A stretch of 64,000 bases of DNA. It comes from Telopea speciosissima (Eukaryota; Streptophyta; Magnoliopsida; Proteales; Proteaceae). The notes under the pieces were generated by a model. It did no database searches. It was given only the letters and a program-made list of their open reading frames with translations, and had not been told where the DNA came from. The stretch spans positions 12,349,568 through 12,413,567 of the forward strand of contig NC_057925.1 of NCBI RefSeq assembly GCF_018873765.1. Direction: 5' to 3'. Positions within the stretch are counted from its first letter, which is position 1; every line of letters begins with the position of its first letter. Positions 1 to 64,000 of this stretch are shown here, in pieces. A program made the position numbers and the translations under genes.

Positions 1-147
1 TCGAAGGTCTCGACGAGCTCTCAAGGGCTAGGCCTATGACATTGGTGTATGGACTTTTAGGCTATTCTGGCGTGTTTTGAAGGCAAAACAACCAACCAAA
101 GAATCGCCACAACACTTTCTGAACTAAGATCAGGCTTCACCAATAAC

Positions 148-1042
148 ACCACATTGACAAACCTAAACTAATAAAAAAACATCGACAAAAGAAAAAAAAA
201 AAAAAAAAAAAACTAATAAAGAAAACATTCTTTTCTCATGCTTTCCTGTTCTTTTTCTCATATGCCTTTGTTACTTTCTCAGCCTCATCAAACATCTTTC
301 TTCTCGTGATCTTACCCCAAGATCAAGATGGGTTCCTTGTCTTTCTTGGAAGAGCTTCCCTTGTAATAGTATCCTTCCTCTTGAAGGGATAAGTCTATTG
401 TTGATGACTATCAAGACGCTAAAATCTCTAATCCATATCGGTACTAATTTTCTTACCAATAGTGGAATTAAGTTAAATTTTATCTTCTATATATTTAATT
501 TTAGGAAGAAAGAGTGCTACATGATCGCATGGCTCTTGCGCCTAGGCACAGATATGTGCAAAGGTACCGCACTCCCCCCCCCCCCCCCCAATGAAATCAG
601 AAATGGTAATTAAATATATTCATACCTCTGTGTGCGTTCTCATTGGCCCTGTGCTCATGTAGGCGCTATTCATCCATTTTACTGGGAACTAAAGAACGCT
701 AACTGTTCTACCAAAAAAAAAAAAAAAACGAACGCTAACTGTCATGTAACCCCTACTCCAGCAGTAGCCAATGAAAGTGTGTATAGAGACATTGGTTTAG
801 ATGCAATTTCCATTTCACTAGGACTGAATGATCTTTACCAAAATAAGGGGAAGGGTCTGAATAATCTTGTTGCGCACATAGACAAAATTTCTGTATTCTA
901 TATCAAACACTCTCTATAATGCACAAACTCAAAAGTTACAACACGTAGCTCTCTAAAAATCATTAGGGAGACCCAAATCATTATTAGATATCTCTTCATA
1001 TATCAGTTTTTAGATCCATTAAGTGACATAGGGGTGTAACAC
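148..1042. repeat. sHSP-linked duplicated flank, copy 1
   Basis: This non-coding block recurs at 52755-53437 and 59895-60585. Its right end (about 880-1042) recurs directly 3' of the sHSP genes at 54790-54940 and 62400-62575. Shared landmarks are the motif cattgacaaacctaaacta near 152, the stretch around tcaagatgggttccttgtc near 323, and the right-end motif gtgacataggggtgtaac. It is the 3' flank of the sHSP pseudogene at 6390, from which it is now separated by the transposon cluster at 1043-6373. Homopolymer runs (A near 190 and 713, C near 576) interrupt it. No convincing coding potential is seen. Bases 1-147 match nothing recognised. Confidence 0.8.
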
Positions 1043-2990
1043 ATACCTCCAACTCCCCACCCCACCACGCCGTGTGACCAACAACCGGCCTCTAATGATC
1101 TCCACACCTCCCCATTCCCAAACATCATGAACCACCCTCTAGGGACCAATACAGCCCTCCAACCAATCCTACCTCAATTAACCACAATCAACCCAGCCCT
1201 CTCACCCTTGGCAGCGGCAGCACAACCCCACCACCCCAACGCACTCGGTCTCTCACAAACCTATACCATCAAACATCCATTTTGGAACCCACCAACCCAC
1301 CTCCCTCATGGCTCCATCCAATGAGGCTGCGTTCCACGCATGGTGCACCCTCCGCCCTTACATATCCATCCCTATGACTGAACCTACTTGCTACAGCCAA
1401 GCAAAACTTATTCCAGAATGGAGAGCAGCAATGGCAGAAGAATTTAATGCCCTGGTTCGAAATGGGACCTGGACCCTAGTGCCTAATAAGCCTGGACTGA
1501 GCATAGTCGGATCTAAATGGGTGTATCGCAATAAATGACAGGCAGATGATAGTCTTAAATGGTTTAAGCCCAGATTAGTTGCCAAAGGATATCACCAACA
1601 ACCAGGAATTGACTACATTGAGACCTTTAGCCCTGTTGTGAAACCCACAACAATTCACACCATTCTTGCTATAACTGTTTCACAGGGCTGGGGTATTCGC
1701 CAGTTGGATGTTCGAAATGCATTTCTCCATGGTGTACTAAATGAAGAAGTCTACATGAGCCAGCCACAAGGCTTCACAGACCCCAACTACCCCACCCATG
1801 TATGTCGCCTGCATCGGTCCCTATATGGACTCAAACAGGCCCCTCGGGCTTGGTTCCAGCGGGTATCGCAATTTCTTGAGAAAGTGGGGTTCAATGCTTC
1901 CAAGACTGATCCGTCCTTGTTCATTTACAGTAGAGCCACCACACAAATATATGTTCTGGTCTATGTCGATGACATTCTAGTCACCGGAAACCAGATGGAC
2001 CAGGTTACTGCCATGATTCACCAATTGGGTACAGAATTCAGCATTAACGACTTGGGTCCCCTCCATTTTTTCCTTGGGATTGAAGCCCATCAGCATCCCA
2101 AAGGAATCTTATTGTGTCAAACTAGATACATTGATGATTTACTCACCCGATCCGGGATGGTTGACTGCAAACCTCTCCTAACCCCAATGTCCACCACTGT
2201 GACAACATCTGAGACAGGGGGTGTGTCCTTCAAAGATGTGACTCAGTACCGGTCCATTGTTGGGGCCCTACAGTATGTGACTCTTACAAGACCTGATGTG
2301 GCATTCTCAGTCAATAAAGTGTGCCAGTACGTGCATTCCCCCACAGAGGACCATTGGGTGTTGGTCAAGCGCATTCTATGCTATCTTAAAGCAACACCAA
2401 CTCATGGCCTACTTATAGAACGATCATCTGACAACACCCTACAGGCTTCCTTTGATGCAGATTGGGCAGGTAGCTTTGAGGACCGCAAATCTACAGGAGG
2501 ATATGCAGTGTATCTTGGTCCAAACCTGGTATCTTGGAATTCCAGAAAGCAGTGCACTGTGGCACGCTCATCTACGGAATTAGAGTATAAGGCAGTGGCT
2601 GATGCCTCTACTAAACTTTTATGGTTAGAATCTCTATTCCGTGAGCTTGGTCATTCCATTAGTGGTCCTCCAATTTTATGGTGCGACAACATTGGCGCCA
2701 CTTATTTGTCCGCAAACCCTGTATTCCATGCCAGGACTAAGCATGTGAAAATTGACTTCCACTTTGTTCGTGATAGAGTTGCCAAAAGACAGCTTTCGGT
2801 GCAGTTTATCTCCACTGCTGATCAAATAGCTAATATTTTAACAAAGGCACTACCCACAGCTAAGTTCTAGTTCATGCGCGACAAGTTGAAGGTCCGCTGC
2901 CTCTCCCCTCCAACTTGAGGGGGTGTATGGATGTATATGGAGTGTTCAACTCCAATATAGAAACCCTACGGATTTGATTGAACTCCTAGA
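1043..2990 (+). mobile_element. Ty1/copia LTR retrotransposon fragment (fossil)
   Basis: This is a broken remnant of a copia element. It holds the linker before the reverse transcriptase, the RT domain with its YVDD active-site box at 1962-1973, and the copia RNase H domain (ADWAGS...RKSTGGY near 2455-2510). A polypurine tract (ttgaggggg) near 2918 is followed by the first few dozen bases of a 3' LTR starting about 2924. Gag, protease and integrase are missing, and the LTR is interrupted by the LINE that follows. About one break is visible in the remaining coding part, so it is an old but still clearly readable fossil. The element together with the LINE is flanked by the direct repeat TAACAC (1037-1042 and 6374-6379). 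Confidence 0.88.
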
Positions 2991-2999
2991 ATTCTGATC

Positions 3000-5900
3000 C
3001 ACAGGATTCCATTGCTTCTAAACTCTCTTCACTGTCTAATTCTTTAAAGCTTTGGAACAAGAACACTTTTGGCCATGTTAATAATCTTAAAAATCACCTG
3101 ATCAATAATTTCCTTTCTTGTTCTGATGGTTCTGTGCCTGATCTTGATTTGATGAACAAGATTCATAGACAATTGAATTGGATTTTTTATGCGGAGGAGG
3201 TTTTTTGACTTAAAAAATCAAGGCACTTTTACATCAAAGATGGCGACAGAAATACCAAGTTTTACCACTCTGTGGCGAAGCCAAATCTACGGAAGAGACG
3301 AATTGATTTCATTTGGGATGGAGAGGGACATAAGATTGAAGACCCCAAAAAAATGGCCCATGTTTTTGCATCTCATCTTAAGGATGTATTTACCAGTTCT
3401 AACCCTTTGGATGTTGATTTCATCGAATGCCTTTTTCCCCAGGTCTTGTCTCTTGAGGATGCTTCTTTTCTTTGCTCTCCCCCATCTTTAGATGAAATTA
3501 AAAAAGTTGTTTTCTCTTTTGGCCCTTTGAAAGCTCCTAATTTTGATGGGTTCCAAGCTTGTTTTTTTCAAAATTTTGGAGTCTGATCCTTCCTGACTTG
3601 TTGGCCCTTGGTTTAAATTTTTTTGAGGATGGACATATTCCCTAGGGGGTTAACCACACTCTTATCTGTTTAATTCCCAAGGCTAAGATTGCCTCCAAAG
3701 TGGGAGACTTTTGACCCATTAGTCTTCGCAATGTTACTTACAAAATTTTATCAAAGTTGATTGCTAACAGGCTAAAAGGATTTTTAAGCTACTTCATATC
3801 TCCTTTTCAGGATGTTTTTATTCCTGGCAGGCAAATTACTGATAACATTATTGTTGCGCAGGAAATCTTTCATTTTCTTGATCACACTAAAGGTAAGATG
3901 GGGTATGTGGCTATCAAAATTGACATGTCAAAAGCTTATGGTAGAATTGAATGGAATCTGATCACTTCCCTCTTTTGATTCTTAGGATTTGGAGAGAAAT
4001 GAAGTAATTTAATTAACTCTCTAATCTCCTCTGCTTCCTTCTCTATTAAATTGGATGGAAGTTCCTTTGAGCTTTTTCATGCCTCGAGGGGTATCCGACA
4101 GGGATGTCCCCTCAACCCATACCTATTTATTATGGCTATGGAGGTTCTTTCCAGATTATTTTTTGCTTATCGTAATTTGAACCTTTTCTAGGGAATAAAA
4201 ATTTCGAGGTCAGCACCTGAAATCTCACATCTTTTATTTGCTGACGATATTTTTATTTTCTGTCGAGCCACTCAGGATGATCTATTAACCATTAAAGCTA
4301 TTTTGGATCTCTTTGCTGATCTATCTGGACAAGAAATCAATCTCTCCAACAGTGGAATTCACTTTAGCAGAAATGTCCCCTCTAGGGACAAGATTCATCT
4401 TAGCTCTCTAATTGGTATTAAGGAAATATCTAAAGACTCCATTTATCTGGGAACTAACCTTTTCCATTGTAGGTCTAAAGTGAAGGAATTGAGTGGAGTT
4501 GTTTTAAGAATGGAAAGAAAGTTTTCCTCATGGAAGTCCAATTTCTTATCTTATGTAGGGCGTAATGTTTTAATTCTATCTGTGCTAGCTTCTACTCCTG
4601 CATATTTGATGAATTGTTTCTTGTTTCCCCTTAAAGCTTGTCGGAATATTGACTCTATTTGTCTTAATTTTTTGTTGGAAAATTCAGGGAAAAAGAAAAA
4701 AAAATCTTCTCTCATTTCCTGGGATAAAATGTGCATCCCTAAAGCCAGAGGGGGATTGGGGTTTCGTAAGGTTGAACACAATAATAAAGCCTTACTAATG
4801 AAATTAGGTTGGAGACTTATCACTAATTGTTCTTCTTTATGGTCTTGTGTTCTAAAAGCTAGATACTTTCCCAAACTCTCATTCTTTGATCCCAATACTC
4901 GTGCGAGGAAGGGTTCTTGGACTTCGAATAGTATCGCTCATATCATTCCATCCCTAGAGAAAATCGTGGTCCAAAAGATAGGTAATGGCAAATCTACTTT
5001 TTTTTTGGACTGACCATTGGATCCCTTCTCAACCTGGTGGTCTGATAGCCTATCCGCTGAATTCCATTAATCCTTCTGATCAAATTAGGCAGGTTGATTT
5101 TTTTACCTTGGGATCTAGATGGAATTCTGCTTTACTAAACGATTTACTACAATTGCACATCTCATCTCACATTCAACAGATAAATCCATCTACTTCTGAG
5201 GACAGTTGGTGGTGTACCAGAGCCAAGAATGGAATTTTTAGCACTAAACTGGTTGCTAAAGAGCTAATTTCTGTTTCTGTTAACAATAATAATTTTTTTA
5301 TCGCCTCTTGGTGGAAATTCTTTTGGAAGGTTAAGATTCACCCCAAATTTAAAATCTTCTTCAGGAGGGTGCTAAATGCTGGTCTTCCAATCAAGGCTAC
5401 TCTATCCAAATGGCTTCAGATCGACCCCTACTGTGCTCTATGTGGAAATTGTGTTGAATCCTTATGGCACTTATTCCTATCTTGCGACTGGGTTAAACAT
5501 ATTTGGGTAGCTGGACCTCTGGGGCTGCAAACTGAGTTTTTGGATCATACATCCCTAAAAGAATTTTTGCTTGGCAATCCTTTTCAACCGTACATTAGAT
5601 ATACAATCTCTGATTTGGTTTTTTAGTGTTTTTATAATTACCTGTTACTTTATTTGGACAATCAGGAACAAGGTAGTCATTGGGTCAGAAAAGCCTGATC
5701 CAATTTGGGTGTTGAAACAGGTTAAACAGTGGTTAGCTGATTTGAAAGTATCCCCCTCGTTCATTTCGTCCCATAATGTATATTGTAGTTCTGAGGAGAA
5801 TTTCTTAGGGCCATCTTTTGATTTATTTTCTTCATTACCAAAACTCAATTTTCCTGTTTTAATCTATGCAGGATACCATACACCTGGACTAAATTTGGCA

Positions 5901-6232
5901 GGATGGTTTTTGTTAGATGGCAAGTTTATATGTTTTACTGCAGGACATATAACTGCAACTAATTGTATGGAACCAGAACTAATTAGCTCAGGCCTCAACC
6001 ATGCTGCTAGTATGGGGTTGAAAATAAAAGAAGAAGTGTGGTGCTCCAATCAACAGATCACTGATGTTCTTCCTTCTCCAACCAAATCTCCTTGGCCTTG
6101 GCATCTTATAAAAGACTTAATTTATATATCTAATATATCCCAAGATATATGTTTTAACAGATAGGGAGGCATGCTCAGACTAAAAATCTGTATATTTTTC
6201 AGTTAGTTTTTAATATATTTCTCTTTATCATA

Positions 6233-6264
<32 letters not shown>
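3000..6264 (+). mobile_element. L1-type LINE, 5'-truncated, degenerate ORF2
   Basis: This is a non-LTR retrotransposon fragment reading on the plus strand, inserted in the copia LTR. Order of parts: the region between endonuclease and RT (3000-3590); RT with FIPGRQITDN near 3820, IKIDMSKAYGRIEW near 3915, RGIRQGCPLNPYLF near 4090 and the catalytic FADD at 4237-4248; SGQEIN near 4327; a zf-RVT zinc-binding region near 5310-5510 (CALCGNCVESLWHLFLSCDW); and a C-terminal RNase H-like region to 6164. Several frameshifts and stops divide it into pieces (3272-3586, 3757-3978, 4303-5013, 4985-5626, 5571-6164), so it is dead. A (TA)n tail at 6236-6264 takes the place of poly(A). No endonuclease remains. 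Confidence 0.9.
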
Positions 6265-6265
<1 letters not shown>

Positions 6266-6389
6266 CTGTAGAGATTTTGTAATACCCAACCGATTGGGGC
6301 TCACTCATGTACTATTTAAACTACATGTAATACAAGATATGGCAAGGCATTTCAACCAAAGATATCACTGTCCTAACACAGAACGAGAG
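6265..6389. other. Probable residue of the copia LTR, then sHSP 3' flank
   Basis: The stretch 6265-6373 lies between the LINE tail and the TAACAC direct repeat. It may be the distal part of the interrupted copia LTR, but no partner LTR is present for comparison. From 6374 the sequence matches the 3' flanks of the paralogous sHSP genes (acagaacgagaac near 54930 and the equivalent near 62570). Confidence 0.4.
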
Positions 6390-6870
6390 CTAGCCAGAAA
6401 TTTCAATGGTTTTGACCTCTGCCTTCTTTACTTCTTCCTTGGGCACGGTAACAGTGAGCACTCCATTCTCCATTGCAGCCTTCACCTGATCGATCTTGGC
6501 ATTCTCAGGCAACATGAACCTGCGCAGGAACTTGCCACTACTACGCTCAACCTGGTGCCGATGGTCACTCTTCTCTTCCTGCTCTTTGCTCCTCTCTCCA
6601 CTGATCTGGAGAACTCTGCCCTCTTCTACTTCAACCTTCACTTCTTCCTTCTTGATGCCCGGAAGATCTGCTTTGAAGATATGGGCTTCTGGGGTTTCCT
6701 TCCAATCGATTCGGGCATTGGCAAACGCAGCTGTTTCATTGGAGAATTGGGAGCGAGGAATAGATAGGGAAGTTGAGAAGGGAAAATTGTTGAAATTGAT
6801 CCCAAATATCCATTGAGAATGGATCAGAGATGGTTCGCAGGCCACCAAAGAAACTTGGGATGAGCGACAT
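6390..6870 (-). pseudogene. Class I small heat-shock protein, decaying copy
   Basis: This is a paralogue of the intact sHSP at 54944-55420. The ancestral ATG is at 6868-6870 and opens with [11 protein letters not shown] one-base gain around 6790-6800 (gttgaaattgatccc here, gttgaatggatccc in the paralogue) throws the alpha-crystallin domain out of frame. The domain frame stays open upstream only to a GTG at 6924-6926, with no usable ATG. Conserved positions have also changed: DHWHRVERS reads DHRHQVERS, and [10 protein letters not shown] reads [10 protein letters not shown]. The C-terminal anchor IEISG is kept. The TATA region is altered relative to the paralogues, and a hAT-type element sits in the upstream region. 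An alternative is a very recent pseudogene still transcribed in heat. Confidence is high that a normal protein is not made. Confidence 0.85.
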
Positions 6871-6985
6871 TGACACTCATTTAGGCTTTGTTTAAGGATT
6901 AACACGAATTGTAGAGAACTCTTCACAGTTTGCTTGATGCTTGGTGTAAAACTTCCTGAATGTTGTTGGGAAAGGACATGAGTCC

Positions 6986-6998
6986 TGTATTTATTTAA
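6986..6998 (-). promoter_or_regulatory. Degenerate TATA region of the sHSP pseudogene
   Basis: The paralogues have TATAAATA here (55537-55544 and 63155-63162, minus strand). This copy reads taaataaata on the minus strand and lacks the TATA core. Confidence 0.55.
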
Positions 6999-7107
6999 CA
7001 GGGGACGGAGGATTCCAGTACTTTCTCGGGTTTTCCTTCACCTGGCTTTAAAATTTCTGTGAAACTATTGGAGAGAGAAGACACGAATCTGATTCTTTCT
7101 TCGGATT

Positions 7108-7261
7108 TTCCTGAACATTCTAGCACTTTCTCAGCCAATTGAAACTTTTTATAATCTGACCCCAGATTGTGGACTGTTAATGCGTTGGGCACTAACCCAA
7201 GCCACCCAATCTTTTCTGGTGCTTTCCTCAATTCTTCAATTTTCGGATTTCATGAACATTC
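7108..7261 (-). promoter_or_regulatory. Two heat-shock elements in a promoter direct repeat
   Basis: Two perfect three-unit heat-shock elements of the form TTCnnGAAnnTTC lie at 7108-7120 (ttcctgaacattc) and 7249-7261 (ttcatgaacattc). Each is followed by the same tagcactttctcagcc stretch, so about 140 bp of promoter is duplicated in tandem. The same arrangement is present upstream of the gene at 62584. Confidence 0.75.
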
Positions 7262-7321
7262 TAGCACTTTCTCAGCCATTTGAAACTTTTGGCGTTGTGG
7301 GTTGTAAATGCTGGTTAGGAA

Positions 7322-7631
7322 TAGGGCTGCAATAGGGTCGGGTTGGGCTGGGCTTCATAGGACCCTAGTCCAATCTTGACTCTTTTTAGTTGGGCCCAAG
7401 CCCGACCCAATCCTGACTCAGGGCCTAAAAAATCCAACCCTGACTTACCCTCAGGGTCGGGTCAGGCTGACCTTGATTGGCCCTATTCATGGGAAGGGAG
7501 AAGAAAATGTATGGTCGGGGAGAAAATTATCAATTTTACATAAAATAACACTATAATAAATATATTATATCACTTATTATTTTCATATATAATATATTAT
7601 ATAACAAAATATGGGTGACGTTTAAAGTTTA

Positions 7632-7691
<60 letters not shown>

Positions 7692-7901
7692 TATATCAAT
7701 ATATATTTTATCGTATAACTTAAAACAGGGTCGGACCGGGTCGGACCAGGTCGGGCCAAGGTTAGCCTGAGGCCTCAACCCTGACTGACTCAGGGTCAGA
7801 AATTTCCAACCTTGACTCGCCTTCAGGGCCAAATATCTCAGCCCAGACCCTGTTCAGGCTCAGGGCGGGTTCATGCTAACAGGGCCAAACTTGCACCCCT
7901 A
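7322..7901. mobile_element. hAT-type non-autonomous element in the sHSP upstream region
   Basis: The 580-bp element is bounded by an exact 8-bp target duplication, GTTAGGAA (7314-7321 and 7902-7909), which is diagnostic of hAT. The ends are imperfect terminal inverted repeats, TAGGGCTGCAA on the left and TAGGGGTGCAAG when the right end is reverse-complemented. The interior consists of repeated gggtcgggt/gggcc motifs in both orientations around a long (TA)n tract (7635-7685). No ORF of note is present. The paralogous promoter at about 55850 has the unoccupied site (gggctaggaacccaaact). Confidence 0.85.
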
Positions 7902-7909
7902 GTTAGGAA

Positions 7910-9169
7910 CCCAAACCAGCCAAATTGTATAATATATTATGTCTAGTAATAACTAAATGATTCAGTTAACCTTTTGGGATTGGTGTGTGGTTTGTGTGAT
8001 TACACTTTCATAAAAAAAAACTAAATGATTATTGTTTATAGTTTATAACTTATTATCATAATTGATTATTTATAAGTAGGTCATAAATGTAAATATAAAC
8101 TATGCCAATGAGATTAATTGATAGCTAAAATTTTGTGGAGTTTGTTCATAACACTATTTAACTATTTGGTCAACTCAATTTACAATTGGTTAAAACTTAT
8201 TAACTAGAAAAAAAAAACCACATACTTAAACGTTAAGAATGATGGGATATATGGTTATGGAATGCCGAATTTGACATATCGCTCTTTCATGTGGTTTACA
8301 ATTTATTGGATAATTAGTTTATTGAATGAGCTTGCACAAGGCTCCCAAAAAAGGTGTGTATTAGATTTGGACAAGCTACCTTCGAAGGTAAGAAGAAATT
8401 CTTTCTAGTGATAATAACAATATTGTTCGATTGATGGCTTGCGAGTAGAGTGCATGCCCGAAAAAAAAAAACAAAAAGAAGTAGAGTGCGTGCCCCCAGA
8501 AAGTCAAGGGATCTACTCTCTTGGTTTAAATTTATGTTATAACTTATGGGCATTCCAGCATATTATTCCTCTCAACAATGGAAATTTGTTTTTCTCAGAA
8601 AATATTTAAAACTTTTAGAAAAGAGATTTTCTTATTAACATCCTTCAAGGTGTCAAATAATTTGAAAAACCTTACCTTTTTGACCTTTTAGTATTTCATA
8701 CAATTTTTTCTAACGAGGGTAAATATTTTTATTTTACATAGCTACTCAAAATATATGCATGAGAATGATACTAATTGATTTTTTTTTAAGGTAAATGAAT
8801 GACACATTTTGATAATGACATAATGATGTCACTTTCAATTTATTTTTGAAAACCCTTTAGTAATCTATCTTATAAACTTTTGTCAATAGGACAAAGAACA
8901 ATTAAAAAAAGGTACCAAATTCTAAATATAATTATAGAGGTGTCATTCAGATACTCCCTGTACAAAATCAAAATCAAAATCAATACTGCATCAAGGTGGA
9001 AATGAATCCATGCACACAAAGTTTGTCAATTCTAAGTGCGATCTGAATAAGAAAAGAGGGTGTTATAAGAAGTTGAAAGTTGGATATGACTTGTTTTATA
9101 TACACAATAATGGACCTTTGCATGTTCCATGCAAGACATAAAAGTATAAAACATTGGAAATGCATGCGT
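7910..9169. other. AT-rich intergenic sequence
   Basis: About 30 bp of sHSP-segment homology continues after the hAT element, then similarity is lost. The rest is AT-rich, with short homopolymers and a small duplication of gtagagtgc near 8447 and 8482. No gene or recognisable element is seen. Confidence 0.5.
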
Positions 9170-9587
9170 CACTACAAGAAAAAGCATCAATGATGGTATT
9201 TAACACGAGAGATATGGAGGCGTTGTTCAAAAATGTCGTCACAGAGGGATATTCGACGGCGTTTATTTTGAAAAGTCATCATATATAGGCCAATAGACGG
9301 CGTTACGAACAAATGCCTTTTTATCTCACGATACAACGACGTTTAGAGCTGAACGTCGTTAAATAACTGTAATCTGCGGCCTTTCTTAGGAAACGCCGCT
9401 GTTGGTGGACATTTATTCAGAAACGCCACATAATATTTCCTTTCCCACCAAAACCCAAACTCTTCCCGCTCTTTCCTCCGCGCTCACGGTCGATACTCTC
9501 TATCTCTCTCATTCTCACTCCCGCTAACCGTCCCTTTATTATCAACTCTCAAATCTCTCACACTCTCTCAAATTTCTTTCAATCTTT

Positions 9588-9750
9588 CTCCCGCTGCAAC
9601 GTCTACGGAGGATTTGGGGCTTCAGAAGAAGTTTGGCACTCTCCCACTGCAACATCTGTGGAGGATTTGGGGCTTCAGAAGAAGCTTGTGCTAGAGAAGC
9701 TTGGCACTCTCCCGCTGCAACATCTGTGGAGGATTTGGGGCTTTAGAAGG
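9588..9750 (+). repeat. Three tandem copies in the CACTA leader
   Basis: A unit containing ctgcaacatctgtggagg and atttggggcttcagaag occurs at 9588-9630, 9641-9690 and 9707-9750. The third copy runs into aaggtatgt, a plausible splice donor, so this may be the untranslated first exon of the transposase transcript. Confidence 0.6.
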
Positions 9751-12700
9751 TATGTTTGAGTCTCTGTCTCTCTCTCTTCGGATACACGACCAACCCTCGC
9801 CCATTGGAACCTCTGAGAAAGACCAAATCTAACTTGGATTTGGGCGTGAAAGAATTAATGCTGATTAGTACTCTGCAACTTCTGTTTGAATTTTGATTTT
9901 TTTCTATTTTTAATTATTATGGATTACTATAACCACTTATAATAAGATTTCAAACTTGGAAGACCCCTCAGTGTTTCTCTTATTTAAATAATAGCATGCA
10001 TTGTGTAGGCTAAGCACTAGAATTGGATGGCATTGGTGTAGAAGATTTTCCTTCTGTCGAATTGAGATTTCTTTGGTACTAGAGTAGTTGGGAGATTTCT
10101 TCTTCTTTAGTTTATGTAATAATTAATCCAAGGCTCCATGGAATATTGTCGAACTGACTGTTTTGGGTTCAAGTGCTTAACTTGTCTTTTATTGAGTAGC
10201 AAAGGAGAAAAAGGTTGCCTTCTTACGGGATTTAGCTTTTTGAATGAAGGGATTTCAGGATTGACTACACACCTTCCTCTCTTCTACTCTGCTTTAAATT
10301 CATTTTATTATTTTGTGTTGCATACATGTGTGGAGGAGGAGGACAACAGAGATAAAGATCATGAGAGAAACACTATGGTGTCCTTTTCATAAATCTCACA
10401 AGAGGAAAGAGGAACAGATCAAGGTCAACAGAAAATTAAAGGAATAGGGCTGAGGAATTAGGAGGACTTTATGTTGGGGCATGGATGGGTTCTATGGGCC
10501 TTGGGATGGATGTTTATTTGTTATTTGTTGCATTAGGCCTTACCTAGAAGCATATAAAGTGGGCTGAAGTAGTACATGAGATTAGTGTCTTAAGTATTTG
10601 AGTTAGATGAGGATACTTTTAGCTTAGATAGCATTCTGTTTTGAGTCTATAAGTCATGTCTGTTTGTGGAAGTGATAAGGAGTCATTTAATGAGTCTAAT
10701 TACGAGTTTCAAAAGGTTATACAAATGTATATCCACGGATCCACCATCAGTTCGACATGATTTGATCATAGAATTTGATGTTTTTTTCTAGATTTTTTGA
10801 TACGGGACTGGTACTCCAGAAGTCCAATTGCTTTTCTTCTCCTATCTGAGTTCTACTACAAATCAGGTGTTCTCTCTTCAATTCTTCTTCCTAATTTTTA
10901 TTGTTACTTTTTCTAATCTGCATACTCATGTTCTAGATCAATTTACGGCTTGCTTTCTATCTCTATATCTCTCTAGTTACTGCACTCGTTTTTAACTGTA
11001 AATTGAGACACAAGTTCCACTTATCTACCTTTCTGAAATTCTGTTAATATTTCTGAAGAACTCTATTCAATTCCTTTACTTCTAGTTCTGCTACTTATAT
11101 CCCTAGCAACTCTAGGACTTCCCTTTAAAGTAAATGCTCTTCCCTCTAATGTAGGAATCCATGGTAAAAATGTCGTCATTTGCAATCTTGTTTAGGCGTT
11201 GTTAGTCGTAGATTATGGTGGGCGGAAAGATTTGATCTGTATTCTCTCTCTCTCTCTCTCTATTCTATATGCATTTATTGTCCATTGTCTACTGCTGATA
11301 CATAATGTCATTCCTTAAATTTATATATGCAAGGTATAATTCCTATTAAGATACTTTTTTTAAATAAACTCCATATAGAAATGAGACGGGAGGAGATCTG
11401 CTAACCAATGGAGAGGAATCAACTGGATATAGTGATGGTAACACAGTCTTAGGCTTCTTCAATAAACAACATATTATTGTGTTATTTCATGGCTTTCAAT
11501 CCTGAAAGTCCAAACCCAGATGTACCTGATGGATGCTAGAATTTCCTACAAGGATAACATGCTAACCTAAGGTAGGCACCAATCACTCTTAAGGACTGTC
11601 TAGTTAGCGGGGGGGGGGGGGGAGTAGCATACATGATGCACATACATTAGCGGGACAACAATGACAGTGAGCAATGAACAATAGAAATCATAGGTTGCAT
11701 GTATTCAATTAAACAATGTTCAATTGGATGCTATAGGGGTTAGAAATCAGGCAAACCAGGAGCAGATTGTTAATAGAGTAAGACAATCTGCTAGAGGTAT
11801 GTTAATTAAATATGTGTTAAACTAGGTCCAACCTATTGGATATCTTGCTTTTTGTTACCTCAATGTGTAGGATGCTTGATTCTATCAATTCTGCTTTTCA
11901 AAAAATGTTGTGACTATGGTCTCTTATTTCATCCCCCCCCCCCCCAAAAAAAAATGGTATCCTATCTCTTGGTTTGCCATGTGTAAGCCAAAATTCCAAG
12001 GTTGGGTTATTGCTTTTTTATGTTTTCTATACATAACTAGCCTCGTCTCCTTGCCATATCGCCTTCTAAAAAAATCCTTCTATTTTATGTACATCTATTT
12101 GAAAAGCTAGATACTTCCACAATCAGTCTTTATTTCATGAGGCAACTCTTAGGAAAAAAGGATCTCCAATATAGCACAGACGAACAGTATCGCAAAAGTT
12201 TCTGAGTTGAGGGTAGGAAGAGATATTTCAATATGGGAGGATCATTGGATACCATCTCTTAACAATATTATGGTTCCTGCTTCTATTCATCCATACCCTT
12301 TATATTCTAAGGTTAGCGATTTAATTGTAGATGGATTTTGGAATGTTTAAATTTCTTCTATTTTTTAATTTTATGTATCTAAGGCTATATTATGTGTTCT
12401 TTTTTTTTTTTTGGTAAACATATTACACATTCTTTTAAGAGCTTATTATATTTTAGATGATTAGATTTGGCCTCTTACTAGATCAGAAAATTTTTCTACT
12501 AAAGTGGGTGACAAAGTGTTGTTTATTAATCACATTTCTGGTTCTTTGAGTTTGGATTTCTCTTATATGTGGCGTTTTATTTGGGGTTTGTAAATTCATT
12601 CTCATTTTGTCACTTTTCTTTGAAAATTTTTAGTTGGTGCAATTCCCACTATAAGTATGTTACCACAGCAATTGTGGGTTGATTGTTTTATATTCATTTT

Positions 12701-13477
12701 TCCATAGAGAAACTGATATTGACCCCAAATACTAGCGAGGTAGGTTGGGGTCTGTATTATGGGGGAGGGTGTACACTAAGTCAAATACTAGCATGCATGA
12801 ACTTTCAAGAATCCTAAAAATTGTAAGACTAATTAAGCATAGCAAGAATTTCAGCCAACATTCATGTCAAGACAGTAACACTGCCATCACAAAAAAATTA
12901 TAGCATAAAATAGGTGAAAGGGAATTAAAGAACAGGGTACTAGAAATAAAAACTACTCAGATTTTAGGGGCTGCAGTTAGTGAACAGCTTCCATAAAGTT
13001 GTAGTTCTGTCCATTATCTTCACTGTAAAGCAGAAAATTAAAAGAACAAGAGAGTAGAAACAATGAGGGGGTGGGGGTTGGAGAAAAAGAAGACAGTTCC
13101 AAATGGGGCATTAAAACAGGGAATAACAAAGGGGAACAATGGGGGAATGGGGTCACCACATTAGGAGAGATAGGTCGTGAATCAAAGACCTAACAGTGAC
13201 AACATCAAGCTTAAACATTATGGACTCGATTGCTCTAATTAACTAGAATTCAATTGCAATATTGCATCCTGATCAGATGGTTTATGGAAAAGAGGTCTGC
13301 ATTATAGGTGCTTGTGATTAGGAAGTAAAGGTGAGTGAATAGGGGGTGGGTTTGGGAGCTGGGAAATAAATCACCGATGGGGTCAGAGACTTTAGAGTGG
13401 AAATATTCCATTCTATTCCTACTATAATTTTAAGGTTTGCCCTATATAGTTCAGATTGTATTCTCCTATAGCATCTA

Positions 13478-13512
<35 letters not shown>

Positions 13513-14181
13513 TTTTTAAACCTCAGTTTAGACCAACAAAAGTTTTTGTCCCACAATCCAACTTAGAGTATTCTCCCATGGCAATCTAGAGAGAGAGAGA
13601 GAGAGAGAGAGAGATGTTCAATGATAGAAAACACTTTCTCGAAATCCTATTTTGATACCAACCAGGCTAGCTAAGCTATTCTTTCTTTTTACTTCGCTCT
13701 CTTCCTTTGCTATTTTTCTTTTTAATGGTTGTGTTTCTTGATCACTTCTTTAGTAGATTACAGTATGTCCAAAATTACTATTAATTACAAACTTGCTTTC
13801 AAGATTGGATATTTCCATTACCCTAGTCTTCCTTCATTTTTTTTTTTAATCTTTCCTCCCAACATGACTTAAACCAAGTTTGATGGTGTTGCTTTGGTTT
13901 GTGTTAGCTATTGGAATCAGTTTCTAATTATTTCAAGTTAATTTGTTCTATTGCAAAAACAACTTACTGAGTTTATACTTTTATTTCAACTATGATTATT
14001 TGGTGTATTTTTAGAAGTCTAACAAGAACAATAGTCATTGTACTATTAAAGTAGGAGTTCTAAATTTTTAGGTCTATAAAGAAGGTGATTGTTCAGTATC
14101 GAGATACTTACCTTACATTGGGCTTCAGTATGATACTATTCTCTTTTAATAGGTATTGTGAGGTAGTTAGGCTACAATCAA
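9751..14181 (+). other. CACTA 5' non-coding region
   Basis: Between the leader repeats and the first transposase ORF there is about 4.4 kb without a convincing gene. It holds a LINE remnant (11950-12715), a poly(G) run near 11610, a poly(C)/poly(A) junction near 11933 and two (GA)n microsatellites (13487-13511 and 13588-13613). A short block near 11170-11225 repeats the gtcgtc/ggcgttgt type motifs of the left subterminal region. The region could contain introns of the transposase transcript. Confidence 0.5.
11950..12715 (+). mobile_element. L1-type LINE remnant inside the CACTA element
   Basis: Degenerate coding similarity to the C-terminal half of the LINE at 3000-6264 is visible: ISWFAMCKPKFQG near 11955 (ISWDKMCIPKARG there), a GRDISIWEDHWIPS-like stretch near 12215, and HPYPLYSKVSDLIVDGFWN near 12295. 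It is heavily frameshifted, with no RT core and no clear tail, and so is an old truncated copy. Confidence 0.65.
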
Positions 14182-16702
14182 ATGGATAGGAGTTGGATTC
14201 ATAGGTCGCGAGATCGTATATTCCGTGCAGGCCATCTATATGAAGCTGGTGTAAATGACTTCCTAGATTTTGCTTTTTCCAAAGTACCCATAGGGGAGAA
14301 GATTTCATGTCCATGTATAAACTGCATTAATCAACGGCTAGGAACACGAGATGAAGTGTTTGACCACTTGATAGTTGATGGAATTATGGCTGGCTACACA
14401 ATATGGAGTTTTCATGGGGAATGTGCATCTTCAAATACCACAGTAATAGAAAATATTATGGTTGATGAAGAAGAGGAAGAAGATGAAGATATTGTTAATA
14501 TAAATGACATACTTCAAGATGCGTTTCTTGGTGAAACCTTTGAAGGAGCTGGTGTTACTACCCCAAGTGGACACAGAGGGAATAGGAGATGAGTCAGAAA
14601 AATTGCATAGATTGATGCAAGAAGCAGAGAAGGCATTGTATCCAGAATGCAACGAGTTCACAAAATTGTCATTCACTGTTGCACTATATCACATAAAGTA
14701 CCTATGCAATTGGAGTGACAAGTCTTTCTCTATGTTGTTGGATTTATTGAAGAAAGCACTACCACTAAATAATACCTTACCGAATTCCTTATATGAAGCA
14801 AAAAAGATGCTTAAGGACTTGGGACTCAGATACAACAAGATCGATGCATGCCTAAATGATTGTATGTTATATTGGAAGGATGCATCTAATCAAAAGTCAT
14901 GTCTCAAATGTGGGGCATCAATGTATACATCCGACAACAAAGTTCCAAAGAAAACATTACGTCACTTCCCTCTGATACCAAGGCTTCAAAGATTGTATAG
15001 GTCATCAGTAACATCATCCGAAATGAGATGGCATAAAGATGGATGTATGGATGATGGGAAAATACGTCATCCTGCAAACGCAGAAGCATGGAAGGACTTT
15101 GACAGACTGCATCCAACTTTCAGTGCGGATCCGCGGAATGTTAGGCTAGGGTTGTCAAGTGATGGATTTAATCATCATAATGATATAAAGAATTCATACA
15201 GCATATGGCATGTTATTGTGGTGCCGTATAATCTACCACCATGGAAGTGCATGAAACAACAATCATTCACGTTGACATTGCTAATTCCAGGTAAATATCA
15301 ACTTGGAAATGATATAGATGTGTATTTACAGCCATTGATTGATGAATTGAAGTTACTATGGGATGGTGTTGACACCTACGATTCATTGAAGAAAGAGTCA
15401 TTCCGTTTACGTGCTTGCCTCTTATGGACAATCAACAACTTTCCTACATATGCCAACCTTTCAGGCTGGAGCACCAAGGGTGCATTGGCATGCCCTTGTT
15501 GCAACAAAGAGACCATGTCAACTTGGTTGAAACACAGCCGTAAGCATTGTTACCTAGGCCATCGTCGATTCCTTGAAGGAAATCACAAATTTCGAATGGA
15601 TAAGAGAGGTTTTAATGGTCATGTCGAGCTTGGGGTAGCACCACAATCCCTTTCAGGCATTGCTTCGCTAACTCAAATGGAAGGTGTAGAATTTCCTACA
15701 TTTGGTAAGGAATCTGATAAGGATACCGGTAAACGAAAGAGAGCAGGAGTTCAAAACGAACTACTATTTAATTGGAAGAAGAGAAATATATTCTTTGAGT
15801 TGCCATATTGGAAGGATAATCTACTCTGTCATAATCTGGATGTCATGCATATATAAAAGAATGTGTGTGATAGCATCATTGTTACACTGTTGGAATTAAA
15901 AGATAGATCAAAGGATAAGCTGGAGGCCTGACTAGATTTGCAAGAGATGAACATCAGACCATCTCTACATCCACAGAGAATAGAGGGGAGCACTAAAGTG
16001 ATTATACCTCCAGCAAGCTATACAATGTCTAAGATAGAAAAAGAACAGTTCTGCAAAGCTTTAGAGGGTTTGAAGGTCCCTGATGGTTATTCCGAAAACA
16101 TATCATGTTGTGTTAAAGTTACTGAAAGGGATATGTCTGGAATGAAGAGCCATGATTGTCATGTTTTAATGCAACAACTCCTTCCTCTGTCAATATGGGT
16201 ACATCCAACGAAGAATGTTAAGTTGATTTTGTTGTCATTGTACTGGTTCTTTCGATGTCTATGTGCGAAAGTTACTACAAGCGAAGATTTAAACCAACTT
16301 GAAGCAAGTATTGCTGAAACCCTATGCAATCTAGAAAGGATCTTCCCTCCTACATTCTTTGATGTTATAGTTCATCTAATGGTTCATTTACCACGAGAGG
16401 TATTGTTGGGTGGACCCGTCCAATACAAGTGGATGTATCTTTTCGAAAGGTTAGTCATTAATATCCTTGCAACAAGTTCATATGTCTGTTTTCTATTTTA
16501 CATTTTTGTTTCCATGTAGTAACTATGTGTACCAATAGGTTCAACAAGACCCTCTAGGATTTCATGCGTAATAAAAGGCACCCACAAGGATCTATTGTAG
16601 AGGGATACATTGCAAATGAATGTCTGCAATTTTGTTCACCGCATATCAAAGTACTTGAGACGCGGTTAACCCGTCCAAAGAGGAATGTTGATAATGAAAA
16701 TC
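14182..16702 (+). pseudogene. CACTA TNP2-like transposase, 5' part
   Basis: The start MDRSWIHRSRDRIFRAG at 14182 opens the Transpos_assoc domain, with the Cys pair in ISCPCINCINQR. The Transposase_21 domain follows from about 14600: LYPECNEFTKLSF, then GLSSDGFNHHNDI near 15160, LPPWKCMKQ near 15235, NDIDVYLQPLIDELK near 15310 and LSGWSTKGALACPCC near 15460. DUF4218-type sequence continues (YKWMYLFER, 16425-16449). A likely GT-AG intron spans 16450-16538, after which EGYIANECLQFCSPH continues. Damage: a frame switch near 14560, in-frame stops at 15854 (MHI*KNVCDS), 15929 (KLEA*LDLQ) and 16555, and the LTR element inserted after 16702. The transposase normally binds the CACTA ends and cuts them; this copy cannot. 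Confidence 0.9.
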
Positions 16703-19448
16703 TGTCACGCCCCCATCCCAACAAGGGATAAAATACATTATAAGGGGTGACTAGGACGACGCTTGTCATCCTACTAAGCTGTCAGGATCACTGACACAGT
16801 GTCCCAACGCACAGTCATAACTAATATTAAAATAATATAATATCAGAGTGCGGAAAGGGAAATATTACATTCCAAATGATCACTAGTTTTGCGGAAGCGT
16901 ATAAAATTAATAGTTACAAGATGATCAAAGCCTAGATGATAAATACTGTAGTTAATCCATTTTTCATTACCATCTAATAATGATCAACAAGGGTATAACA
17001 GTAAATGTTTATACATGGGCCTACGCCCTAAAATAAACAAAAGGGGAACAAGTCCCTAGAATTCTCACGGCCCGTAGGCACAATTGTCACAAGGACACCC
17101 GTTGCCATGTTCCTCTAACACGACTTCCGGCTCCTCCGTGCACTCGCATCATAATCTAAAAATTGTGTACACGAGGGGTTAGCTCTCCACTGAGCAGTGA
17201 GGGGATGAGGATGCACAAACACACAATTCACATAGTCCAATGATGCATGCATACGTTAAGTAAATTTTCCACCTAACATCACAACTAAGTCAATGGCATA
17301 TGCTACTGTGACAACTCGGGAGACACTGTGGGTCACTTAACTTATCGCCACAATGAAACCTCAATTGTCACCTGGGACCTACGCCGATCGAAGCCTCCAA
17401 GACCACTCAGTGGCAGACCCCTGATAACCAATACTACCATGACTGGCCTCTCCCACCTCCCCAGAATCCGGTGTACTGATTATCCAACACCTAAACCCCT
17501 GTTGGTAAGGGTCGTAGCATAAGGGTGTAAAATCCTAGCCACAGCTACATGCAAGTCCTATCGTCCCGAGAGGTAATCCGGGCGCATCAACTTTTCATCT
17601 GGTTTAGTGCCCGGTTACCAGCACGGCACGGCGCATACAGTTCAACATGACATTCAACATAATTTTTTCATAAATGTATATAGTGTTCGGGGTTCCGGCA
17701 CCGAGACCCATCAAAGTAAAACATCTCCAATTAACATCATAACATTCATATATAAAAGTATGCAATATGCGTAAGCATGCTTAATAATTTATAATGATGA
17801 CATATATACAATGCAATAATAATATCAAGCCCAAACAACCAAACCCACTCACAATATGTGTTATGCCCCAATGTTATGAGTTGTCTCCTCGATCAAGCAA
17901 TAAGCCACAAGATGAATATATTAACCTAAACAAAGAGTGAAATAAGGTTAAACGAGCGAAGGGAAAAGATCCCCAAAAGGTCTCCCATAATCACTTAAGT
18001 ATAAGGTTTCAGAAACAAAGTGGTTGCAGGAGTGGTTTCATGCCCAATCGCAACCACATGTAAATCCTAGGAAATCGGGGGTTCGGACAATTTTAGTCAA
18101 GGTCGGATCTGAGATGTGGTTTCGTAAAACTGAAACCGAGTGTAAATCCGAGCTTCACAGGGCTCAGGACAATTTTAGTCAAGGTCGGATGCGGATGTGG
18201 TTTTGAGAAAACGAAACCGAGTGTAAATCCGAAGCTTCACGGGGCCTTCTCGGGAAGGTAATTTCAGGGTGGTTTCTTGCTAGGGATTCATTTTCCAAGG
18301 GGTTTAAAGGTAGGGAGGCTTCAAGAAAGCTTCCTCCTAGGTCCATTAGGGTTCTAAGACCTCATTAGGTCCATGTAATCCCATGGATTTAAGAGGGAAA
18401 ACAAAGAGAACCTAAATTAGGACATAATAGGGTAGAAACCTTTAATTTCTTAAATGGAAAGAGATTACTTAGGCTTAGGGCTTGTAATGGAGTGAAATAA
18501 CTCCACCATAGTCTAGGTTTAGAGGTTCCAAGAGAACCCTAGGTCGAATCTCTCCCATTTCCCAAACCTCAAAACTCAAAATAGATGAAGAGATGTGGGT
18601 TTCAATGGCTTACCTTCCCCAATGTAGAAAAACTCCACGTAGAGGGCTCCACAAGGTGAGGTTCCAAGCCTTCAACCAAGCTTTTCCATTCCTCCTTCTC
18701 CTTTTCTCCTTCCTTCTTTCTTCTTTCCTTCTTTCTTCTTTCTTCTTTCTCCTTTCTCTCCTCTTTCTCTCCTCCACGATTTAGGTTAGATGGGAGAAGA
18801 AATGAAAATGAATGCTTCTCCCCCCCCCTTTGTCTTATTTATAGAAAATGGGCTTGGGTCCTTTAAGTTAAATGGGTCAAATAGCTAAATGGGTGGATCC
18901 AAGATAAATGGGTCATTAGGCCAAATGGATAGATTAAGTTAAATGGGTCAAGAGGGCTTAATGGGTTGACCCATGGTCTTATTTAGGGTAAAGGAATGGG
19001 TTAACCCATCTTTGGGTCAAATAGAGTCAAATGGGCCCTCAAGTTGAATGGGCCTCTTAACTAAATGGGTTTGCCCACAGGTTTCAAATAGAAAAGAACC
19101 CACTTGGGGATGGGTCCATCCACCATGGGATTATAAGCCCATCACACGCTCCCTTAAATAAGTGGGACCCACAAATAGAATATTCCCAACTCAACTAAAA
19201 TAGCCCGGGCGGTCCAAATCTTGACCCGCACTTCGAGGGCATCGAGAAAAAGGATAAATACATAAGCCAAGGGCTAGAACTTACTTCTCCATTGCCATGG
19301 TGTGTCAATGGTAAGCCCGTATCATGGCCAATAATGTGTAACTGGGTTTGACCATCAGTGAGAACAGCTCACCAGCACGTGGCAGTGATAACCACACGTC
19401 ACGGGAAAGAAATAATAATTAATTATGATCCGGGGTACGGGTATAACA
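16703..19448 (-). repeat. 3' LTR of the outer element
   Basis: The LTR begins tgtcacgcc and ends gtataaca on the plus strand, i.e. TG...CA in element orientation. It is 2746 bp long and highly similar to the other three LTRs. It contains a two-copy tandem repeat of about 81 bp (near 18075-18245) and a long pyrimidine tract (18672-18778). Small ORFs in it recur in every LTR and are not considered genes. Confidence 0.9.
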
Positions 19449-19461
19449 TCCTCCCCACCTT
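19449..19461 (-). other. Polypurine tract of the outer element
   Basis: Read on the minus strand this is aaggtggggagga, directly before the 3' LTR. It is the plus-strand priming site of the element, and matches the tract at 30332-30344. Confidence 0.75.
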
Positions 19462-22240
19462 ACAAGAAATTTCGTCCCCAAAATTTGAGGCAGCTAGGGT
19501 CTCAAGTGAGAAGGGTTGTTGGATAACAACATCCCAACTCACCCACATCTTGAACTAAGTCAAAGGTCGGGTCAAGATGAGGCATGCCTACATGGCACAG
19601 CAAGTCAGGTTCCATAATTCTCTTTTCCTTACAGGGTCACATTACCACAGGGGTGTGGTTCACAATAACCCTAGGAACACAGGGTTCCTACTAATAAGTT
19701 ATGTCTCAAGGAACAGAGGTTGCCTAGATCTTCTAGATCAGGTGATACCATTCTAGCCTTCACTACTCGGTCATTCTTGGGTTACAGTGATTTAACTTGT
19801 CCATGTCCCAACATAGGGTTCACATTCGAAGGCTTTCACATCCTGGTTGTCTCATTACCTAACCCAACTTTAGAATGATTTGGAATATTGATGGAATCTC
19901 CTATTGTTCACTCCGTCACGGAGGGAACGCATTTAGTGATCCATTACCCCATTCATATCGCTCGTTGGAGAAGGTCTTGTTACATCCTTCAGTTTTAGCT
20001 TTCACAACCTTTAAACCTACTACACAGTTATCCCACAGGGAAGAATCCACATTAGTCCTCTTTCGAGAACCAACAACCTTTACTAGCTTTTGTCAAAGTC
20101 AACTCTTCAAGCAGTCTCCATAATTTAACCTATTCGGTCAATAAATTCATTCTTCATTACCCTAAGGTTTGGTCAACCAAGGTCAGGGCACCAACTAGTT
20201 ACACAGCAAGGTCGATGTAAGGTCATACTTGTAGTACCAGAGAATCACTCTAGTCACACAAGTCCAAGGTTCTAAGGGATATCTATATATATTTATCACA
20301 CCAATATGTAGGCATAGATTCAATAATTACATTCAATTCCCTATGGGCATATTTGTCATCTAGGTCAATCCACCAGAACAAGAAGTTCTCAGGTACGGTT
20401 CACTAAGTCTTTTTTTTTTTTTTTTTGGAAAGTCAAATCACGGTGTAGGACTTTCTCTATGAGTCTAAACAAGGTTTGGATGGACCAAGTAAAGTTCAAA
20501 TAGAGTCGTCACTAGCTTGAGGTGTTATGAATGACTTCCAAATACACGTGACCTTCATGGCTTACTCAAATAAACCAGTCTATTACTTTCCTTTCCTACG
20601 CACCCCATTGAGGGTCTCTACCCGTATAGGTTTAGGTTTCTCTATCCATAAGGTTCGGGTCTTTAAATTCATAGGATCGAAGGTCTTTATCCTCAAAGGT
20701 AACTCTTCTTCCTTTATGTAAGAGAGGAGTCACAGCGGTTACCAATGCTTGCTACTTTTTATTAGCTGGCCCAATCGGGTACAAGTCCTAACCTCTTTCA
20801 ATTCAAGGTATTGACTAGACTTAGGTGGTTCCCACAAATGGGTCACACAACGGGGTGTCCGATCTAGGGTATAGGCACCTAACCATCACATATAAGTGTA
20901 GTCAAAGGTCTCCAAAACAAGTTAAAAATCCTAAAAGAAATCGGGTGGACTCACGAGCGACGTCAGCACTCCGGGTGCATTCATGGCCCCTCCGCTTGAA
21001 AATAGGGAGAGTGGACTAACGGGCGGATGTGGAATGCGAATCCGTTCGTTTGTCCAATCTCAAAAGTCTCAATGGCCGAGAGGGTTTAAGTCAAACGGAT
21101 TTACGGACGGATGCATGAGTGTGGATCCGTTCGTTGATCCGCACAGATTTATAATGATAATTTCAAGTTTTATGCGGAGCGGATTCACGATAAGTGGATT
21201 CGCTCGTTCGTTCATTTGCAGAAATTTAACATAACAGAGCCGCGAGTTTTAAAACTCACTTTTGGCTCCAAAGAAAGGAACATAACCGAGGAGAAAAAGC
21301 TCTCTGAGGACTTCCGTTCAAGCTTCCTCGGGTGGTTTTCTTGTAATCTTAAGCCTCAAGGTTTAACTCTCACTTGTTCAAGATATGGCTTTCTTCCCAT
21401 TCCTACTTTCTCTTTTCTTGGATTTGGGATGAATCATTTCAAGTTGTGATCATGTCTTGACTTTGCTTGTAATACCATGACCATGTACACCAAATCCATG
21501 CCAAACCGATTGGAACTAGGGTTTTTGGGTGTAAATCAAGTCCTATTTGATCGATGGCACTAAGTTGTTGGATCCTTGTTTGATTATTGCATCTTTTATA
21601 AACTTTCAAGTCTTTGCAAGTATTTTAGAGATTATCACTATGCTGTCATGTCTAGTTGAATTTTACTTGGATTATGCCCAGGTTTTGGTTGTGGTACAGT
21701 CCTCAATTCACAATATTTTGAAGAAACTCTTCAAGTTCAAATCTAATCCTTTTACATGCCATAAAATCTCATAGAAAATTATCACAGTGTCTTATCTTCA
21801 AGCATATTCTCTTGTATACATGATCGTTGATAAAAATCCTTAGAATCTTTCCTCTCTTCCTCAAATAAATAATTCTTGTCTCTTGTTGAGGTATTTTCAT
21901 CCAATAACTTGCTTGTTTCATATTCGTTGGGATGTAAAGTAGCCAAAAGTATATGTTGTTCACATTGATCTCATTATTCACGTCCATGCACTAGGGATTT
22001 CACACGGATTTTACATGTGCATTGATCTTATTCATTTCTCTTCACTCCAAACATCTTCCTCTGGTTATCATGTCTCATTTCCCTTATATGCTCTTGTCAC
22101 AATACAATTTCCACATCTTGTAGACATTTCACTTCTATAATTTTATTTGTCAAGCATAAAGCTTAAGTTACCGGGGTAAGATATGCCACAAGAGGGGCGA
22201 GGGAAACATCAAATAGAGGTAATAAAAGCCTAACATAGGT
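19462..22240 (-). other. Outer element, 3' internal region
   Basis: This is the reverse complement of the inner element's 27546-30331. It has several small ORFs without recognisable domains, a poly(T) run near 20410, and no gag, protease, RT or integrase motifs. It ends at the TAGGT target duplication (22236-22240) of the inner insertion. Confidence 0.7.
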
Positions 22241-25156
22241 TGTTATACCCGCACCCCGGATCATAATTAATTATTATTTCTTTCCCGTGACGTGTGGTTA
22301 TCACTGCCACGTGCTGGTGAGCTGTTCTCACTGGTGGTCAAACCCAGTTACAAATTATTGACCATGATACGGGCTTACCATTGACACACCATGGCAATGG
22401 AGAAGTAAGTTTTAGCCCTTGGCTTATTTATTTATCTTTTTCCTCGATGCCCTCGAAGTGCGGGTCAAGATTTAGACCGCCCGGGCTATTTTAGTTGAGT
22501 TGGAAATATTCTATTTGTGGGTCCCCCTTATTTAAGGGAGCGTGTGATGGGCTTATAATCCCATGGTGGATGGACCCATCCCCAAGTGGGTTCTTTTTTA
22601 TTTGAAACCTATGGGCAGGCCCATTTAGTTAAGAGGCCCATTCAACTTGAGGGCCCATTTGACTCTATTTGACCCAAAGATGGGTTAACCCATTCCTGTA
22701 CCCTAAATAAGACCATGGGTCAACCCATTAAGCCCTCTTGACCCATTTAACTTAAACTACCCATTCGGCCTAATGACCCATTTATCTTGGATCCACCCAT
22801 TTAACTACTTGACCCATTTAACTTAAAGGACCCAAGCCCATTTTCTATAAATAAGACAAAGGGGGGGGGGGAGAAGCATTCATTTTCATTTCTTCTCCCA
22901 TCTAACCTAAATCGTGGAGGAGAGAAAGAGGAGAGAAAGGAGAAAGAAGAAAGAAGAAAGAAGAAAGAAGGAAAGAAGGAAAGAAGAAAGAAGGAAGGAG
23001 AAAAGGAGAAGGAGGAATGGAAAAACTTGGTTGAAGGCTTGGAATCTCACCTTGTGGAGCCCTCTACGTGGAGCTTTTCTACATTGGGGAAGGTAAGCCA
23101 TTGAAACCCACATCTCTTCATCTATTTTGAGTTTTGAGGTTTGGGAAATGGGAGAGATTCGACCAAGGAATCGATGGAACCTCTAAACCTAGACTATAGT
23201 GGAGTTATTTCACTCCATTACAAGCCCTAAGCCTAAGTAATCTCTTTCCATTTAAGAAATTTAAGGTTTCTACCCTATTATGTCTTAATTTAGGTTCTCT
23301 TTGTTTTCCCTCTTAAATCCATGGGATTACATGGACCTAATGAGGTCTTAGAACCCTAATGTACCTAGGAGGAAGCTTTCTTGAAGCCTCCCTACCTTTA
23401 AACCCCTTGGAAAATGAATCCCTAGCAAGAAACCCTTCAATTTTCGATTCTGCAGGTATGTGGTTTTACATGTGGTTTCAGACCTGAGAAACCACACCTG
23501 CAACCACCCTTGGCAGAGACCTTCCTAAGCCCCTGGTTAGCTAGGACTTACATGTGGTTTTAGACTGCAAGAAACCACCCTGAAATTACCTTCCGAGAAG
23601 GCCCCTGTGAAGGTCGGATTTACACTCGGTTTCGTTTTACGAAACCACATCCGCATCCGACCTTGACTAAAATTGTCCTGAGCCCTCGTGAAGGTTGGAT
23701 TTACACTCGGTTTCAGTTTTAAAACCACATCTGCAACCGACCTTGACTGAAACTGTCCTGAGCCCCTGGTTTCCTAGGATTTACATGTGGTTGCAGAATT
23801 TGGGCATGAAACCACTCCTGCAACCACTCTACTTCTGAAACCTTATACTTAAATGATTTATGGGAGACCTTTTGGGGATCCGTCCCTTTACTTAATTAAC
23901 CCTATTTTCACTCTTTATTTAGGTTTAAAGTTTTCATCTTGTGACGTGTTACTTGATTTCGGCGACAACTCATAACATCGGGGCATAACACATATTGTGA
24001 GTGGGTTTGGTTGTTTGGGCTTGATATTATTATTGCATTGTATATTATGTCATCATTATAAATTATTAAGCATGCTTGCGCATATTGCATACTTTTATAT
24101 ATGAATGTTATGATGTTAATTGGAGATGCTTTACTTTGATGGGTCTCGGTGCCGGTGGGTGCCGGTGCCGAAACCCCGGATAATATATATATTTATGAAG
24201 AAATTATGTTGAATGTCATGTTGAGCTGTATGCGCCGTGCCGTGTTGGTAACCAGGCACTAAACCAGATGAAAAGTTGATGCGCCCGGATTACCTCTCGG
24301 GACGATAGGACTTGCATGTAGCTGTGGCTAGGATTTTACACCCTTATGCTACGACCCTTACCAACAGGGGTTTAGGTGTTGGGTAATCAGATACCGGATT
24401 CGTGGAGGTGGGAGAGGCCGATCATGGTAGTATTGGTTATCGGGGTCCGCCACCGAGTGGTCTTGGAGGCTTCGATCGGCGTAGGTCCCAGGTGACAATT
24501 GAGGTTTCATTGTGGCGATAAGTTAAGTGACCCACAGTGTCTCCCGAGTTGTCACAATAGCATATGCCATTGACTTAGTTGTGATGTTAGGTGAAAAATT
24601 TACTTAACATATGCATGCATCATTGGACTATGTGAATTGTGTGTTTGTGCATCCCCATCCCCTCACTGGCTCAGTGGAGAGCTAACCCCCTCGTGTACAC
24701 AATTTTTAGATTATAATGCAGGTACGGAGGAGCCGGAAGCTGTGTTAGAGGAACATGGCAAGGTGTCCTTGTGACAATTGTGCCTACGGGCGTGAGAATT
24801 CTAGGGACTTGTTTCCCTTTTGTTTATTTTAGGGCGTAGGCCCATGTATAAACATTCTTGTTATACCCTTGTTGATCATTATTAGATGGTAATGAAAAAT
24901 GGATTAACTACAGTATTTATCATCTAGGCTTTGATCATCTTGTAACTATTAATTTTATACGCTTCCGCAAAACTAGTGATCATTTGGAATGTAATATTTC
25001 CCTTTCCGCACTTCGATATTATATTGTTTTAATATTAGTTATGACTGTGCGTTGGGACACTGTGTCAGTGATCCTGGCAGCTTAGTAGGATGACAAGCGT
25101 CGTCCTAGTCACCCCTTATAATGTATTTTATCCCTTGTTGGGATGGGGGCGTGACA
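22241..25156 (+). repeat. 5' LTR of the inner element
   Basis: The LTR is 2916 bp, beginning tgttataccc and ending gcgtgaca. It holds a purine-rich tract (22915-23015), a poly(G) run near 22861, and a two-copy tandem repeat of about 81 bp near 23600-23760. Promoter signals for the element are expected here, but none was placed with confidence. Confidence 0.92.
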
Positions 25157-25159
25157 GAG

Positions 25160-25177
25160 TGGTATCAGAGCCATGAT
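25160..25177 (+). other. Primer-binding site (tRNA-Met) of the inner element
   Basis: TGGTATCAGAGCCATGAT lies 3 bp after the 5' LTR. Its first 13 bases match the complement of the 3' end of plant initiator tRNA-Met. It fixes the orientation of the element. Confidence 0.9.
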
Positions 25178-28100
25178 GCTCGCACCGACCACGTCTCGCG
25201 GACTCTTGATTTACTCTCCACAATTAAGTTCTAAACTAAAAATCTTCAAGAACATAAATGATGGTGTGCGGACATAGGAGAAGACTGATTGTGGTGAAAC
25301 AAGAACTTAGAAGATAATAGGTAACATGGAACTTAGGACTTGAACCATAGGCTGTAAAGCTACAACTATATAATTGCTTGGTTGAGCCTTTAGTAGGTCA
25401 TAAATGGGTAACTATATGTTATAATTCATAAACAATAATGAATCAATCATAACCAAGCACAATTATCAACAATGATTTAAATAAGAGAGAATTAAGCAAA
25501 TACATAGAGATACATATAAGATTAATTACAAATATTCAATTATTCCAAATCTTCTTGGGAGGCAATCATATCCTTCCCATTTCAACATTCATGATTTCAT
25601 CTATTCCAACAAAGACATATGATTCTATCCTGCTCAATCAAAAGATACTTATCTAAACACCATGATTGTTCCAGATTCTCGCTTTGGCATAACGTGTCTT
25701 TCTCAACTCGAAATGCAAGATCTCATCTGTTCCAACTCAAAACATTTGATTCTGTTCATCTCGGATTAAATATACAAGTCTACCATTTCTAAAAGTTCCC
25801 GATTGTTCATCCTAAGACAAGAACTATAAGAACTGATCCGGGATAACTTTAATTATTGAGAGAAAGCTGAGCTAGACATTGCACCACCGCCACCATCGCG
25901 ACCAAGAAAGCTGTCGATGTCATCTACCCCTCTCTCGATACCCTCTAGGCGCCAAGTCTGATTGGAGAGTTGCTTCGTGACCTCATCGAAGCCATCCACC
26001 ACTCGCAGGTTCAGCCGCCTGATGGCCATCAGAATGTCAATACCTCCCACTTGATTAAGGTATAGGGATTCCTTCTAAGTGAACAATAGGTCCTTGCTCC
26101 TCCAATGGACACGTTGATAACGCCGACCAACTGTGCTGCAATGAAGGCTATAGGAACCCCCTTGACACATGAAACAACCCTTGATAATTCTGTATGCCTG
26201 GGTTCTCGGTGTCCAGATTTGTATAGAATGGTAAATGAGTTGTAGGTAGTATGGTTCAGGAAGGTTGAGAATGTTGGTCCACCCCAATGCCTCGAATCTC
26301 TGCCCCACCATGGAAGCTTTGAGATCATCCAACACTACATCCCGCCCTTCCACTATATTTTTTTAAAGCGGAAGTAGTCTGGGTAAAGCTCTGGGTCCTC
26401 TATCTTTTGAAACCATAGTGGATCTAGGACAGTTGGTGCAACTTGTTCAACACATGCACGCTGTGTTCTTGGAGCCATTGATTGTTTTAACCTGCAGCTA
26501 AAAGCCAAGATTGATAGCAAATTTGTACCTTGAATGCTAAGGCCTAAGTAGATGATCAATGTAAGGTTGTGAAGTTCAAAACCTAGTCCTTGATTTTCCT
26601 TCCAAAGCAAATTAAATTTCAGCAGGATTCTTAGGCTAGAAAATTTTGATTTTATCCAATTGTGATCTAAGAAGTTAGGGAAAAAGGAAAGGCATGGCCA
26701 TTATGTGAATGACATGATAAATAATGAAGATTCATGGTCATATTATGCCTAGGACATGATTTTTTATACAAAGTAGTAAGTTCAAACAAGAAGTAGACTT
26801 GTTCGTCATGGAGCATGCCTTGGGCTTCAAAAAAAAAAATTTCAGATTTTGTGATTGGAAGTTTGAATCTTGAGAAACAAGTAAAGTTGGCTTGTGACAA
26901 CTCAAAGGATGTAAACTAAGCCCTATCTAGTAAGACCGATTCATACATGGCAAAAGAGAAGAGGAAAATTCGAGTAGGTTTTGGTTTTTCCAAAATCCAA
27001 CCTAAATCCTTGAGTTAGATGCCAAGATTGTATGCAAGCCCTTGTATAGGTTGCTTATGGTGAGAAAATGGTTAAGATTAGATTGTGAACAGTCTACTGA
27101 GCAAAAGAAAGCAAAACCCCCAAGTTTCCAAAACCTAAATTGTGTTTTGGGGTTTCTCCTTGAGAGAACTCGATGGGAGAGAGAAAGATCTTACCTGAAT
27201 GCGATTGGATGTTGTTGAGGAGTAATTTGGAGCACTAAAATCCACCAAGGAGGGAAGTGAGAGCAAGAACGATCACGGCTTTTGGTTCTTCAAATGTATT
27301 AGAGTTGTGTTTTGAAGGAGGGAAATAAACCTCTAAGTCGTGGGTTTTAAAATTTTAATTTTTGGGCCATGCGGTTTCATCCGTGGATTCAATTTTGTGA
27401 AACCGACTGAGAATCCGTGAATTTCTAATAACAAAATTGGTTCTGTGAAAGCTCGGATTTACCGCGTGGTTGCAACTATCGAAACCACACTTAAAACCGC
27501 CAAGCCGAAAGGATTTTCTTGCCCTATCTTGATGAACCAACCTATGTTAGGCTTTTATTACCTCTATTTGATGTTTCCCTCGCCCCTCTTGTGGCATATC
27601 TTACCCTGGTAATTGAAGCTTTATGCTTGACAAATAAAAGTATAGAAGTGAAATGCCTACAAGATGTGAAAATTGTATTGTGACAAGAGCATGTAAGGGA
27701 AATGAGACATGATAACCATAGGAAGATGTTTGGAGTGAAGAGAAATGAATAAGATCAATGCACATGTAAAATCCATGTGACATTCCTAATGTGTGGATGT
27801 GAATAATGAGATCAATGTGAACAACATGTACTTTTGGCTACTTTACATTCCAACCAATGCCAACCAAGCAAGTTGCTGGATGAAAATACCTCAACAAGAG
27901 ACAAGAATTATTTATTTGAGGAAAAGAGGAAAGATTCTAAGGATTTTTATTAACGATCATGTATACAAGAGAATATGCTTGAAGATAAGACAATGTGATA
28001 ATTTTCTATGAGATTTTATGGCATGTAAAAGGATTAGATTTGAACTTGAAGAGTTTCTTCAAAATATTGTGAATTGAGGACTTTACCACAACCAAAACCT

Positions 28101-30331
28101 GGGCATAATCCAAGTAAAATTCAACTAGACATGACAGCATAGTGGTAATCTCTAAAATACTTGCAAAGACTTGAAATTTATAAAAGATGCAATAATCAAA
28201 CAAGGATCCAACAACTTAGTGCCATCGATCAAATAGGACTTGATTACACCCAAAAACCCTAGTTTCGGCCAATCAATTTTGGTATGGATTTGGTGTACAT
28301 GGCTAAGGGATTACAAGCAAAATCAAGACATGATCACAACTTGAGATGATTCATCCCAAATCTAAGAAAAGAGAAAGTAGAAATGGGAAGAAAGCCATAT
28401 CTTGAACAAGTGAGAGTTAAACCTTGAGGCTTAAGATTACGAGAAAACCACCCGAGGGAAGCTTGAACGGAAGTCCCTGTAGAGCTTTTTCTCCCTGCGG
28501 TTATGTTCCTTTCTTTGGAGCCAAAAGTGAGTTTTAAAACTCGCGGCTCTGTTATGTTAAATTTCTGCAAATGAACGAACGAGCGAATCCACTTATCGTG
28601 AATCCGCTCCGCATAAAACTTGAAATTATCATTATAAATCTATGCGGATCAACGAACGGATCCACACTCATGCATCCGTCCGTAAATCCGTTTGACTTAA
28701 ACCCTCTCGGCCATTGAGACTTTTGAGATTGGACAAACGAACGGATTCGCATTCCACATCCGCCCGTTAGTCCACTCTCCCTATTTTCGCGGAGGGGCCA
28801 TGAATGCACCCGGAGTGCTGACGTCGCTCGTGAGTCCACCCGATTTCTTTTAGGATTTTTAGCTTGTTTTGGAGACCTTTGACTACACTTATATGTGATG
28901 ATTATGTGCCTATACCCTAGATCGGACACCCCGTTGTGTGACCCATTTGTGGGAACCACCTAAGTCTAGTCAATACCTTGAATTGAAAGAGGTTAGGACT
29001 TGTACCCGATTGGGCCAGCTAATAAAAAGTAGCAGGCATTGGTAACCGCTGTGACTCCTCTCTTACATAAAGGAAGAAGAGTTACCTTTGAGGATAAAGA
29101 CCTTCGATCCTATGAATTTAAAGACCCGAACCTTATGGATAGAGAAACCTAAACCTATACGGGTAGAGACCCTCAATGGGGTGCGTAGGAAAGGAAAGTA
29201 ATAGACTGGTTTATTTGAGTAAGCCATGAAGGTCACGTGTATTTGGAAGTCATTCATAACACCTCAAGCTAGTGACGACTCTATTTGAACTTTACTTGGT
29301 CCATCCAAACCTTGTTTAGACTCATAGAGAAAGTCCTACACCGTGATTTGACTTTCCAAAAAAAAAAAAAAAAAAAAAAGACTTAGTGAACCGTACCTGA
29401 GAACTTCTTGTTCTGGTGGATTGACCTAGATGACAAATATGTCCATAGGGATTTGAATGTAATTATTGAATCTATGCCTACATATTGGTGTGATAAATAT
29501 ATATATAGATATCCCTTAGAACCTTGGACTTGTGTGACTAGAGTGATTCTCTGGTACTACAAGTATGACCTTACCTCGACCTTGCTGTGTAACTAGTTGG
29601 TGCCCTGACCTTGGTTGACCAAACCTTAGGGTAATGAAGAATGAATTTAATGACCGAATAGGTTAAATTATGGAGACTGCTTGAAGAGTTGACTTTGATA
29701 AAAGCTAGTAAAGGTTGTTGGTTCTCGAAAGAGGACTGATGTGGATTCTTCCCTGTGGGATAACTGTGTAGTAGGTTTAAAGGTTGTGAAAGCTAAAACT
29801 GAAGGATGTAACAAGACCTTCTCCAACGACAGATATGAATGGGGTAATGGATCACCAAATGCGTTCCCTCCGTACTGGGAGTGAACAATAGGAGATTCCA
29901 TCAATATTCCAACTCATTCTAAAGTTGGGTTAGGTAATGAGACAACCAGATGTGAAAGCCTTCAGAATGTGAACCCTATGTTGGGACATGGACAGGTTAA
30001 ATCCTGTAACCCAAGAATGACCAGAGTAGTGAAGGCTAGAATGGTATCACCTGATCTAGAAGATCTAGGCAACCTCTGTTCCTTGAGACTTAACTTAGTA
30101 GTAGGAACCCTGTGTTCCTAGGGTTATTGTGAACCACACCCCTGTGGTAATGTGACCCTGTAAGGAAAAGAGAATTGTGGAACCTGACTTGCTGTGCCAT
30201 GTAGGCACTGCCTCATCTTGACCCGACCTTTGACTTAGTTCAAGATGTGGGTGACCTGGGATGTTGTTATCCAACAGCCCTTCTCACTTGAGACCCTAGC
30301 TGCCTCAAATTTCGGGGACGAAATTTCTTGT
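25178..30331 (+). other. Inner element internal region without gag-pol
   Basis: About 5.2 kb with no recognisable gag, protease, RT, RNase H or integrase motifs. Apart from the antisense ORF region there are only small ORFs without known domains (for example 27793-28011, and minus-strand ORFs at 28552-28959). The last bases (caaatttcggggacgaaatt, near 30305-30324) resemble the conserved 3' end of plant Ty3/gypsy chromovirus pol, suggesting derivation from such an element by loss of the coding region. Confidence 0.7.
25853..26478 (-). other. Antisense ORF region of the inner LTR element
   Basis: Coding-like sequence runs opposite to the element. It starts MAPRTQRACVEQVAPTVLD, has a central RFEALGWTNILNLPEPYY stretch, and ends with GGGGAMSSSAFSQ. 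The central part resembles the family often labelled putative plant transposon protein (Transposase_32 type) found as extra or antisense ORFs in plant LTR elements; that match is from memory. It has a few breaks. A second copy lies in the outer element at 34254-34964. The function is unknown. Confidence 0.55.
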
Positions 30332-30344
30332 AAGGTGGGGAAGA
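30332..30344 (+). other. Polypurine tract of the inner element
   Basis: The purine-rich stretch aaggtggggaaga lies immediately before the 3' LTR. Confidence 0.8.
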
Positions 30345-33252
30345 TGTTATACCCGCACCCCGGATCATAATTAATTATTATTTCTTTCCCGTGACGTGTG
30401 GTTATCACTGCCACGTGCTGGTGAGCTGTTCTCACTGGTGGTCAAACCCAGTTACAAATTATTGACCATGATACGGGCTTACCATTGACACACCATGGCA
30501 ATGGAGAAGTAAGTTTTAGCCCTTGGCTTATTTATTTATCTTTTTCCTCGATGCCCTCGAAGTGCGGGTCAAGATTTAGACCGCCCGGGCTATTTTAGTT
30601 GAGTTGGGAATATTCTATTTGTGGGTCCCCCTTATTTAAGGGAGCGTGTGATGGGCTTATAATCCCATGGTGGATGGACCCATCCCCAAGTGGGTTCTTT
30701 TCTATTTGAAACCTATGGGCAGGCCCATTTAGTTAAGAGGCCCATTCAACTTGAGGGCCCATTTGACTCTATTTGACCCAAAGATGGGTTAACCCATTCC
30801 TGTACCCTAAATAAGACCATGGGTCAACCCATTAAGCCCTCTTGACCCATTTAACTTAAACTACCCATTCGGCCTAATGACCCATTTATCTTGGATCCAC
30901 CCATTTAACTACTTGACCCATTTAACTTAAAGGACCCAAGCCCATTTTCTATAAATAAGACAAGGGGGGGGGGGAGAAGCATTCATTTTCATTTCTTCTC
31001 CCATCTAACCTAAATCGTGGAGGAGAGAAAGAGGAGAGAAAGGAGAAAGAAGAAAGAAGAAAGAAGGAAAGAAGAAAGAAGGAAGGAGAAAAGGAGGAGG
31101 AATGGAAAAGCTTGGTTGAAGGCTTGGAATCTCACCTTGTGGAGCCCTCTACGTGGAGCTTTTCTACATTGGGGAAGGTAAGCCATTGAAACCCACATCT
31201 CTTCATCTATTTTGAGTTTTGAGGTTTGGAAAATGGGAGAGATTCGACCAAGGAATCGATGGAACCTCTAAACCTAGACTATAGTGGAGTTATTTCACTC
31301 CATTACAAGCCCTAAGCCTAAGTAATCTCTTTCCATTTAAGAAATTTAAGGTTTCTACCCTATTATGTCTTAATTTAGGTTCTCTTTGTTTTCCCTCTTA
31401 AATCTATGGGATTACATGGACCTAATGAGGTCTTAGAACCCTAATGTACCTAGGAGGAAGCTTTCTTGAAGCCTCCCTACCTTTAAACCCCTTGGAAAAT
31501 GAATCCCTAGCAAGAAACCCTTCAATTTTCGGATTCGCAGGTATGTGGTTTTACATGTGGTTTTGACGAGAAACCACACACCGCAACCACCCTTGGCAGA
31601 GACCTTCCTAAGCCCCCTGGTTAGCTAGGACTTACATGTGGTTTTTAGACCCGCAAGAAACCACCCTCGAAATTACCTTCCCGAGAAGGCCCCTGTGAAG
31701 GTCGGATTTACACTCGGTTTCAGTTTTCTGAAACCACATCTGCATCCGACCTTGACTAAAATTGTCCTGAGCCCCTGTGAAGGTCGGATTTACACTCGGT
31801 TTCAGTTTTCTGAAACCACATCTGCAACCGACCTTGACTGAAACTGTCCTGAGCCCCTGGTTTCCTAGGATTTACATGTGGTTGCAGAATTTGGGCATGA
31901 AACCACTCCTGCAACCACTCTACTTCTGAAACCTTATACTTAAATGATTTATGGGAGACCTTTTGGGGATCCGTCCCTTTACTTAATTAACCCTTATTTC
32001 ACTCTTTGTTTAGGTTAATATATTCATCTTGTGGCTTATTGCTTGATCGAGGAGACAACTCATAACATTGGGGCATAACACATATTGTGAGTGGGTTTGG
32101 TTGTTTGGGCTTGATATTATTATTGCATTGTATATATGTCATCATTATAAATTATTAAGCATGCTTACGCATATTGCATACTTTTATATATGAATGTTAT
32201 GATGTTAATTGGAGATGCTTTACTTTGATGGGTCTCGGTGCCGGTGGGTGCCGGTGCCGAAACCCCGGATAATATATATATTTATGAAGAAATTATGTTG
32301 AATGTCATGTTGAACTGTATGCGCCGTGCCGTGCTGGTAACCGGGCACTAAACCAGATGAAAAGTTGATGCGCCCGGATTACCTCTCGGGACGATAGGAC
32401 TTGCATGTAGCTGTGGCTAGGATTTTACACCCTTATGCTACGACCCTTACCAACAGGGGTTTAGGTGTTGGGTAATCAGTACACCGGATTCTGTGGAGGT
32501 GGGAGAGGCCAGTCATGGTAGTATTGGTTATCAGGGGTCTGCCACTGAGTGGTCTTGGAGGCTTCGATCGGCGTAGGTCCCAGGTGACAATTGAGGTTTC
32601 ATTGTGGCGATAAGTTAAGTGACCCACAGTGTCTCCCGAGTTGTCACAATAGCATATGCCATTGACTTAGTTGTGATGTTAGGTGAAAAATTTACTTAAC
32701 ATATGCATGCATCATTGGACTATGTGAATTGTGTGTTTGTGCATCCCCATCCCCTCACTGGCTCAGTGGAGAGCTAACCCCCTCGTGTACACAATTTTTA
32801 GATTATGATGCAGGTACGGAGGAGCCGGAAGCTGTGTTAGAGGAACATGGCAACGGGTGTCCTTGTGACAATTGTGCCTACGGGCCGTGAGAATTCTAGG
32901 GACTTGTTCCCCTTTTGTTTATTTTAGGGCGTAGGCCCATGTATAAACATTTACTGTTATACCCTTGTTGATCATTATTAGATGGTAATGAAAAATGGAT
33001 TAACTACAGTATTTATCATCTAGGCTTTGATCATCTTGTAACTATTAATTTTATACGCTTCCGCAAAACTAGTGATCATTTGGAATGTAATATTTCCCTT
33101 TCCGCATTCTGATATTATATTGTTTTAATATTAGTTATGACTGTGCGTTGGGACACTGTGTCAGTGATCCTGGCAGCTTAGTAGGATGACAAGCGTCGTC
33201 CTAGTCACCCCTTATAATGTATTTTATCCCTTGTTGGGATGGGGGCGTGACA
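30345..33252 (+). repeat. 3' LTR of the inner element
   Basis: The LTR is 2908 bp, nearly identical to 22241-25156, with the same two-copy tandem repeat (near 31690-31850). Many of the differences between the two copies fall at CAG or CTG triplets (see findings). Confidence 0.92.
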
Positions 33253-33257
33253 TAGGT

Positions 33258-35556
33258 TGGTTCATCAAGACAGGGCAAGAAAATCCTTTCTGGCATGGGC
33301 GATTTTAGGTGTGGTTTCAGTAAGTTGCAACCACAGGTAAATCCGAGCTTTCACAGAACCAATTTTGTTATTAGAAATTCACGGATTCTCAGTCGGTTTC
33401 ACAAAATTGAATCCACGGATGAAACCGCATGGCCCAAAAATTAAAATTTTAAAACCCACGACTTAGAGGTTTATTTTCCTCCTCGGTGGATTTTAGTGCT
33501 CCAAATTACTCCTCAACAACATCCAATCGCATTCAGGTAAGATCTTTCTCTCTCCCATCGAGTTCTCTCAAGGAGAAACCCCAAAACACAATTTAGGTTT
33601 TGGAAACTTGGGGGTTTTGCTTTCTTTTGCTCAGTAGACTGTTCACAATCTAATCTTAACCATTTTCTCACCATAAGCAACCTATACAAGGGCTTGTATA
33701 CGATCTTGGCATCTAACTCAAGGATTTAGGTTGGATTTTGGAAAAACCAAAACCTACTCGAATTTTCCTCTTCTCTTTTGCCATGTATGAATCGGTCTTA
33801 CTAGATAGGGCTTAGTTTACATCCTTTGAGTGGTCACAAGCCAACTTTACTTGTTTCTCAAGATTCAAACTTCCAATCACAAAATCTAAAAATTTTCTTT
33901 AAAGTTTATAGCATGTTTCAAGATCAAATAAGTCCATATTTTGCTTGAACTCACTGTTTTGCATAAAGCATTACTTTCTAGGCATATTATGACCATGAAT
34001 CTTCATTATTTATCATGTCATTCACATAATGGTCATGCCTTTTCTTTTTTTCCCTAACTTCTTAGATCCCAATTGGATAAAATCAAAATTTTCTAGCCTA
34101 AGAATCCTACTGAAATTTAATTTGCTTTGGAAGGAAAATCAAGGACTAGGTTTTGAACTTCACAACCTTACATTGATTATCTACTTAGGCCTTAGCATTC
34201 AAGGTACAAATTTGCTATCAATCTTGGCTTTTAGCTGCAGGTTAAAACAATCAATGGCTCCAAAAACACAGCGTGCATGCGTTGAACAAGTTGCACCAAC
34301 TGTCCTAGATCAACTATGGTTTCAAAAGATAGAGGACCCAGAGCTTTACCCAGACTACTTCCGCTTTAAAAAAATATAGTGGAAGGGCGGGATGTAGTGT
34401 TGGATGATCTCAAAGCTTCCATGGTGGGGCAGAGATTCGAGGCATTGGGGTGGACCAACATTCTCAACCTTCCTGAACCATACTACCTACAACTCATTTA
34501 CCATTCTATACAAATCTGGACACCGAGAACCCAGGCATACAGAATTATCAGGTTGTTTCATGTGTCAAGGGGGTTCCTATAGCCTTCATTGCAGCACAGT
34601 TGGCCGGCGTTATCAACGTGTCCATTGGAGGAGCAAGGACCTATTGTTCACTTAGAAGGAATCCCTATACCTTAATCAAGTGGGAGGTATTGACATTCTG
34701 ATGGCCATCAGGCGGCTGAACCTGCGAGTGGTGGATGGCTTCGATGAGGTCACGAAGCAACTCTCCAATCAGACTTGGCGCCTAGAGGGTATCGAGAGAG
34801 GGGTAGATGACATCGACAGCTTTCTTGGTCGCGATGGTGGCGGTGGTGCAATGTCTAGCTCAGCTTTCTCTCAACAATTAAAGTTATCCCGGATCAGTTC
34901 TTATAGTTCTTGTCTTAGGATGAACAACTGGGAACTTTTAGAAATGGTAGACTTGTATATTTAATCTGAGATGAACAGAATCAAATGTTTTGAGTTGGAA
35001 CAGATGAGATCTTGCATTTCGAGTTGAGAAAGACACAGTTATGCCGAAGCAGAGAATCTGGAACAATCATGGTGTTTAGATAAGTATCTTTTGATTGAGC
35101 AGGATAGAATCATATGTCTTTGTTGGAATAGATGAAATCATGAATGTTGAAATGGGAAGGATATGATTGCCTCCCAAGAAGATTTGGAATAATTGAATAT
35201 TTGTAATTAATCTTATATGTATCTCTATGTATTTGCTTAATTCTCTCTTATTTAAATCATTGTTGATAATTGTGCTTGGTTATGATTGATTCATTATTGT
35301 TTATGAATTATAACATATAGTTACCCATTTATGACCTACTTAAGGCTCAACCAAGCAATTATATAGTTGTAGCTTTACAGCCTATGGTTCAAGTCCTAAG
35401 TTCCATGTTACCTATTATCTTCTAAGTTCTTGTTTCACCACAATCAGTCTTCTCCTATGTCTGCACACCATCATTTATGTTCTTGAAGATTTTTAGTTTA
35501 GAACCTAATTGTGGAGAGTAAATCAAGAGCCCGCGAGACTGTGGTCGGTGCAGAGC
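33258..35556 (-). other. Outer element, 5' internal region with antisense ORF copy
   Basis: This is the reverse complement of the inner element's 25178-27545. The antisense ORF region (plus strand here, about 34254-34964) again opens with MAPKTQRACVEQVAPTVLD and is broken in a few places. Confidence 0.7.
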
Positions 35557-35574
35557 ATCATGGCTCTGATACCA
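35557..35574 (-). other. Primer-binding site of the outer element
   Basis: On the minus strand this reads TGGTATCAGAGCCATGAT, identical to the inner element's site, 3 bp from its 5' LTR. Confidence 0.9.
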
Positions 35575-35577
35575 CTC

Positions 35578-38459
35578 TGTCACGCCCCCATCCCAACAAG
35601 GGATAAAATACATTATAAGGGGTGACTAGGACGACGCTTGTCATCCTACTAAGCTGTCAGGATCACTGACACAGTGTCCCAACGCACAGTCATAACTAAT
35701 ATTAAAATAATATAATATCAGAGTGCGGAAAGGGAAATATTACATTCCAAATGATCACTAGTTTTGCGGAAGCGTATAAAATTAATAGTTACAAGATGAT
35801 CAAAGCCTAGATGATAAATACTGTAGTTAATCCATTTTTCATTACCATCTAATAATGATCAACAAGGGTATAACAGTAAATGTTTATACATGGGCCTACG
35901 CCCTAAAATAAACAAAAGGGGAACAAGTCCCTAGAATTCTCACGGCCCGTAGGCACAATTGTCACAAGGACACCCGTTGCCATGTTCCTCTAACACAGCT
36001 TCCGGCTCCTCCGTACCTGCATCATAATCTAAAAATTGTGTACACGAGGGGGTTAGCTCTCCACTGAGCCAGTGAGGGGATGGGGATGCACAAACACACA
36101 ATTCACATAGTCCAATGATGCATGCATATGTTAAGTAAATTTTCCACCTAACATCACAACTAAGTCAATGGCATATGCTACTGTGACAACTCGGGAGACA
36201 CTGTGGGTCACTTAACTTATCGCCACAATGAAACCTCAATTGTCACGTGGGACCTACGCCGATCGAAGCCTCCAAGACCACTCAGTGGCAGACCCCTGAT
36301 AACCAATACTACCATGACTGGCCTCTCCCACCTCCACAGAATCCGGTATACTGATTACCCAACACCTAAACCCCTGTTGGTAAGGGTAGTAGCATAAGGG
36401 TGTAAAATCCTAGCCACAGCTACATGCAAGTCCTATCGTCCCGAGAGGTAATCCGGGCGCATCAACTTTTCATCTGGTTTAGTGCCCGGTTACCAGCACG
36501 GCACGGCGCATACAGTTCAACATGACATTCAACATAATTTCTTCATAAATGTATATAGTGTTCGGGGTTCCGGCACCGGCACCCATCGGCACCGAGACCC
36601 ATCAAAGTAAAGCATCTCCAATTAACATCATAACATTCATATATAAAAGTATGCAATATGCGTAAGCATGCTTAATAATTTATAATGATGACATATATAC
36701 AATGCAATAATAATATCAAGCCCAAACAACCAAACCCACTCACGATATGTGTTATGCCCCAATGTTATGAGTTGTCGCCTCGATCAAGCAATAAGCCACA
36801 AGATGAATATATTAACCTAAACAAAGAGTGAAATAAGGTTAAACGAGCGAAGGGAAAGGATCCCCAAAAGGTCTTCCATAATCACTTAAGTATAAGGTTT
36901 CAGAAACAAAGTGGTTGCAGGAGTGGTTTCATGCCCAAATTCTGCAACCACATGTAAATCCTAGGAAATCAGGGGTTCAGGACAATTTTAGTCAAGGTCG
37001 GATGCAGATGTGGTTTCAGAAAACTGAAACCGAGTGTAAATCCGAGCTTCACAGGGGCTCAGGACAATTTTAGTCAAGGTCGGATGCAGATGTGGTTTCA
37101 GAAAACTGAAACCGAGTGTAAATCCGAGCTTCACAGGGGCTCAGGACAATTTTAGTCAAGGTCGGATGCAGATGTGGTTTCAGAAAACTGAAACCGAGTG
37201 TAAATCCGAGCTTCACAGGGGCCTTCTCGGGAAGGTAATTTCAGGGTGGTTTCTTGCTAGGGATTCATTTTCCAAGGGGTTTAAAGGTAGGGAGGCTTCA
37301 AGAAAGCTTCCTCCTAGGTCCATTAGGGTTCTAAGACCTCATTAGGTCCATGTAATCCCATGGATTTAAGAGGGAAAACAAAGAGAACCTAAATTAGGAC
37401 ATAATAGGGTAGAAACCTTAAATTTCTTAAATGGAAAGAGATTACTTAGGCTTAGGGCTTGTAATGGAGTGAAATAACTCCACCATAGTCTAGGTTTAGA
37501 GGTTCCAAGAGAACCCTAGGTCGAATCTCTCCCATTTCCCAAACCTCAAAACTCAAAATAGATGAAGAGATGTGGGTTTCAATGGCTTACCTTCCCCAAT
37601 GTAGAAAAACTCCACGTAGAGGGCTCCACAAGGTGAGGTTCCAAGCCTTCAACCAAGCTTTTCCATTACTCCTTCTTCTTTTCTCCTTCCTTCTTTCTTC
37701 TTTCCTTCTTTCTTCTTTCTTCTTTCTCCTTTCTCTCCTCTTTCTCTCCTCCACGATTTAGGTTAGATGGGAGAAGAAATGAAAATGAATGCTTCTCCCC
37801 CCCCTTTGTCTTATTTATAGAAAATGGGCTTGGGTCCTTTAAGTTAAATGGGTCAAATAGCTAAATGGGTACTTTAAGTTAAATGGGTCAAATAGCTAAA
37901 TGGGTGGATCCAAGATAAATGGGTCATTAGGCCAAATGGATAGATTAAGTTAAATGGGTCAAGAGGGCTTAATGGGTTGACCCATGGTCTTATTTAGGGT
38001 AAAGGAATGGGTTAACCCATCTTTGGGTCAAATAGAGTCAAATGGGCCCTCAAGTTGAATGGGCCTCTTAACTAAATGGGTTTGCCCACAGGTTTCAAAT
38101 AGAAAAGAACCCACTTGGGGATGGGTCCATCCACCATGGGATTATAAGCCCATCACACGCTCCCTTAAATAAGTGGGACCCACAAATAGAATATTCTCAA
38201 CTCAACTAAAATAGCCCGGGCGGTCTAAATCTTGACCCGCACTTCGAGGGCATTGAGGAAAAGGATAAATACATAAGCCAAGGGCTAGAACTTACTTCTC
38301 CATTGCCATGGTGTGTCAATGGTAAGCCCGTATCATGGCCAATAATGTGTAACTGGGTTTGACCATCAGTGAGAACAGCTCACCAGCACGTGGCAGTGAT
38401 AACCACACGTCACGGGGAAGAAATAATAATTAATTATGATCCGGGGTACGGGTATAACA
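35578..38459 (-). repeat. 5' LTR of the outer element
   Basis: The LTR is 2882 bp, matching 16703-19448. It has three copies of the 81-bp tandem repeat (36976-37222), where the partner LTR has two, and an extra short duplication near 37835-37905. Confidence 0.9.
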
Positions 38460-39540
38460 AAATCTGTAGGTTGAACAGCAACATTGGGTATTCTCATGCA
38501 AAGGTAGACCTTTGGAGCATGCTGCATTGGTACGACTAGAGTGGAAAGAGATTGTACAAGCCCATCGACATGTTCTATTGCATTACGAACCGATTGATAA
38601 ATATCGGAAGTAAGTAACAAGATTACTGTCACTTCACTTCAAATCTTTATTTCACCTTTAATAGTACTTAGATTCCTAATTGTAGGCTCTATTTGGAAGA
38701 ACTAAAAGAGAACCTAGGCCATAGAGTTCGATAACAACAAAGAGACAAGGTGCATGCAGGGCAATTCACAGAATGGTTCGGAAGTCATGTAAGAAGTATT
38801 AAACTTGTTTGCTTTAATTAGTTTAATATCAAAAGAACTTAGGTTTGATTTACTCCATTACAACTAATGTTGAATTGAATAGGTGGACAAGCTACGCCAA
38901 AGTGGAGAAATCGTTCATCCTATTATTCAAAGGCTAGCACAAGGTCCCAATCGGGAAGTAAAAAAAATACAAGGGGTACATATTGAATGGGATACGTTTT
39001 CACACCAAGGATCATGAAGCTAACCGACAAACCCAGAACAGTGGGGTCTTAGTAACAGCAATAACATCAAGCTCCCCTAGTCATAGGGATACGCAGCCCT
39101 GTGATAGAAATGTGCATTACTATGGTGTGTTGAAGGAAGTTGTTGAGTTGGAATATTCAGCGGACCTGAAGATAGTGCTATACCGTTGCGATTGGGCTGA
39201 AACAAGCAACAGGGCAATTTTTAAAGAACCTATTGGCTTTACACGGGTGAATTTCAATCATTTGACGCATACCGGTTAACATTTATCTGATGACCCATTT
39301 GTCTTCCATAGTCAAGTAGTGCAAGTATTTTATGCATCAGACCCCCTCAACCAAGGTTGGGTTATTGCTCTCACTGCATCGGTGCGTGATGTGTTTGATA
39401 TGAATGGTGTTGTAGAATACTCTACTCAAGATTACCAACCTATGCAAACTAGGGATCTGAGACGAGTAAAAATTGGTGGTGTCGATCTTAGTTGGGAAAG
39501 GACAGACTTAGAAGGAGTAACAGTTGATGCAACTCTTCAA
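38460..39540 (+). pseudogene. CACTA TNP2-like transposase, 3' part (DUF4216)
   Basis: This continues the transposase gene beyond the LTR insertion. VEQQHWVFSCKGRPLEHAAL directly follows the AAATC duplication, then KEIVQAHRHVLLHYEPIDKY. After a probable intron (about 38610-38680) come EWFGSH near 38775 and LAQGPNREVKKIQGVHIEW near 38940. The DUF4216 region follows: QNSGVLVTA, VHYYGVLKEVVELEY near 39115, GFTRVNFNHL, an in-frame stop near 39278, then QVFYASDPLNQGWVIAL near 39322. The end at 39540 is the last stop in this frame. The gene is interrupted by the LTR elements and by its own stops. Confidence 0.85.
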
Positions 39541-39713
39541 TAATACTTTGATACAACTTTTTGGATATCTTTTATATTATTATGAATTTTCGGGGCAAGG
39601 TGTTTACTGTGTTTAACATTGTGCTTAAATTTTGTATATTTATGTAAGTTCATAATTGATATATCTGATATACTTACTGTAATTGTGATCTTGTTCCAAT
39701 GCAGGTTTAGGAG

Positions 39714-41970
39714 ATGGATGAGCACCAAGAGATGGATGAGATGGATGAGCACCAGGGGTCCGGGGGCTCTAGTTCATCATCATCATCTAGAAGTATGACC
39801 TTCAATTTCTAGTTTGAATACATAATAATTACGCTAATAACATTAAATAAACACCATTTTGGTCACTAATAACATTGCATTTTTGAATTGTAAAGCGTAA
39901 GAGAGGTCCTACAAGAGCCATCCGAGTCCTTAATAGGCCAAGTACTGATAAGAAAGATCTTCAGTTAAATAATTTCGATCAAGTGGTTGACAGTAACGCA
40001 TCTGAAGTGGCCACATTCACTGGTATTCTTGCCAGGATCCCAACATCTCTACCATTAAACTATAATGATTGGAGACTGGTTCCACGACATCACAAAGAAG
40101 ATGCATGGAATAGGATTAAGGTATAGTGATATTACATCTTATAATCAATATATAAAGGACCTAATAATGCATAGGTATGTAATGATTGTTGATTAGTTTA
40201 GACTCATACTAATTCATTTTGTTTAATAGGAAAAATATAATGTAGCGGACAAGGCCCAGCGTATTGTGATGATGAAATTGGGTCACTCATGGCAGGATTT
40301 CAAAGCAGAATTGCACAAAGTCACAGAGGAAAAATATCCTAATCTATTTGATGCCCCTCGCCTTACTGATCCCATAGACATTCCAGCTACCCAGTGGGAA
40401 TACCTCATTGGGATGTGGACATCTGAGGCCTGGCAGATAATATGAATTTTTTAATCAATGTATTGATCTAACTTCCTTTTGTTTTGTTATTTATGATGCA
40501 TATTTTAATGATGGGTTTGATGTATGATAGAATAAATCTACAAAAAATAAAGAGAGCAGATCGAAACAAGTTATGTCTCATACAGCTGGTAGGATGTCAT
40601 TTGCACAAGTGGAACATAACTTAGTAAGTTTTTGATGCACATTTCACACATAGCTAGTTGGTAAATATCATAAATTGTTGTGAAGTTATTTGATCTAACT
40701 CGCATATCTACTTGTTCAGATTGCTGAAAACCCTGATGGTGAGCCACCTTCTAGAGTACAGATATTTAAGAAAACCCACACAAGGAGAGATGACACCATC
40801 AGAGATCAGGCTGCGAGAGATATCATAGTAAGTATTTATGAAAAAAAATGCTTATATATGGTGATTACTATGGCTTATTGTGTTGATGAAATTGGATCAT
40901 TCATGGTGTTCGATTGTATTAGGTTTGTGTAGTACTGCTGTTCTACTTACTATGGTATTTGATTGTGGTGGGAGAGATGATGTCTGTGGCCTCTAGGACT
41001 GGTGGTAGATGGTTCAGTGATGGTTAGGTTTAATATGGACGAAACCTTCTTACCATATGTATATAATATTAATGGCAGGAGCTGCTGATTTTGTTCACCA
41101 ATATGTATGTACTACTGATGGCAGGAGCCACCAAATTTAATCTTACCCTTTCTAACATCCGACCTCAAAGGATGGGGAAACATCCATTGTATTGTTAACT
41201 TGTATGTTATATAAGTTACTTATTATTCTCACTTGTTTACTTTATTCTTCAGTTCTTCTTTTGTTTTTGTTTGTTGTCTTTGCCCTTGTTAGAAATTCTT
41301 TGCCTTCTAAATGCAACATGAAGCCTATTTGAGTTCTTTCTTGTTTAAGGAATAGCTTGAATAAAAGTTACACGTTATATTGGATCAAAAGCACCTTGAA
41401 ATACTGCATTGAAATAGGATTAGATTGTATCAACATAGTATAAGCATTTGCATGTTAGAATGTATGCTATTTTCTATTCCACTGTTAATATGTTTTACAT
41501 TGGTTTACAAAACAATCTTGATGAGAAATTGGAGGAACTACCCCCAGAAATGAGAGAAAATAGAGATGTTCAAAATGAGCAATTCGAGAATTTGTTTGGC
41601 CCTGATTCACATGGTCGAGTACGCGGTGCGGGGGATTGGGTGTAAGGCCAACTGATTTTGGCACCACAAAAAGAAAAATTGAGGAAAGAAGATCACAAGA
41701 AGAATCACAAAGAGAAGTTAGAGAATTGAAGGAACAAGTTGCCAATTTGACTGAAAAGTCGGCAGAAAATTTGACAAAAATGGATGCAATGAAGCGCCAA
41801 CTGGATATTATCACCCAAATGTTGATGGCCAATAGAGGTAGTTCACAGAGTTCAGTTAACTTATGTAAGTTAGAAAATTGTAAAATTTTGTTGATTTGTT
41901 TATCGGTCTTAAGTACTATATGTATTAATTTTCTCATCTATTCATTTGAACAGCTGATAATTGAGGTCAT
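39714..41970 (+). pseudogene. CACTA second gene, Transposase_24-type protein
   Basis: This is a multi-exon plus-strand gene downstream of the transposase, in the position of the accessory (TNPA-like) gene of En/Spm elements. The start MDEHQEMDEMDEHQGSGG at 39714 is followed by a Ser run. Later exons lie at about 39896-40121 (RGPTRAIRVLNRPS, LPLNYNDWRLVP), 40231-40434 (GHSWQDFKAELHKVTEEKYP, ATQWEYLIGMWTSEAWQ), 40531-40624 (SHTAGRMSFAQVEHNL), 40720-40827 (PDGEPPSRVQIFKKTH) and 41510-41960. The last encodes LPPEMRENRD and, after a one-base frame slip near 41630, GVRPTDFGTTK plus a C-terminal coiled coil (EVRELKEQVANLTEK). Exon edges are approximate. Apart from the slip the gene is well preserved. 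Confidence 0.75.
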
Positions 41971-42919
41971 TTCATAAGCTGGCCTATATTTTGACAGTCA
42001 ATCTGTACAGGTAAACCTTTTTTCTACAGCCTATCAAGTAGAGTTTGGAATTTACAATTAACCATGAGTTTAGTTTATCTCAGTTATTCATTTTTAGTGA
42101 TTGTTTGGTTGTTATTCTTAGCCTTGAAGGAGCTATTAGTGCTATTGATTGAGCAACCAAAGCCATTGTTGAAGATTTACTATCTTAATGGCTTGTTATT
42201 TGATACTGAAATCAATCTATAATCTGGTTTGCCTGAACCTTCAATTGATTCTTAGATTTGAGAATTCCTTATTCAAGTAGTATTCTTCAGATCCTAAGAA
42301 TCTGACCATTGGATTAAGCCTGCTTTCTGATATTATATTGTCCCATCCAATTAGAGCCTTTGACAAGAATTTTGTCTGAATCTGATCCTTTGATTCTTTG
42401 TTGTTAAAATTCTTTGAAAATCTGATTTTATTACTTATGTGTGATCACCTATTTCAAATGACTTTATAATAGTTGCAATTGGACCATTGACAATTTTACA
42501 GTTTACCATGCTTAAATTTTGCAGAAGATCAGTGACATAGCGTTGCTAAGAGAGAACAAAACCATTTGATGGGGAACAACCGCAATGCCCAAAAATAAAC
42601 TTAGAGGGCCCAAAAATTCAGCCTCTAATTGCTTGAGAAGGATGGCTAGGAAAATTGCTGGTAAATATCATCCATATTTTTTTATTCTACCTCTTCCCTA
42701 TCTATTGTAGCAAACTAAGAATAGAAATGTACTAAAAAAGATGGGACACAAGACATGATGGGATTAAGAATTCCAATCACACACAATTAAGAAACCAAAC
42801 ACAACAAAGGCTACAACATGATATTTAAGACAAAAGCTTCCATACAATACAAAACTTTCCAATCACACTTATAGGGTTACCTATTACACAAGTAAATATC
42901 GATTTATTAAGAGATCACT
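41971..42919. other. CACTA 3' remainder and intergenic DNA
   Basis: AT-rich sequence without a recognisable gene. The expected CACTA right terminus was searched for by eye and not found. The last 150 bases before 42920 probably include the 3' UTR of the sHSP gene. Confidence 0.4.
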
Positions 42920-43366
42920 TTAACCAGAGATTTCAATGGCCTTGACCTCTGGTTTCTTGACTTCTTCCTTGGGGATAGTGACAGTGAGAATTCCATTCTC
43001 CATGGAAGCCTTCACTTGATCCATTTTGGCATTATCAGGCAATCTGAACCGGCGAAGGAATTTGCCGCTGCTACGCTCGATGCGATGCCACTGATCATTC
43101 TTCTCTTCCTGTTCTTTGGTCCTCTCTCCACTGATCTGAAGGACTCTTCCTTCTTCAACCTCGACCTTCACTTCTTCTTTCTTCAACCCAGGAAGGTCAG
43201 CTTTGAAGATGTGGGCTTCTGGGATCTCCTTCCAATCTACGCGGAAATTGGCAAACGCAGCAGTATCGCTGGAGAACTGAGGGCGAGAGGTTGTAAGTGA
43301 AGAGGAAAATGGGAAATCCTGGAATGGATCCCAAAAGCCCCCAATGAAGCTGGGAATGATCGACAT
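42920..43366 (-). CDS. Class I small heat-shock protein (148 aa)
   Basis: A cytosolic sHSP that holds unfolding proteins in large oligomers during heat stress. It starts [20 protein letters not shown], the class CI N-terminal signature. The alpha-crystallin domain covers about residues 42-134 ([19 protein letters not shown] to [11 protein letters not shown]), with the conserved [18 protein letters not shown] block at 93-110. The C-terminal I-x-I anchor IEISG ends the protein. The single exon and the length are normal for class CI. It is the most divergent copy here: its N-terminus is shortened (no second DPF-containing segment) and it has its own substitutions ([12 protein letters not shown]). 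It lies just 3' of the CACTA remains. The ATG at 43364-43366 is the only start that gives the family N-terminus. Confidence 0.95.
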
Positions 43367-43508
43367 TGTTTGGAGTACTCTTTGATTACAGAGACAAATG
43401 CAGGTGAACTGAAAAGGGTAAGATTTGGATCACGAAGTTTTGCTTGGAAAACCTAATTAGTTTCTCGATCGCTTCTATGAGACTTGAGAGGGATCGAGGT
43501 GTTCCAAA

Positions 43509-43515
43509 ATTTATA
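43509..43515 (-). promoter_or_regulatory. TATA box of the sHSP gene at 42920
   Basis: On the minus strand this is TATAAAT, about 145 bp upstream of the ATG. A two-unit heat-shock motif (gaagcttc, 43590-43597) and an imperfect one (gagaattctagcaatttctc, near 43550) lie upstream, so heat induction is plausible. No perfect three-unit element is seen. Confidence 0.6.
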
Positions 43516-43597
43516 GTTGAGTTGTTGGGAGGAAGAGAATTCTAGCAATTTCTCTGGTTTTTCTGCTATTGAGCTACCAGAGAGACCATGAAGCTTC

Positions 43598-43781
43598 CAG
43601 CAAAGTAGAGACTAAAGAGAAGATGAACGTGGGGCCCATCCATCAACAGATCGACCCCATTCTGGAGTATTCGCTTGTAGGGTCACAATTTGGGATAATT
43701 CCTCCCCGGCCCCATTTTCTCCAAATAGTGTTTCCTTGCATGGGCTATGTGTCAAAAAGTCATTAGTCTAGTAGTTCATGG
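43598..43781. other. Upstream intergenic DNA
   Basis: Short non-coding stretch between the sHSP promoter and the palindromic element. Nothing recognised. Confidence 0.4.
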
Positions 43782-43921
43782 AGTGCAGGGAATGTTCACG
43801 TACGTGAGTGTACATGAACAACTCACAACCGTTCAAATGGAATCTATTCTGTGGGAATGTTCCATCTGAATAGTTATGAGTCGTTTACATACGCTCATGT
43901 ATGTGAACATTCACCCCCTTG
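43782..43921. mobile_element. Palindromic MITE, copy 1 (Mutator-type duplication)
   Basis: A hairpin element of about 140 bp. The left arm is gggaatgttcacgtacgtga at 43788. The right arm, reverse-complemented, starts gggtgaatgttcacatac. A second copy lies at 56216-56334. Flanking near-repeats taGttcatg/taAttcatg (9 bp, one difference) point to a Mutator-type target duplication. Confidence 0.7.
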
Positions 43922-44384
43922 TAATTCATGGTATTGACTATTGATAGGTGCAAGTAAGATGGATTTGAATCGGAACCGACCTACTCAATTGTTTATTGGT
44001 TCGGTTCTATATCTATCGATAAGTTATTGATCAGGTTCTGGATCTAACAATTAGGAGCAGTTGGAATCGGTGAAATCGGAACAAATTCTTAAGGCTCAAA
44101 GCCATGAGAGCTAAGGTCAAACCCTTTATTTTTTTAGTCTTTCAATTTTGACTGGTACCACTTGTGTAACATTCTATTTTACCATAAATTTGGATGTAAA
44201 TTTATAAGTCCATTTGAGAATGTTAACTTAAGAGCATACCTCAAAATAATCCTAATTTATGATGGTGGTGGTATTCTTACTTATTACTTAATACCAAACA
44301 AGAGGTAACATAGACTAGTATTGTGATTTGAGCAAAAAAACATAAAGCATATCTCATGTGATTGAAATTAGAGTCTTGTTATAA
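43922..44384. other. Intergenic DNA
   Basis: AT-rich non-coding DNA with some gaatcgg/ggttcgg motifs near 43965-44070 like those of the hAT-type element at 57299, but no defined ends. Confidence 0.4.
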
Positions 44385-44393
44385 TATTGTTAA

Positions 44394-45607
44394 GAGTAAA
44401 TTACATGCACCCCCTGTAATTTGAAACAATAACAAACCACCCTCCTTAGTTTCACCTCTTACATGCACCCCTTTATGATTGGGAGGCTTACAAATAAGCC
44501 TTCACCATTAAGTTTAAATGGTTAGCTGTCTTTTTAAAATGGCTATATTGCCCTTCTATTTTTCGCCATGCACCATTTATAAAATGACCATATTACCCTT
44601 CTGCCACCATCTTCTTCTTCTCCATGCGTCTCCTCCTTCGTTTTTTCTTGTTCTTATTCTTCTTCCACTCAAATCCGTTCTTCGCTTGACCTGCAACTTA
44701 ATCACTGCCATTCCAGACGAGCCTTGCATCGGAGAAGAAGAAGAAGAAGTATTGGGTTGGTTGCTTGATTGAATTAAAATAAAACTAAACCCTTATGAAA
44801 ATTTGAAGATTCTCCTCCTGCAATTTATCATTATTCAAGCATACCAGGCCTGCGATTGCTAATTCTGGAGTTTGGTTCCAGAATTTTGGAATCTTAAATT
44901 ACTTCTCATCGAACCAGCTGATTTGGTTCAATTAATCTCAACATACAGCAGACTTGATCCAAGTTTTAAGTCCTTCCAGTGGTTTGATCTCCTACAATCC
45001 AAGTTCTCCTATTGGTTCTTGCGGTAATCTGTTTTCTGGAAATTTTCCAGGTCTGGTATTTTTTAAATTATTTTTTACCTACTTCTTTTTTCATCCAAAT
45101 ATTGCTACCACCTCGAGCTACTATGCCTGATGGAGCAGAGATTCCCGATTACTCTATTGCTATGGATTATGAAGGCCTCATCTTCATCTTCACCCTACGC
45201 ACTGGTATCCACGGTGTTAGGACACCAGGAATGGATATTGGATTATAGGGAGAGAGCAAATGGTGGAATCATCAGCAATGCAGGGGACGACGATCGGAGA
45301 CCATTTCAGGGAGGTGGAGAATCCCGATGCTGGATGGAAGCTATGGTTACCTTCGCCGGAGCTGGAGCTTCACAAGGGCAAAACCCTAAATCGATTTAGG
45401 ATTTCTCGTTGGAGGAGAAGAAGGTAAATAAGGGTAAAATGGAAATTTAAAATAGGTCACTGAACTAATAGGGTAAAATGGTCTTTTTACTTTCAAAACT
45501 ACCAGTTTACTAACACCATGAGTCATTAGGGGTTTTTTTTAAATAGTAAAACCAGGGGGGTGATTTAATATTGTTTCAAATTATAGAGGGGTGTATGTAA
45601 TTTGCTC
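44394..45607. mobile_element. Mutator-like non-autonomous element
   Basis: A 1214-bp element with terminal inverted repeats of about 60 bp: left gagtaaattacatgcacccc, right (reverse complement) gagcaaattacatacacccc. A 9-bp target duplication, tattGttaa/tattAttaa (44385-44393 and 45608-45616, one difference), is typical of Mutator-like elements. No transposase is encoded. The interior (44580-45400) is more GC-rich than the flanks and has short open frames (44518-44772, 45012-45248, 45130-45399) with no recognised domain. It may hold captured host sequence. Confidence 0.8.
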
Positions 45608-45699
45608 TATTATTAAATATATGTAGCATGTGTTAGGGAATCTTTTAAAAAATCAGCCTTGATAAGAGGAGCAATTTTTTCCAACCCAACTAATTGTAA

Positions 45700-46823
45700 T
45701 GCTTAATTGGAATGTTGCTTACTTTTTCATAAGACTTTTTATCTTGCCTGTCACCATCAACAATGGGTGAATAAATTCTCCAAATACAACCCTCTCTGCA
45801 CATTCTACACTCACTCTAGTTCTCTCATTTCTCTTGAATTGCATTTGAAACCCCTCTTGCACCACAAAATCTTGGAGGGCAGCTCAACTTGGTCACATTA
45901 TCAAATACCCGACCTAACTGCAATTTCACTTTTCCTTCACCTTCATCTTCATTTACATCTATATTGGAAAACTGCCCATAAAATTCTTTAGAATCATACC
46001 CATCTAAATCATCATCACTCAAATCTTCTTCTATTTCATATTCTACATCATCTTCATCACTTGAACCATCTTCTTGTTCACTTTCTTCTTCCCATTCATT
46101 GTCACTATTCTCAGTGCCCATTCATCATCAATACCATCACTCGCTATCAACATCAACATCTTTAGTCAAACCCATTCGGTACATGGTACTTTCTCAAAGC
46201 AACCTGATCACTATCCTTCAACCCCATGGGAGTTGCATCGTTCTGTTAGGACTCGTATATCCAATGGCAACACTACTAGCCCTTGAATTATCATTACTAG
46301 TAGGTCGAGCATTTGCAAAGAGAGCAAGTCCCATTACCACTACAAGTGGAACTAGTAGTAGCCCTACATACAATCGGACCCCTTCTCACCGGTTGTTTTT
46401 CCCTTCTAGCCGATCGAGGTTGTTCTCTATAAACAATGTGATTGGGATGCCCATTGATTGTATACACTCCTTAGTTTCAGATAGCCTTATGTTGCACATC
46501 ATAAACAAAAATCTAACTGGATTCACCCCAAATTCATCATATATGTTATAGACCTCTGCATCATTTGTTAACAATTTTTCATCATTATTCGGGAGTATGG
46601 CTTTCACCTTAAAGGTCACATCATGTCCTGTGGGGACATGTTTGATTACTCCATTATATATGTTCGAGATCATGTCCAAGTAGCCATATGTATCCTTGTC
46701 AACAAATTTTGTTTCCTTCACCATATACCAATTGTACTCAACTTCATGTAACACAGACATTGCTGTACAATTGACAAAGTTAGCCCAAATATGTCTCTTA
46801 CAATTCTGCAAAGCACAAATCAT
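45700..46823 (-). pseudogene. MuDR-type (MULE) transposase, N-terminal fragment
   Basis: It reads on the minus strand from 46823. The first part (46823-46386) is the N-terminal region of plant MULE proteins: VKETKFVDKDTYGYLDMI, NIYNGVIKHVPTGHDVTFK, EVYNIYDEFGV. A less clear linker follows, then an acidic stretch (46121 to about 45960, DGSSDEDDVEYEIEEDLSDD) and the start of the MuDR PMD domain (LQLGRVFDNVTKL near 45900). A frameshift follows, with GFQMQFKRNERTRVSVECAE continuing in another frame near 45850-45790. The catalytic core is absent, so the gene is truncated as well as frameshifted. Confidence 0.75.
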
Positions 46824-47399
46824 ATATAACTAGATAATTTATAACTTTTAATCTAAGCTTACAACATCTCTTATTCTAATTTTCAAGCTTTTCTCTAAAA
46901 TTTAGCCTTTTCATGCTTTTATCCATTGCCTTGGTCATTTTCTAATGGCAGTAAATATAATAAGAAGCCAACTGGGAAAAGAATCAAGTACTAATAATCA
47001 CCCAATGATGCTAATTATTTTTTCAAGGATCCCCATAAGCCTACTTTCTCACTTTGCAATACTAGGGCAGCAACTGCAATTGGTTGAAAGGGTTGAAAGA
47101 TCAAATGTTTCCACACTGCAAATTGCTTTTTTTAAGTTTGAAATTTATTATGTGCCTCTGTGGTCTGGGTCAGGGTTTGTAATTAGAACCAATGTGCTCT
47201 GTGGTCTGTGTCTAATTAGAACCTAGGTGTAGGCATTGCTGCTTTTGGGGTTATAGATGAGGGCTGAGATGATCCAAATCAGACTTGTTGAGTTGAGCCA
47301 TTTCAGAAGGGATAAGGTCCAAGGGTCATTTAGCAATCCTAAATGCTGAAAATTGACCCAAAATTTACTTCCTTTTGGATTGAAAGCATCAAACTAGTG
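46824..47399. other. MULE 5' region, non-coding
   Basis: Lies between the transposase start and the tandem duplication. A short direct repeat (ctctgtggtctg with aattagaacc) occurs near 47155-47222. No gene is recognised. Confidence 0.4.
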
Positions 47400-47627
47400 T
47401 CACTTAACTGTAAAATTGTAATAGAGCAGCATACTGAGATAGAGAAATGTAATACAGCAGAATACTGAGACAGATTGAGAGAGTAAGAGAGAGAGAGACA
47501 GAGTACCTTAGTGGATGGTGGAAGAGGGGACAGAGAGCCAGAGAGAGATACAAAGAGTTGTAGCTTGAGGGATATGGCGGTGGTCCTTCAATTTCCTTGT
47601 GTAAACGAAACCACAGAGGTGAAGAAG

Positions 47628-47788
47628 AGGTCCTTCGTAATCCTTCCTCACAGCAGTGGTGACAACGGCGGTGCACAGCAGCGGAAGAGATGAAGAAGAT
47701 GAAGCAGCAGAGCGCGGTGTCCTTCACAATACTTCCTCACGGCAGTGGTGACAACGGCGGTGCACAGCAGAGGAAGAGATGAAGAAAT
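47628..47788. repeat. Tandem duplication, about 87-bp unit
   Basis: Two copies of a unit containing cagtggtgacaacggcggtg and cacagcag.ggaagagatgaag lie at about 47628-47702 and 47714-47788. They differ by a few bases and a small indel. Confidence 0.75.
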
Positions 47789-47929
47789 AAAGAAGATGAT
47801 CCTCTCTATGGTGAAAACGGCGCTGTTCTCTTTCAAACCTAGCAGAGAAAGAAGAGTAAAGTTAGAAGACGATGGCTTAGGGATTAGCAGAAGGGTAATT
47901 TGGACTTTTACCTATCCATGACTTGCTGA

Positions 47930-48064
47930 CATCATCCATTCACTAGTTTTCTCTAACGGGACGAGTGTTCCATCCGTTTTCTGGATCCGTATGTAACATT
48001 TTAGTTCTCAGGGGGGCTACATGACATGTCTGCAAACCTCAGGGGGTCTACTAGAAGTTTACTC
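47930..48064. mobile_element. Right terminus of a Mutator-like element
   Basis: Read inward on the minus strand from 48064 the sequence starts gagtaaacttctagtagacc, followed by cctgaggtttgcagacatg, which is like plant MULE ends. The matching left end was not found. The MULE transposase fragment at 45700-46823 may belong to the same element. Confidence 0.5.
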
Positions 48065-48099
48065 AATTTAAAAAATGCCATTGAATTACCCAAAAGCTG

Positions 48100-48520
48100 G
48101 TGGACATGGAGGTGGTGCCGGTGGCGAAGGTGGTTGCGGTGATGGTGATGGAGGTGAAGGTGGTGGTGGCGGTGGCGATGGCGAAGGTGGAGGTAGAGGT
48201 GGTGGCAGTGGTGGTGGTGGAGGTGGTAGTACTGGTGGAAGAGGTGGTGTCGGTGGAGATGGTGGTGGCGGTAGTGGCAATGACGGTGATGGTGGTGTAG
48301 ATGGAGGTGGTGATGGAGGTTGCAGTAGTGGTGGAGGAGGTGGTGCCGGTGGAGGTGGAGGTGGAGGTGGTGGTGGCGGTGGTGGCAATGACAGTGGTGG
48401 AGGTGGTGATGGTGGCGGCGGTGGTTGCAGTAGTGACGATGGAGGTGGAGGTGGAGATGGAGGTGGTAGTAGTGGTGGACGAGGTGGTAGAGGTGGTGGA
48501 GGTAGTGGAGGTGGTGGTTA
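48100..48520. repeat. GGN triplet-repeat tract (G-rich on the plus strand)
   Basis: About 420 bp made almost entirely of GGT, GGA, GGC and GAT-like triplets on the plus strand, starting right after the MULE end. One plus frame (48075-48521) is open and would encode a Gly-rich protein; the other plus frame and the minus strand are open too, which is expected of such a repeat. There is no signal peptide and no flanking domain. It is best called a minisatellite-like repeat; a glycine-rich protein gene cannot be excluded. Confidence 0.7.
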
Positions 48521-48521
48521 A

Positions 48522-49120
48522 AATTACTGTTTTGCCCAACAAATTTACCATGTGCTCATTGAAGAGCAACTCCACCCTTATTGTTTCATTTTATTTTTGA
48601 GATAGAGAAGTTTCAAATTGGAACTTCTTTTTCCTATTTCTTTGCAAACTTTTTATCCTGTTTTATTCCCAGTAACAAAAAAAATGAACCGGTGTTAACA
48701 AACCGATTTCTCTTATTTTTTTGTTTTCAGGAATAAAAAAATAGTGAAACAAAAGTGTTATCATGCAGGCCCCTAGAGTCTACTCCGACCTCTCTGTTGT
48801 TCATGTTTTGATCAAGTATAGAGAATTTTTTTCCTACCTTTAAAAAAGGCTTATCTTGATGGGAGCCCTTTCTAAGCGTTGTTTAGGGATGATTTTTAAC
48901 AAACTGAATATCTGATATGGATTACTATATTTCAAAGTTGACATCCAATTTCAACCATATGACTCAGCATTTTTAAAGTTTAAAATATGCATTTTCAACT
49001 GTTGCTCAACATCAGCTAAAGTTGGGTTTCTTAACAAGTTTTAAGATGAGCTGACCCAGTTAGTTAAATGATGATGTCGACATCTTCCTGAAATTTTAGT
49101 CATCAACTAAGCTGCCACAT
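48522..49120. other. Intergenic AT-rich DNA
   Basis: No gene or element recognised. Confidence 0.4.
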
Positions 49121-49127
49121 AGTAGAT

Positions 49128-49215
49128 GTCTGTGAGACGCACGGGTGGAATCCACTCCCAAATGGGTCCCACATGGGGATTCCATCTGTGCGGTTCACAG
49201 CCGTTCTCGATCTCA
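49128..49215. repeat. Short palindromic element
   Basis: An imperfect inverted repeat: ctgtgagacgcacgggtgga on the left pairs with the reverse complement of the right arm, ctgtgaaccgcacagatgga. It is MITE-like, without clear target duplications. Confidence 0.5.
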
Positions 49216-49397
49216 ACTTGTAGATGTACGTCGGGGCAAAGGAGGTAATGTAAAGGACCAGAACCACAGGTGATCTATGTTTACTGGCCCGGTTCAATGG
49301 AGACAATAAGTATTTAGCTGGCTTGGGTTCCTAAGCCGATGCCTAACCCACACCGAGCCCAAATTTCCGAAAGTTTCTAATGGTTGGGAAAGTGCTT

Positions 49398-49410
49398 GAA
49401 TGTTCATGAA
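49398..49410 (+). promoter_or_regulatory. Heat-shock element of the sHSP gene at 49631
   Basis: GAAtgTTCatGAA is a perfect three-unit heat-shock element, about 110 bp upstream of the TATA box. Confidence 0.75.
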
Positions 49411-49516
49411 AATCACAAAAATCTAGGAAAGTAATAGAAATCCAGATTCTCGCGGAAACTTGAAAACAAAGGGAAAGAAAAGCCGGGAAAGTACTGGAAT
49501 CCTCCATCCCCTGTTC

Positions 49517-49524
49517 TATAAATG
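49517..49524 (+). promoter_or_regulatory. TATA box of the sHSP gene at 49631
   Basis: TATAAATG lies 107 bp before the ATG, leaving a 5' UTR of about 80 nt, normal for plant sHSP genes. Confidence 0.75.
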
Positions 49525-49630
49525 CAAGAGAAATGTGAAACTCCTCTGCAACTTTAAGACACAAACTAAGTACTGAGCTATTTGTGAAAAGTTCGTTCTC
49601 AGCAATTCGTTTCGATCTTAATAAGTAGAA

Positions 49631-50086
49631 ATGTCGCTCATTCCAAGCTTCTTTGGTGGCCAGCGAAACATCTTCGATCCATTCAACGATTTCCCTTTCT
49701 CAACTTCTCTCTCCGTTCCTCACGCCCAATTCTCCAATGAAACAGTTGCATTCGCCAATGCCCGAATTGATTGGAAAGAGACCCCAGAAGCCCATATATT
49801 CAAAGCTGATCTTCCTGGGCTCAAGAAAGAAGAAGTGAAGGTTGAAGTGGAAGAAGGCAGAGTCCTTCAGATCAGCGGAGAGAAGAGCAAAGAGCAGGAA
49901 GAGAAGGGTGAGCAGTGGCACCGTGTTGAGCGTAGCAGTGGCAAGTTTGTGCGCAGGTTCAGGTTGCCTGATAATGCCAAGGTGGATCAGGTGAAGGCTG
50001 TCATGGAGAATGGAGTACTCACAATCAAAGTGCCCAAGGAAGAATTCAAGAAAACAGAGGTCAAGGCCATTGAAATCTCTGGCTAG
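49631..50086 (+). CDS. Class I small heat-shock protein (151 aa)
   Basis: An intact single-exon class CI sHSP and the only plus-strand copy. The N-terminal arm [20 protein letters not shown] is the class CI signature. The alpha-crystallin domain is about residues 45-137, from [19 protein letters not shown] through [20 protein letters not shown] (95-113) to [12 protein letters not shown] (125-136). The I-x-I anchor is IEI at 147-149, needed in this family for dodecamer assembly. It acts as an ATP-independent holdase in the cytosol under heat. The promoter has a TATA box and a perfect heat-shock element, and its upstream sequence is related in inverted orientation to the promoters of the duplicated copies. 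It looks fully functional. Confidence 0.97.
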
Positions 50087-50984
50087 AAGTCCTAATTCTG
50101 TTAATGCCTTCTTATGGCTCTAATAATTGATATATGATGAGATATCTATTAATTAAAGCGCTTCTTGTTGTAACTTTGTGCATTGTACACAGAGTTTGTT
50201 TTTTTTTTTTTATTATATCAGATACAGAGTGTTTAATTGAAACAAAATATTACATAACTTTGTGCATTGTGCATAGAGTGTTCCCTTTCTTTGTATTCCT
50301 ATCGTTTGAAATGATGATCAGAAGTTATTGGAGCAATCGTGGCAGGATTGTAATCCATTTTCGGTTGGAAGAAGTCAGATTCATTTGAATTATAGTGACT
50401 CTGGCACGCTTTCGCATCTCTAATTAGGGTCCCAAAACCGGAAAAAGGGAAAACAATTCTATATATAGTTTTGCTTGATTTGCATAATTACAACATTTGA
50501 AATAGATAAAACTTTTCATATTTGTTTAATATTAAAATAAAAAAATAGGCTATGTAAGAAAGTTTTAGATCAAGCTTAATCCAAAAAGGTCATAAATTTA
50601 TCTTGTCCAATATTTGACAAAAAAATTAATTATTTAACTTTTTTCTACCATTTTTATTTTTACAATTTTAAAATTTTTTGAAATTTTTTTAATTTACTGC
50701 TATCTTTAGGTACTGATATTTTAAACCATGGGTTCAACCTATATTTGTTCTTATGCCAAGAGGGCTCAACAATTATACTGTTATGCCGAAAGCGCTTAAT
50801 GCCTTAAATGCTCAATGGTTCATCATCCATTAATAGAAATTTGATGACTGATTGAAAGTCCACTTAAAAAGATGATAGGTGGGAAATGGAGATTAAGAAC
50901 TGACCGTTTTCCATTGAAAATATTTAATTAGTTAAGACGGTAATATTCAGCTTCATAGACTTTCCCTCTTGCTTGTGGCTTAAG
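50087..50984. other. sHSP 3' UTR and AT-rich intergenic DNA
   Basis: The first 100 bases or so should be the 3' UTR. An imperfect direct repeat (actttgtgcattgt.ca.agagt) occurs near 50175 and 50257. The rest is AT-rich, without a recognised gene. Confidence 0.4.
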
Positions 50985-51170
50985 ATTAGGGGATCCTTAT
51001 CCTCTCAGGTTCTTTGCCCGTTACAGTTCATACGATTCCTCTCATAAGGGAGCGGAAATGATCACCTTATCTCCTGTCCGAACACACTACTTGGATAGGG
51101 TCTACTCGCCTCTTATAAGAGGCACTAGGGAACTGTACTGGGCAGAAACCTAAGAGGATAATTTTCCAAG
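50985..51170. mobile_element. Palindromic MITE-like element
   Basis: Arms of about 43 bp: left includes tatcctctcaggttctttgc, right (reverse complement) includes tatcctcttaggtttctgcc. The loop of about 95 bp also has partial symmetry (ctcataagggag / ctcttataagagg). No clear target duplication. Confidence 0.55.
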
Positions 51171-51171
51171 A

Positions 51172-51628
51172 TTAGAGGTGCAAGTTTGGCCCTGACGGCC
51201 CGAGCCCACCCCGATCCGCCCTGAGCTTGAGTAGGGCTTGGGTTGAGATACCTTTGGCCCTAAGGGCGGATCAGAGTTGGGAATTTCCAGCCTTGAGTTA
51301 GAGCCAGGCTGGGTCAAGATTGAGGTCTCGGGTTGCCTTATCTTCTTCTTCTTCCAACTCTTTCTTCTTTTCTTTTTTTGTTCTTCTTCATCTTCCTCTT
51401 CTTTCTTCATTCTTCTTCTTCTTAGCCTGTCTAGCCCATACATCTCCCTTCTTCCCATGGTCAGAGCCAATCAGGGTCAACCCGGTCCGACCATGAGGGC
51501 GGATCAGGGTTGGATTTTTCTGGTCCTAAGTCAGGGCCGGGTCAGGCCTGAGTCCAACTAAGGGGACTCAGGATTGAGCTGGGGTTTTAAAAGGCCCAAC
51601 CCAACCCAACCCAACCTTGTTGCAGCTC
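51172..51628. mobile_element. hAT-type MITE, relative of 7322-7901
   Basis: The ends match the element at 7322-7901: left agaggtgcaagtttggccct, right (reverse complement) agagctgcaa. The interior has the same gggtcagg/ggcccaaccc repeated motifs plus a pyrimidine tract (51345-51425). No clean 8-bp target duplication is seen. It adjoins, or sits in, the LINE remnant that follows. Confidence 0.65.
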
Positions 51629-51629
51629 T

Positions 51630-52375
51630 TTTTAAGATATTTAATTTATTGGAAGCCGGTGTACAAACCCCGTCTCTTCTATTTCTCACATCCCGCTCTT
51701 TTGAAGAGCTATGCGTCTCTTACACCTCTAGCCATTTCTTGGATAAAGTCTCTCTTAGATGTTTTTTCTTGGTTTTTATTAAAAGTTGCTATTTTATTTG
51801 GGAGTCCAGAAATAAATTCATCTTTCGAAAAGAACAATTCAACCCTTATCAAACCATGATTCTCATTAATAAATGGATCAGCAACCTTAATATCTCCCCC
51901 CCCCCCCCCCCATCCTGATGATGTGGTTAACATAACCTCTCAACCATTGTACTTAGTAGTGTACCCTACGGTTTTCTACTCTGATGATTCTATCTTATGC
52001 TGTTAAGAACCTTCACCCCAAGTCTGTACAAGTCAGTATGGGCTTTTTGTGTCATTCTGCAAGGGAACATCATTTTGGCAGAAACAGGAAGAATGGTGGC
52101 GCACCACGGTCTGGAGCCGGAACTCATGGTAATCAGGAAAGGCATGCAGAAGGCGAGAAAGTCACATTATGATCTTCAAAAAATCTTCAAAAAATTTGGC
52201 CATCTGGCCAGGAATTACTTCTTTTTGGTTTTTTGGCAGGGGATACCCATATTTTTTTGGGGTTATCCCAAATGCTTTGCTCTAACTTTGCTGATGTGGA
52301 CCCGGCTGTACCTATTACACCTGTTAATTAATTAATATATTTTTTTTCTTCCATCAAAAAAAAAAAAAAGAAAAA
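51630..52375 (+). mobile_element. L1-type LINE 3' remnant
   Basis: Protein-level similarity to the C-terminus of the LINE at 3000-6264: VFIKSCYFIWESRNKFIF near 51775 (VFIITCYFIWTIRNKVVI there). A frameshifted RNase H-like region follows, and the 3' end ttaattaatatatttttttt then catcaaaaaaa (52325-52375) is a LINE poly(A) tail. A poly(C) run near 51896 interrupts it. Confidence 0.7.
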
Positions 52376-52754
52376 GAATATCTACTATGGATTACCGGAA
52401 AAAAAATTCTTTTATACCGTGGTTTAGATGGCGTTAAAAATTTATACCAAAATGAGTTTGTTAAATGACCAAATCAGGAACTGAAAAATCTAGAACTACT
52501 AAACAATAATGGTGTCACTTTGAAACCAAAACTGAAAATAGAAACCAAAATCGGTTATTTAAGACTAGGTCGAACCAAATCGAAAGGAAGAAATATCAGT
52601 TCATTTTTATTTTAAAACAAGGAATCTTTTAGTGTTTTGATTTCAATGGTGAAACTGTTCAGTTAGAACCAAATCGAAAAAAATTTCATGTTGATTGACA
52701 AGTGGTGACTGGTGACTTCCGCCTTTTTTTCCCCATCTAAGCCCATAGAGTGGT
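52376..52754. other. Unassigned repeat-like DNA
   Basis: Contains repeated aaccaaaa/accaaatcg motifs like those of the hAT-type MITE at 57299, but no defined ends. No gene seen. Confidence 0.4.
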
Positions 52755-53437
52755 GTTGTTGCATGTGACTGCAATGGTGCCATAGAATGATGGAAGTGGG
52801 TGACAGTGCACCATGTTTTCATATGGGGTCGTGCTCACCGCATTGACAAACCTTAAACTAATAAAGAAATCATTCTTTTCTCACTTTCCTGTTCTTTTTC
52901 TCATGCCTTTGTCACTTTCTCTGCCTCATCAGGCATCTTTCTCCTCGTGCTCTCACTCTAGATCAAGATTGGTTCCTTATCTTCCTCGTAAGAGCTTCGA
53001 ATTCCATTGTTATAATACCCTTCCTCTTGACGGAATGAGTCCATTGTCAATGACTATCACGATGCTAAAATATTCTCTAATCCATATTGATGGTATTATT
53101 TTCAATAAGGGGAGAATTTTTCTTGCCAATATTAGAATTAAGCTAAATTCAATCTCCATCTATTCAGTTTTAGGAAAAAATAATACTACATGGTTGCATA
53201 GTTCCTGTGCCTAGACATAGAATGTGCGAAAAACACTGCACTCCCTCTCCCCATGAAATTAGATGTGGTACATATATTCATGGCTCTGTGTGCATCCTCA
53301 TTGATCCTTCTGCTCGTGCAAGTACTATACGTCCATTTTACTAAGGGTTGGAGAACATTAATCGGTCATGTAATCCCTGCACCAGCACGTTAACCAATGA
53401 AAGTGTGCATGAGACATTCATTTGAATGCAATTTTCC
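52755..53437. repeat. sHSP-linked duplicated flank, copy 2
   Basis: Matches 148-790 and 59895-60490. Its left end (gtgactgcaatggtgccat) extends further than copy 1 and matches copy 3. It is interrupted at 53437 by the minus-strand LINE and resumes about 54655. Confidence 0.8.
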
Positions 53438-54654
53438 ATTTTATTTTTATTTTTTTGATGAACAAACAGCAAATATATATCATTAAACAGGTTGGGAAGT
53501 TACATATTGTTTGTGGTAGGCATTTTTAGCCAAATTTCTAGCTATAGTTAGACACAGGTTATCTTCAATCTTCCTAAAATGTACATCCTGAGTAAGATTT
53601 GATATATAAAATAAGTCTTTGAACAAATTCCACGGCCATGGGTAGTTGGTTGGAGATGGAAGAAATTCAGTGATCCACTTGTTGTCACACCAGATTTCTT
53701 TAATCTTCAACCCCATACAGGCAACATGGTCTAATCCTTGATGGATCGTAAAAATGTAGGAGGTCAGATCTGCTGTATTTCGAACAGTTCTTGCACCAAA
53801 AAACTTAAAAGTGCAATCTACCAAAAAGATATAGGACCACCCTGCAACACTTAGTCCAGGTATATGATGTCCTGCATAGATTAAAATAGGAAAATCAAAA
53901 ATAGGTAAGTTAAAAGAAAATTTGTTGAAAGATACCACGTCATTATGTTCTATTACAATTTGGGACGAAAAAGAGGGAGGGCATAAGTTTTGATCAGAGA
54001 TCCATTTGTGGATATTATTCAGTATCCACATTGGATCAGGCTTCTCCGAGCCAACAACCACTTTGTTTCTAGCAGTCCACACATAATAACAAGTTAAAAT
54101 AAAAACACTAAAAAACCAAGACACCAACCGTTTATCTGTCCTGAGATGAAGGTAAAAGAACCAGCAGAAAAGTTTCAGATTGTCAAAATTCAAGAAATCA
54201 GTTCTTAACCCCAATGGTCCTGCTGCCCAAATGTGTTTAACCAAATCACAAGATAGGAAAATGTGCTATGAAGATTCAACACCATTTCCACAAAACGTAC
54301 AGGAGGATTCAATCTAGATCCATTTCGATAAAGTGGCCTTGATAGGGAGTCCTGTATTTGGCAAACGCCAGAAGAATAGCTTAAATTTTGGATCAATTTG
54401 AAGTTTATAAAAGAATTTCCACCAAGCAAAAAAATTAGCAGACACATCAGTAGGCATTGGTGTTAATTCCTTTGCAGCTAATTTTATGGTGAATTTACCA
54501 TTCTTGGCCTTTAGGCATTACCATTTTTCCTCAGACTTTGAGTAATTCAATGATTGGATGCGAAGTGAAATATTTGAAGGGATGTAGGTATTGATAAGAT
54601 TGGAATTCCAGTTAGTTCCATGTCTAAAACACTCTACTGAATAATCTTAATCAA
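53438..54654 (-). mobile_element. L1-type LINE 3' remnant, minus strand
   Basis: A 5'-truncated LINE whose poly(A) end shows as poly(T) at 53438-53460. The minus-strand ORF 54244-53483 (253 aa) is the RNase H-like C-terminus: VFILTCYYVWTARNKVVVGS, FPILIYAGHHIPGLSVAGW, LPSPTNYPWPWNLFKDLFYI. It is closely related to the LINE at 3000-6264. Upstream, frameshifted zf-RVT and linker sequence extends to about 54640. It inserted into the duplicated sHSP flank after aatgcaattttccatttt. Confidence 0.88.
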
Positions 54655-54943
54655 TGTCTAGGCGCGGAAACTAGACTAATCAGGCCACCCGTTTGTATTC
54701 TTTTTCCCAAAAAATATACTTTTTTCTTTTTTCAACGAAGGATAACATTAAAAGACAATACAAATTGGAATTTTCAATGATATCAAATTCACAAAACTAC
54801 TGTATTTTTGTATCAAACACTCTCTACAATGCACAAACTCAAAGTTACAACACGAACCTCTTCAAAACACATTATTAAATATTTCTTCATATTTCAGTTT
54901 TTAAATCCATAAGTAACATAGGGGTGTAACAGAACGAGAACTT
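54655..54943. repeat. sHSP 3' flank, copy 2 (proximal part)
   Basis: Shared with 880-1042 and 62391-62583 (attggaattttcaatgatat, tatcaaacactctctacaat). Joins copy 2 of the distal flank to the gene at 54944. Confidence 0.8.
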
Positions 54944-55420
54944 CTAGCCAGAGATTTCAATGGCCTTCACCTCTGGTTTCTTCACTTCTTCCTTGGGCAC
55001 CGTGACAGTAAGCACTCCATTTTCCATGGCAGCCTTCACCTGATCAATCTTGGCATTCTCAGGCAACCTGAACCTGCGCAGGAACTTGCCGCTGCTACGC
55101 TCAACCCGGTGCCAATGGTCACTCTTCTCTTCATGCTCTTTGCTCCTGTCTCCACTGATCTGGAGAACTCTGCCTTCCTCCACTTCAACCTTCACTTCTT
55201 CCTTCTTGATCCCAGGAAGATCAGCTTTGAAGATATGGGCTTCTGGGGTCTCCTTCCAATCGATTCGGGCATTAGCAACAGCTGTTTCATTGGAGAATTG
55301 GGAGCGAGGAATAGATAGGGTAGTTGAGAAGGGAAAGTTGTTGAATGGATCCCAGATATCCATTAAGAATGGATCGGAGATGGTTCGCCAGCCATCAAAG
55401 AAGCTTGGGATGATCGACAT
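54944..55420 (-). CDS. Class I small heat-shock protein (158 aa)
   Basis: An intact single-exon class CI sHSP of standard length. The start ATG at 55418-55420 gives [20 protein letters not shown]; an in-frame GTG two codons upstream is not needed. The N-terminal arm keeps both DPF motifs ([17 protein letters not shown]). The alpha-crystallin domain begins at [19 protein letters not shown] (about residue 52), has [19 protein letters not shown] and [14 protein letters not shown], and the protein ends with IEISG. One residue is missing just before the domain compared with its siblings (TAVANARID against [10 protein letters not shown]). Promoter features are at 55537 and 55771. It is nearest in sequence to the gene at 62584 and the pseudogene at 6390, all in the same orientation within the duplicated segment. 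Confidence 0.97.
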
Positions 55421-55536
55421 TGCCACTGATTTAGGTTTTATATATGGATTGACGCGAATTGCAGAAACTCGTCACAGATTGCACGATGCTTGGTGTATAA
55501 CTTCCTGAACGTTGTGGAGGAAGAACATGAATACTG

Positions 55537-55544
55537 TATTTATA
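55537..55544 (-). promoter_or_regulatory. TATA box of the sHSP gene at 54944
   Basis: TATAAATA on the minus strand, about 117 bp upstream of the ATG. Confidence 0.75.
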
Positions 55545-55770
55545 AAACAGGGGAGGGAGGATTTCAGTACTTTCTCGGGTTTTCCTTCACCTGGCTTTAA
55601 AATTTCCCGTCAAACTACTGGAAAAAGAATACAAGAATCTGATCTTTTCTCCAATTTTCCTGAATGATTTATAATCTGACCCCAGATTGTGGACTGTTAA
55701 TGCGGTGGGCCAGAACCCAAGCCATCCAAATAGATTTCTGGTACTTTCCTTGATTCTTGTTTCTCCGGAT

Positions 55771-55783
55771 TTCGTGAACATTC
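55771..55783 (-). promoter_or_regulatory. Heat-shock element of the sHSP gene at 54944
   Basis: TTCgtGAAcaTTC, a perfect three-unit element. The nearer repeat seen in the paralogues is degenerate here (ttcctgaatgatt, near 55657) and the following part of that promoter repeat is deleted. Confidence 0.7.
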
Positions 55784-55849
55784 TAGCACATTCTCAGCCA
55801 TTTGAAACTTTTGGCAATGTGGGCTCAGATTGTGGGTTTTAAATGCATT

Positions 55850-56030
55850 GGGCTAGGAACCCAAACTAGTCAAACAGTTCTAGTAATTGAACCGGGCTGG
55901 TAAAATATTTTTTTTGCTAATGAGGAAACTCTTGAATCTGCCCAGATTTACGGTTTAAGTCCTAGGGAAAACTTTGGTTACATGGAGCCTCCCCCCACCC
56001 CATGTAATGCTTTATTCGTGAGGATTCAAA
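55850..56030. repeat. Distal end of the duplicated sHSP segment, copy 2
   Basis: Matches 63480-63690 (aattgaaccgggctggtaaa, aagtcctagggaaaac). Read on the minus strand at the copy 63480-63690 it has a tRNA-like B-box (agttcgagtcc), so a tRNA-derived SINE is possible. Confidence 0.5.
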
Positions 56031-56039
56031 ACAAAGGGG

Positions 56040-57233
56040 CAGAGGTGTCTTTTCATATAGGGAGGAGACAGATAGACTCATGGAAGTGTTGGCATAGGCC
56101 ACACTCCCAGACAAAGAACTACTTCCCTATTTTAAAATATGATTACAGAATTAGGTATGATGCTGGTTCAGATAGACTTGCCTAAAGTACTTACCATTTC
56201 TAGTGATGGTATTTGGACAGAGCAGGGAATGTTCACGTACTGAATGACTCATAGCCGTTCAAATGGAATCCAATCTGTGGGAATGTTCCATTTGAACGGC
56301 TGTGAGCCGTTCACGTACGTGAGCATTCACCCCTCGTATTGGGATTCCTGGAGTCGTAGAAATTCTTGTTCTCTCATAGAGGTTTGGAGTAAATTTCCTA
56401 GTATCCATTGGAGACCTAGAGCCGGTGGTGATTTGGTTCAATGGGTTGCAAATTCTTCAAAAAAATCTTTTTTATTTTTATTTTTTAGTTCGGCTTGGAA
56501 ACCTGGTGAGATCTAAAGCTCCTATAGTTCCCTTGTTTAGGGCAATCTGGTTTAGTCCTTTCATCCCAAGGTATTGCTTTACCGCTTGGAGAGCAATGAC
56601 CAACTCTCTCCCCACTCATGAATTTCTTCTTCAAATAAATCTGTCCAATCCAAAATGTTGTCTTTGTTGAGAATCCTTAGAAAATTGTTGATCATTTTTT
56701 TTTTTCGTGTCCTTTCTCCAAGTCTCTCTAGAGAGGTATTCTTAGAAAATGGGGGTCTATTTCTAAAGATATCCTGCCTTTTGACAAAGAATGAAAGTGG
56801 ATCTTAAAAATTTTTAATGGCAATACTCCATCTACTAGTGACAATCTAGGAAAGCTTGCTTTTAGTTATTTTTGAGATTAGGAATAAAATCCTCCTCAAC
56901 TGTGCAGCGTACCCATATTCTATCAAAATAAACATTTTGGTCTATTCTTGGGACTTCCTCTTATTTCTTCCCCTTAGTTTTGTTGTATCATCTTTCATCT
57001 TTGTTTCTCCTCTTCCTTTTCCTTTTTTCTTGTATCCCCCTCTTTGGTTAGCTGTTTTGTCTCTCCTTGGGATTCGATGTAATCTCATTTTATGGTTGTT
57101 TGGTTTTCTTTTGTTTGGCTTTTGCCCTTGGATAGCCTTTTTGGCTTTTTTGTTGTTAATTTCTTCTTTTTCCTCTTGTCTTTAATATATTTTCCATTCA
57201 TCAAAAAATAAAAAAATAAAAAAATAAAAAAAA
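56040..57233 (+). mobile_element. L1-type LINE 3' remnant (zf-RVT)
   Basis: The ORF2 C-terminal region: LPKVLTISSDGIW near 56180, then, beyond a MITE insertion, WDSWSRRNSCSLIEVW near 56340. The zinc-binding reverse-transcriptase-associated domain follows near 56535-56670 (FRAIWFSPFIPRYCFTAWRA, NSLPTHEFLLQINLS, CCLC). The tail is ttaatatattttccattcat then an A-rich run with T interruptions (57205-57233). It has several frameshifts. Confidence 0.75.
56216..56334. mobile_element. Palindromic MITE, copy 2, inserted in the LINE
   Basis: Second copy of the element at 43782-43921: left arm gggaatgttcacgtac, right arm reverse complement ggggtgaatgctcacgtacg, with arms of about 50 bp. Flanks gtatttgga and gtattggga (9 bp, one difference) look like a Mutator-type target duplication. 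LINE similarity continues on both sides. Confidence 0.7.
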
Positions 57234-57298
57234 ACCCACGAGTATAGCACATGAAAATTATATCCCACTCTTCCATATATGTTTATTCTTAGTCAGAT

Positions 57299-57845
57299 AA
57301 GGGTGTTCATACCAACCCGAAACCGAGCCGAATAGGTTTTGGTTTTGGTATGTGAGCATTTAATTTGGTTTGGTTCAGTTTCGGTTTCACTTCAAAAACT
57401 ATTGGTTTGAACCGAAACCGAATCGAATACCACACTTCAATCCAATACCCTATAAAAATTTTTTATAGTGTTGCCTTTTCTTTTGCAACAATAATTTTGA
57501 TGTGTTTCTCTTACTTTATTGACGGGTAAGCTAAAAGATAAGATCTAAAAGTGGAGAACTCACTTCGGGTTTTTATTTATTTATGGTTCCTTTAAGGTTT
57601 TGTGACCATTTTATTTATACAAATCGAGTTTCTTGATAATACATCAAGGCAACAACAATTGACAGCCTAGCAGAATGGAGTTGTATTGGAGAACCGAATT
57701 GGAACCATATTAGAGAACTGAATTAGACCCATATTGAAAACCGAATTACAACCATAACCAAACCGAACCGAACCGCATAGGTTTGGATTCGGTTTACACC
57801 ATTAAGGCATGGAACCAAACCGAAACCGAACCGATTGACACCCTT
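57299..57845. mobile_element. hAT-type MITE
   Basis: The ends are inverted repeats, left aagggtgttcataccaac and right (reverse complement) aagggtgtcaatcggttcgg. The interior is full of ccgaaccg/ggttcggtt motifs in both orientations. Flanks agtcagat (57291-57298) and agtctcagat (57846-57855) fit an 8-bp target duplication with a later 2-bp change. Confidence 0.7.
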
Positions 57846-57855
57846 AGTCTCAGAT

Positions 57856-59894
57856 TTGATCAGTTACTTAGGTTCTCCCAACAAAAAAAATATATAAATG
57901 TATACAACTTTTGAATAGAAATCATAATCATCATGCATCATATATGTTTCTTCTTTTGATGGCCATTGGTTAGGGTGTCTCGCAAAAAGAAATGCCGCCG
58001 CTGGTTAGGGTTTCCCCCAAAAAGAGTCGTAGCTCGATTAGTTTCCTCCATCGTTTTTTTGTGTTATTCCTCCACCGTTTGTGCATGTTAGACTTCCATA
58101 CTCCTCTCCTTCTCTACTCATTTTATCCTTGGAACCACAACCGGTGACGATGCCAACGATGCCGACGACAATGACGATGAACCTGTCTGGAAAACTACCC
58201 CCTTTCATGGATCATTACCGCCCGCCTTCCACTTTGCTTCACCGCCCTGTTCCACCGCCCTCTATGCCCACCTCTATTCCACCTTGCTCCACCGCTCTTT
58301 GCGCCCCTTCCCCTTCCCCTCCCCTGATGCTCCCCGCTCTGCCCTATCTAGCCTCAGCTCTGTGGTTGGTTATGGTTTTTAGCCATCATGGCGACGGGCT
58401 CCCAATCAAGGGAGGTTTTTCTTTTATCTTTGTTTGTGTGTTTGCAGGTTATGCCGACCCTAGTGCTGGTGGCACTGAGACTATCGTCGACTCCGAAGCT
58501 CCAGCCGCCGTTCAATCTTCACCATCCCTCCCTTGTCGAGGGATGATGCTCCACTCGCCGATCCAACAGATCATTGCAGATTTGTTCGAAAGTAGGCTGT
58601 GGCAGCGTTTTTGGTGGCCTTCTTGCTGTCGATCAAAGCTCCACCCGTCGATCTAGCAAACCTTTGTCGATTCGGCAAGTCTGTTTAAAAGTAGGTTGTG
58701 GTAGCATGTCGTCACATGTGGGTATTTTGGCGTTGGTCTGTTCGGCATGTATGGGGCCCCACCTATTGGCACGCTTGTGCATGCGTACTATATTAGCCGT
58801 GTCTACAACTCTTTTTTCTAGGGAAGTGGTTGTGACCCATCCCTTAGTTTGGATGACCCAGTCAATGGCATGTGAGACCAGGTCAATTTTCGCTCCCTGG
58901 TTTCGGATATCATATATTTATAACTTGTTTTTATTATGTTCTCTATCTGTTTTATGTATATTGTTTTCTTTTGCTTGGCATTGGGCGCGCATGAATGAAT
59001 AGCCTTCTTTCTACTCAAAAAAATAAATAAAATAAAATTGGCTTATAAAATGAAGGAATCCAAAACCACATCAACCCACATTAAATCCTTTACAGACTTT
59101 TTAATCAACCCTCATAAAATTGATATGGAATCTTAACAGTTTTAACACAACCGTGGTGTTTGCAATTCTCCTTTACAAACTAAACCTTACAACATCGAAC
59201 TTGCCAAAATCTCTAATAGACGTTTTTGAAATTGCTGGTAGTGTCTTTTTCCTGTATATGAGTGACACTTACTGTTATATTTATATTTTGTGCATTTGTG
59301 GTGGACTAATGATTGATGTCTACTGATGGGACTCACTACACATCAAACACTCGACGCACAAGATATGAACAGTGATGAAGATGATACTCAATAAGATTTC
59401 CACTGTCCATTTAGGAGAACATCCAAGTAAGAAAGTTGTCGATTTGTGACTGGTTGAAATCCTGGCCAGGTAGCTGTTTTTGTAAAGAGTTTACAAAAGG
59501 TGTTTTTATATTATTATATTAATTAAATTATATTAGAAATTTGATTTCAAATTGTTTTGGGTTCAGTCACTGGTCATGACACTCTCATAATTAGTTGCGA
59601 AGGATTTAATTACATGATGGTGATTTTATTCCATGGTTGTTAAGTCCACTGTGGATGTTAGTAGTGTGAGGGGAGGGGGAGAAAGTGTAATGAAAATATG
59701 TAGCAATGAGGTTTTTAAGTTATGCTTTTTATAGTGTCATCATTTTGTATAATTAAGGACAACTTAAAGGCTAACTTTTAGGATCATGCCACTTAGCATA
59801 GTCTTGTCTATTAGATTGTAATCTCCTAAGTTAGCTTCTTCTATTTAAGAGAAGTTTTATTGAAACCCTAATTGCACTATGCATACTTTGACCT
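57856..59894. other. Unassigned region with weak ORFs
   Basis: The plus-strand ORF at 58081-58656 (191 aa) is rich in Pro, Ser and Thr, has a hydrophobic segment (YLASALWLVMVF) and matches no family I recognise. Around 58570-58700 two related stretches (gaaagtaggctgtggcagc and aaaagtaggttgtggtagc) form an imperfect direct repeat. The sequence ends in an A-rich run (59018-59036) that could be a retroelement tail. From 59040 to 59894 it is AT-rich, with nothing recognised. Confidence 0.35.
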
Positions 59895-60585
59895 TGTGAC
59901 TGTGTGACTGCAATGGGGCCATAAAATGATAAAAGTAAGTGACGCTACACCATGTTTTCATACACGGTCATACGTACTGCATTGACAAATCTTATACTAA
60001 TAAATAAACCATTCTTTTCTCACGCTTTCCTGTTCTTTTTCTCATTCCTTTGATACTTTCTCTGCCTCATCAAGCACCTTTCTTCTCGTTCTCTTGCCCA
60101 AAGATCAAGATGGGTTCCTTGTCTTCCTTGGAAGAACTTCCCTTGTTATAGTATCCTTCCTCATGAAGGGATGAATCCATTGTCAATGACTATCAAGATG
60201 CTAAAATCTCTAATCCATATCGATGGTACTATACTTCAATTAAGGGGAGAATTTTTCTTGCTAATAGTGTAATTAAGCTATATTTAATCTTCATCAATTT
60301 ATTTTTAGGAAAAATTAATGCTACATGGTCGCATGGTTCCTGCGCCTAGACACGTGCGTTCTCATTGGTCCATGTGCTTGTGCAGGCGTTATACGTCCAT
60401 TTTAATGGAGGCTGGAGAACACTAACCAGTCATGTAACCCTTGCACCAGCACGGTAGCCAATGAAAGTATGCACAAAGGCATTGATTTGTGTGTAAGCAC
60501 ATAAACCAGACTAATCAAGCGACTGGTTAGCATTCTTTTTCGTCAAAAATAAACTTTTTTCGTTTCTCACGAAGGATAACATTAA
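59895..60585. repeat. sHSP-linked duplicated flank, copy 3
   Basis: Matches 52755-53437 and 148-790, and near its end (ccagactaatcaagcgac, cgaaggataacatta) it matches 54665-54750. Interrupted at 60585 by the TIR element and resumes at 62391. Confidence 0.8.
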
Positions 60586-61602
60586 GAGCCTCTTTGGTAT
60601 CACTTTTCATTTTATTTATGGTCTATTTTATAAAATCATCATTGAAAACCATTTTTTGATAAAAAAATGAAAATTTGTTTGGTAAGAATTAGACATAAAT
60701 GAGTATGGAATGAGAAACCATTTGATAACTACATATATAAATAATTTCCCCCTTCACCCATGTTCCTCATAACTTTTGTCTAATAGATCTGAACACTAAG
60801 GCATAAACCTCAACACCAAGATTAAAACAAGCCTAACACCATCTCCCAAGCGAAGCAGAGCTCCATTAATTAAAAAAAAAAATTGCCGAATGATTTTCAA
60901 CTCGAAAAACCTTTGCCGAAGTATTCTCAACGTAAAAAATTTTGGAATGAGAAACAACCGCCCCTGTTCCCATTTTCTCTTTTTCTATTTTCCTCTCTCC
61001 TTCAACTACCGAAGAATTCTCAGCTCAAAAAACCATCGTAAGAACCATCGCAAGAGCAGGGTTTGATTCCAAAGAAATCTGCAGGGGTCTCTCCCACTTG
61101 AAATAGAATTTTAGATTGGCGCGTGCTTTCGTCTCTGCAATTTTGATGCCGGACCCCAACTCTAGATTCCCTGCTGAACTTTGAATAAGATTACCTAATC
61201 GGACAAGAAATTAATTTGCAGAGCTTTGATGCTATGATTATGGTGATCCTACTTACTGAAAAAACATGACGTACAGAGCTTTGAAGGCCTAAAAGTTGCG
61301 AATGACCATTTTGCAACCTCGCCCCAACCCCACCCCTTTCTCAGCAAATGTTCTATCAAATTTGAGAAAAATGCAACCAAACAATTGCAATTTCTTTAAA
61401 AAAAAAAATTCGTTGATTATTTTAAGAAATCAATCTAGAAGCAATCAACTTTGAAGCTGTAAATAGAGAGGAAACAGAGAAGAGGAGAGATGGGGTTTTT
61501 TCAGATTTTGCAAGTTCTGGGATTAGCCATGGCGGCCCTTCTCATGTTCATATGTTGGATTTCACCCATCCAAACTTATAAAAGGCTTGAAAGAATGCTG
61601 TT

Positions 61603-61668
61603 GGAGGTCCCAGTAACATCTTGCTGGACAGTTACTTCTCCGCCAAGATCGCTGATTTTGGTCTTGAG
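61603..61668 (+). pseudogene. Receptor-like kinase fragment inside the TIR element
   Basis: One plus frame reads NILLDSYFSAKIADFGL, i.e. kinase subdomains VIb to VII with the metal-binding DFG. The catalytic HRD that should precede it is absent. This is a short captured fragment without kinase function. The sequence before it (61490-61600) encodes a hydrophobic stretch (LGLAMAALLMFICWIS) in another frame, possibly from a second source. Confidence 0.7.
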
Positions 61669-61781
61669 TTCCTTCAAACCGTAAGGTTCATTGAAGGAAG
61701 CAGAAGAAAGGAGTTGTCTTTCTAAAAATAAAATAAATATCTATTTTACCCCTCATATTTGGGTGTTATAAGTACATAACC

Positions 61782-62235
61782 AAAAAATGAAAGAAAATCA
61801 TTTTTTGCCATAATCTATAATGGGCTCTTGAGTCCATTATCACTTTGGAGGTGTTTATAGTATTATTTTGATGTTTTATAATTAGAAATAGAGTCCATAA
61901 ATAATACCAAACACTTGTAAAAACGATTGTGTCAGAAAATGAAGATACCAAAGAGGACACACGGATCTTCTACGACGCCCTGTCCTGACCTGCCTGTGCT
62001 GCGTAGATGCTCATTAAACTAGCGAAAAAATGAAAGAAAATCATTTTTTGCCATAATCCATCCATAATGGGCTCTTGAGTTCATTATCATTTTGGAGGTA
62101 TTTTCTATTATTTTGATGTTTTATAAATAGAAATAGGGTCCATAAATTATACCAAACACTTGTAAAAACGATTATATGTCAGAAAATGAAGATACCAAAG
62201 AGGACACGGATCTTCTACGATGCACTGTCCTCCTG
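61782..62235. repeat. Direct duplication of the element's right end
   Basis: Two copies (61782-61985 and 62025-62235) share gaaagaaaatcattttttgc, aataatgggctcttgag-type sequence and gataccaaagaggacac. They differ by scattered substitutions and small indels. Confidence 0.8.
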
Positions 62236-62246
62236 TCCTGCCTTGC

Positions 62247-62368
62247 TACGTAGACACAAGGCAACATGCATTGACCGCCTTACCTGCTCAGCTCGCGTAG
62301 ACAAGGCGCATAATGAATAGGGATAAGGCGATCAACGCGCTGCCTTGTGTCTCTATAGCACGGCAGGA
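62247..62368. repeat. Imperfect palindrome
   Basis: Arms of about 45 bp (gacacaaggcaacatgcatt on the left, and on the right reverse-complemented gacacaaggcagcgcgttga). A hairpin-forming sequence at the right edge of the TIR element, possibly a separate MITE. Confidence 0.6.
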
Positions 62369-62390
62369 CGAGCAGTCCACGCCGAGGCCC

Positions 62391-62583
62391 TAAAAGACAA
62401 TAAAAATTGGAATTTTCAATGATATCAAATTCAACAAAACTTCTATATTTTTGTATCAAACACTCTACAATACACAAACTCAAATTACAACACGAAGCTC
62501 TTCAAAAATCATTATTGGATATCTCTTAATATTTCAGTTTTTAGATCCATAAGTGACATAGGGATGTAACAGAACAAGAACTT
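62391..62583. repeat. sHSP 3' flank, copy 3 (proximal part)
   Basis: Nearly the same as 54750-54943, leading directly to the stop codon of the gene at 62584. Confidence 0.8.
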
Positions 62584-63036
62584 CTAGCTAGAGATTTCAA
62601 TGGTTTTGACCTCTGCCTTCTTTATTTCTTCCTTGGGCACGGTGACAGTGAGCACTCCATTCTCCATTGCAGCCTTCACCTGATCGATCTTGGCATTCTC
62701 AGGCAACCTGAACCTGCGCAGGAACTTGCCACTGCTACGCTCAACCCGGTGCCAATGGTCACTCTTCTCTTCCTGCTCTTTGCTCCTCTCTCCACTGATC
62801 TGGAGAACTCTGCCTTCTTCCACTTCAACCTTCACTTCTTCCTTCTTGATACCAGGAAGATCAGCTTTGAAGATATGGGCTTCTGGGGTCTCCTTCCAAT
62901 CGATTCGGGCATTGGCAAACGCAGCTGTTTCATTGGAGAATTGGGAGCGAGGAATAGATAGGGAAGTTGAGAAGGGACAGTTGAATAGATCGTAGATGGT
63001 TTGCCGGTCATTAAAGAAGCTTGGGATGATCGACAT
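62584..63036 (-). CDS. Class I small heat-shock protein (150 aa), short N-arm
   Basis: An intact single-exon class CI sHSP. The ATG at 63034-63036 gives [20 protein letters not shown]; the open frame continues upstream only to a GTG at 63070-63072 and is not used as a start. The alpha-crystallin domain ([19 protein letters not shown] to [12 protein letters not shown]) is almost identical to that of the gene at 54944. The N-terminal arm has lost about eight residues, including the WDPF motif, and the first DPF reads YDLF. In class CI proteins this arm binds substrates and helps assembly, so activity may differ. The C-terminus ends IEISS instead of IEISG, with the I-x-I kept. The gene has a TATA box and two perfect heat-shock elements upstream. 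Confidence 0.95.
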
Positions 63037-63154
63037 TGCCACTGATTTAGTTTTTTTTGTAGGGATTGACACGAATTACAGAGAACTCTTCACAGATTGC
63101 TCGATGCTTGGTGCAAAACTTCCTGAATGTTGTGGTGAAAGGACATGAGTCCAA

Positions 63155-63162
63155 TATTTATA
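63155..63162 (-). promoter_or_regulatory. TATA box of the sHSP gene at 62584
   Basis: TATAAATA on the minus strand, about 120 bp upstream of the ATG. Confidence 0.75.
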
Positions 63163-63288
63163 GAACAGGGGAGGGAGAATTCCAGTGTTTTCTCGGGTTT
63201 TCCTTCACTGGCTTTAAAATGTCCTAGAAACTATTTGAGAAACAAGACAAGAATCTGATGCTTTTCTTTATGTTTCGTTCTTCGGATT

Positions 63289-63447
63289 TTCCTGAACATT
63301 CTAGCACTTTCTCAGCCATTCGAAACTTTTTATAATCTGGCCCCAGATTGTGGGGCTGTTAATGCGTTGGGCCAGGAACCCAAGTCACCCAAATAGATTT
63401 CTTGGTGCTTTCCTTGATTCTTCTTTTTTTGGATTTCGTGAACATTC
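63289..63447 (-). promoter_or_regulatory. Two heat-shock elements in a promoter direct repeat
   Basis: Perfect three-unit elements lie at 63289-63301 (ttcctgaacattc) and 63435-63447 (ttcgtgaacattc). Each is followed by tagcactttctcagccatt, the same tandem promoter duplication as at 7108-7261. Confidence 0.75.
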
Positions 63448-63479
63448 TAGCACTTTCTCAGCCATTTGAAACTTTTGAC

Positions 63480-63760
63480 AATGTGGGCTCAATTTGTGGG
63501 TTAGAAAACCAAACCAGTCGAATAGTTACAGTAATTGAACCGGGGCCGGTAAAATAACCTTTTTTTGGTTTATTAATGAGGAAACCCTTGAATCTGTACA
63601 GATTTACGGTTCAGGTCCTAGGGAAAACCCGGTTACATGAAGCCTCCCCCTGCCCTTATCCCATGTAACGTTTCATTCGTGAGGACTCGAACTTAGGACC
63701 CCATGACCGAAGCACATCGTCCTAAACCATGGGTATGACCAATTAAAGAGTCGAAACTTA
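63480..63760 (-). repeat. Possible tRNA-derived SINE / duplicated segment end
   Basis: On the minus strand the sequence contains agttcgagtcctcacgaatg, close to the tRNA B-box consensus (GGTTCGANNCC), followed by sequence shared with 55850-56030. The A-box and the poly(A) end are not clear, so the SINE call is tentative. Confidence 0.35.
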
Positions 63761-63779
63761 AGTTGTTAGCTCATCGATT

Positions 63780-64000
63780 GCTCATTCTTGAGAATTTCTT
63801 AGTAAGTATCTTTATTTTTTGGTCAGCACCATCATAATGGTCGCATGTGGTGTTTATGGAACAGATAAAATTTCAGTTCAATTGCTTCCTGCTTCTGACC
63901 AATATATGCACTTTGAACTTCATGTTTTGCAGAGTAATCAGGATTTTTTCCTCTTCATTGCTGTGTATGCCTCCAATTCTCTGTTAGAAAGAGGTAAAAT
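63780..64000 (+). mobile_element. L1-type LINE endonuclease fragment, runs off the window
   Basis: Plus-strand frames read NGRMWCLWNR near 63836 and then, after a one-base slip, KISVQLLPASDQYMHFELHV and FFLFIAVYASNSLLER. This is the pattern of the apurinic-like endonuclease domain of plant L1 ORF2 (G-G-xWxxW, then FxxTxVYA). The rest of the element lies beyond 64000. Confidence 0.6.

Follow-up and report, generated by a model that had tools for sequence, protein, structure and literature searches.

Structure of the locus

The window, a 64,000-nucleotide stretch of the Telopea speciosissima genome, sits in a 63.6-Mb contig of the assembly, a contig that may be a scaffold. Within it, an LTR element on the minus strand (16703-38459) encloses a second element of the same family on the plus strand (22241-33252), and the host sequence of the outer element contains coding segments of a CACTA transposase. 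The features of the locus are as follows.

14504-16519, plus strand: CACTA transposase coding segments (tnp2 Transposase_21 and DUF4218), host sequence of the outer insertion
16698-16702: left copy of the target site duplication (TSD) AAATC, outer element
16703-19448, minus strand: L1, 3' LTR of the outer element, 2746 bp
19449-22240, minus strand: 3' part of the outer internal region; the polypurine tract (PPT) adjoins L1
22236-22240: left copy of the TSD TAGGT, inner element
22241-25156, plus strand: L2, 5' LTR of the inner element, 2916 bp, with a 76-bp patch
25157-30344, plus strand: inner internal region, 5188 bp, with the primer-binding site (PBS) at its 5' end and the PPT at its 3' end
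30345-33252, plus strand: L3, 3' LTR of the inner element, 2908 bp
33253-33257: right copy of the TSD TAGGT, inner element
33258-35577, minus strand: 5' part of the outer internal region; the PBS adjoins L4
35578-38459, minus strand: L4, 5' LTR of the outer element, 2882 bp
38460-38464: right copy of the TSD AAATC, outer element

The tnp2 segment, at 14504-15853 on the plus strand, assigns the host sequence to CACTA; the Pfam matches of the transposase segments are Transposase_21 (E value 1.7e-93) and DUF4218 (4.2e-25). As the sequence-only reading had described, four LTRs of one family follow each other in the order -,+,+,- (16703-19448, 22241-25156, 30345-33252, and 35578-38459), exact TSDs occur at two levels, AAATC around the outer element and TAGGT around the inner one, and the priming sites are correctly placed: the PBS GAGTGGTATCAGAGCC directly follows the 5' LTR and a matching PPT GTAAGGTGGGGARGA directly precedes the 3' LTR in both elements. 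Each element is thus an LTR retrotransposon with paired LTRs ending in TG...CA, a 5-bp TSD, a PBS, and a PPT, and the arrangement is an antisense nested self-insertion, in which a full second copy of the family lies in opposite orientation inside the first with its own TSD. By our own arithmetic, an exact 5-bp TSD has a chance of about 1/1024 each time, and multi-kb alignments together with two exact TSDs far exceed chance matches.

The inverted arms of more than 5 kb that the same reading had claimed were both recovered by alignment, at 5.5 kb and 5.2 kb. In the first pair (16703-22240 versus 27541-33252), 5350 of 5524 aligned bases are identical (96.9%), with a longest perfect run of 339; the second pair (22241-27545 versus 33258-38459) shows 4925 identities in 5133 (95.9%) and a longest perfect run of 289. 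L3 and L4 share a perfect run of 420 bp.

Origin and age of the nest

When the 150 + 150 bp of outer flanks were joined with one TAGGT, the resulting empty site matched the uninterrupted inner copy at 284 of 301 positions. Among the variable sites of the four LTRs, 70 support the grouping (L1,L4)|(L2,L3), versus 2 for each of the two alternative groupings, and therefore the elements derive from two separate insertions; the same counts ruled out an exchange between the outer and the inner element. The proposal of two nested insertions rather than a rearrangement thus finds support in the TSDs of both elements, in the empty site, and in the way the LTR sites group.

Two other origins were weighed. 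It is very unlikely that two family copies were misjoined during assembly: the 5-kb arms are repeats beyond short-read resolution, and the patch in L2, being common to other copies, could be a polishing error, but the TSDs are exact at both levels, the empty site is correct, the window is without N, and the LTRs of the outer element differ from those of the inner element by 3.8-5.2%. Hardly credible at all is a recombination or inversion between family copies that made the inverted repeat without a second retrotransposition, for although a comparable arrangement exists elsewhere in the genome, at C1:56230990, where two truncated copies in opposite orientation overlap by 2 bp at the join, both elements of the nest are complete, carry their own TSDs, and have LTR pairs that group concordantly, and a rearrangement origin is rejected on the TSDs and the empty site, given correct assembly.

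In the sequence of events that we favor, which is very probable, a first copy of a non-autonomous, non-coding LTR family landed in or beside the CACTA transposase gene, and a second copy integrated later, in antisense, into the internal region of the first, where normal integrase activity duplicated 5 bp of the target. The inverted repeat is a by-product of this second insertion.

LTR differences number 57/2891 in the inner element and 47/2740 in the outer, nominally the reverse of what a nested insertion should show. This slight excess of apparent age in the inner pair is explained by the 76-bp patch in L2, which is of another LTR subfamily type common to other copies. With the patch left out, K is 0.0152±0.0023 for the inner and 0.0176±0.0025 for the outer pair, which is the right order, the difference not being significant. 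If each site changes at 1.3e-8 or 7e-9 per year, the inner insertion would be about 0.6-1.1 My old.

Nested insertions are ordinary in plants: published surveys give 30,199 of them, of all transposable element kinds, on wheat chromosome 3B (PMC4290129), and 4126 nested/original pairs in another data set, where in about one fourth of nested elements the younger one nominally has the more diverged LTRs (PMC7251063). The nest described here is likewise ordinary, down to the nominally more diverged younger element. Unlike plant nested insertions in general, target and insert here belong to one family and lie in antisense.

The family and its other copies

The family has LTRs of about 2.9 kb and a 5.2-kb internal region without a recognized domain. 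Thirty internal pieces (28 inner and 2 outer) gave no Pfam match at the curated cut-off, and gag-pol coding remnants were rejected on this basis; for the inner copy, the scan covered pieces of at least 50 aa, 13/13 from the plus strand and 15/21 from the minus strand. Internal regions of similar length occur elsewhere, for example at C7:41125570-41130762 (5193 bp), and 450 LTR 5' ends of the family were found in the 823-Mb host genome. LARDs are defined by long LTRs, a long non-coding internal region, and many copies, and are mobilized by an autonomous partner with shared ends. The family of the nest is LARD-like in all three features, with an internal region of 5188 bp in the inner copy that is free of gag and pol domains.

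Among 81 LTR/PBS junctions, read by eye, the nest is the only locus with an opposite-strand pair within 15 kb, and antisense nests are therefore uncommon in the family. Under uniform insertion, the expected number of inverted same-family nests is 0.02 if there are 81 elements of 11 kb, 0.17 if there are 225, and 3.3 if there are 1000; a single nest needs no special cause if the elements number in the hundreds or more. A convergent pair (C3:65856085+/65863451-) was also seen among the 100 places listed out of 475.

Other copies came from a sample of convenience, 40 elements hand-picked from the best or first places listed, of which 38 were dated; the LTR pairs L061/L062 and L067/L068 were dropped, as their ends could not be trimmed. 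Perfect 5-bp TSDs flank 36 of the 38; the other two lack a matching TSD, and for one of these (L034) the retrieved stretch was incomplete. LTR divergence lies below that of the outer element (K 0.0174) in 13 of the 38 copies, with K <0.013 in 7 of them and clearly lower, at K <0.011, in 5; the family therefore probably kept inserting after the nest had formed. The youngest copy has a K of 0.0068, and the dated sample accordingly holds no very recent insertion.

C<->T differences per C site in 40 LTR pairs amount to 9.5% for CG, 7.5% for CHG, and 1.4% for CHH. Such a CG/CHG deamination-type footprint is expected of a DNA-methylated family. The nest exceeds the medians of the 38 copies (CG 0.093, CHG 0.083) only for inner CG, and slightly, with 0.109 and 0.070 in the inner pair and 0.079 and 0.057 in the outer pair. 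When pairs are ordered by the fraction of their LTR differences that are C<->T at CHH, the outer and inner pairs rank 4 and 5 of 40; after polarization, the nested pairs rank 5 and 12 of 40, and CHH accounts for 23/95 changes at the nest versus 287/1852 in the remaining 38 pairs (Fisher p 0.03, from a post hoc test without correction). This slightly raised CHH share is a weak, post hoc hint; siRNA-directed methylation would also raise it. Adjacent base swaps between LTR pairs were counted as well: there are 221, versus about 16 by a crude estimate, of which 92 lie in CCG/CGG context and resemble alternative deaminations, the other 129 lack this resemblance, and many are close to gaps.

Possible transcription of the nest and its proposed bearing on silencing

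Read-through from the CACTA segments into the nest is possible, as their orientation fits. The outer 5' LTR (35578-38459, minus strand) is a simpler candidate promoter: a transcript starting there would cross the inner copy in antisense and stop in the outer 3' LTR, and the resulting sense-antisense-sense RNA could fold into hairpins. Double-stranded RNA could also arise by convergent transcription of the two 5' LTRs.

EVD is a coding Copia element; the family here differs from it in being non-coding, with LTRs of about 2.9 kb. In the Arabidopsis rdr6-EVD individual #5, EVD had inserted antisense into its own family, and dsRNA from a hairpin or from convergent transcription is put forward, as a proposal only, as the silencing trigger (PMC11624286). 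The likeness extends to spacing, since LTRs of opposite orientation are separated by 2562 and 1942 bp in EVD, by 2792 and 2325 bp here. EVD, in contrast, was active and caught within a few generations, whereas the present nest is old and retained in the assembly. The other relevant system is Mu killer of maize, an inverted repeat of the DNA transposon MuDR that is reported to repress MuDR elements in trans (PMC2725412). Both it and the nest are natural transposon inverted repeats that could yield hairpin RNA; the nest, however, arose by nested retrotransposition, and Mu killer is the functional precedent with reported trans repression. The nest is a real event, ordinary and of a known kind, whose topology and hairpin idea have already been published for EVD.

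It seems very improbable that the nest is a natural hairpin locus of the Mu killer type, where diced read-through RNA would give siRNAs that methylate and silence the family in trans, and the indirect evidence on such silencing is weak and points both ways. One feature of such a locus, a long inverted repeat built from target-family sequence, is present, with arms of more than 5 kb at 96-97% identity and perfect runs of up to 339 bp (420 bp for L3/L4). The strong CG/CHG footprint across the family, the raised CHH share at both nested LTR pairs, the absence of very recent insertions among the 38 dated copies (lowest K 0.0068), and the precedents of Mu killer and the EVD self-nest point the same way. 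Against it stand the 13 of 38 copies whose LTRs differ less than those of the outer element, as insertion probably continued after the nest had formed, and the CG and CHG mutation of the nested pairs, which, inner CG slightly excepted, is not above the medians. Furthermore, according to the EVD report, a hairpin usually yields siRNAs of several sizes, and those of the nested line were mostly 24 nt long (PMC11624286). The specific version, in which the old antisense self-nest would serve as a built-in hairpin gene with the outer 5' LTR as promoter, the outer 3' LTR as end, and siRNAs that methylate the family in trans, is equally improbable.

We therefore infer that the locus very probably records two independent retrotranspositions of one non-coding family, with the inverted repeat as a by-product, and that it is most probably just another silent, methylated copy rather than a controller of the family. 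If the hairpin reading were nevertheless true, the nest would be a natural equivalent of Mu killer among retrotransposons, and the raised CHH mutation share its footprint. Should the nest make siRNA, it would represent a naturally retained self-nest of the EVD type, otherwise seen once, in a laboratory line. The nest is a clean, datable example of same-family antisense insertion, and it shows that a single LTR patch of foreign type can be enough to give the younger element a seemingly greater age.

Architecture of the nested insertion

Self-comparison of the window, combined with a reading of element boundaries, defined four LTRs, all accounted for by one family and all with TG...CA termini:

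16703-19448, minus strand, L1, 3' LTR of the outer element
22241-25156, plus strand, L2, 5' LTR of the inner element
30345-33252, plus strand, L3, 3' LTR of the inner element
35578-38459, minus strand, L4, 5' LTR of the outer element

The outer element lies on the minus strand, its 5' LTR being the right-hand one, and the inner element on the plus strand. The -,+,+,- order of same-family LTRs proposed in the sequence-only reading was borne out by both approaches, and its coordinates were correct to within a few bases. Both target site duplications (TSDs) that it named, AAATC for the outer and TAGGT for the inner element, are exact. It had also described correctly placed primer-binding sites and polypurine tracts, and these are present at the 5' and 3' LTRs of both elements: GAG and then TGGTATCAGAGCC, which we take to be an initiator-Met-type primer site, follow each 5' LTR, and a shared purine-rich tract with a single-base difference precedes each 3' LTR. 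The LTRs are spaced by 2,792 bp (L1 to L2) and 2,325 bp (L3 to L4). The first pair of inverted arms (16703-22240 versus 27541-33252) is identical at 5350/5524 positions, with a longest perfect run of 339; the second (22241-27545 versus 33258-38459) is identical at 4925/5133, with a longest run of 289. An 80- to 82-bp tandem repeat occurs within the LTRs in 2 to 3.1 copies (18085-18245, 23603-23765, 31689-31859, and 36970-37222).

When 150 bp from either side of the inner insertion were joined and compared with the uninterrupted inner copy, 284 of 301 columns were identical and a single TAGGT remained. Among two-state LTR columns splitting 2:2, 70 set the two outer LTRs against the two inner LTRs, versus 2 and 2 for the alternatives. 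An origin by rearrangement was rejected on these two results and the exact TSDs, which uphold the earlier claim of two nested insertions. The nest is genuine: one copy of a LARD-like family is cleanly inserted in antisense within another, by an ordinary mechanism.

The sequence upstream of the outer element encodes a CACTA transposase (Transposase_21, E = 1.7e-93; DUF4218, E = 4.2e-25). With the CACTA flanks joined and inspected by eye, a stretch beyond the right flank resembles a continuation of the transposase protein, and because of this protein-like continuation the outer element may lie in an intron of the transposase gene. Also upstream of the nest are a reverse transcriptase (RVT_2, 1539-2867, E = 3.3e-63), presumably of Copia type, and a zf-RVT domain (4982-5623, E = 8.8e-13), which we take to be of LINE type. 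Along the window, a second repeat family has copies of 75 to 86% identity in both orientations (6378-7301, 42917-43367, 49311-50198, 54749-56030, and 62391-63691).

Relative timing and the patch in L2

LTR divergence is 1.7% for the outer pair, 2.0% for the inner pair, and 3.8 to 5.2% between elements; it is thus slightly higher in the inner pair, although the inner element must be the younger. Private changes number 36 in L2 versus 4 in L3 (binomial P = 1.9e-7), and 14 of the 36 fall within alignment columns 1722-1797. Of 76 other LTRs in the genome, 32 are closer to L2 than to the alternative type in this patch, and 11 of these are identical across its 76 bases. The patch type agrees between the two LTRs of all 38 other pairs and of the outer pair, the inner pair being the sole discordant one of 40. 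With 21 bases of context, 21 of the 36 private changes recur in one or more of the 76 other LTRs. The 76-bp patch is of another LTR subfamily type and looks like gene conversion of L2 by another family copy after insertion. According to PMC7251063, about one-quarter of nested plant elements have an inverted age order, for which gene conversion is proposed; conversion between elements is described there as much rarer than conversion within an element, a point that weighs somewhat against a between-element event. The rival explanation is an assembly error in L2 derived from other copies. With the patch left out, K (the LTR-pair divergence used for dating) is 0.0152 ± 0.0023 for the inner and 0.0176 ± 0.0025 for the outer pair, the expected order, with a difference that is not significant.

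The family in the genome

No open reading frame of at least 150 amino acids was found in the nest. Pfam searches with stop-to-stop pieces of at least 50 amino acids gave no match above the curated cut-off for 13/13 plus-strand and 15/21 minus-strand pieces of the inner internal region and two outer pieces; the top score was 18.1 bits (E = 0.0023) against a cut-off of 26.9. By the class criteria for LARDs, the family is LARD-like and non-autonomous.

In the host assembly (823 Mb, 1,287 contigs; window at C10:12349568-12413567), patterns allowing up to 2 mismatches matched 450 times for the LTR 5' end and 81 times for the LTR/primer-binding site junction; reversed control patterns gave 0. Other copies reach 97% identity among the 40 best-scored candidates per internal probe. 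Where both probes match adjacently, the internal region is similar in length (e.g., 5,193 bp at C7:41125570-41130762). The dated sample comprised 38 of 40 chosen copies, with LTRs of 2,706 to 3,183 bp and perfect TSDs in 36. Their K values range from 0.0068 to 0.0383, and the sample contains no very recent insertions. In 13 of the 38, K is lower than the 0.0174 of the outer element; it is under 0.013 in 7 and under 0.011 in 5, the last of these limits being roughly two standard errors less than the outer value. Family insertion therefore probably continued after the nest arose.

Besides the nest, the genome has at least one inverted family pair, which forms a second long inverted repeat at G000:C1:56228811-56235421. 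Its two truncated copies run in opposite directions, and their internal regions overlap by 2 bp at the junction (C1:56230990, L089). Among the matches listed, convergent polypurine tract/3' LTR junctions 7.4 kb apart (G000:C3:65856085 and 65863451) are possibly another antisense neighbor or nest. The last 127 bases of the LTR at G000:C3:18544867-18547744 (L003) also occur adjacent to it, inverted (query 2790-2916, opposite strand, 100% match). Under uniform insertion, 0.02, 0.17, and 3.3 inverted same-family nests are expected for 81, 225, and 1,000 elements, 225 being half of the 450 LTR ends with solo LTRs ignored. Nesting in general is very frequent, with 30,199 nested insertions given for wheat chromosome 3B in PMC4290129.

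Methylation-type mutations and the silencing proposal

Across 40 LTR pairs, C-T differences per C site amount to 9.5% in CG (592/6200), 7.5% in CHG (390/5209), and 1.4% in CHH (537/37801.5), a methylation-type footprint on the whole family. For the inner pair, the outer pair, and the 38-pair median, the respective rates are 0.109, 0.079, and 0.093 in CG; 0.070, 0.057, and 0.083 in CHG; and 0.021, 0.0185, and 0.013 in CHH. As a share of all LTR differences, CHH changes place the outer pair 4th and the inner pair 5th of 40 (15th of 41 for the inner pair minus the patch), with CG and CHG ordinary. Polarized by the frequency of each 15-base context among other LTRs, CHH changes make up 23/95 at the nest versus 287/1852 elsewhere (Fisher P = 0.03, post hoc and uncorrected; ranks 5 and 12 of 40). 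Since siRNA-directed methylation adds the CHH context, this post hoc, uncorrected excess is a weak hint of siRNA at the nest; other copies rank higher. Adjacent base swaps (e.g., CT versus TC) number 221 in the 40 pairs, where a crude estimate gives about 16. Of the 221, 92 are in CCG/CGG context, consistent with alternative deamination, and the remainder are partly due to alignment.

A hairpin could form from minus-strand RNA started at the outer 5' LTR, which would carry a first sense part, the whole inner copy in antisense, and a second sense part ending in the outer 3' LTR, and activity of both 5' LTRs would amount to convergent transcription. Plus-strand read-through from CACTA would traverse the outer copy in antisense before the inner 5' LTR in sense, where LTR 3' processing may stop the RNA. 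We infer that the CACTA promoter is unnecessary and not the best candidate, because the outer 5' LTR would suffice and read-through may end at the inner 5' LTR.

PMC11624286 describes the same antisense self-insertion topology, with one EVD copy inside another, in a single silenced individual of Arabidopsis. LTR hairpins or convergent double-stranded RNA are proposed there, siRNA production from the EVD nest being stated as not tested; hairpins normally yield several siRNA sizes, whereas that individual had mostly 24-nt siRNAs. Mu killer (PMC2725412) is the functional precedent for the silencing idea. On present evidence, which neither establishes nor excludes it, a silencing role for the Telopea nest is conceivable.
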